Assembly: GCA_027459485.1 (NCBI GenBank)
Contig: DAIDIG010000004.1
Span: forward strand, 62,001-126,000
Source: Bdellovibrionales bacterium
GTDB lineage: Bacteria; Bdellovibrionota; Bdellovibrionia; Bdellovibrionales; UBA1609
Direction: 5' to 3'
Length of the DNA stretch: 64,000 nucleotides
In this document: piece after piece, positions 1 to 64,000 of the stretch
How positions within the stretch are numbered: position 1 is the first letter of the stretch
Layout: every line of letters begins with the position of its first letter
Notes under the pieces: model-generated
The model's database searches: none
Seen by the model: the letters and a program-made list of their open reading frames with translations, nothing else
Told to the model about the DNA's origin: nothing
Position numbers and translations under genes: made by a program

Positions 1-1037
1 TTGGTTTCTGAGTAGGTGCCGATCTGGTTCAATTTTATGAGGATGGAATTAGCCGCACGAGATTCGATGCCCTTTTCGAGGCGTAGGCGGTTTGTAACGA
101 ACAAATCATCACCGACGATTTGCAGTCGCTTGCCATGAGCCGCCGTGAAGGCCTGCCACGAACCCCAGTCGTCTTCGGCAAATCCGTCTTCTATGCTGGC
201 GATCGGGAATTTTTTCGACCATTTGTTATAAATTTCGCCGAGCTCTTGGCCGGTGAGCTTTTGCCCTTCCCACATATAAGTGCCGCTATCGAAAAGCTCG
301 TTGGCGGCAACGTCGAGCGCGAGCATGACTTGTTCGCCCAATTTGTACCCGGCCTTTTCAACGGCGGTGGACAAGAGTTCAAGTGCCATTTCATTCGACG
401 CGAGTTTTGGTGCAAATCCGCCTTCATCGCCAACCGAGGTCACAAGCGATTTTGCGCTAAGAACTTTTTTAAGTGTGTGAAATATCTCACTGCCGGCCCG
501 CAAAGCATCTGAAAACGTCGCAAATCCCGCTGGAGCAATCATAAATTCTTGCACGTTGAGGCCGTTATCGGCGTGCGCGCCGCCGTTCAACACGTTCATG
601 AGCGGTACCGGAAGCCGCAATTCACGATCGCCGGCGACATAACGATACAAAGGGGTCCGTTGACTCAAAGCTGCGGCTTTGAGCGCTGCAAGCGATACAC
701 CGAGAATAGCATTGGCCCCGAGACGGCTTTTGTTCGGGGTGCCATCGGCTTCGAGAAGTATCTTATCAAGCTTCGCCGGATCGCTCACATCAACACCAAG
801 AACTTTGGGGGCGAGAACCGTATTTACGTTGGAGATGGCTTTTGAAACGCCTTTGCCATGAAACCGCTTTGGGTCGCCGTCGCGAAGTTCGATCGCTTCA
901 TGCGCACCCGTCGATGCCCCTGAGGGGACCCCGGCGCGACCCGTAAACTGGTTGTCAACTGTGACTTCAACTTCAACCGTTGGAAAGCCACGACTGTCGA
1001 GAATCTGCCGCGCGAGTACTTTTGTGATTTTCGCCAT
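1..1037 (-). CDS. eno: Enolase, C-terminus beyond window
   Basis: Enolase interconverts 2-phosphoglycerate and phosphoenolpyruvate in glycolysis and also joins the RNA degradosome in some bacteria. About 345 residues are visible; the last ~85 lie outside the window. Visible family motifs are VGDEGGFAP with the catalytic Glu, the Mg ligands in [19 protein letters not shown] and VGDDLFVTN, and the LIKLNQIGT segment with the active-site Lys. The ATG at 1037 has a strong GGAGGAG five bases upstream. The start lies 65 bases inside the 3' end of the upstream gene in another frame, so the two are probably cotranscribed and possibly translationally coupled. The identification is essentially certain. 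Confidence 0.97.
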
Positions 1038-1947
1038 AAAACTCCTCCAATAGTTCACGCGCAACTTGCGGGAAGGCCTCTTGAACGTGTTCCCAATTCA
1101 CTCGCTTCATCGCTTCGCGGACTTGTGCCGACATGCGGTCTTGACCGATCAAAAGCGTGATCAGTTGTTGTGAGCGCGTAAAGTAATCTTGCAATTTCAA
1201 AAGATGCTGTTGGATTTCGGACCGCGCCGGGCGGACGAGCGACTCGGCCGGTACCGGCATCGACTTGGCCGCCAGCTCATTTTCTTGTTTAATGCGATCA
1301 AGCTCGCGCGTTTTTTCAAGAAGTGCTTGTTCGGTTTTTTCAAGCGTCGAGATCAAATTCTCAACGATTTCAGGCGCCATTTGCCGTTGCGCAAGCACAT
1401 CACCTTGAAACGCGTTTTGCGCTTGGTTCCAATTCACACTGACGCGGTTTTGGCGCCATCTCGTCTCGGCCATCGGCAAACCCATGAATAACGGGATCGC
1501 CTCGACCGCCGACAAAATATAAGTGGCGACGTGAGGATATTCTTCAAACGAAATAGGCAAATCAAATGACACACTTGATTCAGTCCTTTGAATATTGGCG
1601 ATCGGAGGGGCGGGTGAAATGAAATACGAAATAAATCGTTGCGGCTGAAGAAAAATATCGTGGGGCTTTTCTATCATCCGCAGGACGCTATCGAGTACCC
1701 CCCAAGCTTTGAGGTCTTTGGCCGTGTGCCCGATTAATTCGAGCGGGTTTTCGATTTTGCGTTGCTGAAGACACCACGCTTCGATTTTGCCCAGAAATAC
1801 ATCGACCGACGCGGCTTCGAGCCAACTACTCGAGTCTTTTAAAAATTCCATAGGCAGATCGGTCAGATCGTAAATATCGTGTAGGTCTTCGCCCCGATTA
1901 TTGAGAAAAGTGAGGATGGAGTTTGTTATCTTGCCGCTGAAGAACAC
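973..1947 (-). CDS. Unknown protein with C-terminal coiled coil
   Basis: A cytoplasmic protein of 324 residues that I do not recognise. Residues ~20-185 form a globular region with the spacing of a sensory or ligand-binding input domain (a helical part with LIGHTAKDL, then alternating strands). Residues ~190-230 are a heptad-rich coiled coil ([17 protein letters not shown]), followed by a second helical stretch. There is no signal peptide or membrane segment and no visible output domain. It starts with GTG at 1947 and has only a weak ribosome site. Its 3' end overlaps enolase by 65 bases, so it may only be transcriptionally linked. It could be a signalling adaptor, but nothing in the sequence proves this. 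Confidence 0.75.
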
Positions 1948-1997
1948 GGAAGCTTTCTAGCTTCAGCAATTAGACGTGACAAGTTGGATCAGAGACC

Positions 1998-2019
1998 CGG
2001 CGCGTTGTAGCACGCGCCG
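1998..2019 (-). other. Intergenic hairpin
   Basis: A 7-bp inverted repeat, CGGCGCG and CGCGCCG, with an 8-base loop between the S1/P1 nuclease stop and the next gene start. There is no T-run on either side, so an intrinsic terminator is not supported. It could be a processing or mRNA-stabilising stem. Confidence 0.35.
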
Positions 2020-2033
2020 AGCAACTCTAAAGA

Positions 2034-3041
2034 TTAGTCGTTCGCGCATGGGTCTTTGAAAGTTGTATTATCAGACGACGACGGTTCGAGAACGATGGGG
2101 TTTGAATTGCCCACTATTTGACTGATTCGTTGTCGCAAATCCTGCGCCTTTTGCTGTTTAAACGGTTGCCCCGCCATTATGGCATCAAGCCAACCGGCTA
2201 AACGATACCCGGCTCGCAATATCTTCTCATTGACGTAGGGCGCCCATTGGGTCTGATAAGCCTGGCTGTCGCCATTCCATGACGAATAAATTTGCGCCCG
2301 GTCGGCCGTTGAGTCGGCGGACCAATCCATAATGTACGAGTCTTGCCAGGCGGCGATCTCATCGGGCGTCGGCGTGCGCATTTGGCTGACGAAATACTGA
2401 ACCTCTTGAACGGTCGGCGCCTTGAAATAGGACAAAAATCGATCAAATCCAAACGTCTTCGCCCAATCGAAACTCGCACCTTGATCGATGTAGTCGATCA
2501 TGCCGTAATCCCAAATTGCATGAAGGTTTGTGCGTTTACCCCAAAAGCTCGCACGAATCGTATTGCCACCGAGATCTTCAGGGTGACCTTCGTGGAGCGG
2601 CTGATGCAAATCCCCGACAAAATGGATCATAAACGAGAGCGCATATTGCTTCTGCGTAGATGAGGCCGAGCCATCGCGAAGTACATCTTCGGCTTTAACG
2701 AGAGCTCGAATCACGTCACCGTTCTGGGTAAAGTTAGGTCTGCTGAAATCATCAAAATAATTCTGACCTGATTCGGTATCGGCAAAGTGGTAGGCCGCCG
2801 TGTGACGCCAACCAGCCGAATGCTTCACCTGGTCCGGCCAAATTGCCGCTTGCAACATCGTCATGCCGCCCAGCAGAGCGTTCACTTTTTGAAGCGCTTG
2901 CGGGTTCATATTCTGCTGCGCGATCAAGGCGACGGCCTCGTGCCCAGTATCACCCCACGCCCAACTTCTATTCGATACGCCTATAATGCTCGCGCACACT
3001 GCGAATAGCATTGCAGTATTAAAGATCACCCCTTTGCCCAT
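2034..3041 (-). CDS. Secreted S1/P1-type nuclease
   Basis: A zinc-dependent nuclease family protein that degrades single-stranded DNA/RNA and 3'-nucleotides, here exported. Residues 1-28 form a signal peptide ending SWA, and the mature chain begins WGDTGH. This matches the family rule that the mature N-terminal Trp and a following His bind zinc. Further metal-site motifs are HTAAYHFAD, FMIHFVGDLHQPLHEG and NLHAIWD. At 335 residues it is slightly longer than fungal S1/P1. The ATG follows an unbroken run of G that serves as ribosome site. For a presumed predator a secreted nuclease would suit digestion of prey nucleic acid; that is inference. Confidence 0.93.
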   Translation of the reverse strand: MGKGVIFNTAMLFAVCASIIGVSNRSWAWGDTGHEAVALIAQQNMNPQALQKVNALLGGMTMLQAAIWPDQVKHSAGWRHTAAYHFADTESGQNYFDDFSRPNFTQNGDVIRALVKAEDVLRDGSASSTQKQYALSFMIHFVGDLHQPLHEGHPEDLGGNTIRASFWGKRTNLHAIWDYGMIDYIDQGASFDWAKTFGFDRFLSYFKAPTVQEVQYFVSQMRTPTPDEIAAWQDSYIMDWSADSTADRAQIYSSWNGDSQAYQTQWAPYVNEKILRAGYRLAGWLDAIMAGQPFKQQKAQDLRQRISQIVGNSNPIVLEPSSSDNTTFKDPCAND

Positions 3042-3187
3042 GCCCCCCCCTTTGATTTGCGGACTTGCGAGATAATTGCATTAAAATTTTTCGAAAACCG
3101 CAAGCCCACAAAGTGATACAAAAAAGTGAAATTGATTACGGGATCGTTAATTGCCTGATTTTTAAGCGGTTTTAGTATTGAAAAAAC

Positions 3188-4300
3188 TTATGCCGCGGTG
3201 GGTTTCTTAAATTTATCAACGCCAAAAGGTATCTGATTGTCTTCAATTTCGGGCAAAAACAGCGGGATTTCACCAGTTGGCTGTAAGCTGCCCGATAGGC
3301 GACCGTCGGCTTGTTTCAGCATTCGTGACATAGAATAGATCGGAACAACATCGTAAGCGCCCGTCTCCGTAAACCCGCGCACTTCTGAAATTTCAGCTAT
3401 TCGGCGCGTGCCGTCTGAAAAACGAGATATTTGCACCACAAGATCTAGCGCCGAAACGATTTGGCCACGCAACGCTCTCTCGCTCAACTTTTGATCAGCG
3501 CCTTGGGCGAGCGCCTCAAGCCTTGTCAGAGCATCGACAGACGAATTCGCGTGGACCGTGCCCATACATCCTTTATGACCCGTGTTCATCGCCTGAATCA
3601 ATTCGAGCGCTTCAGAACCGCGCACTTCACCGACGATGATGCGATCGGGCCGCAGCCGCAAGCTGCTTTTGAGAAGATCCTGCATCGAAACTTCGCTCAC
3701 TTTTTTGTCGGCCGCCATGCGAGTTTCAAAAAAGACCACGTGTTCGTATTCAACTTTCAGTTCAGATGCGTCTTCGATCACGATGACGCGCTGACCGGGC
3801 GGTATGCGCTCGCACAGAACGCCGAGCAGCGTCGTCTTGCCGCTGCCTGTGCCGCCACTCACTAAAATGTTTTTGCCGAGCTTCACACCGATATCTAAAA
3901 AATGAGCAGCATCGAGGCTGATCGAACCGAGCCGTACGTAATCTTTGAATGAAATTTGTTGAGTTGCGAATTTTCGAATGGCGACGGTCGTCCCGTTGCG
4001 AGAGCACGGCGGCAAAACCGCATGGATACGGTAGCCGTTAGGTAAACGCGCATCGAGACGGGGCTGATTCTCATTGATTGTGCGCCCGACGCTTTGGGCG
4101 ATGTTATTGACCGCCGCGCGCAGCGAATCCTCGTCGTTAAATTTGGCATTGGTTTTTTGAATTTTGCCGGCGACTTCGACCCAGATGTCGTTTGGCCCGT
4201 TGATCATGATTTCGGTAACTTTTTCATCGTTGAGGTACGATTCGATCGGGGCCAAAAAATTTCGAATGGCCTCTTGAAAGACAGAGCTTTGAGCCGCCAC
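3188..4300 (-). CDS. cpaF: CpaF/TadA-type secretion ATPase
   Basis: A hexameric ATPase of the GspE/PilT superfamily, CpaF branch, which powers Flp/Tad pilus assembly and related exporters. The N-terminal domain (~1-130) precedes Walker A GGTGSGKT at residues 149-156, an Asp box (VIVIEDASEL), Walker B-like DRIIVGEVRGSEAL and the His box GTVHANSSVDAL. At 370 residues it is complete, though shorter than many CpaF proteins that carry an extra N-terminal extension. It starts with GTG at 4300, with GGGGAG six bases upstream, three bases after the cupredoxin gene stop. No pilin, prepilin peptidase, CpaE or TadB/C gene lies nearby, so it is an orphan ATPase in a three-gene group. Confidence 0.94.
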   Translation of the reverse strand: MAAQSSVFQEAIRNFLAPIESYLNDEKVTEIMINGPNDIWVEVAGKIQKTNAKFNDEDSLRAAVNNIAQSVGRTINENQPRLDARLPNGYRIHAVLPPCSRNGTTVAIRKFATQQISFKDYVRLGSISLDAAHFLDIGVKLGKNILVSGGTGSGKTTLLGVLCERIPPGQRVIVIEDASELKVEYEHVVFFETRMAADKKVSEVSMQDLLKSSLRLRPDRIIVGEVRGSEALELIQAMNTGHKGCMGTVHANSSVDALTRLEALAQGADQKLSERALRGQIVSALDLVVQISRFSDGTRRIAEISEVRGFTETGAYDVVPIYSMSRMLKQADGRLSGSLQPTGEIPLFLPEIEDNQIPFGVDKFKKPTAA

Positions 4301-4303
4301 GAG

Positions 4304-4987
4304 TCACTCCCCGCGCATCGGCACGGCCGCGCTGTCGTCGCTGGGTGCCGACGCGGGTGCGCGCACATCCAACGAGATCGGCACAGCATTCGGAGCCATA
4401 CTTGGCGCCGCCGCCGACGGATACACGATCAGCTGGCCTTGCGCCGAAGTCTCAGGCGACTCGTACGAATAGACGCCCTCTTTCTGCGGATGAATATTAA
4501 ACGATTTGATTTTGCCGTAAAAGGTCGCGTCGTGTTCGTTAAACGCATCCATTATAAAACTCACGTTACGTTGTTTATCATTCACATTCACAACGACGAT
4601 TCGATATTGGTTGCCTTTGCGCACATGGATCGTCGAGGGGATGAAGCCCTGCTCGGTATTGAGGATCACAATATCTTGAGTCGGCATGGCCGAGCTAGTG
4701 AAATTAGATAGAATGGCCGCTCCGAATGAAGCCGGCTGCCGCGAATTTTGCACGGCCGGGGTGTTGTTGAGGCCTGAATCTCCGACGAAAGAACGCATCT
4801 GACTTTCTCGTCTTGAGAAATCGATGGACCACCCCGCAAACGCCGCCGACGAGGCGAGCATAATGGCGGCAACTAAAGCGCGTAAAAAAATGGATGAAAT
4901 GCGAGGCGCGAGGAATGAGCGCCTGAGGCGTACTGTAATCGGTACGTCGCAAGGAGCGAATGACGAAGCAACGAAGCAGTTCGCCAT
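4304..4987 (-). CDS. Exported cupredoxin-fold protein
   Basis: A 227-residue protein with an unusually long Arg-rich N-region, then a hydrophobic segment ending SSAAFA, consistent with export. Residues ~105-195 resemble a cupredoxin-like domain: TQDIVILNTEQGFIPSTIHV, then KGNQYRIVVVNVND. The usual copper ligand Cys is absent (the expected Y-x-C is YSYESPE), so it probably does not bind copper. The C-terminal tail is rich in Ala, Pro and Ser. ATG 4987 is the only credible start close to the signal peptide and lies inside the stem of a nested palindrome. The gene sits 13 bases after the 92-residue gene and 3 bases before cpaF, suggesting joint function. Confidence 0.75.
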   Translation of the reverse strand: MANCFVASSFAPCDVPITVRLRRSFLAPRISSIFLRALVAAIMLASSAAFAGWSIDFSRRESQMRSFVGDSGLNNTPAVQNSRQPASFGAAILSNFTSSAMPTQDIVILNTEQGFIPSTIHVRKGNQYRIVVVNVNDKQRNVSFIMDAFNEHDATFYGKIKSFNIHPQKEGVYSYESPETSAQGQLIVYPSAAAPSMAPNAVPISLDVRAPASAPSDDSAAVPMRGE

Positions 4988-4999
4988 TTTTTTACGCGC
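4878..4999. repeat. 122-bp nested palindrome over a start codon
   Basis: GCGCGTAAAAAAATGG at 4878-4893 is repeated as its exact reverse complement at 4984-4999 (16 of 16). Nearly concentric with it is a second inverted pair, CGTAC at 4929-4933 and GTACG at 4942-4946, with partial complementarity between. It spans the intergenic gap and the first ~36 codons of the cupredoxin gene, putting its ATG in the outer stem. It may be a MITE- or REP-like insertion or a translational control hairpin. I found no second copy in the window. Confidence 0.7.
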
Positions 5000-5000
5000 G

Positions 5001-5279
5001 CTAGTGGAGTTGTTGACGCGCGTGAAAATCGGCATACTCACGAGCCACCTCCATGGCCAAATACCCGAGCGATCGCTCATCGAACAATTCAAGCTTGGTT
5101 ATGAGCACTCCCACATCTGACTGAAAGTTGTTGGCCACCTTGACCACCTCAAAGAGAGGCGACGGATTTTGATCCATTTCTTTGAGCGCATCTTGCCAGT
5201 CCATTTGAAGAACAGGCTCAATGATGCCCATTTCGTAGAGCGCATCGAATACAGTTTGTAAATTGCCTTGCAGGTACAT
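5001..5279 (-). CDS. Small conserved-looking cytoplasmic protein
   Basis: A 92-residue acidic protein without signal peptide or membrane segment; it looks alpha-helical throughout (VFDALYEMGIIEPVLQMDWQDAL, then a second helical half ending LAMEVAREYADF). I do not recognise a named family. The ATG at 5279 has GAGG at proper spacing. It is the first gene of the group leading into the cupredoxin and CpaF genes. It could be a small regulatory or adaptor subunit, but that rests on position alone. Confidence 0.75.
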   Translation of the reverse strand: MYLQGNLQTVFDALYEMGIIEPVLQMDWQDALKEMDQNPSPLFEVVKVANNFQSDVGVLITKLELFDERSLGYLAMEVAREYADFHARQQLH

Positions 5280-5520
5280 AGCGACCTCAGTGGGGATTCA
5301 TGGCCCACCGATTTCTTATTCGGAGACTTTCACGCGGGAGTTGAGTCTAGGTCGCGTTCAGATAGTGTGCCGACGAAAGGGTGGTCTTCTACACTAGACA
5401 AAAGTCGGACAAAATGAATCTGAGTCGCCTCGAAACGGCGATTGGGTCAGAAACGGCCGCCTTCAAACGGCTCTTTACAGCCGACAAATTCCCTGCTTTA
5501 ACAGAAAAAAAATCTCAGGA

Positions 5521-6564
5521 GTGTGTGCCATTTGCCAATTCATTGCTATTTTATTTTCCGTTATTTTTTGCTCAACCATCGCACGCGCAAGCGTAGCGGC
5601 CTCATCTCATTCAAACGCCCGAAAAGTGGAGTTAGTCGAATCGTTTCATCCGATACTGAAAAGCGGAGGCGCGGATTTGATTATCCCCTTACCACTTCGA
5701 AACCTGAGCTATCAAAAAGTTTTACGCGAGACGTTTGTATCAAATGCCGATTGGACCAAAAAAGAAGATATATTGTTCGATAACGGCAAAGATAAAATTC
5801 GCGTTCTGCACGCCCATTGGGATAACCCGGCCGGCGCTCAACTTCGACTGCGTGAAATTCTGCAACTTTCGGATAGGGCCGGCGTCCCAGCTCAGCCGGA
5901 CCCATTTTTTCTGAAGCCCACCGATCACGTTCAAACCGACGGAATCGTTAAAACGACTGCGATTAAAGCTACGAAAGGCCTGACCGACCCCGATCAAAAG
6001 GCACACGCGATTTACAATTGGATTGTTGCCAATACGTTTCGCGATCCGAAAATACGCGGGTGCGGAATGGGCGACGCCAAATCGACGTTAACCGTCGACA
6101 ATTTGGGCGGTAAGTGTGCCGATTTAAATTCGCTATTCGTGGCAATGGCGCGCGCGTCGGGAGTCCCGGCTCGCGAAGTGTGGGGTGTGCGGGTCGCTCC
6201 TTCACGTCTTTCGAAATCGCTCGGCTCGACCGGCGATGTTTCAGAGGCGCAGCATTGTCGGGCTGAATATTATTCGGCGAAACGCAGAGCTTGGTTCCCG
6301 GCCGATGCGGCGGATGTACGTAAGGTTATACTGCAAGAAAAATTGAAGCTGAAAGACGCCCACGTGCAAAAATTGGTCGGCGAACTCTTTGGCCGATGGG
6401 AGGGCAACTGGGTCGAGCTAAACTTCGGACGTGACCTTCGCTTGCCGAATGGTAAAAAAATCAATTATCTCATGTACCCGCAACTGTTCAGCGGCAAAAC
6501 TCTCGTTTCTGACGGTGTCGATCCGGTTCAACTCGCTTATAAGTTTACCGCACGGCAGCTCTAG
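5521..6564 (+). CDS. Exported transglutaminase-like cysteine peptidase
   Basis: A protein of the transglutaminase-like fold, usually a thiol peptidase or amide-bond enzyme in bacteria. The catalytic triad is visible as C199 (GGKCADLNSLF), H245 (EAQHCRAEYY) and D262 (FPADAAD). Residues 1-24 form a hydrophobic signal-like segment ending ARAS. The start is uncertain: the GTG at 5521 overlaps the AGGAG that should serve it, so initiation may occur a few codons later or upstream. It stands alone on the plus strand between minus-strand genes. The substrate is unknown; cell-wall or protein cross-links are typical of the family. Confidence 0.85.
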   Translation: MCAICQFIAILFSVIFCSTIARASVAASSHSNARKVELVESFHPILKSGGADLIIPLPLRNLSYQKVLRETFVSNADWTKKEDILFDNGKDKIRVLHAHWDNPAGAQLRLREILQLSDRAGVPAQPDPFFLKPTDHVQTDGIVKTTAIKATKGLTDPDQKAHAIYNWIVANTFRDPKIRGCGMGDAKSTLTVDNLGGKCADLNSLFVAMARASGVPAREVWGVRVAPSRLSKSLGSTGDVSEAQHCRAEYYSAKRRAWFPADAADVRKVILQEKLKLKDAHVQKLVGELFGRWEGNWVELNFGRDLRLPNGKKINYLMYPQLFSGKTLVSDGVDPVQLAYKFTARQL

Positions 6565-6606
6565 ATTTTGGCACCGCTGCCGTGCTTTCGTTTAAACACC
6601 CTATTT

Positions 6607-7575
6607 TTAAATTATCAATTCGGCCAATCCGTACACGGGGTATTCCAAACCGTTAATTTTCAATCGTCCGCGGACGATATCCAAAGAATACCCGCCGATG
6701 AACCACCACTTTATCGTTTTGTGATGGACCACGTGCAGCTCCAGTACGGCTTTTGTCGTTGAATGTTCCGGTGAATTGACATCCCAGGCGGCTTGCCATT
6801 GTGTTGGCCATGAAAAGACGCCATAGCTCCAACTGCTTTTAGCTGTTTTAAATTTCAAATTCGGTAACGTTGATTCGGGCACTTGCACGTTTAAGTCAGT
6901 TGAGACTGGCGAATTATTTTCATCCGGGGCAACAAACGTACCGCCGAGCAAATCCGCCCAAATTCCTGAAAACGAATTCTTATGGCTCGAGTGGATATAT
7001 AGATCGCCGTTATTGCCCACTAACAAATAGAGTCCGTTGAAATTGTTAAACATCAGCCCTGAAAAAAAAGAATACCAGGCGGGCATTTTTGAAATTATCA
7101 GATATTCGTACGTCACGCGGCCGGGCAGAACACGGCCTTGCCATCGCATTGTTGCATCCGCCGAACCGATCACAATTGTCCCGGCTTTTGTTCGGTGCCC
7201 GATCCTCGCCACGATCGGTTTCACGTTTAGAGAAATCTGATTGGGTTGACTTGAAAGTTGAATCCCCTCACCCGGATTACCTATGAAATTGAAATCGGGC
7301 GAAGTCGCAAGGGGAGCGAGCGAACGGCCGGGCTCGCTATACGTCCCGTTACCTATAACCGAAACGTAGCCCTTTATTTCATCGTGTAACACAACGTGAA
7401 TTTCAACCTTGTGTCCTTTGCCCGATTGCCAGCGATCGTCATCGATCGCGAATGAGACGTGACCTGAAGGGTCTTGCCCGACGAACGAAATGTAATCGGA
7501 ATAAAATGCGTCACCAGCGTGACATTTGAATCCGAAAAGCAAAGTACAGATAAACACTAGACTCACAAATCGCAT
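6607..7575 (-). CDS. Exported lipocalin-like beta protein
   Basis: A 322-residue protein with a signal peptide (MRFVSLVFICTLLFGFKCHA) cleaved before GDAFYSD. The mature part is rich in beta strands and has a motif, SGHVSFAIDDDRW, reminiscent of the AttH/carotenoid 1,2-hydratase lipocalin group. The match is weak and no enzymatic role should be assumed. I chose ATG 7575 because the signal peptide begins there with AAAGG upstream; the longer reading frame to 7623 adds a non-signal stretch. It follows the ArsR regulator by 14 bases and is probably its cotranscribed partner. Confidence 0.7.
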   Translation of the reverse strand: MRFVSLVFICTLLFGFKCHAGDAFYSDYISFVGQDPSGHVSFAIDDDRWQSGKGHKVEIHVVLHDEIKGYVSVIGNGTYSEPGRSLAPLATSPDFNFIGNPGEGIQLSSQPNQISLNVKPIVARIGHRTKAGTIVIGSADATMRWQGRVLPGRVTYEYLIISKMPAWYSFFSGLMFNNFNGLYLLVGNNGDLYIHSSHKNSFSGIWADLLGGTFVAPDENNSPVSTDLNVQVPESTLPNLKFKTAKSSWSYGVFSWPTQWQAAWDVNSPEHSTTKAVLELHVVHHKTIKWWFIGGYSLDIVRGRLKINGLEYPVYGLAELII

Positions 7576-7589
7576 ATTTACCTTTCGAC

Positions 7590-7913
7590 CTACTTGCTCA
7601 ATCGATTGAGCCGACCGGTCCAATTATATGACATATGATCGAGAAATTTTCGGGCGATCTCAAATTGCCGATTGTCCAATACCCAAAGGCGCTTGCGGCC
7701 GTGCCACTGCGAATGGACCAAGCCCGCGCCTTCCAGCACCTCGAGATGTTTCGTTACGGCTTGGCGACTGACGGCGGTTCGCGTGGCAAGTTCGGAGATC
7801 GAACGCGGGCCTTCGGTCCCGATGCGCGAAAGTAATTGTAACCGGGTTTTGTCCCCCAATGCCGAAAACACTTTGGCGTGCTCGGCCTGCGGCAATTTCT
7901 TGGTGGCACGCAC
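7590..7913 (-). CDS. ArsR-family transcriptional regulator
   Basis: A winged-helix repressor of 107 residues: VFSALGDKTRLQLLSRI, then the recognition helix region SELATRTAVSRQAVTKHLEVLEGAGLV and the wing SQWHGRKRLWVL. It has no Cys, so it is not a thiolate metal sensor of the ArsR/SmtB type; it resembles ArsR members of unknown ligand. GTG 7913 is preceded by GAGG. Its own promoter can be read as TTGCAT, 17 bases, TTATTT, with the -35 box inside the perfect palindrome at 7952-7975. Autorepression is therefore likely. It is divergent from nitrite reductase. Confidence 0.93.
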   Translation of the reverse strand: MRATKKLPQAEHAKVFSALGDKTRLQLLSRIGTEGPRSISELATRTAVSRQAVTKHLEVLEGAGLVHSQWHGRKRLWVLDNRQFEIARKFLDHMSYNWTGRLNRLSK

Positions 7914-7930
7914 TATGACCTCGCCATTTT

Positions 7931-7959
7931 AAATAAGAACAGGCCTCTCTGATATGCAA
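7931..7959 (-). promoter_or_regulatory. Putative sigma-70 promoter of the ArsR gene
   Basis: On the minus strand TTGCAT (7959-7954) is followed after 17 bases by TTATTT (7936-7931), about 18 bases upstream of the GTG start. The -35 box lies within the palindromic operator. Confidence 0.5.
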
Positions 7960-7975
7960 CTAATTAGTTGCATAT
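7952..7975. promoter_or_regulatory. Perfect 24-bp palindromic operator
   Basis: ATATGCAACTAA is followed immediately by its exact reverse complement TTAGTTGCATAT. A perfect 12+12 palindrome in the divergent region between an ArsR regulator and nirK is most simply the ArsR binding site. It covers the -35 box of arsR and lies ~180 bp upstream of nirK, so it could control both. Confidence 0.8.
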
Positions 7976-8106
7976 TATCAGACGCCTATAAATTAACAAC
8001 CGGCCAATGCGCCAATTCATCCCCTGTCTTGGGCCAATTTGACTCATTAGATCAAATAAGCATCCGAGAACAGGGCCTCTTTTCGGGCCGGCAATTTGCA
8101 ATTAAC

Positions 8107-8120
8107 ATATTCATGAATAT
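8107..8120. promoter_or_regulatory. 14-bp palindrome upstream of nirK
   Basis: ATATTCATGAATAT is a perfect palindrome ending 33 bases before the nirK ATG. Its place suggests a repressor site over the transcription start. It does not match the FNR consensus. An NsrR/Rrf2-like site is possible but unproven. Confidence 0.4.
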
Positions 8121-8153
8121 CGATTTTAAGACAAAACCTACCTGGAGGGAATT

Positions 8154-9191
8154 ATGAATCGTCGCGATTTTCTATTCGGCACAAGTGCCACGCTGTTGGC
8201 CAGTACAGTTTTGCCTACGTTGGCAAAGGGCAAAGAAAACGCCGTGCACGACATTGCGTTTACACAAACAGGCCTGAGCCACGTTAAACATGTACTCGGC
8301 CCGGTTGCAGCGGACCCGACGAAAATTCCACCGCCGATTATGAGATCGCATTCCATCCATCACGACATCGTGCTCGAAGCGCGCCAGGTTGAGGGCCAAC
8401 TCGACCAAGGTACGACGTTTAATTTTATGACATGGAACGCGCAAGTGCCGGGCCCGATGATTCGCGTTCGCCAAGGGGATACGATTACACTCACGATCAA
8501 GAGTGCCAAACACAACAATCGCCCGCATAATATCGACATACACGCTCTTTACGGATCAGGCGGCGGATCAATGGCTACTTTCGTTTCGCCCGGCGAAAGT
8601 AAGACGGAAAAATTCAAATGCATGTACCCGGGCGCGTTCATTTATCATTGCGCCGTTCCGAACATGGACGAGCATATTAGCTCGGGGATGTTCGGCATGA
8701 TTTTGGTTGAACCGTATGACGGATTGCCCAAAGTCGACCGCGAATTTTATTTTGGTCAACATGAGATTTACACGAAAGAGCCGTTCGGTACGAGCGGCAA
8801 AGTCACTTTCGATTACGATGCCATGGCTAAGGAGCAGCCTAACTACGTCGTATTCAACGGCGCGGTTCAAGGCATCAGCTCCGAATGGTTAGGCGCCGCG
8901 AAAGCTAAGGTCGGCGAGACCATTCGTGTGTTCATGGTTTGCGGTGGACCGAATTTGACTTCTAGCTTTCACCCGATCGGGAACGTTTGGTCGCGCTGCT
9001 GGCCGCAGGGTGCGCTCGCTAATCCACCGCTCAAATATGTGCAAACACAACCCGTCGCGCCCGGCAGTTGCTTTATCGGTGAAATGGAATTGCCGGTGGC
9101 CGAAACGATCAAACTCGTCGATCACGCTCTATCGCGAGTGGCGCGAAAAGGGTTGCTCGCTGAAATTGACGTGCATCAAACGATTCCATAA
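8154..9191 (+). CDS. nirK: Copper-containing nitrite reductase, Tat-exported
   Basis: Reduces nitrite to nitric oxide in the periplasm. The Tat signal MNRRDFLFG is followed by two cupredoxin domains. Copper ligands are all visible. Type 1: H125, C166, H174, M179. Type 2: H130, H165, H273. The catalytic Asp is D128 in PHNIDIH. Its 345 residues fit the family. GGAGG lies at good spacing before ATG 8154. No NO reductase, azurin or cytochrome donor is nearby. The 24-bp palindrome and the 14-bp palindrome upstream suggest regulation by the divergent ArsR and perhaps an NO/nitrite sensor. It might serve nitrite or NO detoxification rather than full denitrification; that is inference. Confidence 0.93.
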   Translation: MNRRDFLFGTSATLLASTVLPTLAKGKENAVHDIAFTQTGLSHVKHVLGPVAADPTKIPPPIMRSHSIHHDIVLEARQVEGQLDQGTTFNFMTWNAQVPGPMIRVRQGDTITLTIKSAKHNNRPHNIDIHALYGSGGGSMATFVSPGESKTEKFKCMYPGAFIYHCAVPNMDEHISSGMFGMILVEPYDGLPKVDREFYFGQHEIYTKEPFGTSGKVTFDYDAMAKEQPNYVVFNGAVQGISSEWLGAAKAKVGETIRVFMVCGGPNLTSSFHPIGNVWSRCWPQGALANPPLKYVQTQPVAPGSCFIGEMELPVAETIKLVDHALSRVARKGLLAEIDVHQTIP

Positions 9192-9355
9192 AAAAGCGAG
9201 TGTTTAGGTAACCGTGAGCGCGCGTCTGATTTCACAAGTTTTACCGCAGCTAAAGTGACCATTTTGGGCGACCTGCCAATTTTTCTGACAGTCGCGGCGC
9301 TCTACTAAACATGATAAAGTGGGCCCTCTGCCCGCAATCGATCAATGGAGGTTGC

Positions 9356-10921
9356 ATGAAATATGCGCTGATCGTCCTATTTTCACTTTTGGCAACGCTT
9401 GGTTCGGCCCAGGCCCCCCAAGATTCATCGTCGTTTTTACCCGGCATCTCACTTAACTCCTGGACCCAAATTCTTGTCGCGAAATCAGCAGGTAATACTC
9501 CGCCCGGTTCGACAGCACGCTCGTTTCAATTCCCAACAAACTTAGAAATACTGAAAGATCGTCGTTCAGCACCCGCAATTTTCGCCGACTTGATGGAGCG
9601 TCTTAATAACACGAATCTTGTCGGGGCAAGTCGGGCCGAAACGGCTCAAAATTTCGCGAACCTCGCAAAAGGTATCGAAGATATGCGCCAACTCTATCGA
9701 AATGCCGGCGGAGTACCGACCAAGCAACGCAATATTTTATATATGTTGCAGATTTTGTCAGAAGAAGTCGCGTATGTGGGATCGCAAAAATTTCCAAATA
9801 ACTTCCCGGCCGTTATTCAAACTTCTGATTTGTCGCTCGAATCCCAACAAGCGGCAGCGGCCAGCCCGCGCTCCAATCAATTCTTTGGTTTTCGCGTTGT
9901 TACCGGTGATATTGTGTTATCTAAAGCCGTTGGGTCGGTATCAAGCGAACTGATCGCGTTTTTGATGAAAAGCCGTCATATCTTCTCACATGCGGCGGTT
10001 GTCGAGGTGACGCCGCAAACGAATGCGCTCGTGTCGCCTGAAGCCCTCATTCAAGACGGCGTGAAACTCCGCCTTATGGCGCCGGAATACGAAACAAACC
10101 CCCCGGTCAAATCGCGCGTTTATATTTATCGCTACGTCAGCGCGAACAACACCGAAGCGAAAGAACGTGCGGATATCGAAGCACATGTCGATCAATACAT
10201 CCAAAGTATGTACAAGACGGTGAAAAATCCGTTCACGCAGCCGGTCGCGGGCTATGACATATCGATGGACCCAATGAACCAAAAAAATCAATATTTCTGC
10301 GTGTCGATCATTATGAAAGTGCTCGGCAATTACTCGCCTTGGGCACAATCGCTTTGGAGCAAGGTCGCAACGCGCAGCCAACGATTACTCGCGGCGCTCG
10401 GGATTTCACAAGAGCGTATCCCGGCACCTGGCGATATGGAGCTCGACCCGAACTACGAACTCGTCGGCTCTGTTGTCAACGTGAGAGCCCTGCCGCGCGA
10501 GCGCATCGAAGCCGCCCTGGCCGATTATTTACTCGATTATTTCGGCAGTAACCGAGCCAATGAGCTGTTAAAAACGCTCGCTTCTTTGCGAACGGTGAAA
10601 TGGACGCCCCAACAAATGGCCGCCCTTGAGCAAGCACACGTGTTGCCGCAAAAGCAGCTGCAAACATTGCAAAAGTTAGCGCACGAACTGCCGCCGGGCT
10701 TGTCGCCCAGCCAAGCAGGCCTCTTTTACTTTTTGGATAATGTGCTGACCCCAGAAGTGGAAGCAAAAGTTCAGACTCAAATCGGCTCGAACATCGTCGG
10801 CTACGACACGCTCTCTGGGATCGTGTCGCAGGCGGTAACCGAAATCTGGCAAGAGAAACTGGCCGGGTTGGAAAAAATATTGAACAAATCCTGTCAATCT
10901 CAACTTCAGCCGGCACTTTAG
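9356..10921 (+). CDS. Exported YiiX-like permuted papain-fold protein
   Basis: A 521-residue protein with signal peptide MKYALIVLFSLLATLGSAQA. Residues ~180-330 have the layout of the YiiX/YebB permuted NlpC/P60 (C92-like) family. It has GDIVLSKAVG, then a His in FSHAAVVEV, then further on a Cys in FCVSIIMKV where the family has a CSEL-type catalytic Cys. The flanking ~150 N-terminal and ~190 C-terminal residues are helical and unrecognised. I chose ATG 9356 because GGAGG lies four bases upstream. Family members act on amide or lipid-linked bonds; the substrate here is not predictable. It is transcribed alone, ending 33 bases from the convergent lipoprotein gene. Confidence 0.78.
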   Translation: MKYALIVLFSLLATLGSAQAPQDSSSFLPGISLNSWTQILVAKSAGNTPPGSTARSFQFPTNLEILKDRRSAPAIFADLMERLNNTNLVGASRAETAQNFANLAKGIEDMRQLYRNAGGVPTKQRNILYMLQILSEEVAYVGSQKFPNNFPAVIQTSDLSLESQQAAAASPRSNQFFGFRVVTGDIVLSKAVGSVSSELIAFLMKSRHIFSHAAVVEVTPQTNALVSPEALIQDGVKLRLMAPEYETNPPVKSRVYIYRYVSANNTEAKERADIEAHVDQYIQSMYKTVKNPFTQPVAGYDISMDPMNQKNQYFCVSIIMKVLGNYSPWAQSLWSKVATRSQRLLAALGISQERIPAPGDMELDPNYELVGSVVNVRALPRERIEAALADYLLDYFGSNRANELLKTLASLRTVKWTPQQMAALEQAHVLPQKQLQTLQKLAHELPPGLSPSQAGLFYFLDNVLTPEVEAKVQTQIGSNIVGYDTLSGIVSQAVTEIWQEKLAGLEKILNKSCQSQLQPAL

Positions 10922-10954
10922 CATCTTTCGGCGTCACCGAAGTTGTGGCTTGAA

Positions 10955-12166
10955 TCACCGAAAATTTGACGGATGGGCCGTCGCGTTCGATGGCCAGGTA
11001 TTCCAAATTTCGACGTTCGTCGTTTTTTCAACAAATGGGCTAGACGGCGATCGAGCGAGATCCGAGTACAATCCAAAAGGAAAAATCCGATTGATTCTAT
11101 CGCTATTGTAAGCGTTCCAGCCTTGCGTCTGCGGGTCGCTCCCATTGTAGTTGAAGTTAAACGCGCCTGAATCCGCAAATATCTGAACACCTTTACGCAG
11201 GTTCGGATCGGAAGAATCTGGAACCGTGAGCGCCATCCACATCCAGCCGTTACCGCCGACATTTCTGTTCCAAGCGAGTTCCAGGCGAAACCATTGACCA
11301 AGGGGCACCGGAGCCGCATAGGTTTGCCCTCGACCCATATGCCCCGACGAAGTCGGGCTCAAAAAGCTTTGGGCGTAAACCTGATATCCGCCGCTCGGAA
11401 AGCCGTCATGAGCGACGTTCCAAACCGGGGTGTTACCGAAGCCCGTGTAACTTCGCTCTGTGATACCGGCGCCGAATCGCTCGGTGATATCGGTTTTCGA
11501 TTCCGCCGCAAGAAAAAATGTAAACGGCCCGCGCGAGGCCATATCGGGTTGGAGCCACATCCACTTCGAAATGTAGAGCATACCTTGAGCGCGAGATGTG
11601 TCCGGCCACACGATGAAATTATCCTGTTGCGTGTCGCCGCTGATTCCCCCGACATTGGGAACATACGGATTAATAGCCGTCAGTTGAAAAACGCGATTCG
11701 AAACCCCCGAGGGTACGGTGTTATCGGTTACAATCTGACGAGAATAATCGCCTTTCGTTTCTTGAATAAACTGCATTGAATCGGGATGGCTCGCCGTGCC
11801 ACCCCATAACGCCGCCGGGTAAACCGGCGAAGTAATATTATAAACCGTATCATGACCGACAACGTCGCACCAACCGCTGCTTGCGGTTGAGCCCACGGTG
11901 TACAGCCGCTGAAAATCGCTTAGAGATAAATTTTTAAACGACAGACCGAGATACAAACCGGATAGCGATGAAGGCGTTTGGTAGGGTATCAGATTGGGCG
12001 CTTGACCTGGCGTGGTCGATACAGATGAGTCGGCTGCCGCGCTCGCCGCTTTATTGGCCACGGCCGTGAAAGTGCCGCCGCAACCCATTATGAAAATGGA
12101 GAGGGCGAAACTTGCGAGTCCCATTTTGAGACGTTGTTGTTTACTGTCGGCCGTAATTCGAGACAT
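10955..12166 (-). CDS. Large lipoprotein, lectin/lyase-like fold possible
   Basis: A lipoprotein of 403 residues with lipobox IMGC followed by GG, so probably outer-membrane anchored. The mature part has many aromatic strands (KWMWLQPDM, GPFTFFLAAESKTD, WFRLELAWNRNVGGNGWMWM) of the type seen in concanavalin-like lectins and polysaccharide lyases, but I cannot assign a family. ATG 12166 is preferred over the GTG nine bases upstream because AGGGGG lies eight bases before it. Convergent with the YiiX-like gene and downstream of nothing obvious. Confidence 0.72.
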   Translation of the reverse strand: MSRITADSKQQRLKMGLASFALSIFIMGCGGTFTAVANKAASAAADSSVSTTPGQAPNLIPYQTPSSLSGLYLGLSFKNLSLSDFQRLYTVGSTASSGWCDVVGHDTVYNITSPVYPAALWGGTASHPDSMQFIQETKGDYSRQIVTDNTVPSGVSNRVFQLTAINPYVPNVGGISGDTQQDNFIVWPDTSRAQGMLYISKWMWLQPDMASRGPFTFFLAAESKTDITERFGAGITERSYTGFGNTPVWNVAHDGFPSGGYQVYAQSFLSPTSSGHMGRGQTYAAPVPLGQWFRLELAWNRNVGGNGWMWMALTVPDSSDPNLRKGVQIFADSGAFNFNYNGSDPQTQGWNAYNSDRINRIFPFGLYSDLARSPSSPFVEKTTNVEIWNTWPSNATAHPSNFR

Positions 12167-12341
12167 TTGCCGCACCCCCTACCCATAAACAAAGCAAATT
12201 CATTGCCAAGCAATTGGGCAGCGAGACGTCATTTCGCGGCTTTCAGAGCTAAATCTTAACTTAATACGTCTTCGTGCTATTCACCTGCATACATCGTGTG
12301 CGGTAATCGAAAAATAGCGCTCGTTTGAGTTCACGCTGGAT

Positions 12342-14939
12342 TCATTCCGCCGTGAATTTTAAACCCAGATCGTGAGCGTCAACCTTGATCTTGTGCCCTG
12401 CTGTAAACTCACCCGAAATGAGCCCTTTCGCAAGGCGATTCAAAACTTCGGTCTTGATCACACGCTTGAGGGGCCGCGCACCAAATACGGGGTCGTACCC
12501 TTTTTCGGCGAGCCACTTTTCCGCTTTGTCGGTGAACTTCAAACTGATCTTCTTTTCTTCAAGCCGACGACGCACGTCTTCGAGTTGAATGTCGACGATT
12601 TGGGCCAGCCGCTCGGGCTTCAAACTTTCAAATACAATCACTTCATCGACACGATTCAAAAATTCGGGCCGAAAGTGATCGCGCAATTGCCCCATGACCG
12701 CCTCACGTTTTTCTTCATCGTTCAACTTTTCGTCCATAATCGATTGCGAACCGATGTTCGAAGTCATGACGATAACAGTGTTGCGAAAGTCGACGGTTCG
12801 GCCTTGGCCATCGGTCAACCGGCCGTCATCTAAAACTTGCAATAAAACGTTGAACACTTCGGAGTGAGCCTTCTCGATTTCGTCGAGAAGAATCACACTG
12901 TACGGGCGCCGGCGCACCGCTTCGGTGAGTTGCCCACCCTCTTCGTAACCCACATAGCCCGGGGGAGCGCCAATGAGTCGCGAAACCGAGTGTTTCTCCA
13001 TATATTCAGACATGTCGATGCGCACGACGGCTTCTTCCGTGTCAAATAAAAAATCCGCCAACGCTTTTACAGTCTCGGTTTTGCCAACTCCGGTCGGCCC
13101 GAGAAACAAAAAGCTGCCGATCGGCTGGCGCGGATCTGCAATTTCGGCTCGCGCGCGACGAACAGCATCAGCCACGGCTTGCAGCGCCTTATCCTGCCCG
13201 ACAACGCGCTTACGGAGTTCGTCTTCCATTTGAAGCAACTTTTGCGTTTCGCTTTCAAGCATTTTCTGAACGGGAATCCCCGTCCACTTCGCGACAACTT
13301 CGGCGATTTCGTCGGGCGTCACTTCTTCGCGCAATAGTGACTTTTCGGGCTTATTATCTTTTTTCTCTTTGTCTTCACTATACGACTTTAGCTTTTTCTC
13401 TAGCTCGGGGAGGCGCCCGTACTTCAACTCGGCGGCCCGCTCGAGGCGCCCCTCTCGTTCGGCCCGCTCGATATCAACGCGCACGCTTTCAATCTCTTCT
13501 TTGACGTTCTTAAGACCAAAAATTTTTTCCTTTTCTTTTTCCCACTGCTTTTTTAGTGTCGCGACGCTGTCTTCGCTGTCGCGGAGCTCCCGTGAAATTT
13601 CCGCGAGGCGTTTCTTTGCGTCTTCGTCCTTTTCTTTTTTCAAGGCTTCGCTTTCAATTTTCAGCTGCGTGACTTTGCGATTGATCTCGTCAATCTCAGC
13701 GGGGACGCTGTTGATCTCAATCGAGAGACGTGAAGCCGCTTCATCCATCAAGTCAATCGCTTTATCGGGCAAAAAACGATCGGCGATGTAACGGTGCGAG
13801 AATTTCACCGCCGCGACAATGGCGGCATCGGTAATGCGAACGCCGTGATGCACCTCATATTTTTCTTTCAGACCCCGCAAAATGGTGATCGCATCTTCGA
13901 CCGACGGCTCCTGAACCAGCACGGTTTGAAACCGCCGTTCGAGGGCTTTGTCCTTTTCAATGTACTTTCGGTATTCATCGAGCGTTGTCGCCCCCACGCA
14001 ACGTAGTTCACCGCGCGCGAGCGCCGGCTTTAACAATTGACCGGCGTCAATCGCGCCTTCCGTTTTGCCGGCGCCAACCAACGTATGCAGCTCATCGATA
14101 AACAAAATGATTTGGCCGTTCGAATCGACCACTTCTTTAATTACGGCCTTTAGACGATCTTCGAATTCACCGCGATATTTCGCGCCGGCGATGAGCGCTC
14201 CCAAATCGAGCGACAACAACTTTTTATTGAGAAGGACTTCGGGCACGTCACGGTTGATAATTCGAAGCGCAAGACCCTCGGCGATGGCGGTTTTACCAAC
14301 GCCCGGTTCACCGATCAAAACAGGATTATTTTTTGTCCGCCGCGACAGAACCTGAATGACCCGGCGGATTTCTTCGTCGCGACCGATGACCGGATCAAGC
14401 TTACCTTGCTCGGCCAGTTCGGTAAGATCACGCGCATATTTTTTAAGAGTGTCGAATTTCACTTCCGGGTTGTCGTCGGTCACTTTTTGATTCCCTCGTT
14501 TTAATTTCAAAGCTGCCAAGAACTTCTTCGCGTCGACCCCTGCGCGTTCGAGAATTCGCGTTGTTTCGCTATGCCGCTCCTTTAATTGTGCCAGTATAAA
14601 ATGTTCGGTTGAAACGTATGAATCGCCAAGCGACCGGGCCTCGGTCTCCGCTTGCCGAAACAGTGCAAGAAAACCTTGCGATGCCCCAAGCGGCGCGCGC
14701 GGAGCTGAACCCTGCAGTTGAGCCATTTGGCGCAGACGATCGGTCAGCTTTGAAGTCAGTTCACCGAACTGAACCCCCATAGATTCAAGCACTTGCGGTA
14801 CAATCCCATTTTCTTGGCGAATCAATTCAAAAATCAAATGATCGGCCTCAAGTTGTGGGCTTCGGTTGTCCTCAGCCAGGCGAGCGGCAGCTTGTACAGC
14901 TTCTTGGCTTTTTGTCGTCAGTTTACTTAGATCTAACAT
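12342..14939 (-). CDS. clpB: ClpB disaggregase chaperone
   Basis: Hexameric AAA+ disaggregase that rescues aggregated proteins with DnaK. The Clp N-domain repeats (~1-145) are followed by NBD1 with Walker A GEPGVGKT and Walker [10 protein letters not shown]. The long middle coiled coil (~400-525) is rich in Lys and Glu. NBD2 has Walker A GPTGVGKT and [24 protein letters not shown]. At 865 residues it is full length. The ATG has GGAAGG upstream. It is transcribed alone and divergent from the Cys-rich gene at 14980. I looked for a heat-shock sigma-32 promoter and found no correctly spaced one. Confidence 0.98.
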
Positions 14940-14979
14940 GGCAGTCCTTCCAATTTGATGTTATAAATCTGTGGCTTAT

Positions 14980-15204
14980 ATGAGCACTGTCAATTCAAGA
15001 TCTATTATTTTGGATGCCGTTAACCCTAAGGATTTTCGCGAGCTTACCCTCATCTATTGCTGCGAACAATGCAGTTATTTCGATAGCAAAAAGCAAAGCT
15101 GCGCAATGGGGTTTAAGACTGAAAAGCATCGTCGCGACGAGCAGCTCCGCCTCTATAACCTGTGCGGCAAGTTTGCCATCTGCCGCTCGCAGGAGATTGA
15201 TTGA
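14980..15204 (+). CDS. Small Cys-rich protein
   Basis: A 74-residue protein with five Cys: an adjacent pair plus CxxC (YCCEQCSYF), then QSCAMGF, NLCGKFAICRS. The spacing suggests a small zinc or iron-sulfur site. I do not recognise the family. The start is uncertain (ATG 14980 or GTG 14971). Neither has a ribosome site, but TATAAA at 14962 would put transcription start very near the ATG, so the message may be leaderless. Its stop overlaps the TTG start of the hydrolase gene by four bases, indicating an operon. Confidence 0.72.
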   Translation: MSTVNSRSIILDAVNPKDFRELTLIYCCEQCSYFDSKKQSCAMGFKTEKHRRDEQLRLYNLCGKFAICRSQEID

Positions 15205-16175
15205 ACTTAAGTGCGATGGCCGGGCTTTCGGCGTGGCCGGTGACGATCGTCTGGATCGCAGCCGTTTTCGCCGCATGGGCTTTGGTTACTTACGCTCGTC
15301 GCGCGCTTCGAAAACCAAAACGCATTGAACCCGATGATCCGGACCATCGACGGATCTACCCCAACTTACCGCTTGGGCAGTTTATCGAGGTCGACGGCTT
15401 TAAAATTCGATTCATTCAAAAAGGCCAGGGGCCGGATGTAATACTGGTTCATGGATTCGCTGAATCCATCATTACGTGGCGCCTCATATTTAACGATCTG
15501 GCCGAGCGGTATCGGGTCACAGCACTCGATTTACCCGGATTTGGTTTTTCGTCGAAGTTCATCGATCGCGATTATGACCTCGAAACCCAAGCCAAACGTC
15601 TGAGTGATATCGTCGCCGCTCTTAAAATCGATCGCCCTATGTTAGTCGGTCATTCAATGGGCGCGGCACTCATTGCCTGGATGGCGAAATCAACTCCGGA
15701 AAAAATGAATCGAATCGCCTTGATAGCCCCGGCTATAAACCCAGCGGTCGTGCGGCTTCACCCCTTAGCCGCCCAATGGTTGGGGGCCCTGCTGAAATCG
15801 TTTATTGTGACACCGACAATGATCCGACAAATTTATTTGAAATATTGCGTTGTTGATCCGCCAGCGGATCTTGACTTAGCCGTGCCGGAATTCTACCGCC
15901 CCTATCACCAGTCACCTGAAGCCGTCACAGTCGCAGCACGGCACAGTTGGCTTCTTTACGACAAACGTCTGCCAGCCGCAATTCGTGATCTTTCATGCCC
16001 GGTGCTCGTTATCGCCGGCGAAAATGACCAAGTTGTGAAGTTATCGCTGGTCGAAGAATTTCTTCAGCTGAACCCAGCCGCTCGATCCGTCGTTTTGCCA
16101 AGAACCGGTCATCAAATTCAAGAAGAGAAACCTCGTGAGGTCTTGGCCGAACTGTGCTCTTTTTTTGACTCGTAG
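15201..16175 (+). CDS. Membrane-anchored alpha/beta hydrolase
   Basis: A serine hydrolase of the alpha/beta fold. One N-terminal membrane helix (residues ~12-30) is followed by the hydrolase core: oxyanion region VHGFAES, nucleophile elbow GHSMGAA, acid Asp in GENDQVV and catalytic His in RTGHQI. Likely an esterase or lipase-like enzyme at the membrane; the substrate is unknown. TTG 15201 has AGGAG five bases upstream and overlaps the preceding stop by four bases, so translation is probably coupled. A GTCCTG/CAGGAC hairpin at 16179-16194 follows the stop but lacks a T-run. Confidence 0.9.
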   Translation: MNLSAMAGLSAWPVTIVWIAAVFAAWALVTYARRALRKPKRIEPDDPDHRRIYPNLPLGQFIEVDGFKIRFIQKGQGPDVILVHGFAESIITWRLIFNDLAERYRVTALDLPGFGFSSKFIDRDYDLETQAKRLSDIVAALKIDRPMLVGHSMGAALIAWMAKSTPEKMNRIALIAPAINPAVVRLHPLAAQWLGALLKSFIVTPTMIRQIYLKYCVVDPPADLDLAVPEFYRPYHQSPEAVTVAARHSWLLYDKRLPAAIRDLSCPVLVIAGENDQVVKLSLVEEFLQLNPAARSVVLPRTGHQIQEEKPREVLAELCSFFDS

Positions 16176-16419
16176 AAGGTCCTGATTTCAGGACTTACGC
16201 CCCGTAAATGCGGCGAATTTGCTACCCCGCTCGACTCGACTTTTAGCGAATTCTTCAGCACGTCCGTCTAATTTGGCCTCAAGTCCAGTCAAGATTCCGT
16301 CGCAGACTCCGAAATTTTCTCTGTCAGGCAAGAGTTATTCTGCTGACAATCACTTGAAATCAAACTTTCAAGGGAGGGGCCACAAGGATGGAATGAAAAA
16401 CTACAGGAGTTGTAAGGGG

Positions 16420-16447
16420 TAAATATAAACGGCTTGGATGCCGGTTC
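16420..16447 (+). promoter_or_regulatory. Sigma-28-like flagellin promoter
   Basis: TAAATATA, a 12-base spacer, then GCCGGTTC resembles the FliA consensus TAAAGTTT-N11-GCCGATAA at TAAA, T, GCCG and T. The predicted transcript has a leader of ~80 bases before the flagellin ATG. The motor operon at 48 kb has a similar element with the same 12-base spacer. Confidence 0.45.
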
Positions 16448-16488
16448 TCAAAGCCCCAGAGAACACAATAAACACAAGGAGGAATTTT

Positions 16489-16506
16489 ATGGAAATGCAA
16501 ACGTAA
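16489..16506 (+). CDS. Five-codon leader mini-ORF
   Basis: ATG GAA ATG CAA ACG TAA, preceded by AAGGAGG at ideal spacing, ends 28 bases before the flagellin ATG. It may be a translated leader peptide affecting flagellin translation, or the remnant of a duplicated flagellin start (its first codons resemble those of the flagellin, ATG GGA ATG). Translation is not proven. Confidence 0.4.
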   Translation: MEMQT

Positions 16507-16534
16507 ATTTTAAAAATAAACGGAGGATGAGAGT

Positions 16535-17371
16535 ATGGGAATGAGAGTTACGACAAACATAGCCGCGATCAACGCGGAAAGAAACTTAACAGTCAGTCAA
16601 CGTGCGATGCAAAAAAGCTTCGCGCAGTTATCGAGTGGCAGCCGAATCAACAAGGCCGCCGACGACGCAGCAGGTTTGGCAATTTCTGAAAACTTAAAAG
16701 GCCAAATCCGATCGGTTCGCCAAGCGAACCGCAACGCCAACGACGGCATCTCGATGGTGCAAGTGGCCGAGGGCGGTCTGAACGAAATCGGCAACATCGT
16801 GGTTCGCCTTCGCGAGCTAGGAATGCAAGCCGCTTCTGACACCGTTGGCGACAAAGAGCGTGGCTACATCAATAAAGAAGTTGTACAGCTAAAAGACGAA
16901 TTGCAACGTATCGCAAAAGTGACCACTTGGGGCAAAACGAAACTACTTGATGGCTCGACCCCGACATTTGACTTCCAGGTCGGTATCTTTAACGACAGCT
17001 TCGAAGACCGAATTTCGTTCAACGCAAGCAAGAACGTGGCCACACTTTCAGCCCTTGGCTTGGACGGTGTCGATTACACAAGCAAAGAAGGAGCTCAAGA
17101 CGCGCTCGCGACGCTCGACAAAGCGCAAGATCGCATTAACGGTATGCGTTCGAACCTTGGCGCTTTGCAGAACAGACTTCAGTCGACAGTCAATAACTTG
17201 GGTGTGTCTGAAGAAAACTTGTCTGCAGCGAACAGCCGAATTCGCGACACAGACGTGGCTGAAGCGACTGCCAACCTGACTCGCAACAACATCTTGTTGC
17301 AAGCTGGTACGGCGGCTCTCGCCCAAGCGAACCAGATGAACACGGTCGCTTTGAACTTGATCAAGGGCTAA
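16535..17371 (+). CDS. fliC: Flagellin
   Basis: The filament protein of the flagellum. The N-terminal D0/D1 domain (MGMRVTTNIAAINAERNL, then SSGSRINKAADDAAGLAISE) and the C-terminal D0/D1 domain (SRIRDTDVAEATANLTRNNIL to ALNLIKG) are both intact, with a very short variable centre. The 278-residue length is typical of the small multiple flagellins of Bdellovibrio-like bacteria. GGAGG precedes the ATG by eight bases. It is monocistronic, with a sigma-28-like promoter and a strong terminator right after it. Other flagellin genes probably exist elsewhere in the genome (inference). Confidence 0.97.
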   Translation: MGMRVTTNIAAINAERNLTVSQRAMQKSFAQLSSGSRINKAADDAAGLAISENLKGQIRSVRQANRNANDGISMVQVAEGGLNEIGNIVVRLRELGMQAASDTVGDKERGYINKEVVQLKDELQRIAKVTTWGKTKLLDGSTPTFDFQVGIFNDSFEDRISFNASKNVATLSALGLDGVDYTSKEGAQDALATLDKAQDRINGMRSNLGALQNRLQSTVNNLGVSEENLSAANSRIRDTDVAEATANLTRNNILLQAGTAALAQANQMNTVALNLIKG

Positions 17372-17397
17372 GCCGAACGATAATGCAATAATCCCGA

Positions 17398-17430
17398 AAC
17401 CCGGCGCCACTTGCGCCGGGTTTTCATTTT
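17398..17430 (+). terminator. Intrinsic terminator after flagellin
   Basis: A perfect 10-bp stem, AACCCGGCGC and GCGCCGGGTT, with a five-base loop, followed by TTCATTTTT. Confidence 0.92.
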
Positions 17431-17505
17431 TGTGTTGACCGTTTACACCAATTCTTTAAAACAGATATTCAGTAGGCCGTTTGTGGCAATCAAAACGAGG
17501 GATTT

Positions 17506-17958
17506 ATGGCAAGAAAAAGTGCACGAAAAGCGAAGTCGAAATCAACACGATCAACTAAAAAAGCGAAACGCAGCCCTAAAGCTCGTAAAGCTAGCAAAAA
17601 ATCAGCGAGCCGGGGTCGAGCCACTCCGAATAAGCGCTCGAAACGCGTCACGACGAAACGAACCGCTTCAAAGCGAGCCACCTCAAAAAGAGCTGCTCCA
17701 AAAACAAATCCGGCCGGAGTCGTTGGCGCTTTCGGCGGTACAGCTGCAACTGCCGCATTTATGTCAGAGCTCGATGATTCGGAGGAAGAGCTAGGCCGCA
17801 CAGAAGCGGTCGAGTTCGAATCACTAGACGAGATGATCGATAATGAGACCGATGATCTCGAGTCTTCGGACGATGACGAATCCGATGACGACTCATCTGG
17901 AGATGTCGAAGACGATCATGAAGGCGGACCTTCAGATGATGAAGGCAACTATTTCTGA
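17506..17958 (+). CDS. Bipolar histone-H1-like basic/acidic protein
   Basis: A 150-residue disordered protein with strict charge polarity. Residues 1-66 are almost all Lys, Arg, Ser, Thr and Ala, including KRTASKRATSKRAAPK-type repeats as in H1/HU-tail-like proteins and an SRGRATP segment. Residues 67-87 are a Gly/Ala-rich hinge. Residues 88-150 are mostly Asp, Glu and Ser. The ATG has GAGGG upstream. The basic half would bind nucleic acid; the acidic half could self-inhibit or bind polymerase or other proteins, in the manner of the CarD/HMGA-type factors of myxobacteria. Those roles are inference. It stands alone between the flagellin terminator and the FecR gene. Confidence 0.85.
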   Translation: MARKSARKAKSKSTRSTKKAKRSPKARKASKKSASRGRATPNKRSKRVTTKRTASKRATSKRAAPKTNPAGVVGAFGGTAATAAFMSELDDSEEELGRTEAVEFESLDEMIDNETDDLESSDDDESDDDSSGDVEDDHEGGPSDDEGNYF

Positions 17959-17992
17959 TTCAATTTGAGACGAAGCATAAAGCCCGATAACC

Positions 17993-18024
17993 TTCTCACC
18001 GATAAGTATGTATATCGGTGGGAG
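17993..18024 (+). promoter_or_regulatory. RNA hairpin masking the FecR-gene ribosome site
   Basis: CACCGATA (17997-18004) pairs exactly with TATCGGTG (18013-18020). The stem can be extended by four pairs, including two G-U, to 17993/18024. The strand that pairs contains GGGAG, the ribosome site for ATG 18033. It could be an RNA thermometer-like or protein-controlled switch. Confidence 0.45.
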
Positions 18025-18032
18025 AAAAGCGT

Positions 18033-19013
18033 ATGGCACGTTTATCGGTTTGGTATCGCGCGTGTTTTGTTTTGCTTTCTGTTTGGCTGTTCACCTCGCT
18101 CACTCACGCCCAATCGGTAGATGGAATTTTTAAAGTCGTTAAAGGCGACGTTAAAGTTCAACAAGCTGCCAATAATCAAATAGTAAAAGCTAAAATTGGG
18201 CAAAGAGTATTCCCGCACGATACGGTTATCACTAGTGAAGATTCTCGCGCTAAAGTCGTTATGGTCGATGGCAACATCATCAACATTATGCCTTCGACGA
18301 AATTTATAATACAGGCGTATCAGTACCAGCCAAGTCAGGATAAAAAGAATGTCCTACTCAATGTCATGTATGGCAAAATCCGCACCACTGTTCAGCAGAA
18401 GTACATTGGCACTAATAAATTCCAGGTTAAAACACCGTCAGCTGTAGCCGGTGTGAGAGGCACTGATTTTATTACCAGCTACAACGCGACCAACAATACC
18501 AGTTCGATTATCACCTTTCGTGGTCGGGTTGAATTCGGCAAGCCAGGGCCAAACGGCCAGATTTCGAATTCTGTCTTTGTCTCCGCCGGGCAAATGAGCA
18601 AAATCTCTGGGGTGCGACCGCCGTCGGCGCCGACTGAAATGCCAAGAAATTTTATGGTCCAGATGGACAATCAATCAAAAGCCGATACGAGTTCACCGCG
18701 CGCTCCGGCCTCCGGCCTGCCCAATTCGGGGTCAACGCCGAATCCCCAACCCAACAATTCTGGCACCAACAATCACGATGATGGGCACCGGCAACCCGCG
18801 TCGGTTTCGATCGGAGGAGCGCCGACCGGTACAATGTTACTCCCCGCCGACTTTCCGACAGTGGATGGGGCGATGAGTGGCACGATGCCGACGAACGTAT
18901 TACCGCCGCCCAATATGCCCTTCATGCAGGCGCCGACAAATAACTTTGTTCATAATGTTTTGATGAACTCCGCGACCAAAAGAGTGAACGTCAGTATCAC
19001 CACTGGACCATAA
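18033..19013 (+). CDS. Exported FecR-domain protein
   Basis: A 326-residue protein with a signal peptide ending THAQ, then a FecR domain (~residues 35-185: GDVKVQQ, VFPHDTVITSEDSRAKVVMVDGNIINIMPSTKF, TPSAVAGVRGTDF). The C-terminal ~140 residues are Pro-, Asn- and Ser-rich and likely disordered. This form lacks the membrane anchor of FecR sigma regulators and resembles stand-alone periplasmic or surface FecR-domain proteins. ATG 18033 is preferred to GTG 18018 because GGGAG lies eight bases upstream. It is 25 bases from the TPR-barrel gene and probably works with it. Confidence 0.88.
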   Translation: MARLSVWYRACFVLLSVWLFTSLTHAQSVDGIFKVVKGDVKVQQAANNQIVKAKIGQRVFPHDTVITSEDSRAKVVMVDGNIINIMPSTKFIIQAYQYQPSQDKKNVLLNVMYGKIRTTVQQKYIGTNKFQVKTPSAVAGVRGTDFITSYNATNNTSSIITFRGRVEFGKPGPNGQISNSVFVSAGQMSKISGVRPPSAPTEMPRNFMVQMDNQSKADTSSPRAPASGLPNSGSTPNPQPNNSGTNNHDDGHRQPASVSIGGAPTGTMLLPADFPTVDGAMSGTMPTNVLPPPNMPFMQAPTNNFVHNVLMNSATKRVNVSITTGP

Positions 19014-19038
19014 TATTTTCGTTCTATACCCTAAATGA

Positions 19039-21192
19039 ATGCGACGTTGGGTCCTCTTCTTGTTGCTCATTTCGACATGCGCGATCGCCGAACAAGGCCC
19101 GTCCTCTATGGTTGTCCGATATGGCTCGGCTGACTGGAATACAAATAGCCATAAGATAGAAACCGCATTTGTTTTTGTACGAGATAAATCCACCGGCAAA
19201 ATCGCCAAAATTCTTTTAGAGGAGACCGCACCCAACTCGTCATTGTTTGAAGGCCGATTCTTAATTCAATGGGACCAATCAAAAGCCGCTCCCGATTTTT
19301 ACGTTCCACCGCCGAAGCTTGCAAAGTCCGGCAATACAAAACAGTTTCAGAACCTGCTTCGAGCCGGCAAATTGAAACCGCACAGCGTATTTGCGCACCT
19401 AGAAAATAAGCGGCTCATCTACGAGATTTTCGACACCGACGCTCAAGCCGAACAGGCTCGAAAGATTTACGAGCAGGCAAGTGCTTCACCGGTGGTTGCG
19501 AATGCACCGAGTATCAAGACTGGCCCAATTGAGAACCCCGCGAGCGAAAGCACGGCCGCACGTGAAGCCGCTCGCCTTCGTATGGAGCAAATCGAAGCCC
19601 AACGTCTGCAGAAGCAGCAGCTCGAAATGCAACGTATGGCCGAGAGCGCGCGTGAAGCGCGTAAAACCCAAGCGGCCGAGCTCGCTGCCAATGCCTCAAA
19701 AGATTATGAACAGAGCGAATACCAAAAGGCCGTCGATGAATTTCATCAAGCCAGCGAACTCGACCCCGAAAATCACACTTATTATTTTAAGTACGGCGTA
19801 TCGCTTTACCGGCTGAAAAAATACGACGACGCTCTCGTGGCGCTCCAACTCGCCCCTGTCAGCGGGATGACCGACACCGCGAAAAACTACTACATGGGGC
19901 TCATCCATTATAAACTCAATGAATTGACGGACGCCTCCGATTCATTTCAACGCGTGAGGGCCGCCCATGAGCCGAAATTATCCCCCGCCGCAGCCTATTA
20001 TCTCGGTCTCATTGAGGTCGCTCAAAATAAACTGCCTCAAGCCAAAGAAGACTTTCAGTACGTACTCGACAATTCCCAAAATGCGCCAGGCCTCGACAAT
20101 AAGGCTGAAGAAAATATTGAACGCATAGACGCCATGATGGCCAATCAGAACGTGGCACGACGTAAATGGGCAATCGACGCATCCGAATCTTTGATTTATG
20201 ACTCCGATATATTGCTGAATCCGAACAATGGCGCCGCTTCAACCGGTAACCCCTCCAATCAAGGTGGCGGCCGCGTTGACACAAACCTTGAGCTGACCCG
20301 CCAATTGTACTATAGCGACAGCGCCGAATTTAAAGCCGTTTTTAACGGTAATTACATGTGGTCATTCAATTCTACTTTTGCCGCAGGTGACCCGACAGAT
20401 TTAACTTTTGATTTACCGTACACATTAAAATCGATGTGGCATGGTAAACCGTCGCGATTGACCTTCACCCCCGGTTTTGAAACTTTGGCTATGGACTACA
20501 ACAATGTGAGCGGCGGCACCAGTCGCCCCGACATAATGGATGGCTACACCGGCGAAGTCGACTGGCAACTTCAGAATCGACCCGATTGGTATTCTGATAC
20601 TATGTTCAGCATCGCGCACGACAACTCGCTGCTGGTCATTGGCAGCCCGGTCTATAATGCAACAGCTTGGATGTATACGGTCATGCAAACCGAGTCGAAA
20701 TACTTCGACGCGAAAAAGCAAACCGCGTTAGTCGGATATGCCGGGTTCACTTATAACGCGGCTCTCGGCGACTATTACGCCTACAACATGATCGATTTAG
20801 GCGTGATTTACTCGGCTCCGATACGAAGGTTCAAAAACGTACTGTGGGACGCCGCTATTACAGATTATCGAATGGTGTTTCCGAACAAAAACAACGGCGT
20901 GCAAAACAGCGAAACAGACGATGATGCGACCCTCACGGCCGGCCTAACCAAAATCGTGAACGCGCATTGGAATGGCATCCTCACCGCATCCTACACGACA
21001 AATTCGTCGGACGTGCCAGCATCGCAGTACAACAAATACATTGTAATGGCGACAGTGAATTACCATTGGGATGATGCACCGATAAACACGGAATCATCCA
21101 CACCCGCTAATCCGTTAGCCACACCTCTCACGAACCCCGTGACAAATCCGCTCAACCAAATGAATAATCCCCTCGCGCCACAAAATAACTAA
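19039..21192 (+). CDS. TPR protein with C-terminal outer-membrane barrel
   Basis: A 717-residue exported protein. Signal peptide 1-18, an N-terminal beta region, and an Ala/Glu/Arg-rich helical linker (~165-215, AAREAARLRMEQIEAQRLQ). TPR units cover ~218-370 (KDYEQSEYQKAVDEFHQASELDPENH, YYMGLIHYKLNELTDASDSF, YYLGLIEVAQNKLPQAKEDF). The C-terminal ~330 residues have alternating aromatic strands typical of an outer-membrane barrel, with a low-complexity Asn/Pro/Leu tail. The TPR-then-barrel order recalls PgaA/PelB-type exporters, but no sequence motif proves polysaccharide export. It follows the FecR gene closely; the ATG has no strong ribosome site. Confidence 0.82.
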   Translation: MRRWVLFLLLISTCAIAEQGPSSMVVRYGSADWNTNSHKIETAFVFVRDKSTGKIAKILLEETAPNSSLFEGRFLIQWDQSKAAPDFYVPPPKLAKSGNTKQFQNLLRAGKLKPHSVFAHLENKRLIYEIFDTDAQAEQARKIYEQASASPVVANAPSIKTGPIENPASESTAAREAARLRMEQIEAQRLQKQQLEMQRMAESAREARKTQAAELAANASKDYEQSEYQKAVDEFHQASELDPENHTYYFKYGVSLYRLKKYDDALVALQLAPVSGMTDTAKNYYMGLIHYKLNELTDASDSFQRVRAAHEPKLSPAAAYYLGLIEVAQNKLPQAKEDFQYVLDNSQNAPGLDNKAEENIERIDAMMANQNVARRKWAIDASESLIYDSDILLNPNNGAASTGNPSNQGGGRVDTNLELTRQLYYSDSAEFKAVFNGNYMWSFNSTFAAGDPTDLTFDLPYTLKSMWHGKPSRLTFTPGFETLAMDYNNVSGGTSRPDIMDGYTGEVDWQLQNRPDWYSDTMFSIAHDNSLLVIGSPVYNATAWMYTVMQTESKYFDAKKQTALVGYAGFTYNAALGDYYAYNMIDLGVIYSAPIRRFKNVLWDAAITDYRMVFPNKNNGVQNSETDDDATLTAGLTKIVNAHWNGILTASYTTNSSDVPASQYNKYIVMATVNYHWDDAPINTESSTPANPLATPLTNPVTNPLNQMNNPLAPQNN

Positions 21193-21374
21193 CCCCGCTT
21201 ACGGAGAGAGTGCCTTGGGTTTTGGCGGCAGAGCGGCCGTCTCTACGTCTTGTATTGCGATTTTTGCTTACAGTGTGAGCGCCTTTTGCAGGTTTGTGAG
21301 CGCCCTCAAGTTCCGGTTACACTTTTACGAGATTCGTCAGCAAAAACAATGGTCCATTCCGGAGAGGGATAATC

Positions 21375-21533
21375 ATGCAAAAAAATATCTCAATGAAAAG
21401 TCCGACAAAAAAAATTCTACGCGCAGTCGTGGCGATTCTTGCGGCGGCCGCTGCCATCGCGATCCTTTCTCAATGTTCAAAGAAGTCGACATCGACTGGT
21501 ACGGTCAGCGTCAGCTTACAGAAAGTGTCATAA
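21375..21533 (+). CDS. 52-residue lipoprotein
   Basis: A short reading frame, M-Q-K-N-I-S to L-Q-K-V-S. Its Lys-rich N-region is followed by a hydrophobic Ala/Val/Ile core and a lipobox LSQC at Cys34, then a Ser/Thr/Lys tail of 18 residues. GAGAGGG lies eight bases before the ATG. It is probably exported and lipidated as a tiny mature lipoprotein. It lies between the TPR-barrel gene and the Cys-rich exported protein and may be part of that surface system. Too short for most gene finders. Confidence 0.72.
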   Translation: MQKNISMKSPTKKILRAVVAILAAAAAIAILSQCSKKSTSTGTVSVSLQKVS

Positions 21534-21565
21534 CTGGCTTAAAATTTAATTCTACGGAGATAAAA

Positions 21566-22639
21566 ATGAATCAGGATATCTGCTTTATTCGACGATTTTA
21601 TATGGCTCTCATTGCGGCAATTTGCCTGGCGACTTTATCGGCACGGGCCGCGAACTCGGGCGGCGTTAGTTTTACGCCGACTAGTCTCGAACTGCCGGTC
21701 TGGGCGATCAGCCTTCACTCGAGTACAGATGGCTCGAGCGCGACACTTTATAACTGTGCAGGCTCAACCGACGCCGATTGCTACGTCGACTTAGCGCAAA
21801 CATCGCAGCTCACCGCTCTCGCCGCGAAAATGTCAAATGTCACAGTGCCCACAGATACCTATGATTCAATCGACGTTAGCTATTGTCAAAACTCGAGTGG
21901 CAACGCCAACTACACGTATCAGATGGAGGGCAGTGTTTCTCTCGCTGGCACAATGTACTACACGGCAACGTCAGCGAATGGTTATCTCACGAGTACTGCG
22001 GCAAACGAAGCTTACATTGCAATTTCAGTGCCCGGCTGCTCGCAAGAATACAAATTTACGAACCCCGTTACAGTCTCAAAGAATTCGACAGCCTCGATTA
22101 CTCTGTTCACCACTCTTGTGAATATGGGTTGGGCAACCAACACCATTACGAGTTACACCGTCGTGGGTTCTTACCCAGCGGGATATAACAGCCAAAGTTG
22201 CGTGAACAATGGAGCTAGTAACTACGTATGTTCAAACGCGGCGTTACTCATTCCCTACTTCGGCACCGGGACGCCGACCGTCCAATATTATCAGTTCACC
22301 GATACAACGGCCGGGAGCGGAAACGGCGTCGGCGCCCAATTGATGGTCCTTCTGGATTCAGTCGGAAATTTTATTGGAGCATTTCCTGGCCGAGTCTTTA
22401 CAACTGTCACGGCAGGAGTGATGAACTTTGGCCAGGCCGGTGGGTTCGACGCGCAAATCACGACGATATCGAATACTTCAGGCAGCAGCTATATCGTGAC
22501 CAACGGCTCCCAAACGAATACATCAAATGGATTTTATTTCAGCGGGTTTCAGCTGCTCTCGGCGGTCAACGACACTGTAACCGGAAGCGGATCAGTGCTC
22601 GGCAATACTGTTGACTATACCGAGACTCGAACACAGTAA
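21566..22639 (+). CDS. Cys-rich exported protein of unknown function
   Basis: A 357-residue protein with signal peptide ending SARAANS. The mature part is rich in Ser, Thr, Asn, Gly and Tyr with paired Cys (YNCAGSTDADC; SQSCVNNGASNYVC), suggesting disulfides in an extracellular or surface beta protein. I do not recognise a family. ATG 21566 with GGAGA upstream is the real start; the frame stays open upstream to 21215 but that stretch covers the 52-residue lipoprotein gene in another frame. It ends 24 bases from a convergent gene. Confidence 0.78.
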   Translation: MNQDICFIRRFYMALIAAICLATLSARAANSGGVSFTPTSLELPVWAISLHSSTDGSSATLYNCAGSTDADCYVDLAQTSQLTALAAKMSNVTVPTDTYDSIDVSYCQNSSGNANYTYQMEGSVSLAGTMYYTATSANGYLTSTAANEAYIAISVPGCSQEYKFTNPVTVSKNSTASITLFTTLVNMGWATNTITSYTVVGSYPAGYNSQSCVNNGASNYVCSNAALLIPYFGTGTPTVQYYQFTDTTAGSGNGVGAQLMVLLDSVGNFIGAFPGRVFTTVTAGVMNFGQAGGFDAQITTISNTSGSSYIVTNGSQTNTSNGFYFSGFQLLSAVNDTVTGSGSVLGNTVDYTETRTQ

Positions 22640-22662
22640 ACACCGAACCGAGGCGGATCGGC

Positions 22663-23592
22663 TTAAAACGACGCTGAGGCTTCGTTAGAATACGGACTGC
22701 AGTTTGGATTTCCGCTCGAATCAGTCGTGCATGCTTTCATGGTGAAGTAATATGTCGTCCCGCTTTGAAACGGGTAATACACCTGATACGTGAACGGCTG
22801 GTTCGAAAAATCTCCGACCGGGATGACCGGCATGGTCTGAGTCGCCGGCACCACCGTGTTATTTTGCACGCTGTAATTTGCCTCTGGCGATACGACACCG
22901 TTTGAAGCCTGCGTTTGCGTGCCGAACGAATAGGTGACGGAATCAATAGTCTGATTATCCGAAAGGGTGTTTTCTAATTGAAAATTGAGTGTCACCATTC
23001 CCGATGGCGAGCCGCCGCCGCCTGAACCGGAACCGCTACCGCCGCCAGTGCCGCCGCCGCCTGAACCCGAACTACTTCCGCTACCGCTGGATCCAGAGCC
23101 GCTGCCCGTCCCCGATGAGGCGGCCTGAGTTGAAAATATGATTGTGTATGCGCTTTGATTCGTTGGCACCTGTAACGTTTGGCCGTTTACATCCGTCAAA
23201 GCTTTTTGGATTGAAAGTGTGTAAACGTCTGAAGGCCAGAGGGTCATGCCCGAATTGTTTAATTTCACCGTCAATGTCGCGCCCGATACATTGATGCTGA
23301 TCGGTTGAAATCCGTGGTTCTTACTTGAAAGCGAGATCACGGTGTCAGTCGTTTGCGCATTGAGATCGAGATATGCCACCGATGCATCAATCGGATTTGA
23401 AAACGTCACGGTCATAGAAAAGCCGGCAGTCGCGACTCCGCTCGCATTTTGAGCCGGAACCGAACTTAACACAGAAAACGGTGCTGCGTTATGCGTTTGC
23501 TGACTAGCCGAAGGTCCGCCACCACCACCGCCGCCGCAACCGACAATGCTGAAAAGGCTGACCACAGAACATATAAATATAATCTGTTTCAG
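22663..23592 (-). CDS. Ig-like (SbsA-type) lipoprotein with Gly/Ser linker
   Basis: A lipoprotein with lipobox SIVGC followed by seven Gly. Residues ~30-150 resemble a bacterial Ig-like SbsA domain (VLSSVPAQNASGVATAGFSMTVTFSNPI, WPSDVYTLSIQ). A ~40-residue Gly/Ser linker follows, then a C-terminal beta domain of fibronectin-like character ending in NCSPYSNEASASF. I place the start at CTG 23592. GGGGGAGG lies six bases before it, the CTG overlaps the upstream TGA as CTGA, and the signal peptide begins there. A conventional GTG start exists at 23631 (335-base overlap-free alternative adding 13 residues) but has no ribosome site. Likely surface adhesin-like; function unknown. Confidence 0.8.
   Translation of the reverse strand: MKQIIFICSVVSLFSIVGCGGGGGGGPSASQQTHNAAPFSVLSSVPAQNASGVATAGFSMTVTFSNPIDASVAYLDLNAQTTDTVISLSSKNHGFQPISINVSGATLTVKLNNSGMTLWPSDVYTLSIQKALTDVNGQTLQVPTNQSAYTIIFSTQAASSGTGSGSGSSGSGSSSGSGGGGTGGGSGSGSGGGGSPSGMVTLNFQLENTLSDNQTIDSVTYSFGTQTQASNGVVSPEANYSVQNNTVVPATQTMPVIPVGDFSNQPFTYQVYYPFQSGTTYYFTMKACTTDSSGNPNCSPYSNEASASF
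23001..23118 (-). repeat. Low-complexity Gly/Ser-coding tract
   Basis: An irregular run of GGN and AGC/TCN codons coding the ~40-residue Gly/Ser linker of the Ig-like lipoprotein. Such tracts are prone to length change by slippage. Confidence 0.7.
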
Positions 23593-24224
23593 ATTTGACC
23601 TCCCCCGATAAGATCGATGGTTCTCTTGCACTCGATGTACCCAGCGAACGAGCCATTAACGGACCTGTTGAGAGTCTGCAAAAAAAGCTTGGCGTTGGCG
23701 ACAAGCTGCTCTGGCTGAATAAGTTGTACGTTGGACGCCTCTTCGGCAATTTCTCTTAGCGGCGAACTCGGCTCTAGTTTTTGTGTGACCGCCGGGTTAA
23801 GCAAATCTGAAATAAATTGTTGCGATGGCAGCGCCTTATATAGCATCGCTATTTTTCGATGAATTGACTTCTGTAGCGCTTCGCTCATCGCCTTGTCTTG
23901 AGCATAGTGAAATGCTTGCAGCGGAGGAGTATAAACGACTCTCAACGTCGCGGGCTGCCGCTTTTGCATCATCAAGTCATCGACTCTCTCTTGAAAATTC
24001 GCCAGACGGTACTCGGCTCGACCAGCTTTGTCACAACGCTTGCGAATCTCATAAAGCCCCGATGAAAGGTCACTGGGTAGCCCTTTGTGTTCGCGCTCTA
24101 TTTTCTGCGCGAATGCGACGACCGTGCGCAAATCATTTGTCGCCGCAGGCGACAACGCTTTATTTTCCGCCTGACTTTGAATCCCCAGAAAGCAACCTAA
24201 GAAAACTATCAATCCCCATTTCAT
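23589..24224 (-). CDS. Exported helical protein of unknown function
   Basis: A 211-residue protein with signal peptide MKWGLIVFLGCFLGIQSQA. The mature chain is mostly helical and basic, with two Cys far apart. No family recognised. The ATG at 24224 has GAGG at proper distance. Its TGA overlaps the apparent CTG start of the Ig-like lipoprotein, indicating coupled expression; the two products may act together at the cell surface. Confidence 0.78.
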   Translation of the reverse strand: MKWGLIVFLGCFLGIQSQAENKALSPAATNDLRTVVAFAQKIEREHKGLPSDLSSGLYEIRKRCDKAGRAEYRLANFQERVDDLMMQKRQPATLRVVYTPPLQAFHYAQDKAMSEALQKSIHRKIAMLYKALPSQQFISDLLNPAVTQKLEPSSPLREIAEEASNVQLIQPEQLVANAKLFLQTLNRSVNGSFAGYIECKRTIDLIGGGQI

Positions 24225-24368
24225 TTTCTTTACCTCTTTTTTGGCGAAGTAACTTTTATGAAAATGAATGTCAATGCAGAGAATTTTTCGCGAGAGAAAT
24301 TACATCACACGTGACAAATTTGGGCGTGAACAAAACTCATAAAAAAAATTTTAGTTCTGTAAAACGAT

Positions 24369-24986
24369 TTAACCGATATACGCATCGAGACGTTGTGATG
24401 TTTCGATTGCAAGTTCGCGCCAATCCATCAGCCCGATAAGTTGCGTTGTAATCTCCGCTTCGAGTCGTTCGTGATCGCGAATTGGCACTCGAACAATCGA
24501 TTGCGTTCGCTCATCGGGCGGCAATACTCCCTGCAAATGCAAAAATTTAAGCTGAAACTGTAAGCGCAAAAAGCCAAGTTCACGCGTCGTTTCGACCGCG
24601 CGCAAACTGTGACCGAGCAAATTGAAGATTTCTTTGTTCGAATCCCCCTCTCGCGCTGCAAGCCCCACAGTTCTCACAAACTGTAACGCCATGTCGAGAC
24701 GATCATAATCCGTTTTTATTTTCGCGAAATCATCGAGAAGAGTCGCCTCTTCAAGCACTGGCAACCTCTCGTTGCCGGACGTAAGTTCGGATGAACGCCG
24801 TTTCACAGTCACGGCCAAATGATGAGTGGGTTCGAGAATACCCCCGCCGAATCGCTTGCGACTTCTGAGCGCCGACTTTGCGATCGCCGAATAAACGGAA
24901 CCGTCAGTTGAAATAAATTTTAAAATAAGGTCGGCCTCACCATATTTCACTTTGCTGAGGCAAATCACGCGCTCTTGATTGATCAT
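24369..24986 (-). CDS. recO: DNA repair protein RecO
   Basis: RecO loads RecA onto SSB-coated DNA in the RecFOR pathway. The N-terminal OB-fold domain is recognisable (ERVICLSKVKYGEADLILKFISTDG, KSALRSRKRFGGGILEP), followed by the helical domain. At 205 residues it is shorter than the usual ~240, and it lacks the C-terminal Cys4 zinc site found in many RecO proteins, as does E. coli RecO. It is the last gene of the nuo operon, 27 bases after the unknown gene at 25014. No terminator is visible after it. Confidence 0.88.
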   Translation of the reverse strand: MINQERVICLSKVKYGEADLILKFISTDGSVYSAIAKSALRSRKRFGGGILEPTHHLAVTVKRRSSELTSGNERLPVLEEATLLDDFAKIKTDYDRLDMALQFVRTVGLAAREGDSNKEIFNLLGHSLRAVETTRELGFLRLQFQLKFLHLQGVLPPDERTQSIVRVPIRDHERLEAEITTQLIGLMDWRELAIETSQRLDAYIG

Positions 24987-25013
24987 CAGGCGGGTTCCCC
25001 ATGAAAACGCTCT

Positions 25014-26045
25014 TCACGATCCATATTGGTCTTTTAGCACGTCTCGCCGCGCTCGCAAAAGGGCCTCGATAAAACCGTCACGCGATCGAAATTCACTTGA
25101 AATCATAATAAGTCCGCGAAGCATATTGGGGGTGAGTGCCCAGTCTCCATAAAAATCTAAAGTTCTGACAGCGCCCCAGCGCGACAGACTCGTCGTTTCA
25201 AGACGGTTTTCAAAACCTGGTTCCGCTAAAGTCATTTCGAGCCGCGCCGCCAATCGATCAATGATTGCGTGACCGTCCGCATCTTCCCAATAAATGAGTG
25301 CGCGATCGTAAATCCGGTCGGCTCGGTCTTGCCACAAAACTTTAGCATCTGCCGCCTTTGCCAATTCGGCTTGCCACGTTTGCACGTCACTCGCATTTGA
25401 CACCATTGGCCTTTGGAACCACTGCAAGTGGTCATCTGTGATGACGTCATAGTAAAGCTTGTCCGCCGTCTGCTTGGCAACGCGCGCTCGCTCACCGATA
25501 CACGCAATCGCCAATTTCGTGCTCAATGAATATAGGTTAAATGCGTGACGAGGCACCAGGGGCTTCGGACCTTCGTAGAAATGACGACAGTGTGAAACGC
25601 GTATTTGTATGATCGGTTTATCGCTGAGCGCCGCCTCAAGGGCCTGTATTTCGTAGGTTCGTGCAAACAAAGGATCATCGACACTATATAAGACAAGCAA
25701 ATCTTCTCGCGTCAGGGATGACGCCCACGCCGCCGGATCGGCTAAAACGTCGGGCTCCAACGCGATCATCTGATAGCCGAGCTTCGCGAGCGGCAAAATT
25801 GCCGCTTCGAAATAGGGGTTCATTTTTTTAAAGAAATGAACTTTCTTTTTGAGCGGGTAGAGGTGCGAAGCTCCCACCACTGCTTCGACGAGCGCGTGAC
25901 CTATCCCCTGGTACAAGCGAGTGTCTACACCTAGTGGACCAGTTTCGCCCGGCGCCGCTACGACTTCGGTCATCGCGATCAGTCGCTCGCGAATCGAATC
26001 GTTTAATGACTGATAACTGCCGGTCGGGCGAAAATCCAAACGCAC
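25014..26045 (-). CDS. Unknown protein, possibly degenerate PLP fold-type I
   Basis: A 343-residue cytoplasmic protein. The order of strands and helices, and segments such as DKPIIQIRVSHCRHF and NLYSLSTKLAIACIGERA, recall the cofactor-binding core of fold-type I PLP enzymes (aspartate aminotransferase/cysteine desulfurase), with a Lys at LSTK. The match is weak and could be coincidental. It starts with GTG six bases after nuoI and precedes recO. Position in the nuo operon could hint at a role in Fe-S assembly or complex I maturation; that is speculation. Confidence 0.7.
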   Translation of the reverse strand: MRLDFRPTGSYQSLNDSIRERLIAMTEVVAAPGETGPLGVDTRLYQGIGHALVEAVVGASHLYPLKKKVHFFKKMNPYFEAAILPLAKLGYQMIALEPDVLADPAAWASSLTREDLLVLYSVDDPLFARTYEIQALEAALSDKPIIQIRVSHCRHFYEGPKPLVPRHAFNLYSLSTKLAIACIGERARVAKQTADKLYYDVITDDHLQWFQRPMVSNASDVQTWQAELAKAADAKVLWQDRADRIYDRALIYWEDADGHAIIDRLAARLEMTLAEPGFENRLETTSLSRWGAVRTLDFYGDWALTPNMLRGLIMISSEFRSRDGFIEALLRARRDVLKDQYGS

Positions 26046-26051
26046 GCGCGG

Positions 26052-26579
26052 TCAAATCCCGGCCTTGTGCCGTTCTTGATCGTCAACGCGACTTTGGATG
26101 CCACCTTTTAAATTCCCGCGATAAGCGAGATGTTGAATGTCGTAATTAAATGTGCCGCCGTTGAGTGCGGGCGATTGCCACTCAGGCCCCATGCGAATCG
26201 CGTCCACCGGGCAGGCCTCTTCGCAAAACCCGCAAAATACGCAACGAAGGATATCGATTTCGTAGCTGATCGGGTATTTTTCGACGCTCGGGTCGTTGTG
26301 CTCAGCCGCCGTAATCTTAATACATTGTGCCGGGCAATTCGTCGCACACAGCATGCAGGCCGTACAGCGCACACTCCCGTCTTTTTTTACCGTCAGGACG
26401 TGGTTGCCCTTAAAGCGCGGGCCGTACTCATATTTTTCTTCGGGGTAATTGAGCGTCTGCATTTTGTCGCCCACGAACAGATTTCGCAGCATCTTTTTGA
26501 ATGTAAGCCCCATACCCGAAAAAATAGCCGGCAAATACCATTGCGACGAAGCCGACGGCCGCTTGACGACGTAACTCAC
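26052..26579 (-). CDS. nuoI: Complex I subunit NuoI (2x 4Fe-4S)
   Basis: The ferredoxin-like subunit joining the peripheral arm to the membrane arm of NADH:quinone oxidoreductase. It carries two 4Fe-4S motifs, CTACMLCATNCP and CVFCGFCEEACP, as expected for clusters N6a and N6b. Length 175 is normal. GTG 26579 overlaps the nuoG stop as GTGA and has AAAGGAGG upstream, so translation is coupled. In most nuo operons nuoH lies between nuoG and nuoI; here it is missing. Confidence 0.97.
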   Translation of the reverse strand: MSYVVKRPSASSQWYLPAIFSGMGLTFKKMLRNLFVGDKMQTLNYPEEKYEYGPRFKGNHVLTVKKDGSVRCTACMLCATNCPAQCIKITAAEHNDPSVEKYPISYEIDILRCVFCGFCEEACPVDAIRMGPEWQSPALNGGTFNYDIQHLAYRGNLKGGIQSRVDDQERHKAGI

Positions 26580-28129
26580 AGCGGACCTCCTTTATGCACA
26601 AGAAAATTGGTTTTGAGATATTTCGGCGGGAGTGGCCGCATGTTCATGTCGAGCTCCTCGCCGCTCATCAAATGAACAGCTTCTTCGAGCGTCAGCGCGC
26701 CGGCGACGATGGTCGTACCGCGCTTCACTTTTTGTTCAAGACCGGCGTAATTCGTATAGGTGCCGTCTTTTTCAATAAATGTCTTCATTGGGATCTGGGT
26801 CGTCACAGCCGTAAGCCCGTCAACCGCGACACTCTTGCCCGCTGACAACCAAACGACATTCGGAACTTGATCGAATAATCGGAGTTTTGTCTCAAGGTCG
26901 GGGAAAACCGAATGATTCTCCGGCCCCGCAATCACGATATGGGTCAGATCATGAGCCTTGATTTTATCTTCGAGATCTAACCATTTGGTTTTAACCCCGT
27001 ACTTTTCAAGTCGCGCGACTAAACCTTTTGTGTTGGGGTTTCGATCTCCGCGAAAGAGAAGACCGTCAAATCCGTTCATGTCTTCTGGATTGTTGATCCA
27101 GTGATAAATGTTCTGAACGCCGAGCCCGACACTGAAAAATTGAAAAAGCGCGTCGTAGTCTTCGTTTGAGTATTGCCCTGTTATAACCAAGGCTATTTTA
27201 TCGGCGCCGCTTCGGGCTGCAGCCCGAATTGTCGCGCCAACATCTTTAGCCAGAGCGCCCGCTTCGAGAAGGTTCCAATTGTCTTTCGAGCCGGTTTTGC
27301 CGCTCGTCAACCGCACGGGCAAGTTCGTGAATTTGTAAACATCACGCCCTTTATCGCACATCCAATACCCGTTCACCTTGTCGTTCTGGACGGGCTTCAC
27401 TCGCCACGTGCCCTCTTCATTGAAATACACGTTCACATTGCAGCCCGTGGAACAGCCGGTGCAAATCGAGCGCGCTTCTTTAAGATACCAGACGCGCTGG
27501 CGAAAGCGAAAATCTTTGGATGTCAACGCCCCCACCGGGCAAATATCGATCGTATTATAGGAGTAATTATTGTTGAGCGGCTTATTATGAAAGGTGCCGA
27601 TTTCGCTGCGATCGCCGCGGTTGAAAATCCCAAGCTCGTTGGTCTTGGTCACTTCTTCGGTGAACCGCACACAGCGCGAACACAAAATGCAACGTTCAGA
27701 GTCGAGAACAACCGTCGGTCCAAGGTCTATCACTTTGTGCTTTTTTTGTTTTGGCTCCGCCATTTCGGGGTCGTACTGCCCGTAACGCATGTACTGCTCT
27801 TGCAGCCCGCACTCCCCGGCCTGATCACAAATCGGGCAATCAAGCGGGTGATTGATCAAGTGAAAATCCATGCCCCAGCGGACGGCGTCTTTGACCGGTT
27901 CGGACTTGTTAGTGATGACCATGTTGTCGGCGACGACGGTGTTGCAGGCGATTTGTAATTTCGGCTGGCCTTCGATTTGTACCATGCACAATCGGCAAAC
28001 GCCTGCGACCGAAAGCGCCGGATGCCAGCAGTAATGAGCAATTTCTTCACCGGCCTCTTTAAAAGCCTGAATGATCGTCGTGCCGGGTTTAACTTCGATC
28101 GATTTACCGTTAATGGTGCATTTGGGCAT
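26576..28129 (-). CDS. nuoG: Complex I subunit NuoG, short form
   Basis: The Fe-S electron-wiring subunit. Visible sites: 2Fe-2S ferredoxin Cys (CWHPALSVAGVCRLC), the His-Cys motif HPLDCPICDQAGECGLQ, a 4Fe-4S site (CILCSRC with DICPVGALT), and a molybdopterin-oxidoreductase-type Cys set (CTGCSTGC with WMCDKGR). The C-terminal molybdopterin-like domain is reduced: 517 residues against ~690-900 in many bacteria. The ATG overlaps the end of nuoF by 20 bases with AAGGA at good spacing. Confidence 0.96.
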   Translation of the reverse strand: MPKCTINGKSIEVKPGTTIIQAFKEAGEEIAHYCWHPALSVAGVCRLCMVQIEGQPKLQIACNTVVADNMVITNKSEPVKDAVRWGMDFHLINHPLDCPICDQAGECGLQEQYMRYGQYDPEMAEPKQKKHKVIDLGPTVVLDSERCILCSRCVRFTEEVTKTNELGIFNRGDRSEIGTFHNKPLNNNYSYNTIDICPVGALTSKDFRFRQRVWYLKEARSICTGCSTGCNVNVYFNEEGTWRVKPVQNDKVNGYWMCDKGRDVYKFTNLPVRLTSGKTGSKDNWNLLEAGALAKDVGATIRAAARSGADKIALVITGQYSNEDYDALFQFFSVGLGVQNIYHWINNPEDMNGFDGLLFRGDRNPNTKGLVARLEKYGVKTKWLDLEDKIKAHDLTHIVIAGPENHSVFPDLETKLRLFDQVPNVVWLSAGKSVAVDGLTAVTTQIPMKTFIEKDGTYTNYAGLEQKVKRGTTIVAGALTLEEAVHLMSGEELDMNMRPLPPKYLKTNFLVHKGGPL

Positions 28130-29405
28130 AGTTGTATCCTTCTTTTTTCACTTTCGAGCGGCCCTCGCGAACAAAGAACTCGAACTCATCGCGAAATTTC
28201 GTCACAAAACTGATCGCCGGCATGGCCGCGGCGTCCGACAGTGCGCAGATCGTACGCCCCATCATGTTCTTAGCCACTTTCTCGAGGAGTTGCACGTCTT
28301 GCAATCGGCCGTGCCCAGTCACGATGCTCGTCACGATTTTATCGAGCCATCCGGTGCCTTCGCGGCATGGCGTACACTGGCCGCACGATTCGTGGTGGTA
28401 AAAGTGAAGAATCACTTTCATCAAATCGACCATGCAATTGCTGTCATCGATCACAATCACAGCGCCCGAGCCGAGCATGGAGCCCATTTGCGCGAGACAT
28501 TCGTAGTCCATCGTGGCGCGCATCGCTTCGTCAGCGGTCAACACCGGCGCCGATGATCCCCCGGGTATGACGGCCTTCAACTTGCGCCCGTGTTTCAAAC
28601 CGCCGCACAGATTAAAAATTAAATCTTTAAGCGGATAACCGAGCGGGATTTCATAATTACCCGGCCGCACGACATTGCCACTCACCGAAAATAATTTCGT
28701 ACCAGCTGATTTCTCAGTTCCGTTTTTACGGTACGCCTGAGCGCCGTCGCGGATGATGTATTTCACCGCCGCCAAGGTTTCGACGTTGTTTACAATTGTC
28801 GGTTTGCGCAAATACCCCTTCACGGCGGGGAACGGCGGCTTTAATTTCGGCTGCCCCTTAAGACCCTCAAGTGACGAAATCATTCCGGTTTCTTCGCCGC
28901 AAATGTACGCCCCGGCGCCCGAATAGACGTCCATATCGTGATCAAAACCGCTGCCTAAAATATTTTTGCCTAAAAAACCGCCGTCGTAGGCTTCACGAAT
29001 CGCCTTTTCAACCGTGCGATAGCTCTCGGTGTATTCTCCGCGTATGTAAATGTACGATTTTTTTGATTGTACGGCATAGGCTGAAATCACCATGCCTTCG
29101 ATGAGTTGGTGCGGAGCTCGCTCCATCATCATGCGGTCTTTGAACGTGCCGGGTTCGCCTTCGTCGGCATTGCAAAGTAAATAACGAGGCTCGTTGTTTT
29201 CTGGCAAAAAACTCCACTTCATCCCGGTCGGGAAGCCGGCACCCCCGCGCCCACGCAGGCCCGAAGCTTTCACAATTTCGATAATTTCTTTTGGCTTCAT
29301 CCCGAACGCTTTTTTCAGCGTGTCGTAGCCACCGAGCTTCTTATATCCAACGAGGGCTTTGAATTCCGGTTTGTCGTAATGTTCTGTGAGTAGTTTAACT
29401 TCCAT
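28110..29405 (-). CDS. nuoF: Complex I subunit NuoF (NADH/FMN)
   Basis: Binds NADH and FMN and carries cluster N3. The FMN/NADH glycine motif GRGGAGFPTGMKW, GEETGMISSLEG and the Cys set ESCGQCTPCREGTGW with a later TICAL Cys are all present. Its 431 residues are full length. It follows nuoE by 22 bases and overlaps nuoG by 20. Confidence 0.98.
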   Translation of the reverse strand: MEVKLLTEHYDKPEFKALVGYKKLGGYDTLKKAFGMKPKEIIEIVKASGLRGRGGAGFPTGMKWSFLPENNEPRYLLCNADEGEPGTFKDRMMMERAPHQLIEGMVISAYAVQSKKSYIYIRGEYTESYRTVEKAIREAYDGGFLGKNILGSGFDHDMDVYSGAGAYICGEETGMISSLEGLKGQPKLKPPFPAVKGYLRKPTIVNNVETLAAVKYIIRDGAQAYRKNGTEKSAGTKLFSVSGNVVRPGNYEIPLGYPLKDLIFNLCGGLKHGRKLKAVIPGGSSAPVLTADEAMRATMDYECLAQMGSMLGSGAVIVIDDSNCMVDLMKVILHFYHHESCGQCTPCREGTGWLDKIVTSIVTGHGRLQDVQLLEKVAKNMMGRTICALSDAAAMPAISFVTKFRDEFEFFVREGRSKVKKEGYNYAQMHH

Positions 29406-29427
29406 CTCGCTTCCTTATCTCAATTGC

Positions 29428-29910
29428 CTATTTCATTTCTCGCAAAATCTCGATGGCCTTCTCTTCAGTCAACCCTTCGCAAAAGGTATCGTTCACCTGC
29501 ATCATCGGCGCCTTGTCGCAGGCGCCGAGGCACTCGACCCGCGAGATCGTAAATCGTCCGTCCCCTGAGATCTCGCCGTCGTGCACGTCAAATTCCTGAC
29601 ACAAACGATCGGCCAGCTCGCGACCACCGTTCATCGCGCATGAAATGTTGCAGCACACCTGAACGTGATGCCGCCCAACGGGCTTCGTGTTGAACATTGT
29701 GTAAAATCGTAGGACTTCTTCGATTTCGCTCTCGGGTAAATCCATCAAATGGCTCAGGTAAGTAACCGATTCAGGGCTCACCCAACCGTTGTTTTCTTTT
29801 TGCACACGATACAGCGCTGGGATAATCGCCGAATGGCGGTCTTCATACCGGTTTAGCTCGCGCTTTACGAATGCCGCGCCTTCTTCAGATAATTGAAAAG
29901 TCGAGGTCAC
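29428..29910 (-). CDS. nuoE: Complex I subunit NuoE (2Fe-2S)
   Basis: The thioredoxin-fold subunit with cluster N1a. The first Cys pair is in QVCCNISCAMNGG and the second in ECLGACDKAPMM. Its 160 residues are normal. It lies 18 bases after nuoCD and before nuoF. Confidence 0.97.
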   Translation of the reverse strand: MTSTFQLSEEGAAFVKRELNRYEDRHSAIIPALYRVQKENNGWVSPESVTYLSHLMDLPESEIEEVLRFYTMFNTKPVGRHHVQVCCNISCAMNGGRELADRLCQEFDVHDGEISGDGRFTISRVECLGACDKAPMMQVNDTFCEGLTEEKAIEILREMK

Positions 29911-29928
29911 AATATTTCTCCTTCGAAT

Positions 29929-31608
29929 CTATCGATCCAACTCGCCGGCGATTAAATTCATTGTGCCGAGAATCGTGATCACATCGGCCACCAAACCACC
30001 CGTTACTTGCTTTGGAAACGATTGGTAAATGGCAAAACACGGCGGGCGTACCTTCAGTCTATAAGGGCAGCCGCTGCCGTCGCTCACAAGATAAAACCCA
30101 AGTTCACCGTTCGCCGCTTCGGTCGCGTCGTAAATTTCACCTTTCGGCGGTCTGAGGCCCTTCATGACGAGCATGAAGTGATTCATCAAACCTTCGATAT
30201 TGCCGTACACGTCTTTTTTCTCAGGAAGCACAATCGCCTTGTCGCGAATCGTATAATCGCCGCTCGGGACGTTTTTGCAAACTTGGCGAATAATCTTGAG
30301 GGATTGGCGCATCTCCTCGACGCGCACGAGGTAGCGATCATAACAGTCACCCGTCGTCCCGACGGGGATATCAAAATCGAGTTGATCGTATCCGTAATAG
30401 GGCTGCGCCTTTCTCAAATCGAGTGCGACACCTGTCGATCGTAAGCACGGCCCCGTGTAGCCCCACATGATGGCTTCATCGGCAGAGATCGCACCGACTT
30501 TTTGCATCCGCTGCATCCAGATTTTATTCCGCGACAGCATGCGCTCGAGTTCATCCACGCCGATCGTCATCTCATCGCAAAATTGCAAAACTTCGTTGAA
30601 CCAACCTTGCGGAGCGTCTTGCGCCATACCACCGACACGAGTGAGCGCAACCGTCAACCGCGCGCCGCACAGTTTTTCGAACAAGTTGTAGACAAGCTCG
30701 CGGTATTGAAAGAGGTGAAAGAAGCCGGTGATCGCACCCAAATCGACGGCGTTGGCGCCGATGCATACGATGTGATCGATGATGCGCGAAAGTTCGCACA
30801 AGATCACGCGCATGGCCTGCGCTTTTGGCGGGATTTCAACGCCGAGCAATCGCTCTACTGTTTTACAATACCCAACGTTGTTCATCGGGGCCGAACAGTA
30901 ATTGAGGCGATCGGTGTAAGGAATCACTTGGTTGTACGGGTGAGTCTCGGCCATTTTTTCAAAGCAGCGATGGAGAAACCCAAGCTCAACGTTGGCGCGA
31001 ACGACGCGTTCGCCGTCGAGCTCCGCCATCACGCGAAGAGTCCCATGCGTGGCCGGGTGAGACGGGCCGATGTTGAGGGGCAACAAATCTTTATTCGGGT
31101 CAGGCCGATATTTCGGATCTTCGGGGAAGTGAATCGGTAGCGTATCGGTGCAATGTTGCTGATGATTGGCATCGTAATCTTTGCGCAGTGGCCAGCCGAC
31201 AAACTGATGGTGACACAAGATTCGAGTTAAATAAGGATGCCCGGCGAATTCGATACCGAACATATCGTAGACTTCACGTTCAAACCAATTGGCCGATTGC
31301 CAAACCGGAATAGCCGAATCAATCTTTTCGTTCTCACCCACAGCACATTTTACGCGCAAACGATTGTACGTTTTTGACGAAAATAGTTCGTAGACGATAT
31401 CGAAGCGCTTCGCCCGCTCGGGGTAATCGGTTGCCGTGATATGCATAAGAAAATCAAATCGGCCGGTATCTTTAAGGTGACGCAAAACCGGCAAAATAGC
31501 ATCTTTCGGGATGGCTAAAACATTATCGCCGATCACTGTTTCGTATTGAAAATCACCATTCGGAAAACGCGCCGAAATATCCGAACGTAAAGCTTCGATT
31601 GTCGTCAT
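29929..31608 (-). CDS. nuoCD: Fused complex I subunit NuoCD
   Basis: A fusion of the NuoC (30 kDa, ~1-180; [19 protein letters not shown]) and NuoD (49 kDa; [14 protein letters not shown], quinone-site side) subunits, 559 residues, as in enterobacteria. I take ATG 31608, which overlaps the nuoB TGA as ATGA and has GGGAG seven bases upstream; the frame is open further up to 31719 inside nuoB but that extension is spurious. NuoD helps form the quinone-binding pocket with NuoB. Confidence 0.96.
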
Positions 31609-32159
31609 CTCCAGACTCCCGGCTTCCAATTGTCCTTCCACGGACGTGGCGTGTGATCTTCGATCATTTTTTGTATGGTCATGATTCCATCCAGTACGGC
31701 TTCGGGTGTCGGTGGGCACCCGGGAACATAAACGTCAACCGGGATGACCTTGTCCACACCTTGCAGCACGTGATACGACCGATAAAACCCGCCGCTGCTC
31801 GCGCAAGCACCCATTGATAAAACAAATTTTGGTTCGAGCATTTGCTGATAGACGCGCAATATGACGGGGGCCATTTTTTCAGTGATTGTCCCAGCGACAA
31901 TTAAAAGATCGGACTGGCGTGGCGAAAACCGCACCACTTCAGCGCCAAAGCGGGCCAAATCGTATTTCGGGCCCATCACCGACATCAGTTCAATACCGCA
32001 GCAGGCGGTACCGTACGGCATCGGCCAAAGTGAGTTCTTTTGCCCCCAGGCCGCAATTTTTTCTAATGTTGTGGTGTAGCCGATTTCTTGCGGGATTTCT
32101 GTGACATCTTTACCGACGTCCAGACGACCGCCGAGGCTCGACGCATTCTGCGTTGCCAT
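31605..32159 (-). CDS. nuoB: Complex I subunit NuoB (N2 cluster)
   Basis: Holds the terminal 4Fe-4S cluster N2 near the quinone. The four ligands are the tandem Cys of TACCGIELM, the Cys of GACASSGG and the Cys of PGCPPTPEA. Its 184 residues are full length, with AAGGAG before the ATG. nuoA, normally directly upstream, is absent here; the membrane subunits A, H and J-N must be encoded elsewhere if the complex is complete. Confidence 0.97.
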
Positions 32160-32205
32160 GCGAGTGCTCCTTACGCTTTAAGTCCTTTTTATTATTTAGT
32201 TTTCA

Positions 32206-32343
32206 TCAATCTTCGTGGATAGCTCCGTTGCCCTGCGCCATAAGATAATATTTGGTCGAGCAAAACCCATGCTCACACTGGACTGCATGCCTTTCGATAC
32301 GTTGGTCCAGTTTTTTCTTCGGCCTTAAGTCCGATTTTGTCAT
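32206..32343 (-). CDS. Possible 45-residue protein upstream of nuoB
   Basis: A short frame reading MTKSDLRPKKKLDQRIER, then HAVQCEHGFCSTKYYLMAQ to GAIHED. The composition (two Cys, amphipathic basic N-terminus) looks protein-like and it is collinear with nuoB, 46 bases downstream, in the place normally held by nuoA. It has no membrane helix, so it is not NuoA. The ribosome site is weak. It may be a small accessory protein or chance. Confidence 0.4.
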   Translation of the reverse strand: MTKSDLRPKKKLDQRIERHAVQCEHGFCSTKYYLMAQGNGAIHED

Positions 32344-32425
32344 TTTTACAATCTCATTCGTATGCTTTTGGCTCAAAGCACGCGCGGGTAAAGGGTTCGC
32401 GCGAAAAAACCATATGGGGGGACGA

Positions 32426-34054
32426 ATGAGAGTCAATCTCAAATTGCGAGGGAGTATCGTGGCAGGCCTGGGCCTGGCAATGGGGGTCGGCCTGATCGCG
32501 GCGCCTCGAGCTTTGGCGTCTGCGCCGACAGCGGATGCTGGTGATTATTTGATCGAAATGGCTCCGCGCCGGTCGGCATTCGAATCCTTTTCGACGATGT
32601 CCGCGCCGGCGAATTCTAAAATTGAATATTTGGGCGTGCCCGGTTGGTACCATATTCAGGTGTCCCCGACAGCCGCCAAAACTTTCAGCCTAGAGACCTT
32701 GAGTCAGGCGCCTGGCGTGATGTACGTGCAACCGAACTACAAATTGCATCTCATGGAGAGCCCGAGTCTTGTGAAGTTGCGCGCCGAAGTTCAACGCAAA
32801 CTCGCCCAGTGGCGGGCGAGCTCGCAGAACGCGGCCGATAATAGCCCATGCCCGTTCCCGATTCCAGGGTTGTGTAATCCAAACGGTGGCGGAGGCAACA
32901 CCCCGCCAAATCCGAACCCGAGCGGCGGCGGCGGTAACGCTCCTGTTGCAAAACCGGATATCCCGGCACCGACCACTCCCACAGTGGGCGAGTCGGATCC
33001 GCTTTTCAGTAAACAATGGGGCATGATTTCGATCGGCGTCAAAGACCAGATTTTGTCGAACGCAAAACCGGTCGTCGTCGCTGTCATAGACACCGGCGTC
33101 GATTACACGCACGAAGATCTCGTCGACAATTTGTGGAGAAACCCCGGCGAAATGGGCACAGACGCTCAAGGCCGCGACAAATCCTCAAACCAAGTGGACG
33201 ACGACAATAACGGATACGTCGACGATGTGATCGGCTGGGATTTTGTCATGAACGACAATAAGCCCTATGACATCACGACTCCCCCCGAACAACTTCTCAT
33301 GGGCGAAGGTAACCCCGGCCACGGCACGCACTGCTCGGGTAACGTCGGCGCGCGCGGCGACAACGGTAAAGGGATTGCAGGCGCCGACCCAACTGCAAAA
33401 ATCATGGCGCTTCGTTTTATCAGCGAAAAAGGCCAGGGCACGACAGCTGACGCTGTAAAGGCCATCACTTACGCGATCAATAACGGAGCACAAGTGATGT
33501 CGAACTCATGGGGATCAAACGGCGATGACCCGCAAGACCCCGCAGGCAACAAAGCACTGCATGATGCCATTCAAGCGGCTCAGGCTAAAGGAGTTTTATT
33601 TGTCGCGGCGGCCGGTAATGGCGATCAAAGCGGTAATGGCTTTGATAATGACACGTCGTCGACACCCAGCGTGCCGGCGTCGTATCCGTACGACATTATC
33701 GTGAGTGTTGCGGCGACGGATTCAAGCGGCGCTCTCGCGAGTTTTTCAAACTGGGGCAAAAAGACCGTCACGCTTGCAGCACCCGGCGTGAAGATTTTCT
33801 CGACGGTGGTCGGCAGCAAATACTCCGACACGGTATTTGATTTGGGCGGCGGTTTGACGGCGACATGGGATGGAACTTCAATGGCGACCCCGCACGTCGC
33901 AGGTGCGGCGGCGCTGTACATTGCCACTCACCCGAATGCCACATGGCAAGAAGTGAAAGCGGCTTTGATCAAGAGCGTAACGCCTGAATCCGCACTGGCA
34001 GACAAGACCGTCGCCGGTGGGATTGTGAATGTTCAATCTTTACTGACTTACTAA
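32426..34054 (+). CDS. Secreted subtilisin-like (S8) serine protease
   Basis: A 542-residue preproprotease. Signal peptide 1-33; an I9-type propeptide (~35-115, ending in GVMYVQPNYKLHL); a Gly/Pro/Asn-rich linker (~150-175); then the S8 catalytic domain with D222 (AVIDTGVDYTHEDL), H299 (GHGTHCSG), the oxyanion Asn in SNSWG and S485 (GTSMATPHVAGAAAL). ATG 32426 is chosen because a G-run lies just upstream and the signal peptide starts there. It is divergent from the nuo operon and ends at a strong terminator. Extracellular protein digestion is the likely role. Confidence 0.96.
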   Translation: MRVNLKLRGSIVAGLGLAMGVGLIAAPRALASAPTADAGDYLIEMAPRRSAFESFSTMSAPANSKIEYLGVPGWYHIQVSPTAAKTFSLETLSQAPGVMYVQPNYKLHLMESPSLVKLRAEVQRKLAQWRASSQNAADNSPCPFPIPGLCNPNGGGGNTPPNPNPSGGGGNAPVAKPDIPAPTTPTVGESDPLFSKQWGMISIGVKDQILSNAKPVVVAVIDTGVDYTHEDLVDNLWRNPGEMGTDAQGRDKSSNQVDDDNNGYVDDVIGWDFVMNDNKPYDITTPPEQLLMGEGNPGHGTHCSGNVGARGDNGKGIAGADPTAKIMALRFISEKGQGTTADAVKAITYAINNGAQVMSNSWGSNGDDPQDPAGNKALHDAIQAAQAKGVLFVAAAGNGDQSGNGFDNDTSSTPSVPASYPYDIIVSVAATDSSGALASFSNWGKKTVTLAAPGVKIFSTVVGSKYSDTVFDLGGGLTATWDGTSMATPHVAGAAALYIATHPNATWQEVKAALIKSVTPESALADKTVAGGIVNVQSLLTY

Positions 34055-34084
34055 TTGTTGTAGCGCCTGCGCTCGCTGGGCACG

Positions 34085-34116
34085 AACCCCTAGCTTCCTC
34101 AGCTAGGGGTTTTTTA
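34085..34116 (+). terminator. Intrinsic terminator after S8 protease
   Basis: A perfect 11-bp stem, AACCCCTAGCT and AGCTAGGGGTT, with a five-base loop, followed by TTTTT. Confidence 0.94.
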
Positions 34117-34264
34117 TTATTTTTCACGGTTGTCGAAAAATCAGACAACGCGCCCATTTTCGACGCCTGTGGATCGACTGATGAGCCCGCAATTCCTAAA
34201 AAGATTTCACGACCGGTACTTTCACGCCTGAGTGTCAAGGCTCTCGTGGTATAACTTTGGCCAA

Positions 34265-35464
34265 ATGCTTAAGCGAAACATGTTTTTTCTGATTGTCGCA
34301 CTGTTTGGACTGACGTTCAGCCCGCTGGCTCTTGGCGAAATTTCTAACCCAAACTCAATTTCATGCCAAGACTATCAGGCCATCGTGAATCGTGAACGGT
34401 TGCAGTCAAACAAATTTCAGGTAATGCGCCAAAAGATATTAGCACTCTGCCGCGAGTCGTGGGTTTCAGGCGAAGAAGATTATATTAAACATTTTGGCGA
34501 GTACACTTGGCAGAGTGCCAATTTTTCCGTTATGTCGAATTTGGCGGAACGCTTTGAGCACAAAGGGTTGTCATTAAGCGTTTATGATATTTTAAACTAT
34601 CCGCGACTCAATGAAATTCTCGACGAATGCTACCCAGGCAAAAGTGTAAGCGCAAAATTTCAACAATGGTATTTTAAAGAAAGTCTCGCGTATAATGATG
34701 TCGTGTCTTATGAAGACGGAACGGCTGCTGGAATCATCGCTGTCATATACGGACCGTTGGCATTCAGCAAATATTTGAAAACTGTGCCGGCGATTGCGCG
34801 TGCGACTGAATATGTTACGTCATTGCCGGCATTCGCGCGGATTGCGACTATGCGTTCGTGGGTCATTGAAACTTTTCCTTTTATGGCGAAGACTTGGGTT
34901 AAATACACGGTTTTATTCGGCGGCACAGCAGCCGGTACGGCTGCCTACGTAGGCTGGAAGCAAATTCACGCCGCCAATAATGGCGCACCGGTATATGTGC
35001 CGAATGCTTTCAGCTCATCCTCGCGTAAAATTTCGAAAGAGTCAGCGCACCCCACGGCAATGGAAATCATAGACGGTATCACCGCGCCTGACCTGTTTTC
35101 ATCCGATCTGTCGGGGACTTCTGCCGCTATTGAACAAGCGACTCAACAGTACGGCAACGCGCACGGCTCGATGCCGCTGCCAAATAGTGACCCCTTTGGC
35201 GATTTGACATCGTCAGTTAAGCCTACACTGGACGATTGCAGGCAAAGCATTCAAACTTACGACAATGATCCAGTATCGGATAATTTAACCAATTTGAAGA
35301 ATCGATGTGAAGCATACTTTCACGACGTCAGTTACAGTTTGGGATTATTAAAATATCCGGCCGTGCGTTGCATCGCCTTAAATGACGGCATCACGGTAAA
35401 GTTAAAGGATCAATTCGAGAGTATTGTGCGACTATTGCCGGCGGCCGCGCTCACTCGTCGCTAA
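34265..35464 (+). CDS. Exported or membrane protein of unknown function
   Basis: A 399-residue protein with signal peptide (MLKRNMFFLIVALFGLTFSPLALG), then a mature part with six Cys and two further hydrophobic stretches (GTAAGIIAVIYGPLAF and YTVLFGGTAAGTAAYVGW) that could be membrane helices. Not recognised. ATG 34265 or the next in-frame ATG five codons on; neither has a clear ribosome site. Its last 14 bases overlap the 3' end of the convergent coiled-coil gene. Confidence 0.72.
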   Translation: MLKRNMFFLIVALFGLTFSPLALGEISNPNSISCQDYQAIVNRERLQSNKFQVMRQKILALCRESWVSGEEDYIKHFGEYTWQSANFSVMSNLAERFEHKGLSLSVYDILNYPRLNEILDECYPGKSVSAKFQQWYFKESLAYNDVVSYEDGTAAGIIAVIYGPLAFSKYLKTVPAIARATEYVTSLPAFARIATMRSWVIETFPFMAKTWVKYTVLFGGTAAGTAAYVGWKQIHAANNGAPVYVPNAFSSSSRKISKESAHPTAMEIIDGITAPDLFSSDLSGTSAAIEQATQQYGNAHGSMPLPNSDPFGDLTSSVKPTLDDCRQSIQTYDNDPVSDNLTNLKNRCEAYFHDVSYSLGLLKYPAVRCIALNDGITVKLKDQFESIVRLLPAAALTRR

Positions 35465-36113
35465 GTTTTTTATATTTATTATAGGTTGAGTTCGATTCGC
35501 GTGCCTTCGCGGTCCACTTTGTCGCTTCGACTTCGTAGTCTTTGCGCTTGGCCACCCACTTACTCTTTTCATTTTGCGCTTGCGACTGTTTATTTGCGAG
35601 CTCAGTTTCAAGCTGCGACATCTGTTGCACTTGAGTGTCCCAGTTTTTTTCTTCAGTCTTTGCTTGATCGACCATTTTATCATAGGCCGTTAGATTATCT
35701 TGCCGCTTTTGACGATTGGCTTGAAGCTTTGCCAAATATTTTTGAACTTCGTCGATCTGCTTATCTTCTTTGGCCATTTTCATTTGCTCTTTCGCCTTAA
35801 GAAGTGCGATCTGGTGCTCCATAGCGGCTAGAGCCTTCTTGTTTTTATCGACATTCTTCGTATTGTAAATCAGCTGCTTTTTCATTTTTTCAAGTTCTTC
35901 AATCGCCTTTTCCGCCTGGGCGACGTTTTTGTTCACAATATCGAGATTATCCTGATACTGCTTGCGGTTGAATTCGCTGTTTTCAGCGTTGGTTTTCAGC
36001 TGATCCAGCGCTTGTTTGGTGTCCGTTTTCGCTGAGGCGGATTGGGGCGAAATAAAACCGCTCGCCAGAATGGCCAGTGCCAAAAAGCCCGAACTTTTTA
36101 TTATAGATTTCAT
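35451..36113 (-). CDS. Periplasmic coiled-coil protein, motor operon
   Basis: A 220-residue protein with signal peptide ending ASA, and thereafter an almost unbroken heptad-rich coiled coil full of Lys, Glu and Gln (NKNVAQAEKAIEELEKMKK, LLKAKEQMKMAKEDKQIDE). It is the last gene of the Agl/Glt-like operon, starting one base after the preceding stop with GGAGGAG inside that gene's 3' end. A periplasmic rod spanning to cell wall or outer membrane would fit the complex; that is inference. Confidence 0.82.
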   Translation of the reverse strand: MKSIIKSSGFLALAILASGFISPQSASAKTDTKQALDQLKTNAENSEFNRKQYQDNLDIVNKNVAQAEKAIEELEKMKKQLIYNTKNVDKNKKALAAMEHQIALLKAKEQMKMAKEDKQIDEVQKYLAKLQANRQKRQDNLTAYDKMVDQAKTEEKNWDTQVQQMSQLETELANKQSQAQNEKSKWVAKRKDYEVEATKWTAKARESNSTYNKYKKLSDE

Positions 36114-36114
36114 C

Positions 36115-38655
36115 TTATGCTCCTCCGCTAGCTGAATCGCTGCTTATTGTTCTCGCCGTACGCGGGTTTTTAGGGCAATTATTTCGGAGCGTCGACCGGT
36201 ACGATCCGATTTCATCTTGCCAATATTCTCCGTCAAAATCCCAGTGCATGATTTTCTGGGGCTTCACGTTGGACGGAATCCGCAAAGTCGCCGCCGTTCG
36301 CCCGCCGCTGACTTGGTAGCGAATATTCTCACCGCTGCCGGCATAGATTTCATACCGTAAAAACTCATTGCCGTCGAAAATTTTCGAGAGTCGCTTGTTC
36401 AAACCCTGTAACTCAGCCATCAATTGATCGCCCGCATCGTGAACGAGTGAATATTTCTTTTGCTCAATTCGGGCAATGGCCATGGCCTTCATTTTTAAAT
36501 ACCCCTGCCGCGCTTGCTCATACAGCTGGCCCTCGAATTTTTGAAATTCAAGCAGGCGATGTTCGTTTCGTTCTTCAGCCATCCACTCGTTGAGGTATTG
36601 CATGTTTTTCGGATGTTTGTTAATGGCGGCAATATCCCGTTTGAGCTTCAGCACACGGCCATTGGTGCGGTTCGTTCGGAACTTCACTCCGGCCTGATCT
36701 CGTTGTAGGATGCCATAAACGTAACTGTATTGGCTCGCTTCGTCCTCGAGATTGTTAACCGCATCCTGATCGTTCGTGAAACCACGCTGACGGGCGATTT
36801 CTCGAATGACTTGGTAAGGCAGACCGTCGACGTCGCGCCCACTTGAACCGCCGCGAATATAATTTTTCACAGTGTTGTAATACGCCAGGGAATTGTCACG
36901 TCCGTTCAAGTAGCTTTGGATTTGCTTTTGCCAACCGCGATATTTTTGTTCCATCAATTGAAGCGCCCGATACGCGTCACCGTATTGGCAGATGTTGATA
37001 TAACCGATCGTGCGCACGACCCACGATTCGGGCATGTAAACCATACGAAAATACGGCGAGTGGAGCGAGTACATGTTGCCGATCGCTCCCGCGGCGTCAT
37101 CGAGATTCAATTGCGTCCACCCCTGCTCGATGAGAGCTTCGATCCAGAGAGGATGATCTTTCGGCACTTTCATGTATTCATTCTCAGCCAGTTGATAGCG
37201 CCCCTGCATGAAATACATGCGGGCGAGATTCATGGCGATAAGCGCCTTCAGGTCGTCACTCTTGTAGCCGGTCTGATTCATCCAACCGCGCAAATTGGTT
37301 AAGGCCGCCTCGGCTTGCTTCACGTGCTTATCGCCGTACAGACCGATCGCCCGGTAGTATTGCGCGTCGGCATAATGCGGGCTCGCCGTACTGACTTTTT
37401 GCCCCTCGTCGCTCGCCAATTTGTAATTGCCGTGTTCGTCGGCGTAGCGCGCGATCACAAAATGCAAATTATCTTTCGACGACGCCGGGATGAGCACCCG
37501 ATTTTTGATGCTCAACAAAACCGGTGCGACTTGATCGTCATATTCTTTCGGCAAATTATCGACAAGTGCCGCCACCGCGTCGGGCGTGTATTCGACGTTT
37601 TCAGTTTTGACCACGCGAAGAAGCCGCGTGACCGCTTCGGTATGAAAGCCCATCTTATGGGCGCACATCCCAAGATCAAAATTCGACTCTTCAGTGTATT
37701 GCGGGTTTTTCGCGAGTTCAGAGAGCAGGCCGGTCACAACGTGGCACTTATTGCCTTTTTCGTAAAGGAGGGTCGCCGCCAGCATGAGCAATTGCTCGGG
37801 CGAGAATTCTTTGATCGGCTTGAGATCTTCGAGCGGCTTATTGGTGCCCATCGAGAGGTCAACAGCTGCGATTCGTTCGTGCGTGACCATCTGGCCGAGC
37901 TTGAATTTACCATTGTGCGGCCATTCGGCTTTGGCGACGTGTTCAATTTTGGCCGCGATGACTTTTCGAGTTTCTTTAAGTGACGGCATCGCGGGCGACG
38001 GCAGCGTTTTGACAGCCGTGTAGTGACTCAAGTCGACAATCTGCGTGCTTGGCATGAATGAGCCTGCCGATATTTGCTTTTCTGTGCCGATATCGAGCCG
38101 TGGGATATTTTTGACTGAAATGGTGATGACGTGTCTCTTCTTTTTGATTTTTTGCTTGAGTGCGAACACCGGCACGCCGTTTTTTGTTTTCGGCAATGCG
38201 GTCGTCCCGACGCGGGCGGGGACGACGACTTGAACCGCGTTTTGGCCGGCGGCATTTCGAGTGGCATCGATGATTTGCGAAAACTGCTTTTGGGCTGGAG
38301 TGAGCGGAGCCTGATTCGCGGCCGTCGTGTTTGCAGCCGCAGCCGCCGGTACGGTGCCCGCAGCCGTTGCTGACGCTTGGCCCGAAGTTGCGGGGCTCGT
38401 TGATGCCGAAGTCCTAGCGCCCGAGGCAGTTCGAGTTGCGACCGGTTCTTCGCTGTGACCGCGCCATGCGCTCCAGCGGTTTTTCATCGCGTTTGCCCAT
38501 TCGTTTGCCTTTTTCTCTGTAGTCGCTTCAAGCTTCTGCCAGGATGACGTCCAGTGGCGGCTTTGTGATGAGAAGTCGGCGGTTTCCATCGCCCGGCCGA
38601 ATGCCATCGCGCTCACTATCAAAACCGTGCACGCGATCAAGAGATTTGTTTTCAC
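36115..38655 (-). CDS. Large exported TPR protein, motor operon
   Basis: An 846-residue exported protein: signal peptide 1-20, an Ala/Thr/Ser-rich linker (~70-115), a mid region with basic KQKIKKKRH, then TPR-like helical repeats (~300-600; LLYEKGNKCHVVTGLLSELAK, NLARMYFMQGRYQLAENEYMKV, LIEQGWTQLNLDDAAGAI). The C-terminal ~60 residues (LRIPSNVKPQKIMHWDFDGEYWQDEIGSY) form a distinct beta-type domain. It starts with GTG preceded by GAGGAGAG. It resembles the large periplasmic TPR proteins accompanying Agl/Glt machines and probably scaffolds outer-membrane and periplasmic parts. Confidence 0.85.
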   Translation of the reverse strand: MKTNLLIACTVLIVSAMAFGRAMETADFSSQSRHWTSSWQKLEATTEKKANEWANAMKNRWSAWRGHSEEPVATRTASGARTSASTSPATSGQASATAAGTVPAAAAANTTAANQAPLTPAQKQFSQIIDATRNAAGQNAVQVVVPARVGTTALPKTKNGVPVFALKQKIKKKRHVITISVKNIPRLDIGTEKQISAGSFMPSTQIVDLSHYTAVKTLPSPAMPSLKETRKVIAAKIEHVAKAEWPHNGKFKLGQMVTHERIAAVDLSMGTNKPLEDLKPIKEFSPEQLLMLAATLLYEKGNKCHVVTGLLSELAKNPQYTEESNFDLGMCAHKMGFHTEAVTRLLRVVKTENVEYTPDAVAALVDNLPKEYDDQVAPVLLSIKNRVLIPASSKDNLHFVIARYADEHGNYKLASDEGQKVSTASPHYADAQYYRAIGLYGDKHVKQAEAALTNLRGWMNQTGYKSDDLKALIAMNLARMYFMQGRYQLAENEYMKVPKDHPLWIEALIEQGWTQLNLDDAAGAIGNMYSLHSPYFRMVYMPESWVVRTIGYINICQYGDAYRALQLMEQKYRGWQKQIQSYLNGRDNSLAYYNTVKNYIRGGSSGRDVDGLPYQVIREIARQRGFTNDQDAVNNLEDEASQYSYVYGILQRDQAGVKFRTNRTNGRVLKLKRDIAAINKHPKNMQYLNEWMAEERNEHRLLEFQKFEGQLYEQARQGYLKMKAMAIARIEQKKYSLVHDAGDQLMAELQGLNKRLSKIFDGNEFLRYEIYAGSGENIRYQVSGGRTAATLRIPSNVKPQKIMHWDFDGEYWQDEIGSYRSTLRNNCPKNPRTARTISSDSASGGA

Positions 38656-38693
38656 GACACTCTCCTCGAGCCGGGGCTCACGCCAGGCTCAAC

Positions 38694-39572
38694 TTAAAAG
38701 AAATACGTCACGCCCATTAAAAAATTAGTCGTATTGGCTGTATCGCTTCGCTTCGTCAGACCCGGCTGAATGCTGTTAATGGGATAGTTACCATACGACA
38801 CGACATTTTCGTGATAGTAACGGTTTTGCAGATCGGCCTGGATGGCGAAGTGCTTCGAGAAAAAGAAGTACTGAACAATATCGAAGCCGTACGCAAATAC
38901 GTTTTGAGTTGGATCCTTTTGCAATTGATCTTCAAGTTGTTCGTAAGTTTCGACACCTACGAACGGAGTGACTTGCATGTCGAAGTAAATAATTTTTTTA
39001 CCGAGAAAACTCATTTTCGCGTAGAAGGGAACCCAGTTAAAACCGACACCGACGAAGTTTAGATCTCTGTTGAAATCCGGCCGAATGCCGCCGCCGCTAC
39101 TGTTAAACATAAAGTCTTTTGTCGTTTGGCTGTCGTGTAAGTCGGCCTTATCTTCGAAAAGTTCGACTCCGTAACGTTCGCTGAAGTAATAGTTGAGCTT
39201 GAGTTCATAGTTGTAACCGGTGTTATAGGGGTCGTTGATGAGGGGGCCGACCAGAGCTGAAAGCGCGAATCGTTTGGCCTTCGTGTACTTTCTGTTTTGC
39301 ACGACACTAAAGTCCGTGTCTTTCGGGGCCCAATATTTTTTTTCTAATTCACCCATGTTGAGTTTGTCGCTTTGATCCGTTGGCGACTGATTAGTTGCAT
39401 TCGTCGATGCAGAATCGTCTTGCGCGACTTGCTTCTTGCGTTTGCGGTGCCGGGTGTACTGCGCTGATTGCGCAAAAGTCGCCTGTGCGGCGAATGTGAC
39501 CGGTGCCACGATGAATGCTCCCAATAGGATATTCATCAAGATGCGATTGCATGTTGTGCTCTTAGATGTCAT
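38694..39572 (-). CDS. Outer-membrane beta-barrel protein, motor operon
   Basis: A 292-residue barrel protein of the kind shared by myxobacteria and Bdellovibrio: signal peptide (~1-35), a charged N-terminal linker (RHRKRKKQV), then strands ending with a terminal aromatic (GVTYFF). The segment LSALVGPLINDPYNTGYNYELKLNYYFSERYGVELF is typical. AAAGGAG precedes the ATG. It lies 12 bases after the FHA/TonB-like gene. In the Myxococcus Glt system outer-membrane barrels complete the trans-envelope path; a like role is inferred here. Confidence 0.88.
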   Translation of the reverse strand: MTSKSTTCNRILMNILLGAFIVAPVTFAAQATFAQSAQYTRHRKRKKQVAQDDSASTNATNQSPTDQSDKLNMGELEKKYWAPKDTDFSVVQNRKYTKAKRFALSALVGPLINDPYNTGYNYELKLNYYFSERYGVELFEDKADLHDSQTTKDFMFNSSGGGIRPDFNRDLNFVGVGFNWVPFYAKMSFLGKKIIYFDMQVTPFVGVETYEQLEDQLQKDPTQNVFAYGFDIVQYFFFSKHFAIQADLQNRYYHENVVSYGNYPINSIQPGLTKRSDTANTTNFLMGVTYFF

Positions 39573-39584
39573 ACAAAGTCTCCT

Positions 39585-41078
39585 TTAGTTAATCGCCTTA
39601 AACATAAACGGGTACGTGACGAGCACCCGAGTGCCGCCCTTTGGTTGCGGAAAGTGCCAACTCGCCAGTCGGCGAAGAATGCACCCTTCAACCATGGCAT
39701 TTCTCAACGTTGTAATGCCAATATGTTGATCTTGAACCAACCCGGCCGCATCGATCGCAAACTTCACTTGAACTTTACCGTAGAGATTCGGATTCGCGCT
39801 CAACTGCCGTTCATAGCAATAGCGAATTTCGCCGAGATTCGCGTTGATGACCCGCGCGATGACGTCTTTATCCAAGCCGCCTTCGACTTGGGTTTCTTCA
39901 TCGAGAATGCCCACCGTGCCGCTACCAGCCCCACCCGAGGCGAGACCGCCGAGACCGGCAACGCTTCGACCGCCGCCAAGACCGGCGGTACCAACCCCGC
40001 CGATTTTATACGTGCCACCGCCGCGACCGATCTTTGTGTGAATCCCTTGAAGGCTGCCAATATTGTTCACAGCCGTCGCCGGGCCGGTATTGAGATCGTC
40101 GGCAAAATGGCCAAAGCCCGCAATCATCGGGCCGTTTTTGTTGGCGCGTTTGGCGATCTTACCGAGAAGCGCGTTGAGCTGACTCAGTTTCAAATGCTTG
40201 ATGATTTTCGTTGAGGAGCTTGCGGATTTCACTCGGACGGGCGCGTGAAATGAGTTCGAAGAAGCCGGTGCGCGGGCCATCAGCACTTTGCGCATCTCGC
40301 TCGCCTGCTTTTGCTCTTTGCGCATCAGCTTTGCGTCGAAAACCATGCGTGTGTACTTATCATCCGGTTTGATTTGCTTCAGTGAATCGTCTGGTCTTTT
40401 CGGTACAGCAATAATGATACCCAAAACGAGTACCATAAAAACGAGTGCCGTCAGAAACGGAGCACGCGTATCGGAACTCGTGAGGAGCGTCTTCCAGCCC
40501 CCCTCGTGCGCTTTCAAAACGTCCGTCTTGACGAGACGTTGAACAACGCGAATCGAACCGAGTTGTGACTCAACCGGTTCGCCGCTCTTCGGCGCCGCCA
40601 AGGTTTCAACTTTACCCTGAACTTCGATTCGAAATGCCTGTTTCGGGTCTAAGAGTTCGGTCTTCACGATCCGGTCGTTTTTCGTGACGACAACTTGATG
40701 GTACATGCGATTGGCTTGTTTGTTAGGTTCACCGGCCCACGACTTCTCTGAGCTAAAAAGGGATTTTTCAATCGCTCGTGGAGTAAATTTAAGCGTGTGC
40801 CCGCCGACAATGATGGTGATCGGCTGCTGAATCGTCTCGCGAACGACCGGGTTCTTATCGAGCCATGTGCCGCTTGGGCTACCGGCGTCGCTGATCGTCC
40901 AGTTCTCACCGTGGTACTCGACGTAAGCGTGAACGTCGCTGACTTCGTCGCCCAGCAAGCGGACGTCCGCACTTCGCGACCGCCCGAAAACCCAAGTGCG
41001 CCCGCTCGGTCGAAACCGGTGGCGCCCGACGAACTTCCCTTTATAATGATGTTCAACTTCGAGATCGGTTCTCTTCAT
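39585..41078 (-). CDS. FHA-domain, TonB/AgmX-like trans-envelope protein
   Basis: A 497-residue protein with architecture like Myxococcus GltG. A cytoplasmic FHA domain (~25-100; VFGRSRSADVRLLGDEVSDVHAYVEY, SPSGTWL) would bind phosphothreonine. A membrane helix follows (~208-226), then a periplasmic linker with a Gly-rich stretch (~340-390). The AgmX/TonB-type C-terminal domain (~395-497) includes GEIRYCYERQLSANPNL and a VEGCILRRL segment. It would pass force from the ExbB/ExbD-like motor across the periplasm, with phosphorylation sensed on the cytoplasmic side. The ATG overlaps the upstream stop by four bases. Assignment to GltG is by architecture, not by alignment. Confidence 0.9.
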   Translation of the reverse strand: MKRTDLEVEHHYKGKFVGRHRFRPSGRTWVFGRSRSADVRLLGDEVSDVHAYVEYHGENWTISDAGSPSGTWLDKNPVVRETIQQPITIIVGGHTLKFTPRAIEKSLFSSEKSWAGEPNKQANRMYHQVVVTKNDRIVKTELLDPKQAFRIEVQGKVETLAAPKSGEPVESQLGSIRVVQRLVKTDVLKAHEGGWKTLLTSSDTRAPFLTALVFMVLVLGIIIAVPKRPDDSLKQIKPDDKYTRMVFDAKLMRKEQKQASEMRKVLMARAPASSNSFHAPVRVKSASSSTKIIKHLKLSQLNALLGKIAKRANKNGPMIAGFGHFADDLNTGPATAVNNIGSLQGIHTKIGRGGGTYKIGGVGTAGLGGGRSVAGLGGLASGGAGSGTVGILDEETQVEGGLDKDVIARVINANLGEIRYCYERQLSANPNLYGKVQVKFAIDAAGLVQDQHIGITTLRNAMVEGCILRRLASWHFPQPKGGTRVLVTYPFMFKAIN

Positions 41079-41323
41079 TTCACATACCTGATCGATCGCT
41101 TTATCGCGAGATCGAAATTTTGGTTCACGTCATACAAGGGTAAAAATTTAATTCCCTTTTTCTGTTGCACGTACGAGCCGTCCGGTGCGCGCGCGATGCC
41201 GTCGACGTCGGTCGAATCGAAATCCACTGACTGCGTCCGCCGGTAAACCGTTCGCTTTTCAACGGTGCGCGCAAACGCGACCGCTCCGGTTAACAAGGCC
41301 ACAAACAAAATTGTTTTTTTCAT
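41075..41323 (-). CDS. Small exported protein, motor operon
   Basis: An 82-residue protein with signal peptide MKKTILFVALLTGAVAFA and a basic, polar mature part of 64 residues (RTVEKRTVYRRTQSVDFDSTD, ending FDLAIKRSIRYVK). Not recognised. It is locked into the operon by four-base overlaps on both sides, so a structural or assembly role in the envelope machine is likely. Confidence 0.82.
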   Translation of the reverse strand: MKKTILFVALLTGAVAFARTVEKRTVYRRTQSVDFDSTDVDGIARAPDGSYVQQKKGIKFLPLYDVNQNFDLAIKRSIRYVK

Positions 41324-42225
41324 TGCTGACCTCCGCTCTGCGCCTTTGATTTGGCGGTGTCCGCCACCTGAGTGATTTTTTCGAGCGCACTGATTTTTGC
41401 GTTTATATCAATATCGTGATCTTCAGCCGGTATGCGGCTGCTTCGGGCGAGATCCGCGGCGCGTTGGTATGCACTAAGAGCAGCCGGGTAATTTTTTACT
41501 TGCTCGTAGAGCGACGCGAGCCGCAGACGGTACCCGATACTTTGGGGGTCCGAATTAACCGCGTGCTCATAGGCATCAACAGCCCGATTCGTCTTTTGCA
41601 GGACGATGTCTGTTTCACCGAGGTTGGCCCAAGTTGTTGCAGAGCCTGGTTCGAGAACGACAACTTTTTGAAGTTCGTCGGCGGCGTCGCTGTACTTTTG
41701 CTCGCGAATATCGACCCGTGCGAGATACATACGAGCCTCGGTTAAATCGGGTTCGTCATTGACCGCCGTTCGAAATTCACCATTGGCCGAAGCTAGATCT
41801 TTCATCGCCAAAAACACTCGCCCTTTTTGATAGTGGAGCATGCCGAAGCTCGGGGCTTTTTCGAGCGCGAGACTGATCATCCAAAGAGACCGTGGGTAAT
41901 CGTGGCGGTCGTAAGCGGCGAGGCTCAGATAAAAGGCTCCCCAAGGTTTGGTCGAAAAGCGCTGCGCCAGCACATCGCCGATTTGCTCAAGTCGCGCATT
42001 TTTGTTGAATTGTTCACACGCATTGCCTTCATTCAGAAGCTGTGCGAGGCCGTCATGGCGCCAACTATGTGCACCGACCGGGCAATCGTCTTCGCTTACA
42101 CCGTTACCGCTGCGGGGAGAAAATGTTTTGAGCGAGTAATTTTTGTCTGTGAGATTATTGAGCGACGGCGTCGTCGCGCAACCGGCGAGACCTGCACAGA
42201 TCGCGACCAAGAACAAACGCTTCAT
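41320..42225 (-). CDS. TPR lipoprotein, motor operon
   Basis: A 301-residue lipoprotein with lipobox LAGC at residues 13-16. TPR units are plain in the centre (FGMLHYQKGRVFLAMKDLASANGEFRTAVNDEPD, ARVDIREQKYSDAADELQKVVVLEPGS, NLGETDIVLQKTNRAVDAYEHAVNSDP). Probably on the periplasmic face of the outer membrane. Comparable in type to the TPR lipoproteins (for example GltE) of Agl/Glt machines. Four-base overlaps with both neighbours. Confidence 0.88.
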   Translation of the reverse strand: MKRLFLVAICAGLAGCATTPSLNNLTDKNYSLKTFSPRSGNGVSEDDCPVGAHSWRHDGLAQLLNEGNACEQFNKNARLEQIGDVLAQRFSTKPWGAFYLSLAAYDRHDYPRSLWMISLALEKAPSFGMLHYQKGRVFLAMKDLASANGEFRTAVNDEPDLTEARMYLARVDIREQKYSDAADELQKVVVLEPGSATTWANLGETDIVLQKTNRAVDAYEHAVNSDPQSIGYRLRLASLYEQVKNYPAALSAYQRAADLARSSRIPAEDHDIDINAKISALEKITQVADTAKSKAQSGGQQ

Positions 42226-45200
42226 GTGCCCACCTTTTTCACGAGTCGCGGAAGAATCGGAGAGAGCGGCTCAAAATGAAATTGGCTACCGTCGTTCGGC
42301 AGAGGCTGATTCATTTTTTTCAAATCGGCCTGCAAAGCCGCGACAAGGTCATCCCCGACGTCGTATTGTTTCGCCGTCTGGTAGGCCTGCATTTTCGCTT
42401 CGACCCCTTTTTCTTCCATCGGGATCGCCAGTTTTTCCATCTGATCGCGAAAAGCTTGCGCTTCGTTATCCGGCACGCCTTTCGGCAGCGGCATATTGCG
42501 AAGGCCGTCGCTGTAGGCGAGGTAACAGTCGCCGAGCTCACGCATCGCTTTGACCGCCACTTCCGGGTCGCCGTAGCGAGCCGCCGACTGATACGCGATC
42601 TGCGCCGTACTCAACTTCTGCGTTTTCATCATGAGCACCATTTGCACTTTATTCAAGTGAGTTTTTAGACTTTGATTTTTAAACTCCTGGGCTAAAATGC
42701 GGGCTTGTACCAATCGCGCTTGTGCCAGCGCCGACGGAGTTGCTCCATCTTTGCGTTCTTTGAGCAATTCTTTCGCGAGCTTGAACGCCTTTTTATTATC
42801 GCCGGCATGAAAGGCCTTTTTTATAAAATAAATTCTCGCCTCGCTCGCTTCAGGTTGGTGATTTAAAGCGATAATTTGGTGTAATATTTTTTCGTGCGCG
42901 CGCGGATTTTCATCGTGTGCGGTCATTTGATTGAGCGCACTTAAGGCATGATTAGCGGTATCAATTGAATGTGACGTCGCCATTTCTTCATAGATAGGCC
43001 GCGCCAACGCGGTCTTGCCGTTTAAGTCGTAGAAATCGGCGGCGAGCAACATCCACTTTTCTCTCGATTTGGGGTCCGCTTTAGCTAACTTTTCGACGAC
43101 ATTGGCCGCTTCTTTCAGTTGGCCCATGCTTTCATACGATTGCGCGGCCTTGAGAAGAGCGTCGAGGCCGTCCTTCGTATTCGGGTACTTGTCATAATAG
43201 CGAACCGCCGCGGCCGCGCCGGCCATGACGTCTCCGCTCTTGTAATCAAGGTCGATCGCGTTGAACAGTGCCTTTTGGGCGAGAGCAGAATTTGGGTTCT
43301 CAGCCGCGAATCGTTCATACGATTTAATAGCACGCTTTAATTTGCCGCTTTTCTCATAACCTTGCACAATCAAGAAATAAGTTTGTTCGTAAATCGTGTT
43401 CAACTTGGCGTATCTATCTTTATCTTTGCACGAGTTGCGCAGCGCCAATGAATAGGCGCGAAGAGTCGGGTATTTCTTTTGAATATTGAGGATATCCATA
43501 TAGAGATCCTGCGCTTTTATGCCTTTATCCGTTTTTGCGTATTTTTGCCCAAGCTCTTTGAAAATCGGTGCGGCCTGGTCATAGTGGTGCTTTTGGTAAG
43601 AAATAAAGCCGAGCTCAAAGCGAACGTCGAGAATAAATTTACCCTTCGGGTCTTTCGTCAGATACTGCGCGGCCAATTGGCGAAATCGGGCTTCATCCGT
43701 GTCACTCCACTTTTCATTGACGGCCTTCTGCAAAGAAGCCAGAGCGAAATAGCGTGAGTCATGGCCCATCGCTTTGTCTTTAGTTTGAGCGCCGACGATC
43801 GCGTATTGATCGCTTGCTGGACGAAACTTCTGTCGTTTGAAAAGCACATTGGCGTAAACGAAACGCGCTCGATTGGATTCATGTGAATTCGGATTCGCCT
43901 TCAAGTAAATTGCGAACGCCTTTTCGGCATAGTCGGCGTACTGGGTGTCTTTGGGTTGCTTGTTCCAACGGCGCAGCCATTGATTAGCAAAGCCGAGCGC
44001 CATCTTGTTAAAGGCCCGGCGACACAACTGGGGAGCCGTGACAACCGTTGCAATTCCAGCTTTTGGACTGTCCGATGTTTGATCAGTCGCAGTGCCGTCA
44101 TCAGCGCTATCGTCACCAAATTGTTGAGCAAGCAAATTCGTGTCGGAATTTACGGAGCCCGGCTTTTGCGCGGTCGACCAGCCGCTTTCAGGCTCGCATA
44201 TTTTATCGAGCTGCGAGAGATCGTCGATCACATCGTCGCGCTTACCGAGGTGATCGGCGGCGTTCATTATATAAACATATGCAAGTGGCGTGAGATTCGA
44301 TTTCGGTTTCTTGTCGATAAGGTCTGAAAGGAGGGTGATAATATCCTGATCGCGGCCATGCGTCTTGTACAGTTCGGCGAGTCGCATGATGACCGGAGAT
44401 ACATCAATGTCGCCGGCCTGTTCGGCGAGATACGCGTAAGCCCCACTTGCCGGGCGCGAGTCTTCATAAAATAGTGCCAAATCGAAAAGCGCTTCGCGCC
44501 GCAGATCGAGTCGCGCATCGATGTTGTGTTTTTTCACGTAGACGCCGTATTTAATCACATCTTCGAGCTCGTGGATGGCTGAATTAGAATCTCGCAAATT
44601 GTAATACGTCCATGCGGCCTTATAAAGGCCGTAAGCATAGACCGTCGCATCTGGGTATTTTTTGATCTCGAGAAAATATTTAAGAGCAGCCTTAAAATCG
44701 TGACGTTGAAAGTTGATTTCACCAAGCGCGAGGTTCGCATCGGGCATCAAGGCCGAATTTTGAAAATCGCGAACGAGTGTCATGTAGAGTTGTTCGGCCC
44801 GATCGTCATTGGCCAACTGTTGATTGGCGAAGGCATCGTTAAAAATCACCAAGTCTAGCTTTTCATAGTCCGGGAATTTTTTTATAATGTAATCGTAGAC
44901 CGCGATCGCCTTTCGAATCTGTTTTTTTGACGCCGCTGATTTCACAAGTTTCGGGACAACGCGGACAACATCCGCCGAATCGCGGTGCATCTCGAGAAAG
45001 CGATCTGTTTTCGCGCGCCGCACATAAAGCTCAGCCAGGCGGAACTGCAGCTCAGGCTCAAGCGGCGTGCCGCGATACCTGTTAAGAAGTTTATGAATTT
45101 GCGCGATGGCTTTTTTTTCAGAGTCAGTAATTAAAAGTTCAGCTTTCAGTTCGCGTATGTCATTACCCTGCTCGTCGCCTGGCTTCATTTTAAGCGACGA

Positions 45201-45311
45201 AAGTGGGTCGGGTGTAGAACCTTTGTCATCAGCGTAAACTCTTCCGCTAACGGCTGTGATGGCCGCCACACTGACACTCAAAAGGCAAATGATAATAAAC
45301 TTTCGACCCAT
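42222..45311 (-). CDS. Very large periplasmic TPR protein (AglT-like type)
   Basis: A 1029-residue exported protein with signal peptide ending RVYA and TPR-like repeats through most of its length (LQFRLAELYVRRAKTDRFLEM, NLALGEINFQRHDFKAALKYFLEIKKYPDA, RFELGFISYQKHHYDQAAPIFKELG, KGIKAQDLYMDILNIQKKYPT). Its size and repeats resemble the large TPR gliding-motility proteins of the AglT/GltD kind. It lies ten bases after the GYF-PilZ gene and overlaps the TPR lipoprotein gene by four. Likely a periplasmic scaffold. Confidence 0.87.
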   Translation of the reverse strand: MGRKFIIICLLSVSVAAITAVSGRVYADDKGSTPDPLSSLKMKPGDEQGNDIRELKAELLITDSEKKAIAQIHKLLNRYRGTPLEPELQFRLAELYVRRAKTDRFLEMHRDSADVVRVVPKLVKSAASKKQIRKAIAVYDYIIKKFPDYEKLDLVIFNDAFANQQLANDDRAEQLYMTLVRDFQNSALMPDANLALGEINFQRHDFKAALKYFLEIKKYPDATVYAYGLYKAAWTYYNLRDSNSAIHELEDVIKYGVYVKKHNIDARLDLRREALFDLALFYEDSRPASGAYAYLAEQAGDIDVSPVIMRLAELYKTHGRDQDIITLLSDLIDKKPKSNLTPLAYVYIMNAADHLGKRDDVIDDLSQLDKICEPESGWSTAQKPGSVNSDTNLLAQQFGDDSADDGTATDQTSDSPKAGIATVVTAPQLCRRAFNKMALGFANQWLRRWNKQPKDTQYADYAEKAFAIYLKANPNSHESNRARFVYANVLFKRQKFRPASDQYAIVGAQTKDKAMGHDSRYFALASLQKAVNEKWSDTDEARFRQLAAQYLTKDPKGKFILDVRFELGFISYQKHHYDQAAPIFKELGQKYAKTDKGIKAQDLYMDILNIQKKYPTLRAYSLALRNSCKDKDRYAKLNTIYEQTYFLIVQGYEKSGKLKRAIKSYERFAAENPNSALAQKALFNAIDLDYKSGDVMAGAAAAVRYYDKYPNTKDGLDALLKAAQSYESMGQLKEAANVVEKLAKADPKSREKWMLLAADFYDLNGKTALARPIYEEMATSHSIDTANHALSALNQMTAHDENPRAHEKILHQIIALNHQPEASEARIYFIKKAFHAGDNKKAFKLAKELLKERKDGATPSALAQARLVQARILAQEFKNQSLKTHLNKVQMVLMMKTQKLSTAQIAYQSAARYGDPEVAVKAMRELGDCYLAYSDGLRNMPLPKGVPDNEAQAFRDQMEKLAIPMEEKGVEAKMQAYQTAKQYDVGDDLVAALQADLKKMNQPLPNDGSQFHFEPLSPILPRLVKKVGT

Positions 45312-45321
45312 AACCTAGCGT

Positions 45322-46146
45322 TCAACCCGCTTTCGTAAATGACTTTAAGAACTTCTGCGTTTCATCGCTCAACTGCTTAAATTTAAGCCCGTATTTAATC
45401 GGAGCATTGCGATTGCGCAGTTCGCTGACATATTCTTTGCTTACCACTTCGCAAATCGCGTTAAACGGCGGCACACCGTCACCCGGCTTGAAGTGCAAAT
45501 ACAGTTCTTGCCCGGGCAAGATCATGGCATTATCCATCAGTACACCCGCGCCGCCTTCGCTGATCTCGACGGATTTACCCTTCCAAACTTTTTTATTGTC
45601 ATGGACAATGATCGTGCCGCCGTATGCCACTCGGCGGTAACGACGTCGAAAGAACACTTCGCTAATCTCGGGCATCGAAGATTCTTTTAATTTTTTAAGG
45701 CTCTCTTTTGAAAAGTCTGGAATTTCAGCAATGCGTAACCAAGTATCTAGACCCGAGTGCCAGGCGAAGTCGAATTCGAAAACAGCCCCCTGTTGGAGCA
45801 TTTTCACAACGTCTGCAAATGTAAACGGCCCGAATTTATTGTCACCCTTTAACACGAACCACTCGCTTGGCTGGTCCCCCGCATTTCCCTTCCGGTTTTC
45901 TGATTTCTTCGAGGCCGCTTCTTCCGGCTCGTCCCTTTTTGACTGGGGCGGAGCCTTCGGCTTTAGCATTTTTACCTTTTCGGCGAGCGCCGGGTGATCG
46001 AGAAAGAGAATCCAGTCGGCTTTGCTTTCATCGTAAATGTAATCAAGTGGCGAGAGAGTTCCTTGAGAGACGAACTGAACGATTTCGTCGATCGAATATG
46101 GGCCCATTTGTTCAGAAGAGTGTGACACATAAAATTTATCTTGCAT
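45322..46146 (-). CDS. GYF-GYF-PilZ cytoplasmic protein
   Basis: A 274-residue protein with two GYF_2 domains (~1-55: GPYSIDEIVQFVSQGTLSPLDYIYDE; ~95-150: FGPFTFADVVKMLQQGAVFEFDFAWH) joined by a charged linker, then a PilZ domain (~165-270). PilZ motif 1 is RRRYRR; motif 2 is EISEGG, with Glu in place of the usual Asp/Asn. It may bind c-di-GMP. GYF domains bind Pro-rich peptides; the Pro-rich tail of the adjacent motor protein (KTPPPPKPR) is an attractive partner. ATG 46146 is chosen over 46161 because GGAG lies six bases upstream. It stands between stator and scaffold genes and could gate the motor. Confidence 0.88.
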   Translation of the reverse strand: MQDKFYVSHSSEQMGPYSIDEIVQFVSQGTLSPLDYIYDESKADWILFLDHPALAEKVKMLKPKAPPQSKRDEPEEAASKKSENRKGNAGDQPSEWFVLKGDNKFGPFTFADVVKMLQQGAVFEFDFAWHSGLDTWLRIAEIPDFSKESLKKLKESSMPEISEVFFRRRYRRVAYGGTIIVHDNKKVWKGKSVEISEGGAGVLMDNAMILPGQELYLHFKPGDGVPPFNAICEVVSKEYVSELRNRNAPIKYGLKFKQLSDETQKFLKSFTKAG

Positions 46147-46222
46147 GCAATGCTCCATCATTTATCTGGCATTCCAGGTCTCCTTATCGGGTTTCTCGGC
46201 GACGGGCTAAATAGGATACGGG

Positions 46223-46735
46223 CTAGTCTTTGGTCATGACTGCGAGCTTCACGTCGTAGTAACCGGCTAGCATAGATGTATACATGATCTTTTTGAGCAC
46301 CGAGTATGGCAACGTTCGATCGATTTGCATGAGCACTTTTCCGTTAAAGTCGACGGTGTCGTTAACCTTCGCGAGATTTTTTTGGCTGACCGCACGTTTG
46401 TCTAGTTCTTCATAGAGGGGCCGAATAAATTGCGGGTCGCGGGCATCTGTTATACTGGCGGGGAATCGGCCATTGTTTAGGTCGGCGACTTTTTGATTTT
46501 CAACAAACAGGGCGTCTTTCGACACGATCACTTTCAAAACGTCGACCGGATCGGTCGGCGACGTCGATTGTGGCAGTCGCAGCTGGCCGCTTGGAGTGAT
46601 GTTGACTGGGCTCGTGGAGTAACTTTTCAGCAGAAACACGAGTAGGATGACGAACATGTCGACCATCGACGTGATCTGAATCTTAAACGCTGAGTTGCGG
46701 TTATCGAGATATTTTTTAAAGCCTCGGCGTTTCAT
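46223..46735 (-). CDS. ExbD/TolR-like stator subunit 2
   Basis: A 170-residue protein with one N-terminal membrane helix carrying the proton-conducting Asp (ITSMVDMFVILLVFLLKSY) and a periplasmic domain. This fits AglS/AglQ of the Myxococcus gliding motor. With the TolQ/ExbB-like protein and the other ExbD it would form a proton channel. It lies nine bases after stator subunit 1; 76 bases separate it from the GYF-PilZ gene. Confidence 0.93.
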   Translation of the reverse strand: MKRRGFKKYLDNRNSAFKIQITSMVDMFVILLVFLLKSYSTSPVNITPSGQLRLPQSTSPTDPVDVLKVIVSKDALFVENQKVADLNNGRFPASITDARDPQFIRPLYEELDKRAVSQKNLAKVNDTVDFNGKVLMQIDRTLPYSVLKKIMYTSMLAGYYDVKLAVMTKD

Positions 46736-46744
46736 GTTAGAGTC

Positions 46745-47287
46745 CTAGCTCCCCACGTTTGCGAAAATCACATTCGGAAAAAGTTGCAACTTACTCGGAT
46801 CAATCGGCACCGGGTCGCTATCGAATGACGCTTGCACCACCGGGCTCGGCTTCTGGCGAACTTGGTCCATCACATGAACCAGGTCGTCAAATGAAACATC
46901 GTTGTCAGGCAAAAGTTGAAGCGACGAGATTTCGGGGTGCTCGGCTTTAATTTGCTCGGCTGCAACCAGTAGCCCGCTCATATCAAAAGCACCGTTCTTA
47001 TTGGCGACCGCGATACGCTTCACGCCACCTTTTGGCGGAGTGACTTCAAACGTAAAGCCATTCGCTTTTGAAACTTTAAGAGTCACCGTCGTTTCAGGCT
47101 TCGGCGGATTTTTCATCTGGCTCTGATTGACGACTTGCGGAGTCGGCGACTCGATCATTTTAATTTGCACGAACGCCACACTTAGCAGAAGCATCGGCAC
47201 CACCGATACGATGATGTCGAGAAAAGGTGCCAGGTTCAGTTCGAACGTCGCATCCGTTGTGCGAGTTCGTCTGGTCCGCATTCTCAT
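46745..47287 (-). CDS. ExbD/TolR-like stator subunit 1
   Basis: A 180-residue protein with a basic N-terminus (MRMRTRRTRT), a membrane helix with the key Asp (LNLAPFLDIIVSVVPMLLL) and a periplasmic ExbD fold. Paralogous to the next gene, as AglQ and AglS are in Myxococcus. The ATG overlaps the motor gene stop by four bases. Confidence 0.93.
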   Translation of the reverse strand: MRMRTRRTRTTDATFELNLAPFLDIIVSVVPMLLLSVAFVQIKMIESPTPQVVNQSQMKNPPKPETTVTLKVSKANGFTFEVTPPKGGVKRIAVANKNGAFDMSGLLVAAEQIKAEHPEISSLQLLPDNDVSFDDLVHVMDQVRQKPSPVVQASFDSDPVPIDPSKLQLFPNVIFANVGS

Positions 47288-48006
47288 GCAACCCTCGGTT
47301 TGGGCGGCGGCGGAGTTTTGCCCTTGGCCACCATTTCGGGACGCATCCCATTCGGGTAGACGGTGTCGTGCGCAAACGGAACATAGCCGCGGTTTTTCAT
47401 AAATTCGATCACTTTATGAGTGTGCAAATCTATTTCAGACAGAAGTTTCGTTTGTTTGGCGTGTAAGAACGAATACAGAAACATCGTCGGAATGGCGACC
47501 ATCAACGCACAGGCGGTCGAGGTCATTGCGATTGAGATACCTTGCGCCAGAAGAGTTTGCTTTTGCGACACGTCTGCGAAGCTCACGGCTTTGAACGCCA
47601 CGATCAGCCCGCAAACCGTACCAAGAAGACCGACCAACGTGACGACGTTTGCCACCATCGCAAGGTGACCCAAATTCTTTGAAACCTTTGGGCCCACTTC
47701 ACTGGCCGCGATATCCAAAGCGTCGAACATCGCTTCTTCTTCGCGATCGGCTCGTTCCAAAATTCGTTTCACGACGTAAGCGAGCGGCTTTTTCTCGTTC
47801 GCTCCACAAAACGTGACGGCCTCTTCGATTTTGTCCTGCTCGAGCATGCGCATGATCTGCTTCATAAATGTCTGCGTCGGGAGTGCGAGATCGAAATACA
47901 ACGCTTTGAATCGGTCAAATATAAGGTAGAGACCGAATAGGCCGACGCTACCAATCGCGATCTCGCCGATTTTAAAATCTACGAAAAATTTGAGTACGGC
48001 TTCCAT
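47284..48006 (-). CDS. aglR: TolQ/ExbB/MotA-family motor protein (AglR-like)
   Basis: A 240-residue membrane protein with three helices and the family signature regions (NVVTLVGLLGTVCGLIVAFKAV and GISIAMTSTACALMVAIPTMFLY). It forms the proton channel with ExbD-like subunits. The C-terminal tail ends in a Pro-rich KTPPPPKPRVA that is not usual in TolQ and could bind the GYF domains of the downstream protein. AAAGGAGT precedes the ATG. It is the first gene of an eleven-gene operon. The symbol follows the Myxococcus name and rests on neighbourhood; Tol or Exb naming would be equally possible from sequence alone. Confidence 0.9.
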   Translation of the reverse strand: MEAVLKFFVDFKIGEIAIGSVGLFGLYLIFDRFKALYFDLALPTQTFMKQIMRMLEQDKIEEAVTFCGANEKKPLAYVVKRILERADREEEAMFDALDIAASEVGPKVSKNLGHLAMVANVVTLVGLLGTVCGLIVAFKAVSFADVSQKQTLLAQGISIAMTSTACALMVAIPTMFLYSFLHAKQTKLLSEIDLHTHKVIEFMKNRGYVPFAHDTVYPNGMRPEMVAKGKTPPPPKPRVA

Positions 48007-48030
48007 GATATGACTCCTTTATCGAATCAT

Positions 48031-48058
48031 TGATCGGACCTACGTCACATAAACTTGA
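48031..48058 (-). promoter_or_regulatory. Sigma-28-like promoter of the motor operon
   Basis: On the minus strand TCAAGTTT (48058-48051), a 12-base spacer, then TCCGATCA (48038-48031). This matches the FliA consensus TAAAGTTT-N11-GCCGATAA at 7 of 8 and 6 of 8 bases with a spacer one longer. The predicted start of transcription lies ~18 bases before the ATG. Confidence 0.5.
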
Positions 48059-48215
48059 AAGACTGAATTTCTGTTTATTTTTTTGACATCGAGGCAATCG
48101 GAGGATGGTTTTAAGACCTTATTGAAGTTTTTTTCCCGCTGTCAGAATGGCCGGGGTCATAACGATTGCGACGCATCTCAATTTGGTACAATTTGAAACT
48201 CGGCAGCCCGTCTTG

Positions 48216-48965
48216 TTATACGTTTAAAAAGTCCACGACGGTTACATCGGTCGGGGCACCGGCGCGACCCGAGTGAGTGGTATCGACCCAAATGACCCGC
48301 ACCGACGGCGTGGTTTTACGGACGCGCTCAATAATGACAGGTTCGTTTTCGAAAAACCAAATGTCGTGATGAGGATCGCTGTATTGTTCGACCAATTTTT
48401 GCATTTCAATTTCTTTAAATGCTTCATCATCGATCGAACCTTTTATCGGCTTCATGATCAGATTCGCCGTATTGTCGCCTTTGAATTTGAGCGGAAATCC
48501 CCAATGCTTAAGCGACTCGACCGTCCCGATCTTCATATTTTTCTCATCTCGGCCGGTTAAGTACAAGATCTCGGCTCCAGCCTGATGAAGGCGATCCACC
48601 CCTTCACGACTGCCCTCGTAGGGCCGATCGTGGTGCAGATACTCCGAGCTGAAAAACCGACTGCGCCAAAAATCGCGAATGGTCTTACCGAACTCTTCAC
48701 TGCTTTTAAACCCCGCGCGCTCAAGCGCCTGCTTAAGCCCCCAGTCTCTGGCGAGTATTTGAAAGTTCGAGAGAAACCGAACTTCACTGGGGAATTTCAT
48801 CTGCATCTCAGGATCGCGCGCGAACGCCTCGACGATGGCTTGCGTGCGCAAGCTGACGTTGAACAATGTCGAATCCAAATCGAAAATCACAAGCGGGCGC
48901 TGCCTCGCGACCGACTCGACCACGATCTCATCGACAATTTCACTCATCGATATCCGTCGTTGCAT
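48216..48965 (-). CDS. HAD-superfamily phosphatase
   Basis: A 249-residue hydrolase of the haloacid dehalogenase superfamily. Motif I is DLDSTLFN (nucleophile D29, acid D31), motif II is in LYLTGRDE, motif III is around MKPIKGS, and an acidic FENEP occupies the motif IV area. The substrate is unknown. ATG 48965 overlaps the Nudix stop as TAATG; a second ATG six codons on is possible. It is the last gene of the ten-gene operon starting at 59.4 kb. Confidence 0.88.
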   Translation of the reverse strand: MQRRISMSEIVDEIVVESVARQRPLVIFDLDSTLFNVSLRTQAIVEAFARDPEMQMKFPSEVRFLSNFQILARDWGLKQALERAGFKSSEEFGKTIRDFWRSRFFSSEYLHHDRPYEGSREGVDRLHQAGAEILYLTGRDEKNMKIGTVESLKHWGFPLKFKGDNTANLIMKPIKGSIDDEAFKEIEMQKLVEQYSDPHHDIWFFENEPVIIERVRKTTPSVRVIWVDTTHSGRAGAPTDVTVVDFLNV

Positions 48966-49513
48966 TATTTTTCCAGATGTCTGCGGGCCAACGCGTACGT
49001 CGCCAGCATGAGGGAGTGAATCTTCTTCGACCGCGTGAGCCGACGTACGAAATGCCGGGGTTCAACTTCTAAAACTTCTAAATCTTCGAACGGGTCGAGT
49101 TCAAGGTCACCGACCTTCGCGCAACCCACGGCTAGAAACACATGACAACGGTTGCTCAATAATGCCGGGTTCGGGTGATGATAGCCGAGGTACTTCCATT
49201 TTTTTGAGGCATAGCCGGTTTCTTCGCGCAGCTCTCGTTTAGCCGCGGCGAGTGGCTTTTCGCGCCGGTTCGGGTCGGTCGAGCCGCCGGGGAACTCCAG
49301 AAACCAACCTTCACCGGGATACCGATACTGCTGAACAACAAGAAGTTTACCGTCGGCCGTCAACGCCACGACTTGCACCCAATCGGGAAAGTCCACAACA
49401 AAATATTTGGGCATGATTCGACCGTCGGGTAATTTGCAGCGATCCACTCGCATGCGAAAATATCGCGTCGAATAGACTTCTTGCGATTCAAGTTTTCGCC
49501 AATGCGGCTTCAT
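48965..49513 (-). CDS. Nudix hydrolase, ADP-ribose pyrophosphatase type
   Basis: A 182-residue Nudix enzyme with box GGSTDPNRREKPLAAAKRELREETGY (G-x5-E-x7-REUxEExGU pattern with minor spacing change). The preceding strand WFLEFPGG and the overall length suit ADP-ribose or nucleotide-sugar pyrophosphatases. ATG 49513 overlaps the lipoprotein stop as ATGA and is preferred to ATG 49528. Acts as a housecleaning enzyme; the exact substrate cannot be told from sequence. Confidence 0.92.
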   Translation of the reverse strand: MKPHWRKLESQEVYSTRYFRMRVDRCKLPDGRIMPKYFVVDFPDWVQVVALTADGKLLVVQQYRYPGEGWFLEFPGGSTDPNRREKPLAAAKRELREETGYASKKWKYLGYHHPNPALLSNRCHVFLAVGCAKVGDLELDPFEDLEVLEVEPRHFVRRLTRSKKIHSLMLATYALARRHLEK

Positions 49514-50220
49514 TTGAGCGCCGCGCATTGCTGTTCAGGGTACCGCGAGTCGACGACTCGAACAGACGCCAGGTAAATCTTTTTATCAGGGCCGAAGCTG
49601 ACGAAGTAAAACGTCCCTCCGATCACCGGCACATATCTTTGATTCGTGGCATTGAGATGAAAGCCGTCCGCGTCGTTGGCGTTTCTCAAATTACTCGTCA
49701 CATCCATATAACGACCGCAGCCGACCCCGTAATCTTCGTGGCGCAGGTGCAACGGCTTAGTTTCGCTCATAAAATATATTTTCAAATTTTTCGGAGTCGC
49801 CTTCTGGTCGGCCGGCACATCGGCTCGACTGATTTTGTAATGCAAGTAAAAGCTGCCTTTATTGCCGGCGACGACATTGGCCAAATCTATTTGGCCGCCA
49901 CCTCTAGGCAGATCAAACTGCGTGTTATTCGCTAGAACGCCCGGCTCATCGCTTAAAAAATAGAACGAAACGTTTAGAAACCCGCGTGGTATCTGGCTCA
50001 GAATCTCGGAATCTGAAAGACCCAAGCCAGGCGCGGTTTTGTGCATATAATTGAGATAGTCCTTTTGGATTTTCGCGCTCAGCGCCCGCGGGATAATAAA
50101 TTGCTTGCTCGTCGTATCAACATTACCCGATATAAAATCGCCGGTCGGCTTCCACCCCGTCAGGTGCTTGCAACCAACCATGCCCATTGTGATAAGAAAA
50201 AGAATGCAAATTGTCTTCAT
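49510..50220 (-). CDS. Lipoprotein of unknown function
   Basis: A 236-residue lipoprotein with lipobox MVGC at residues 14-17. The mature part is beta-rich with Cys near the C-terminus (GVGCGRYMDV and QQCAALK). No family recognised. The ATG overlaps the stop of the GYF-TPR gene as ATGA, so the two products are probably made together and may interact. Confidence 0.8.
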   Translation of the reverse strand: MKTICILFLITMGMVGCKHLTGWKPTGDFISGNVDTTSKQFIIPRALSAKIQKDYLNYMHKTAPGLGLSDSEILSQIPRGFLNVSFYFLSDEPGVLANNTQFDLPRGGGQIDLANVVAGNKGSFYLHYKISRADVPADQKATPKNLKIYFMSETKPLHLRHEDYGVGCGRYMDVTSNLRNANDADGFHLNATNQRYVPVIGGTFYFVSFGPDKKIYLASVRVVDSRYPEQQCAALK

Positions 50221-51983
50221 TTCGTACCGCGATTTAGGTCATCTTGAATTTCATAGAGCGGAACATAACGGTCTGATAATGCAAATCCGCTGGCAAGATA
50301 CTTCTTCGCTTCATCGAAGCGATCTTGCTCGAGATCCAGCTTCGCAAGCCCCGCGAGCGCCGCAATCTCATGACCCGATTTAACCAGAGTCGCTTGCCAA
50401 TTTGAACGTTCACATGCCATATCGCCGATTTTATGGCAATATCGCGCCATGAGGCGGCGTGGTTGGCTCCACAAGCCGTGTTCGTCATTTTGCACGGACG
50501 CCTCAAGTGCAACCTTAGCCCGAATATCCATATTGGCTGATGTCAACACATACGCATCGATGGCCTGGACTAGCGGATCTTTCGGAGCTTGAGCCAAGGC
50601 ATCTTCCATTTCACGATCGGCGTCGGCAAACGCTCCCGCCTTAGCCAGGCACATTGCCACAAAAGCGCTCGCATGAGGCGCGGGATTCAAGCTGTGCACG
50701 ACGGCTGAACACCAAGTGGCAAGCCTTTGCCAATTCACGCGATCTCGATCAACAAATAAATTATGTTTGCTATTTTCAGTAAGGTCCAAATCGGAATCTA
50801 ATATCTGGTCTATGCTTGCCGCAACTGCCACCTTGTCACCGATTAACGCCTGCAAATAGACCGCCGCGACTCGCGCTTCGAGCGCATAATCGAGCGATTG
50901 ATTGGCAAAGTCTTGCAGCGTTGTGACCGCTGTGCGCAACGAAGTGACGTCGCCGTTGGCATCTTTCGTCTGATACAAGTGCGCCAAAGTTTCAGCCAGC
51001 ATCACATATTCGGCTCCGTCGTGAGGCGAACCTTTAATTGCCAACTGCAATTGATCATTCGCCTTCGCCCAATCACCGGCGTATATGGCGGTCGCGCCCG
51101 TATTGATTACGGCCGGTTGAAAGAGCGGGTCGGCATCGAGCGCCTTACGAAAATTATCTTCGGCGGATTGCGTGTCGCCGTCTTTAAGGTAAGCAATGCC
51201 GATACCCGTGAGCACATGTTTTTGATCAGCGTTCGGCGCCTTCAACAGCTTACTTAATAGTTGGCGCCCCTCGACTGTTTGATTGGCGATCTGAATTTTC
51301 AAAATGCCGAGATCCAGATAAATGCTCAAATCACCCGGATCAAGTGCGTAATCACGGTTAAAAAGATCGAGTGCATCGCCGTATCGGCCGCTAGCCAGTG
51401 CTTGAATGGCTTGAGCTGTACTCGCACTGTATATGCTGCGATTCTGAATCGGAGCCGCCACAAAACGCTGAAACATGACGAAACCAAATGCGAACAATAC
51501 GACCAATGTCGTAAACGCCCAAACCCATTTAGCACCCTTTGCCGCTTGATCTTTTGCCACTTTATCAGCGTCAAACGTGAAGGCCGCGTTTGATGCCATA
51601 CGCTCTGATTTGAGATCGTCCACACTGCGAAAACTGACATCTTGAACGGCCCCGACTGGGTTAAGCGGAAGCTGCGTGATTTCTTGCGTTTCATCATCGA
51701 TCTGCGGGCTTGAGGTCACCGTTTGTTGGTCGTCAGAGTTTCGCGTCGTCGAATCGTCGCTACTGCGAAGGCCCCGAATGCGCGCCTCTTCAACCACCTT
51801 TGCAAATGTCGGTTCGTCCCGCAAGTAGACCCAGCGCCCGCATGGCCGAGACACTTCGTCCAACGGGACCAGCACGCGCTCGCGCACAAGATCGCTCACT
51901 TGCTTGTCGGCGTACGGGCCGATAATTCGGCCGTTCGCCTTAACCAACCAATATGCGTTCTTTCCGACTTTCAATGATACCAT
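50217..51983 (-). CDS. GYF-domain, single-helix, TPR protein
   Basis: A 588-residue protein. The N-terminal ~60 residues are a GYF_2-like domain (YWLVKANGRIIGPYADKQVSDLVRERVLVPLDEVSRPCGRWVYL). A charged linker follows, then one membrane helix (~150-170, WVWAFTTLVVLFAFGFVMF) and a large TPR region (~190-588; DALDLFNRDYALDPGDLSIYLDLG, KDGDTQSAEDNFRKALDADPLF). Cytoplasmic GYF and periplasmic TPR recall the layout of Glt-type trans-envelope proteins such as GltJ, without its TonB domain. It lies six bases after purH. Confidence 0.85.
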   Translation of the reverse strand: MVSLKVGKNAYWLVKANGRIIGPYADKQVSDLVRERVLVPLDEVSRPCGRWVYLRDEPTFAKVVEEARIRGLRSSDDSTTRNSDDQQTVTSSPQIDDETQEITQLPLNPVGAVQDVSFRSVDDLKSERMASNAAFTFDADKVAKDQAAKGAKWVWAFTTLVVLFAFGFVMFQRFVAAPIQNRSIYSASTAQAIQALASGRYGDALDLFNRDYALDPGDLSIYLDLGILKIQIANQTVEGRQLLSKLLKAPNADQKHVLTGIGIAYLKDGDTQSAEDNFRKALDADPLFQPAVINTGATAIYAGDWAKANDQLQLAIKGSPHDGAEYVMLAETLAHLYQTKDANGDVTSLRTAVTTLQDFANQSLDYALEARVAAVYLQALIGDKVAVAASIDQILDSDLDLTENSKHNLFVDRDRVNWQRLATWCSAVVHSLNPAPHASAFVAMCLAKAGAFADADREMEDALAQAPKDPLVQAIDAYVLTSANMDIRAKVALEASVQNDEHGLWSQPRRLMARYCHKIGDMACERSNWQATLVKSGHEIAALAGLAKLDLEQDRFDEAKKYLASGFALSDRYVPLYEIQDDLNRGTK

Positions 51984-51989
51984 AAATTT

Positions 51990-53510
51990 TTAATGCACAA
52001 AATGTCGGCGGCCCGTTAGGACCATCGTCAACCCATGTTCGTTTACCCGCTCAATAACCTCGTCGTCTTTGACCGAACCACCCGGCTGAATGATAAATTG
52101 GATCCCCGCTTCGCGGATACGATCGATCGAATCTGAAAACGGAAAAAATGCGTCGCTGGCGATTACTGGCCGCCTATGATTCGGGTGAAATCGCCGCATC
52201 CGCGCGATGGCGTGCTCGACGGCGTCGACACGATTTACTTGCCCCATGCCAAGACCTAAGGTCTGACCGCTTTCGGCAACGGCAATTGCGTTACTTTTCA
52301 AATGTGCACACACGCGCCAGGCAAAAAGCAAATCCTGCTTGATCACGTCTTCGGGAGTGGGCCCGATCACGCGCCATTCACGCGACCAGCGTGTTTCAAC
52401 TTGATCGGGAGTCTGCACGAGAAAACCGCCGCTCACCGATCGATATTGAAACGATTCCGGTTTCTCGGTGAGCCCCGGCCACTCCATCACTCGCAAGTTC
52501 TTTTTCTTAATAAAAATATCAGCGGCTTCGCGACTAATTTGTGGCGCGATCACGCATTCAAGAAAAATTCCACTTAATATCTCGGCGGACGCTAGGTCGA
52601 GCGCAAAATTGACAGCAATAATCCCGCCAAAAACAGATTGCGGGTCCGACTCAATCGCGCGTTTCACCGCTTCAGCCGGCTCGCCCCCGATCGCCACTCC
52701 GCACGGGCTATTGTGTTTAACCGCGACGCATATACGAGCGCCTGAGAATTCGCGAACAGTGGCGATCGCCGCTTCGAGATCAATGAGGTTGTTGTACGAA
52801 AGTTCTTTACCTTGCAGAATCGTCGCCTGGTGCAACCCCGCCGTCTCACCGCGTGAGCGAAACCAAGCCGCCCGTTGTTGCGGGTTTTCGCCATAACGAA
52901 GCGCGCGCACGTGTTCGCCACCAAGGCCGTGATCGCGAAACTCAAGCCTTTGCTCGCCGGCAAAATGTTTCGCAATCATCGCGTCGTAAGCCGAGGTGTG
53001 CGAAAAAACTTTAGCGGCGAGCAATTGTCTCTCGTCGAGCGAAAGGCCGCCTTTTTCGAGAATCATTTTATAATCGACCGGATCGCAAATCACAGTCATA
53101 CGCTCAAAATTTTTCGCGGAAGATCGTAAAAACGACGGCCCGCCAATATCGATCGTTTCAATGGACGGCGCCGATTCAAACGGATACAAATTGCCGATGA
53201 CCAAGTCGAATGGCTCAATGCCATAGTCACGTAGTAAGCTGGCATCTTCGGCACTACCTTCGCGCGATAAAAGCGCCATATGGATTTTGGGGTGAAGCGT
53301 CTTCACCCGGCCCTCCATGACCTCTTGAAATCCTGTTTGCTCGGCGACGTCGACAACCGCAAGACCGGCGTTGCGCAGATGCGTCGCAGTGCCTCCCGTC
53401 GAAACGATGCGAAGTCCGTCTTTCGCTAGAGGGCGCAAAAATTCGACAAGCCCCGTTTTGTCGGAACAACTCACCAAAGCGTTTTTAAAAGAGTATTTTC
53501 TCGCGCTCAT
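51990..53510 (-). CDS. purH: Bifunctional purine biosynthesis protein PurH
   Basis: Carries out the last two steps of IMP synthesis: AICAR formyltransferase and IMP cyclohydrolase. The N-terminal MGS-like cyclohydrolase domain (~1-145; STGGTATHLRNAG, EGRVKTLHPKIH, IGNLYPFE) and the transformylase domain with VKHNSPCG are present. 506 residues, full length. It sits between mlaD and a GYF-TPR gene, an unusual place for a housekeeping enzyme; it is probably cotranscribed by proximity. Confidence 0.97.
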   Translation of the reverse strand: MSARKYSFKNALVSCSDKTGLVEFLRPLAKDGLRIVSTGGTATHLRNAGLAVVDVAEQTGFQEVMEGRVKTLHPKIHMALLSREGSAEDASLLRDYGIEPFDLVIGNLYPFESAPSIETIDIGGPSFLRSSAKNFERMTVICDPVDYKMILEKGGLSLDERQLLAAKVFSHTSAYDAMIAKHFAGEQRLEFRDHGLGGEHVRALRYGENPQQRAAWFRSRGETAGLHQATILQGKELSYNNLIDLEAAIATVREFSGARICVAVKHNSPCGVAIGGEPAEAVKRAIESDPQSVFGGIIAVNFALDLASAEILSGIFLECVIAPQISREAADIFIKKKNLRVMEWPGLTEKPESFQYRSVSGGFLVQTPDQVETRWSREWRVIGPTPEDVIKQDLLFAWRVCAHLKSNAIAVAESGQTLGLGMGQVNRVDAVEHAIARMRRFHPNHRRPVIASDAFFPFSDSIDRIREAGIQFIIQPGGSVKDDEVIERVNEHGLTMVLTGRRHFVH

Positions 53511-53548
53511 TTAAATGTACTCTTCACTTGCGATCATATTTGCCACCG

Positions 53549-54922
53549 TTAAAACGCGTAGCGGGTTGCAAACAATTTTAAATCGTCATTTGTCAGATAG
53601 ATGCCCGCGCCGACGAATGCGCTCCGCAAGAGCGGATTCGATAAGTTATCGCCGCCACCGACGAGGTACAATCCTTTGAACAAATTATAGCGCAAGTAGG
53701 CGCGCACGATGGTGTCTTCAAAATTAAATGCCTCGAAAGATGCCCGCAACCTGCGATTGAACATGTGGTAATCAATACCAAAACCGCCGGATGTCTCGAA
53801 CATACCAGCCTTAAGTGTCCAATTATAAAAATTCTTTGCGAACAACGCATTGAACTTGACCTGGTTATGATAGGTCATTGTCTCGGTGTAATTTTGGTTG
53901 TAAGTACCAGAATCCGTCGTACCGGTCACCGTCACATACCCGCGCGGGTCGTCGACAATACCGAGTTCGTAATAACGATCAAGCCCCGGCTGAATTCGAA
54001 TGTTGATGAACGATTGGATCAAACCCGCGCTTGAGAGATATTCGGAGTGATAGTCAAACGCCGTTTCCATCGTGTCGGCGCCGCCCAAAAAGTTATCGAG
54101 TTTATCAAGGTCCGTGTCGATTTTGTCGACGGTGTCGTCGTCATTGATAAGCCGCCCGATCGTACCCTGACCGCTGTTCACTTTATCCGTTATTTGCTGA
54201 ATATTGTCGGCGCTTTTCTGGATTCGATCGATGCTCGTCGCAACCTTGTGCCAAGTTGAATCGAACCCTTCGGGCCCTTTATCTTTCATGACCTTGCCGA
54301 GCTCGTCGGTGATCGTATTGATATTGTCGATAATGCTGCTCAGCTTATCCCTATTATCGCCGGTGATTTGCGCAAGATCACCCGAGACTTTTTCAATATT
54401 TTTCATAATTCGACCAAGCGTTGTCGAATTGTCTCCGCTTGGCCCCACGGCGTTTTTTATGGTGTCCGCAACTTGATTGAGCGAATCGGCGATTTTGCCG
54501 ACTTGTTTCAATAGCGAGTTCATCGAACCTTGATCCGTCGTCGTCAGAATTTGTGAGCCGTCAGGCAGCACGGGATCTTTCGGGTTGCCGGGAATGACCT
54601 CGACGTGCCGATCGCCCAAAATACCGTCGGATCGAAGCTCGACATAACCCGACGTGTGCAAACGAACATCGCCCGTCAATGCGACATAAACGCGCGCTTT
54701 GCCGTCAACGAGTCTGATTTTCTCAATTGTACCAACTTTAATGCCCGCCGTTTTCACCGCGCTGTTTTCGACAAGCCCGCCGGCGTCGTCGAGATCGAAG
54801 TAATACGGATGTGTGCGGGTAAACAATCCGGGCCCCTGGCTGACTTTCAATGACATGAAGCCGATCAGACTCGCCACAGTCACGACGAGCGCGCCAACTT
54901 TAAATTCAGGCGTACGAATCAT
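53549..54922 (-). CDS. mlaD: MCE-domain lipid-transport protein with C-terminal barrel-like domain
   Basis: Substrate-binding component of a Mla-type phospholipid transporter. An N-terminal membrane helix (~8-25) is followed by an MCE/MlaD domain (~38-115; YYFDLDDAGGLVENSAVKTAGIKVGTIEKIRL). Next come ~150 residues of helix (~130-285) and a C-terminal ~170 residues of alternating strands ending FATRYAF, as in outer-membrane barrels. 457 residues against 183 for E. coli MlaD. The extra parts could reach and enter the outer membrane. The ATG overlaps the mlaF stop as ATGA. Confidence 0.9.
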   Translation of the reverse strand: MIRTPEFKVGALVVTVASLIGFMSLKVSQGPGLFTRTHPYYFDLDDAGGLVENSAVKTAGIKVGTIEKIRLVDGKARVYVALTGDVRLHTSGYVELRSDGILGDRHVEVIPGNPKDPVLPDGSQILTTTDQGSMNSLLKQVGKIADSLNQVADTIKNAVGPSGDNSTTLGRIMKNIEKVSGDLAQITGDNRDKLSSIIDNINTITDELGKVMKDKGPEGFDSTWHKVATSIDRIQKSADNIQQITDKVNSGQGTIGRLINDDDTVDKIDTDLDKLDNFLGGADTMETAFDYHSEYLSSAGLIQSFINIRIQPGLDRYYELGIVDDPRGYVTVTGTTDSGTYNQNYTETMTYHNQVKFNALFAKNFYNWTLKAGMFETSGGFGIDYHMFNRRLRASFEAFNFEDTIVRAYLRYNLFKGLYLVGGGDNLSNPLLRSAFVGAGIYLTNDDLKLFATRYAF

Positions 54923-55689
54923 GACTCACCCTTTTTAAAGCCTTTTTCGAGAAAGCGCCGCACCAGCGGGATTTCCGAATTCATGAATGTGTCAAAATCC
55001 CCTTGTAACAAAACGCCGCCTTTATCCAGCATCACAACGAAGTCGCTGATGCGAAACGCAGCCGGGAGATCGTGGCTCACCATAATGCTGGTCGAACCGA
55101 CATTTTTCTTGTGCGTGGATAAAATAAGATCGTCGACCATTTCAGTTAAGATCGGGTCAAGGCCCGTGGTCGGCTCATCATAAAGAATGATGTCGGGGTC
55201 GAGTGCAAGCGCGCGCGCCAGGCCCACGCGCTTTCGCTGACCGCCCGAGAGTTCTTCGGGCAATTTTTGAAAATGTTTTTCATCCATACCGGATTCGCTG
55301 AGTTTTCGTGTTGCCGTTTCTTTAATCCGCGCCGCCCCCCACTCGGGCCGGTGCTCGACCATCGGAAAACTGACGTTCTCGAGCACAGTCATATCGTCGA
55401 AGAGTGCGCTGTTCTGAAATAATACACCTAAGTGGCAACGAAATTCAGTCAACTCTTCATAGGTTAGATCGTTCAGGACCTTACCGAGCACCCGGACCTC
55501 GCCTTCGGTCGGTGAAATGAGCCCCAGAATGTGTTTAAGTAAGACCGATTTACCGGTACCGCTGAACCCGATGATGGCGGTGATTTTGCCCTTCGGCACC
55601 GTCAAATTCAAATCGTTGAGCACAAATTCGCGCCCGTCGAATGTTTTCTTTAAGTGACGAATCTCTACAGCCGCTTCTATTTCACGCAA
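54919..55689 (-). CDS. mlaF: Mla-type ABC transporter ATPase
   Basis: Cytoplasmic ATPase that energises lipid transport. Walker A GFSGTGKS, signature LSGGQRKRVGLARAL, Walker B DIILYDEPTTGLDP and a switch His in MVSHDLP are present; the 256 residues are typical. The start is TTG 55689 with AAGGTG seven bases upstream, overlapping mlaE by eight bases. Confidence 0.95.
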   Translation of the reverse strand: MREIEAAVEIRHLKKTFDGREFVLNDLNLTVPKGKITAIIGFSGTGKSVLLKHILGLISPTEGEVRVLGKVLNDLTYEELTEFRCHLGVLFQNSALFDDMTVLENVSFPMVEHRPEWGAARIKETATRKLSESGMDEKHFQKLPEELSGGQRKRVGLARALALDPDIILYDEPTTGLDPILTEMVDDLILSTHKKNVGSTSIMVSHDLPAAFRISDFVVMLDKGGVLLQGDFDTFMNSEIPLVRRFLEKGFKKGES

Positions 55690-56524
55690 TTCCGATCACC
55701 TTGTAGTAAAAACGAATGATGTTCGTCAGAAAGAAATTGCAAACAATAATCATGACCATGCTGTAGACGACACCGCTGTTAGTGGCCTCACCGACCCCTT
55801 TCGCCCCGCCTTTTGTCGTGTAGCCGCGGTATGTGCATACGGCAGCGAAGATCATCCCGAAAAAAGCGGACTTTATGAGACCTTCATTGATGTCGCGTGG
55901 GTGAATCCAGCCTTGAATTTTATCGAAGAAAATCGCCTGATCGATGCCCAATACTTTTACGCATAAAATATAGGCGCCAAGCATCGCCACAAAATCGAAA
56001 ACGCCGCAGAGAAGCGGCATCGAAATGACAGCGGCTAATATTCGCGGAGAAACAAGATACTGCACCGGATTGATCCCCATCACTTCGAGGGCATCGATTT
56101 GCTCGCTGACACGCATCGTGCCGATGCGCGCGGCCATGGCTCCGCCCGCCCGTGCCGCGACAATCAAACCCGTCAGCACCGGGCCGAGTTCGCGGCTGAT
56201 ACCGAGCGCGACCGTTGGGCTCACTAGATTGGTGGCGTTAACCAGATTGAATCCGAGAAATATTTGATAAGCGAGCGCCATCCCGGTGAACGCACCGGTC
56301 AATATTATAATTAATATCGACTCATTACCGATGAACTCCATGTGCTTGAAGAACTCGCCGTATCGGCGCGGCTGGATGAACATAAGCTGCACCGCTTGAG
56401 TGAAAAACAAAACGGTCGTCCCGGTCGCTATAAAGAAGTCGTAAACGGTGGTCCACAGGCGGACGAAAAAGTCGTCAATGCCCTGGTTCACTTGGTCGCG
56501 AATTTTCGCCCATGCTTCAATCAT
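55682..56524 (-). CDS. mlaE: Mla-type ABC transporter permease
   Basis: Inner-membrane permease of the MlaE family with about five to six helices and the conserved segment VSPTVALGISRELGPVLTGLIVAARAGGAMAARIGTMRVSEQIDALEVMGINP. 280 residues, a little longer than the family norm because of an N-terminal extension. It lies eight bases after alr and overlaps mlaF by eight. Confidence 0.95.
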   Translation of the reverse strand: MIEAWAKIRDQVNQGIDDFFVRLWTTVYDFFIATGTTVLFFTQAVQLMFIQPRRYGEFFKHMEFIGNESILIIILTGAFTGMALAYQIFLGFNLVNATNLVSPTVALGISRELGPVLTGLIVAARAGGAMAARIGTMRVSEQIDALEVMGINPVQYLVSPRILAAVISMPLLCGVFDFVAMLGAYILCVKVLGIDQAIFFDKIQGWIHPRDINEGLIKSAFFGMIFAAVCTYRGYTTKGGAKGVGEATNSGVVYSMVMIIVCNFFLTNIIRFYYKVIGIA

Positions 56525-56532
56525 TCAATCGC

Positions 56533-57702
56533 TCACACGTAAACGCGCGGCACCCGCGCGCTGAAATTCGTCAAAATTTCGTAGGCGTTCGTGCCCGCCA
56601 AGTCAGCCAATTCCTGTGCCGAAATCATCGCCGTCTGCCCGTCGGCATTTTGCGCGCCAAGCACCACCACTTCATCCCCTACGGACGCGTTCGCAGCCGT
56701 CATATCGATCATCGTAAAATCCATGCAGACAGTACCGGCGACAGGTACGAGACGCCCGCGACAAGACATGTTGGCCTTGCTGGAGAGTCGTCGCATGTAC
56801 CCGTCGGCGTACCCGATCGGGACAACGCCAATCGTCGATTCACGTTTCACTTGATAACGACCACCATAAGAAACCGTGTCTCCGTTTGCAAGCCGTTGCG
56901 CGTGCACGACTTTACTGATAACGCGCATAACTGGGCGCAAATCAATCTTCTCGTATCGCGATATTGCCTCGGCATTCAACCCGGTAACTGGTGCCTTCAC
57001 ACCGTAGAGCGAAAGCCCAGGCCGCGCGCCCCAATGTTTCAAGACCAAGTTGTCAGGGCCTAAAAATCTTGCAAGACATGCTGAACTATTGAGCACGTGG
57101 CCGCATATTTCATTGCTCTTGAAGTGCTCAAAAATTTCCGAAAAGAGTTTGAGCTGCACATGTGTATGGCCATCGCCGTGCAGCGCATCTTCGCCAGCAA
57201 AAAGATGAGTGCAAATTCCTCTTACGATGAGACTTCGATGAGAACTTCTAAAATACGCGGCCAATTTTTCCGCTTCGCTCGGTGCGAACCCGAGACGAGC
57301 CATACCGGTGTTGAATTTCAGATGAATTTCGGTTTGGGCGGAATCCGCGCCAGCGGCCGATTCAAGCGCTCGTATTGAATCCCATGAGCTTAATACCGGG
57401 GTCAATCGATTTGCCACGACGGCGCGGGCAGAATGTAAGTCGGCGAAAGGTTGAAAAACCAGAAGTGACGCATCGGGGATGTGCTCGCGCAGACGCACGC
57501 CTTCTTCAACAAGCGCAACACCAAAACATTTCGCGCCTTCATTGCGCAAAGCCAATGCAATTTCGATGTCCCCGTGACCGTAGGCATTGGCTTTGAGCAT
57601 GGGGCAAAAAAATTGTTCTTTGCCGACAATGGAACGCAGCAATCGATAATTGTGCCGAAGGTTTTCAAGGCAAATCTCAGCCCGCAGCGGACGAAAACTC
57701 AC
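56533..57702 (-). CDS. alr: Alanine racemase
   Basis: Makes D-alanine for peptidoglycan from L-alanine with PLP. The PLP lysine is K37 in LKANAYGHG; the second catalytic residue is the Tyr of VSYGGRY; IGYADGYMRR and AGTVCMDFTMID are also conserved. 389 residues, normal. GTG 57702 overlaps the stop of the pseudokinase gene as GTGA. It is followed closely by the mla genes, so wall and outer-membrane maintenance genes share a transcript. Confidence 0.96.
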   Translation of the reverse strand: MSFRPLRAEICLENLRHNYRLLRSIVGKEQFFCPMLKANAYGHGDIEIALALRNEGAKCFGVALVEEGVRLREHIPDASLLVFQPFADLHSARAVVANRLTPVLSSWDSIRALESAAGADSAQTEIHLKFNTGMARLGFAPSEAEKLAAYFRSSHRSLIVRGICTHLFAGEDALHGDGHTHVQLKLFSEIFEHFKSNEICGHVLNSSACLARFLGPDNLVLKHWGARPGLSLYGVKAPVTGLNAEAISRYEKIDLRPVMRVISKVVHAQRLANGDTVSYGGRYQVKRESTIGVVPIGYADGYMRRLSSKANMSCRGRLVPVAGTVCMDFTMIDMTAANASVGDEVVVLGAQNADGQTAMISAQELADLAGTNAYEILTNFSARVPRVYV

Positions 57703-59429
57703 ATCTCGCCCCGCGCGCCCGCGTCTGGGTTAGCTGCCATTTCGGTCGAAATAGCCGGGACCTTACATGTGATTTGAAATCCATGCGGACCTATTGGTTC
57801 AACCGAAATATGGCCGTGCATTTCGGTCAGCCAGGCATTGGCTAACGCCAGATTGAGCCCACATCTCTGCGCGCCGGCGGCTTGAAACGGCACAAACAAT
57901 TTGCGTCGAACTTCGGCCGGCAGGTCACGCCCATGAGCTTCGATGCGAATCTCGACCATCCCACCCGGCTTTTGTGCATAAAGTGCAATGCGCGCGGCGC
58001 TTGATGTTTCTACGGCTCGCGGCGGTTGCGTTTCGGCGACGTATTGCACGGCAAAATCTAATAGCGCCGCTACGGCGGATTTGAGCCGATGAAAATCGGC
58101 CTTGACCTTGAGGTCCGGCAAAATGTCATCTTCGAATAAAATATTTTGCAGGGCCCACTTATTTTTATGGCTGGCAATCGCGGAGTTCAATAATCCCGGC
58201 AGTTCGATGGCCTCGAGTTTGAGCGGAGCGAGGCGAATCTCGCGCCCAAGCGAATCTACGAACTGAAATGTGGCTTTCGCTTCGTCTTTCAGTTCTTGCA
58301 CAAGTTTTTTTACACTCGCCGTTGAATGGTTGAGTTGCGATTCGAGAATTTGCAAAAAGCCAACTGTCGCCGTCGTCGGCACGCGCAAATAATCGACGAC
58401 GGCACGAAGAAATTCGTCGCGCTCAAGCGCACTTTCAGGTTCAACCGTTTTCGGCTCCGTCGTCGATGATTTCATGCTCGTTAATTTCAAGTTTTGCTCG
58501 AGAAATTCGCGCTGGCTGCGCTCACGGCCCATAAAGCCGGCAGCGAACACTGATAAAAATGATGCGATCATTAAGGATATGAGCCCGATACGACCCACCG
58601 TTGGCGCTAACACGCTCAATACATCAGGCAGCGCTCGTGTCGCAACTACATACAAGTTACTGTTGTTGATTTGTTCAAATCCACCGACGTACTTTTTGTA
58701 ACCGACCCGATAGTTTATTACATCTTCGGTGGCCGAAGATTTCAAAATGCCGGCAACGATTGGGTGCGAGTCGATTTTTGAGCCGACGTATTGCGCTTCG
58801 GGGTACCCAACCGCGGTGCCTTTATCGTCAACGATAAACAATTCCGAATCGCCTGTAACATCGGCAAATGGGGCGAGTTCAAATACGCCGGGGTCGATGA
58901 AACCTACGGCCATCTGATTGGCTCTTTCAAGGATGGCAACGGCGAACACTACCTGCCCGTCTTGCAACGGAATTCTTTGCCACTCGATGTTACCCGCGCT
59001 CAATTGCGACCATCGCGAAGTGTCGACAGTGCGCTGAATGAGCGTATCTTGAATCTTCGCCGAACGCGCGCGCCACCAGTCGAGACTCCAACCATCGTCG
59101 CTTTGTGAAAATACAGCGAGAGCTTGAAATTGGCTGGTTAAAAAAGCGTTATCCGGCGCTGCGGCTTTTTGTTCTCTCGCCGCTAAATATTGAAGCTGAC
59201 TGGCAAGCGATTGATCGAGCGATTGGCTCCAGCCACGAACCGCCTCGAGCAATTTCACCACATTAGTGCGACGACTGACTTCGGTCGCCTGCAACGTCGA
59301 ATGCGCGACGACAAGCCCAACCACGGCCGTTGTTAAAAACACGCCGACAAAAACGATAAGACTCAAGGGATGCCGAACGAATTTCATCATAAATATTGTC
59401 TTCTTGACCGCGCGACTGTGCAAGCGCAT
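57699..59429 (-). CDS. Membrane pseudo-histidine kinase with Cache-like sensor
   Basis: A 576-residue protein with two membrane helices (~20-42 and ~279-299) enclosing a periplasmic ~235-residue sensor region of Cache-like layout (SELFIVDDKGTAVGYPEAQYVG). The cytoplasmic half follows the HisKA/HATPase order but is degenerate. Where kinases have S-H-E-L-R-T-P it has V-D-Y-L-R-V-P, so the phospho-His is Asp346. The N-box and DxGxG ATP motifs are also lost (LLDFAVQYV; RIEAHGRDLP). It probably signals by conformation or binds a partner rather than phosphorylating. The start is uncertain: ATG 59429 has AAAGG, but ATG 59390 or 59387 would free the nadB promoter from the coding region. Confidence 0.85.
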   Translation of the reverse strand: MRLHSRAVKKTIFMMKFVRHPLSLIVFVGVFLTTAVVGLVVAHSTLQATEVSRRTNVVKLLEAVRGWSQSLDQSLASQLQYLAAREQKAAAPDNAFLTSQFQALAVFSQSDDGWSLDWWRARSAKIQDTLIQRTVDTSRWSQLSAGNIEWQRIPLQDGQVVFAVAILERANQMAVGFIDPGVFELAPFADVTGDSELFIVDDKGTAVGYPEAQYVGSKIDSHPIVAGILKSSATEDVINYRVGYKKYVGGFEQINNSNLYVVATRALPDVLSVLAPTVGRIGLISLMIASFLSVFAAGFMGRERSQREFLEQNLKLTSMKSSTTEPKTVEPESALERDEFLRAVVDYLRVPTTATVGFLQILESQLNHSTASVKKLVQELKDEAKATFQFVDSLGREIRLAPLKLEAIELPGLLNSAIASHKNKWALQNILFEDDILPDLKVKADFHRLKSAVAALLDFAVQYVAETQPPRAVETSSAARIALYAQKPGGMVEIRIEAHGRDLPAEVRRKLFVPFQAAGAQRCGLNLALANAWLTEMHGHISVEPIGPHGFQITCKVPAISTEMAANPDAGARGEM

Positions 59430-59431
59430 AA
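59403..59431 (+). promoter_or_regulatory. Putative sigma-70 promoter of nadB
   Basis: TTGACC, 17 bases, CATAAA. Transcription would start near 59438, only ~6 bases before the nadB ATG, giving a nearly leaderless message. That fits the lack of a ribosome site before nadB. The element overlaps the 5' end of the divergent pseudokinase frame. Confidence 0.5.
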
Positions 59432-59443
59432 AACCTTTCGCTT

Positions 59444-61051
59444 ATGAATCAAACCCATGACCACGTTGACTTTTTAGTGATTGGCTCCGGGCTCGCGGGC
59501 CTTGTTTTCGCTCTGAAATCGGCATCGATGGGGCGCGTACTTGTATTAAGTAAGACGCGCCTCGAACTTTCAAATACCGAAAAAGCACAAGGCGGTATTG
59601 CCGCCGTTATGAAAGATGACCCAGACGATAGTCTAGAAAAGCATACGCAAGACACGCTGATTGCAGGAGCCGGCCTGTGCAATGAAACAGTGGTTCGTCA
59701 CGTCGTCTCCCAAGCATCTGATCGCATTCGTGATTTGCAAGACTGGGGTGTTCATTTCGACCTCGACGAACATCATAATATTGCGCTCGCGCGTGAGGGC
59801 GGTCACTCAGCACGGCGCGTACTTCACATCGAAGATCACACTGGTCACGATGTTCACCGTCAACTTTTGGCACGCGCCCTCGAGAACCCTAATATCGAAC
59901 TGCGCGACCATCATTTTGCTGTTGAACTGATCGGCCGGCGCGACGTTGAACCCGGGTGTTTCGGTCAAAATCAATGCCTCGGCGCCTATGTGCTCGATAA
60001 AAAAACAAATGAAGTTTACGTGCAAACAGCCGGTCACACAATTTTAGCCACCGGTGGAGCTGGCAAGGTATATCTTTATACTTCGAATTGGGAAGGCGCG
60101 ACCGGCGATGGCATCGCCATGGCCCACCAGCTCGGCGCTCGAGTGACCAATATGGAGTTCATGCAGTTTCACCCGACCTGCCTCTACCACTCAAGTTCGC
60201 GAAACTTTTTGATTTCCGAAGCTCTGCGCGGAGAAGGAGGGGAACTCATCAATCACAAAGGTGAAGCCTTTATGCCCAAGTACCACGCGTTGGGCAGTCT
60301 CGCACCGCGCGATATTGTCGCACGTTCGATCGACGCCGAGATGAAAAAATCTGGAGCTGACTGTGTGTTCCTTGATATGACTCACAAACCTGGCGAATTT
60401 CTGCGCGGGCGTTTTCCGCAAATTTACAAACGTTGCCTTGATCTAGGCATTGATATAGCCACGGCGCCTATCCCCGTCGTGCCGGCCGCGCACTATTTGT
60501 GCGGCGGAGTGATGACCGACATTCACGGCCGCACAGATATTCAAAATTTGTTTGCGGTCGGCGAAACCGCCTGCACCGGCCTCCATGGCGCCAATCGATT
60601 GGCATCGAATTCGCTACTCGAATGTTTGGTATTCTCGCACAACGCCGCATATTGGATACGCGAGCACAATCCAATTTTGGCTTCGGCAAATCGCTCATAC
60701 CAAGCCAAATTTCCGATTCCTAATTGGGCTGAACGCCGCAATCGAAATGAATCACGCGGCGGCCAGAACGAAGATGAACTCATTCTTGTTTCACATATGT
60801 GGGATGAAATTCGCCGTTTGATGTGGGCCTACGTCGGCATCGTGCGAACAAATCGCCGACTTGAGCGGGCAAAGCGGCGACTCGCTAATATTTTGCAAGA
60901 GTTCGACGAATATTACTCTTCGTTTCAAACCAACGCCGACATCATAGAACTTCGAAACATTGCGACCGTTGCCGATTTGACCGTGCGATGCGCCTTGGCC
61001 CGCAAAGAATCGAGAGGCATTCACTTCAGCTTAGACTATCCCTCGACCTGA
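59444..61051 (+). CDS. nadB: L-aspartate oxidase
   Basis: Flavoenzyme that oxidises L-aspartate to iminoaspartate, first step of de novo NAD synthesis with NadA. The FAD motif VIGSGLAGLVFALK, the substrate-side segments EKAQGGIAAV, REGGHSARRVLHIEDHTG and MEFMQFHPTCLYH, and the FAD-binding HGANRLASNSLLECLVF are all present. 535 residues, normal. nadA and nadC are not in the window. The gene is monocistronic here and divergent from the pseudokinase gene by 14 bases. Confidence 0.97.
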   Translation: MNQTHDHVDFLVIGSGLAGLVFALKSASMGRVLVLSKTRLELSNTEKAQGGIAAVMKDDPDDSLEKHTQDTLIAGAGLCNETVVRHVVSQASDRIRDLQDWGVHFDLDEHHNIALAREGGHSARRVLHIEDHTGHDVHRQLLARALENPNIELRDHHFAVELIGRRDVEPGCFGQNQCLGAYVLDKKTNEVYVQTAGHTILATGGAGKVYLYTSNWEGATGDGIAMAHQLGARVTNMEFMQFHPTCLYHSSSRNFLISEALRGEGGELINHKGEAFMPKYHALGSLAPRDIVARSIDAEMKKSGADCVFLDMTHKPGEFLRGRFPQIYKRCLDLGIDIATAPIPVVPAAHYLCGGVMTDIHGRTDIQNLFAVGETACTGLHGANRLASNSLLECLVFSHNAAYWIREHNPILASANRSYQAKFPIPNWAERRNRNESRGGQNEDELILVSHMWDEIRRLMWAYVGIVRTNRRLERAKRRLANILQEFDEYYSSFQTNADIIELRNIATVADLTVRCALARKESRGIHFSLDYPST

Positions 61052-61076
61052 CCAATTGATACTCCGATGAAGGGCG

Positions 61077-61757
61077 TCATTGATAATCATATTCCGTCGC
61101 GTTCACTCCGTCGAAAAGCAGTCCGACCGTAAAATACGTGCCCGATAAATCGATCGTTTGAATATTGTTGTTGATCGAACTTGATCGCGAAAGGTTCGTC
61201 ACTTTATTCGATTCGTAACCGCCTTCGAACACCACGAAAAATTTCTTGAAGCCGATCGCGACCGAGCCGCCGTAACTGGTGCAGGGTGACGCAAACCAAC
61301 CGGTCGCGGCCTGCCGCGTGAGTTCGCCGTTTTGGCTCGGGGTATTGAGATTCAAAGTCGTATTTGACCCACCGAGGCCGGCAAATCCGTCAACGCGAAT
61401 GAATTTCGATTTTAAGAATGGAATGCGCGCCACAAGCATAGCCGAATTCTGGCTGAGGTCGGCATAATTGTTTATATTTGTCGGATCATCTTCGTGATCG
61501 CTGCGCCAGGTATAGCGAACTCCGACTTCAAATCGGGCCGCCAGAGGGTACGTCAATTCCATCCCATACTGAGCGATATTTTTCATGTCGCTAATGCCAA
61601 GCGTGTTCAATTCGGAATTCACTTGAGCGGGGTTCGTATTCGTAACGCCGGCGAAAAGACGAGCCTTTACTGGAAAATTCAATTTGGCGAAAGCGCTCTC
61701 GCATGAAAAACAGACGAGAGCGACCGCAACCATTTGAATCAATAGACGTGTTTTCAT
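61077..61757 (-). CDS. Small outer-membrane barrel protein
   Basis: A 226-residue protein with signal peptide ending SAFA and a mature part of alternating polar/aromatic strands (EVGVRYTWRSDHEDDP, FIRVDGFAGLGG, KFFVVFEGGYES, GTYFTVGLLFDG) typical of an eight-strand barrel of the OmpA/OmpW size class. Function unknown. Convergent with nadB, 26 bases apart. Confidence 0.8.
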   Translation of the reverse strand: MKTRLLIQMVAVALVCFSCESAFAKLNFPVKARLFAGVTNTNPAQVNSELNTLGISDMKNIAQYGMELTYPLAARFEVGVRYTWRSDHEDDPTNINNYADLSQNSAMLVARIPFLKSKFIRVDGFAGLGGSNTTLNLNTPSQNGELTRQAATGWFASPCTSYGGSVAIGFKKFFVVFEGGYESNKVTNLSRSSSINNNIQTIDLSGTYFTVGLLFDGVNATEYDYQ

Positions 61758-61831
61758 TATTCAAAGGTATACAGAGGCGATGACACTTTCGACATAATTA
61801 TGTTCTATTGGGTTTTCGTCGAGTCCGGCTT

Positions 61832-62371
61832 TTAGTCGTAATCGGCAAGCGCTTCACTGGTTTTACGGCGCATCGAGCGCTGAATGCGAAAAAGCTCGCG
61901 CGCGCTCAATCGGGCCGGTTGGGCGTCGTTAGAAGCCGGGGTTCGATTCGCAATCGCCGACTCGCGGCCGTCTTTGGCCGTACCGAAATTCGGGTCGAGA
62001 TGAGCCGCATACATTTCGTGAGCGGTAAAGTTAAAACGGTGTGGAGTATGCCGTAGCCCACGATGCGCCTGTTGTTCTGAGCTTGTCCGCCCAGTTGCAA
62101 TTTCAGAGGCGGATTTGCGCTGCTGGCCGGCCAAGCTGAGTGGCTCAATTTGAGACGCTGAAGGAGTGTCGTCAAGATCAAAAAAGATCACGTGCTTTGG
62201 CCGTTTACGCGCGCTTGCGATACGCGCACGGCGCTTCGCGTGGTGCTTAACGCAAACGGTATGAGGCCGTTTTTTGTGCCAGCCATGAGCCGATGCGATT
62301 GAACCATACATCCCGATCGCGACAATCGCTAATGCGCGTTTCAGATTAAGCCAATCATTTCGTGACATCAT
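61832..62371 (-). CDS. Basic, His-rich exported protein
   Basis: A 179-residue protein with signal peptide ending SIASA. The mature N-terminus is strongly basic and His-rich (HGWHKKRPHTVCVKHHAKRRARIASARKRPKH), followed by FFDLDDTP and a polar, likely disordered remainder. Not recognised; DLDDTP resembles a HAD motif by chance, with no other HAD feature. The frame opens at 62413, but ATG 62371 or 62368 places the signal peptide at the N-terminus. The basic region could bind LPS, nucleic acid or metal. Confidence 0.65.
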   Translation of the reverse strand: MMSRNDWLNLKRALAIVAIGMYGSIASAHGWHKKRPHTVCVKHHAKRRARIASARKRPKHVIFFDLDDTPSASQIEPLSLAGQQRKSASEIATGRTSSEQQAHRGLRHTPHRFNFTAHEMYAAHLDPNFGTAKDGRESAIANRTPASNDAQPARLSARELFRIQRSMRRKTSEALADYD

Positions 62372-62483
62372 ACTCGAATGAAAATGCAGGTTCGGTGCCA
62401 ACGCGAAAAACAAACTATAAACGATTGCTCGCGCTGAAATGAGAAACGCTTCAGATCAAAACGTCGATCTTTTACTATTCTGC

Positions 62484-63038
62484 TTAAAATTCAAACACAA
62501 GCCCGAGATCGAACATCATCGTCGTCCCCGGCGCCGAATTGAAGGTCATATCAAATCGAGCCAAAACGCTGCTCGTGATTTTGGTCATGAGACTGCCGGT
62601 TGCGTATTCGCCAACGACGGTTTTGGGGTCGAGTTGCGCATCCGACGTGTAACGTGTCACATCGAGCCCGATGCCCATGCCGAGAATCAGCGTCTCAAAC
62701 GGCACTTGCAAACTCACTCCGCCAGAGAGCCCCTGCCAGGTCACCGTACCGCCGATGCCATTCGTGTAGGTCGCGTCGAAATAGCCGCCGTGAGATTTAT
62801 CGCCCCCCATCGGCAGAGACATTCTCAAGCCCCAAATACTAAAAATGTTGTCGTTTTGCGAAACTCCATGCGGCAGGGCGCGCCCGATGAAAACACCGGT
62901 CTGCCAAGGCGCACTCCCCGAGCCGGCATCTTGCGCAAAAGATGTCGCCGCGAACAAGACGAAAATCAAAGATATGGAGACCCGAAGTATCCGGACTTTT
63001 TCAACAGACCCTAGTGTTTTCTTGAATGGGTGTCGCAC
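62484..63038 (-). CDS. Exported beta-rich, probably outer-membrane, protein
   Basis: A 184-residue protein with signal peptide ending TSFAQ and a Gly-rich mature part of amphipathic strands ending in VFEF, the terminal aromatic seen in barrel proteins. No family recognised. It starts with GTG 63038 preceded by AGGACAA. Divergent from the hydrolase at 63060 by 21 bases. Confidence 0.72.
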   Translation of the reverse strand: MRHPFKKTLGSVEKVRILRVSISLIFVLFAATSFAQDAGSGSAPWQTGVFIGRALPHGVSQNDNIFSIWGLRMSLPMGGDKSHGGYFDATYTNGIGGTVTWQGLSGGVSLQVPFETLILGMGIGLDVTRYTSDAQLDPKTVVGEYATGSLMTKITSSVLARFDMTFNSAPGTTMMFDLGLVFEF

Positions 63039-63059
63039 TTGTCCTAGAGTATTAGGAAT

Positions 63060-63926
63060 ATGGTGGAAAGGCTAGAGGGCACTTTTTGGGGTTACCAGGA
63101 CGTCGAGCTATATTATCAAATGTGGCGCTCGAACGAGTCGCGCGCGACTATTGTCCTGACTCACGGGATTGCCGAACATTCTGACTGCTATGAGCGGTTC
63201 GCCGACTCGATCACCAAGCATGGCTATTCGGTATTCGCTTGGGATCTACGCGGGCACGGCCATTCCGAAGGCAAGCGCGGTTACGTTAATCGCTTTCAGG
63301 ATTTCAGCGATGATCTCGAGGCAGCGATTCGCTTCGTGAAATCTGAGTTCTGGTCGAATAAATTGCCTTTATTTTTGTTCGGTCATTCTATGGGCGGGCT
63401 CATTACGCTAAAATTGCTGCTCGATCATTCGCCGACTCATATCGCGGGTCTGATTCTCAGTTCGCCGTGTCTCGGCCTCTCGCTCGCGGTGCCGAAGTTG
63501 AAAGAAGCCGGCGCGCAATTGCTCGCGGAGTGGCTGCCGAAGGTCACGCTCTACAACGAGATTAATTTCGATGATCTCGTGCGCGATCAAAGTCTCGTTC
63601 GACAGTACCGTGCCGACCCCCTTCGCCACAGTCGCATTTCACCCCGATTATTTACCGGTCTCATGGCTACGATGGCTGAAGTCAAAAGTGAAGCCGCAAA
63701 AATTCAGTTACCGACACTTATGCAGCTCGCTGGTCGCGAGAAGATTGTCAGCACCTCCGAATCGGAAGTCTATTTTGAGAAACTGGGCTCGAAGAAAAAA
63801 GAGCTATACGTTTATGCCGATAGTTATCACGAGATTTACAACGATCTTGATCGCGAAGATGTCATTCGCGATTTGATCCCGTTCTTAGAAAAGGGCGCGC
63901 GTGAGGTAATGAAAAGTGGAACTTAA
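63060..63926 (+). CDS. Monoacylglycerol-lipase-like alpha/beta hydrolase
   Basis: A 288-residue serine hydrolase of the lysophospholipase/monoacylglycerol lipase group: oxyanion VLTHGIAEHSDCY, AWDLRGHGHSEGKRG, nucleophile FGHSMGGLI, and a catalytic His in DSYHEIYND near the C-terminus. The match to the family is good. No signal peptide, so cytoplasmic; it probably deacylates glycerolipids. ATG 63060 follows AGGAAT; GTG 63063 is an alternative. Its 3' end overlaps a further plus-strand start by 11 bases. Confidence 0.93.
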   Translation: MVERLEGTFWGYQDVELYYQMWRSNESRATIVLTHGIAEHSDCYERFADSITKHGYSVFAWDLRGHGHSEGKRGYVNRFQDFSDDLEAAIRFVKSEFWSNKLPLFLFGHSMGGLITLKLLLDHSPTHIAGLILSSPCLGLSLAVPKLKEAGAQLLAEWLPKVTLYNEINFDDLVRDQSLVRQYRADPLRHSRISPRLFTGLMATMAEVKSEAAKIQLPTLMQLAGREKIVSTSESEVYFEKLGSKKKELYVYADSYHEIYNDLDREDVIRDLIPFLEKGAREVMKSGT

Positions 63927-64000
63927 CCTGTTCTCTCGATATTTTTCGCGATCACCACGGGCGGCGGCAACTCTGATCGCGTTGTGTCTACTCAGCGCAT
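63916..64000 (+). CDS. Start of a membrane or exported protein, runs off window
   Basis: GTG 63916 with GAGG nine bases upstream opens a frame to the window end: VELNLFSRYFSRSPRAAATL followed by a hydrophobic IALCLLSA. This reads as a cytoplasmic basic N-terminus entering a membrane helix or signal peptide. It is cotranscribed with the lipase-like gene. The family cannot be named from 28 residues. Confidence 0.5.
   Translation, partial: MELNLFSRYFSRSPRAAATLIALCLLSA

Follow-up and report, generated by a model that had tools for sequence, protein, structure and literature searches.

An eleven-gene Agl/Glt-type operon of a Bdellovibrionales bacterium, related to Bd1473-Bd1482 of Bdellovibrio bacteriovorus

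The stretch of DNA analysed here (64,000 nucleotides, the window) carries an eleven-gene operon of the Agl/Glt type. Synteny, best hits and trees identify it as the orthologue of the Bdellovibrio agl/glt operon Bd1473-Bd1482, and the trees show that it does not correspond directly to the gliding motor of Myxococcus. As a system it is already known, Bd1473-Bd1483 being one of the four known agl/glt operons of Bdellovibrio bacteriovorus HD100 (Lambert 2010, PMC2797640). Two features look new: the ancestry of the motor genes, which differs from that of the rest of the operon, and a repeated shift of the key acidic residue in one of the two proton-channel subunits.

All eleven open reading frames were confirmed at the place given in the preliminary description, co-directional on the minus strand from 48006 to 35451, and their positions, strand and domain profile matches agreed with the genes and domains listed there (Table 1). 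The junctions had been described as mostly 4-base overlaps; such overlaps were counted at four of the ten, the remaining gaps being 9, 61, 10, 12, 38 and 1 bases, and a single transcript for the eleven genes is plausible. The gene set was found repeatedly across the order with its gene order nearly constant, and of 141 genomes belonging to the order 116 have a motor of the window type (a genome being scored when its best E was <= 1e-75), so that the operon is not a chance assembly.

Table 1. Genes of the Agl/Glt-type operon, with positions in the window.
Gene	Product	Length (aa)	Position	Strand	Evidence
g1	AglR-like MotA/TolQ/ExbB motor ring protein	240	47284..48006	-	PF01618 E 1.4e-23
g2	AglQ-like ExbD/TolR protein	180	46745..47287	-	PF02472 E 3.7e-12
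g3	AglS-like ExbD/TolR protein	170	46223..46735	-	PF02472 E 4.8e-12
g4	GYF-GYF-PilZ cytoplasmic protein	279	45322..46161	-	GYF_2 x2 + PilZ
g5	GltD-like exported TPR protein	1029	42222..45311	-	TPR, GltD trees
g6	GltE-like TPR lipoprotein	301	41320..42225	-	TPR, lipobox LAGC
g7	GltF/CglF-like small exported protein	82	41075..41323	-	NF033764 E 2.1e-6
g8	GltG-like FHA - TM - AgmX/PglI C-terminus	497	39585..41078	-	FHA, NF033768
g9	outer-membrane beta-barrel, GltA/GltB/GltH type	292	38694..39572	-	TIGR04565
g10	GltC-like exported TPR protein, GTG start	846	36115..38655	-	NF033756 E 1.2e-30
g11	exported all-helical protein	220	35451..36113	-	alignment, AlphaFold2

The matches of the motor proteins to the MotA_ExbB domain (g1, 83.5 bits) and to the ExbD domain (g2 and g3, 46.8 and 46.5 bits) showed a ring protein linked to two ExbD/TolR proteins, a core feature of Agl/Glt systems, and the helix Asp announced for both of the latter was located at D24 of the AglQ-like and D26 of the AglS-like protein. 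When AglR is taken alone, its top solved-structure and NCBIfam matches are TolQ and ExbB, which would suit the view that an energiser of Tol-Pal or TonB-ExbBD type has been mistaken for Agl/Glt. The scores of g1 nevertheless fall far under the NCBIfam cut-offs (60 vs 221 bits for TolQ, 44 vs 206 for ExbB), the AglR tree places the window motor outside the other MotA/TolQ/ExbB clades, and the operon holds two ExbD-like genes and a full glt set, while domain and profile searches of its products gave no TolA, TolB, Pal or TonB receptor. A misreading of this kind is hardly credible, the cut-offs, the tree and the partner genes ruling out a Tol-Pal/TonB origin at the sequence level. The preliminary description had named a motor matching Tol-Pal or TonB-ExbB, with no synteny to Agl/Glt clusters, as grounds for giving up its reading; the motor lies elsewhere and the synteny is clear, and the proposed Agl/Glt homology is upheld by profile matches, trees and synteny together.

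The agl/glt core complex has been defined as AglR, Q and S with GltC, D, E and G (Luciano 2011). TPR was detected in three of the window products. Both trees and blastp against Myxococcota GltD proteins mark g5 as a GltD homologue, and a GltC homologue (g10), conserved in the relatives, lies in the same cluster. In g6 the lipobox-like LAGC, the TPR and the gene position fit GltE, its match to NF033758 (E 1.3e-7) being sub-cutoff and outscored by other TPR families. The FHA domain (PF00498, 40 bits), single transmembrane segment (about 203-221) and AgmX/PglI (TonB-like) tail (NF033768, 111 bits, above cut-off) of g8 make up the architecture of GltG, although its match to NF033760 (E 2e-50) is below cut-off. 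The M. xanthus equivalog cut-offs were missed for GltG (172/650), GltC (107/450) and CglF (28/90 bits). In addition, the operon contains the GltF/CglF protein and GltA/B-type barrel of the expanded Myxococcales/Bdellovibrionales complex: g7 shares the F, G, P and Y common to Bdellovibrionales and Myxococcota GltF-type proteins, and g9 matches TIGR04565 (OMP_myx_plus) with 66 bits, the cut-off being 60. For g11 no match was found in Myxococcus, nor in any of the remaining three clusters of the source genome; a 15-row alignment was obtained, and AlphaFold2 gave a single helix over residues 32-219 (mean pLDDT 84).

The assignment to the Bdellovibrio operon is based on the synteny of g4, g1-g3, g5 (with g6) and g7-g11 with the HD100 region at 1.392-1.404 Mb, a locus with which the AglR, GltD and GltG trees also place the window. 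The HD100 locus-tag names used for the matched genes are inferred ones, and the published order, with Bd1480 as aglQ, Bd1481 as aglR, Bd1482 as PilZ protein and Bd1483 as MIDAS lipoprotein, was matched. It had been suggested that the operon may define a subtype; by comparison of the clusters the g11 gene and the gene order are specific to this lineage, as that suggestion implied, and the subtype has already been published as Bd1473-Bd1483.

The AglR of the Myxococcus M1 motor groups with a second cluster of the source genome (contig C4, 39-50 kb, of Bd0828-0838 type), and constraining the window-type motors with M1 was rejected (p-AU 0.0005). The closer partner of the window motor is Bd1481; at a greater distance they are joined by the M2 motor, the nearest myxobacterial one in the AglR tree (support 95/88). 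Two rows of the first AglR tree, Mx72670_M2 and Mx72670_C9, have very long branches, probably derive from ORFs read in the wrong frame and were given no weight, the conclusions using the CA023 M2 row. The window cluster is ruled out as Bd0828-0838, the orthologue of which is the second cluster, and the term "gliding-motor operon" of the preliminary description is too strong, even though kinship with Agl/Glt holds.

The orthology carries the Bdellovibrio expression and mutant data over to a wide, mostly uncultured order. The operon probably encodes a proton-driven, envelope-spanning machine which moves surface attachments and thereby, we infer, aids travel on surfaces or through biofilms. Proton flow via Asp24/Asp26 would drive movement or rotation of the AglR ring and AglQ/AglS axle; AglR would engage GltG, from the TonB-like tail of which force may pass to GltF and to the TPR proteins of the periplasm (GltD, GltE and GltC), and it would reach the surface through the outer-membrane barrel. 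The predicted 188-residue helix of g11 (about 28 nm) may span the periplasm as a rod. Experiments in M. xanthus have shown that AglR interacts with GltG and that AglQ Asp28 is required, and the source genome encodes MglA (65% identity) and MreB. In Bdellovibrio, insertions in aglR (Bd1481) or in Bd1483 impair biofilm predation, and expression of Bd1480 rises on a surface and falls when Bd0367, a cGAMP/c-di-GMP synthase needed for gliding, is mutated.

The gliding reading is weakened since M1 is closer to the C4 cluster and since M2, the nearest characterised myxobacterial motor, is dispensable for motility (gliding) and sporulation; the absence of an invasion defect in a Bd1483 deletion mutant likewise counts against it. 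A machine of the same family could instead move or anchor surface polymers or remodel the envelope, true gliding being left to the C4 cluster. Such a use of a Glt-like complex is proven for the Agl-Nfs machine on the Myxococcus spore coat, and it agrees with the grouping of the window motor with M2, with the higher scores of the M. xanthus GltG, GltC and CglF models on the C4 cluster than on the window operon, and with a regulation of Bd1473-1483 that differs from that of the other three operons; the lowered biofilm predation of the Bd1481 mutant, the surface induction and gliding-linked cyclic-dinucleotide phenotype of Bd1480, and the GltD tree, in which window GltD has no specific grouping with NfsD, make it rather unlikely. 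A role in attachment, entry or exit during predation is improbable: two sister operons do peak inside prey (Bd0411-0421 early, Bd2368-2377 at exit) and Bd1476-1481 shift at early predation, though downwards, but bd1481 and bd1483 insertion mutants both still form halos on lawns and deletion of bd1483 left invasion normal.

Among related motors the membrane Asp of AglS is retained in 89 of 89 rows, that of AglQ is lost in 66, and each loss is accompanied by an Asp six residues earlier. The window AglQ retains Asp24, where HD100 AglQ has Ala. Alignment slippage is an unlikely source of this change, as the flanking L-A-P-x-L aligns gap-free in both types. The motor and transducer trees are in conflict, and window-type motors have apparently been exchanged. 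It is tempting to speculate, as a tentative reading, that the axle is asymmetric: with the AglS Asp constant and the AglQ acid moved six residues N-terminal (N..D -> D..A/S/G, the tree implying two or more changes), AglQ and AglS would form a heterodimer having one proton site or one displaced site, and the AglRQS trio would be an exchangeable cassette, the genus of the window carrying a both-Asp motor of the f4/f27 lineage before transducer genes of its own family. In M. xanthus the AglQ substitution D28N abolishes proton conductance. Whether the 5:2 motor contains AglQ and AglS as homodimers or as heterodimers has been stated as an open question (PMC9389320), and a literature search for AglQ/AglS heterodimers found nothing; natural AglQ proteins that lack this Asp, their acid apparently shifted while AglS stays invariant, make the dimer question testable by residue swaps.

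The GYF-PilZ protein g4 has as the only PDB sequence match of its profile the GYF domain of M. xanthus GltJ (7z3c, E 1.4e-4), and its structure model matches YcgR PilZ-c-di-GMP and MotI. Both YcgR and MotI act on MotA. The C-terminal tail of g1 is proline-rich (PPPPKP), a PP being found within the last 20 residues of 68/89 AglR of the window type vs 3/37 paralogues. The GYF-PilZ protein may dock onto this tail and gate the motor in response to a cyclic dinucleotide, like YcgR and MotI. Such gating may be argued against by the PilZ domain, which has Glu in place of the canonical D/N of [DN]xSxxG, and by family f27, in which GYF-PilZ is present and the PP tail absent. Bd1482 has been proposed as a c-di-GMP receptor for gliding.

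The source genome has four agl-type motor loci, and another of them is closer than the window one to the gliding machine of Myxococcus, so that caution is needed in calling every agl/glt operon a gliding operon; for Bdellovibrio itself, the gliding machine favoured by Luciano et al. was Bd0828-0838. Compared with the M. xanthus Agl/Glt machine (M1 with G1 and G2), the window operon has counterparts of the whole seven-gene core defined by Luciano et al., the one for GltE being a candidate, together with GltF and a barrel, but it has one barrel instead of several, and the GYF-PilZ and helical proteins are extra. Full-length GltJ was not found in the source genome, which gave GYF and C-terminal-tail matches only. 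Around the M2 motor of M. xanthus (MXAN_3003-5), the 16-20 kb retrieved held no gene matching the remaining glt-type profiles. The Nfs spore-coat machine (G3 of M. xanthus) has homologous GltC/D/E/F/G-type proteins, uses borrowed AglRQS and, in the trees of GltD and of GltG, belongs to the Myxococcota side.

The Bdellovibrio HD100 operon differs from that of the window in several respects. In the window the GYF-PilZ gene lies between aglS and gltD and encodes two GYF domains, and the homologue of the VWA/MIDAS lipoprotein Bd1483 does not adjoin the operon at its 5' end, its best match being on contig C3 (43% identity). GltD and GltE, separate proteins in the window, form one fused protein of 1246 aa in HD100 (inferred Bd1478), g5 aligning with its residues 8-945 and the g6 profile matching residues 1018-1232 (E 8e-29); a GltE missing from Bdellovibrio is hence ruled out. 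The gene order is otherwise nearly identical, with identities to HD100 of 41% for AglR (over 240 residues), 37% for AglQ, 43% for AglS and 28% for GYF-PilZ (inferred Bd1481, Bd1480, Bd1479 and Bd1482), 42% for the outer-membrane protein, 33% for GltD and 31% for GltC.

The operon consists of eleven consecutive ORFs, whose junctions measure, in gene order, -4, 9, 61, 10, -4, -4, -4, 12, 38 and 1 bases, so that the overlaps of four bases, described in the preliminary description as prevailing, occur at four of the ten. The nearest upstream gene lies 209 bases from the start of the operon's first gene. The eleven genes likely form a single transcript, as predicted; a promoter scan gave sites no more numerous than in shuffled sequence. 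An ORF without Pfam or NCBIfam match converges on the last gene with a 14-base overlap.

Features of the operon and of related loci, with the inferred genes of B. bacteriovorus HD100
Feature	Position	Strand	Codons	HD100 gene
Whole operon (window positions)	48006-35451	minus
AglR, AglQ and AglS genes together	46223-48006	minus
AglR-like	47284-48006	minus	240	Bd1481
AglQ-like		minus	180	Bd1480
AglS-like		minus	170	Bd1479
GYF-GYF-PilZ		minus	279	Bd1482
GltD-like	42222-45311	minus	1029	Bd1478
GltE-like		minus	301	Bd1478
GltF/CglF-like		minus	82	Bd1477
GltG-like		minus	497	Bd1476
Outer-membrane barrel		minus	292	Bd1475
GltC-like		minus	846	Bd1474
All-helical exported protein		minus	220	Bd1473
Convergent ORF	34232-35464	plus	410
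HD100 operon	1.392-1.404 Mb
Bd1478 (locus L075)	11619-15359			Bd1478
GYF-PilZ-like gene (locus L059)	4831-5538	opposite to cluster
VWA/MIDAS lipoprotein (contig C3, locus L250)	125268-126401

The Pfam and NCBIfam matches comprised MotA_ExbB, two ExbD, two GYF_2 with PilZ, TPR proteins, FHA with an AgmX/PglI tail, and the OMP_myx_plus barrel; the protein of 82 residues matched CglF, another name for GltF, and that of 846 residues matched GltC. The M. xanthus equivalog models ranked first for GltG, GltC and CglF, yet under their cut-offs. The operon is real and well conserved, and the preliminary description was right to recognise it as Agl/Glt-like. A single unbroken helix of 188 residues, about 28 nm long at 1.5 Å per residue, was predicted for the last protein.

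The comparison with a genome taken to be HD100, whose locus tags were inferred and not taken from annotation, showed a gene-for-gene match. In support of this identity, its genes follow the order published for Bd1480 aglQ, Bd1481 aglR, Bd1482 PilZ and Bd1483 MIDAS lipoprotein, and MglA was found at the expected place of Bd3734. The operon is almost certainly of the Bd1473-1482 type, which Bdellovibrio was already known to carry. In the 1246-residue Bd1478, GltD and GltE are fused: the GltD-like protein aligns to residues 8-945 and the GltE profile to 1018-1232 (E 8e-29), which argues that the two act jointly. In the second-type clusters of loci L269 and L270 a separate gltE was not found, and their long GltD (1279-1298 aa) is possibly another such fusion. 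A lipoprotein of VWA/MIDAS type that shares 43% identity with the inferred Bd1483 is encoded far from the operon in this genome, whereas its gene adjoins the operon in HD100 and genome G148.

The AglR tail is proline-rich (TPPPPKP), and a proline pair occurs within the last 20 residues in 68 of 89 AglR proteins of the window type vs 3 of 37 paralogues. GYF domains in general bind proline-rich peptides, and the tail is a candidate GYF ligand. The predicted structure of the GYF-PilZ protein (pLDDT 77) matches the PilZ domains of the motility regulators YcgR and MotI/DgrA, and the sole match of its family profile among PDB sequences was to M. xanthus GltJ, in its GYF domain (7z3c, E 1.4e-4). Tail and GYF-PilZ protein together suggest a cyclic-dinucleotide-controlled clutch on the motor; however, the PilZ motif has Glu at the canonical [DN] position, and family f27 possesses GYF-PilZ yet lacks the proline pair. 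A GYF-PilZ-like gene also lies, on the opposite strand, beside Bd0828-type clusters (loci L059, L067, L267, L268 and L270), so genes of this kind accompany agl clusters repeatedly across the order.

Among 89 distinct motors of the window type, 23 have Asp at the membrane position of AglQ, which is encoded here at 46745-47287, and 66 have Ala, Ser or Gly instead. Each of the 66 carries Asp six residues earlier, where 22 of the 23 have Asn and one has Ser; outgroup AglQ proteins show Asn and Asp at the two positions. The membrane Asp of AglS is present in 89/89 rows, a few of them duplicates. These sequences are related, and the tree requires at least two changes; the coupling is thus backed by a small number of events rather than by 66.

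The trees of the motor genes and gltD are strongly in conflict. The AglRQS tree nests the window's genus and four more genomes of the same family with families f4 and f27 (100/99 to 100/100), and monophyly of the window's family was rejected (p-AU 1.5e-35). In the GltD tree this family stands, weakly (53), on one side, and grouping the same members with f4/f27 was rejected (p-AU 9e-9). In f27 and several genera of family f1, motor genes and gltD lie on different contigs. The simplest reading is horizontal exchange of the AglRQS trio between families; an old duplication with differing losses could also account for the conflict. This exchange and the AglQ residue swap are the parts worth pursuing. 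No motor of the window type is present in a number of the order's small or reduced genomes (G166, G259, G189 and others).

In HD100, insertions in Bd1481 and Bd1483 lowered predation on biofilms and not on lawns, Bd1480 rose after a four-hour stay on a surface and fell in mutants of Bd0367, a cGAMP/c-di-GMP synthase, and Bd1476-1481 drop on entry into prey. These published data point to a surface-related role; therefore surface or biofilm movement is regarded as somewhat probable, and a non-motility role in surface transport as rather doubtful. By analogy with M. xanthus two-hybrid and mutant data, force would pass from AglR to GltG and outward.

The window spans positions 62001-126000 of contig C4 in an assembly of 2.75 Mb. 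The genome contains eight MotA/ExbB genes and three further agl-type clusters, on contigs C4 (39-50 kb, locus L059, outside the window), C3 and C9. The C4 cluster, orthologous to Bd0828-0838, has a fuller Agl/Glt set (two barrels, GltC, D, E, F, G, AglR, Q, S) and exceeds the window operon in bits for GltG (259 vs 172), GltC (184 vs 107) and CglF (54 vs 28). The M. xanthus gliding motor M1 joins this cluster in the AglR tree (93/96), where the window motor groups with Bd1481 and its relatives (100/98), then with the C3 motor and the M. xanthus motor M2 (95/88). In the GltD tree the window type forms a separate clade (100/100) opposite Bd0828-type and Myxococcota GltD (89/93), and in the GltG tree it adjoins the Bd0412/Bd2368 type (99/98). 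Forcing window-type motors together with M1 was rejected (p-AU 0.0005), which, with the higher scores of the C4 cluster, rules out the window operon as a direct gliding orthologue. Neither motility nor sporulation requires M2. Four expanded core complexes had already been reported in Bdellovibrio by Luciano et al., who preferred Bd0828-0838 as the gliding machine. The C4 cluster is more closely related to the gliding machine of Myxococcus than the window operon is.
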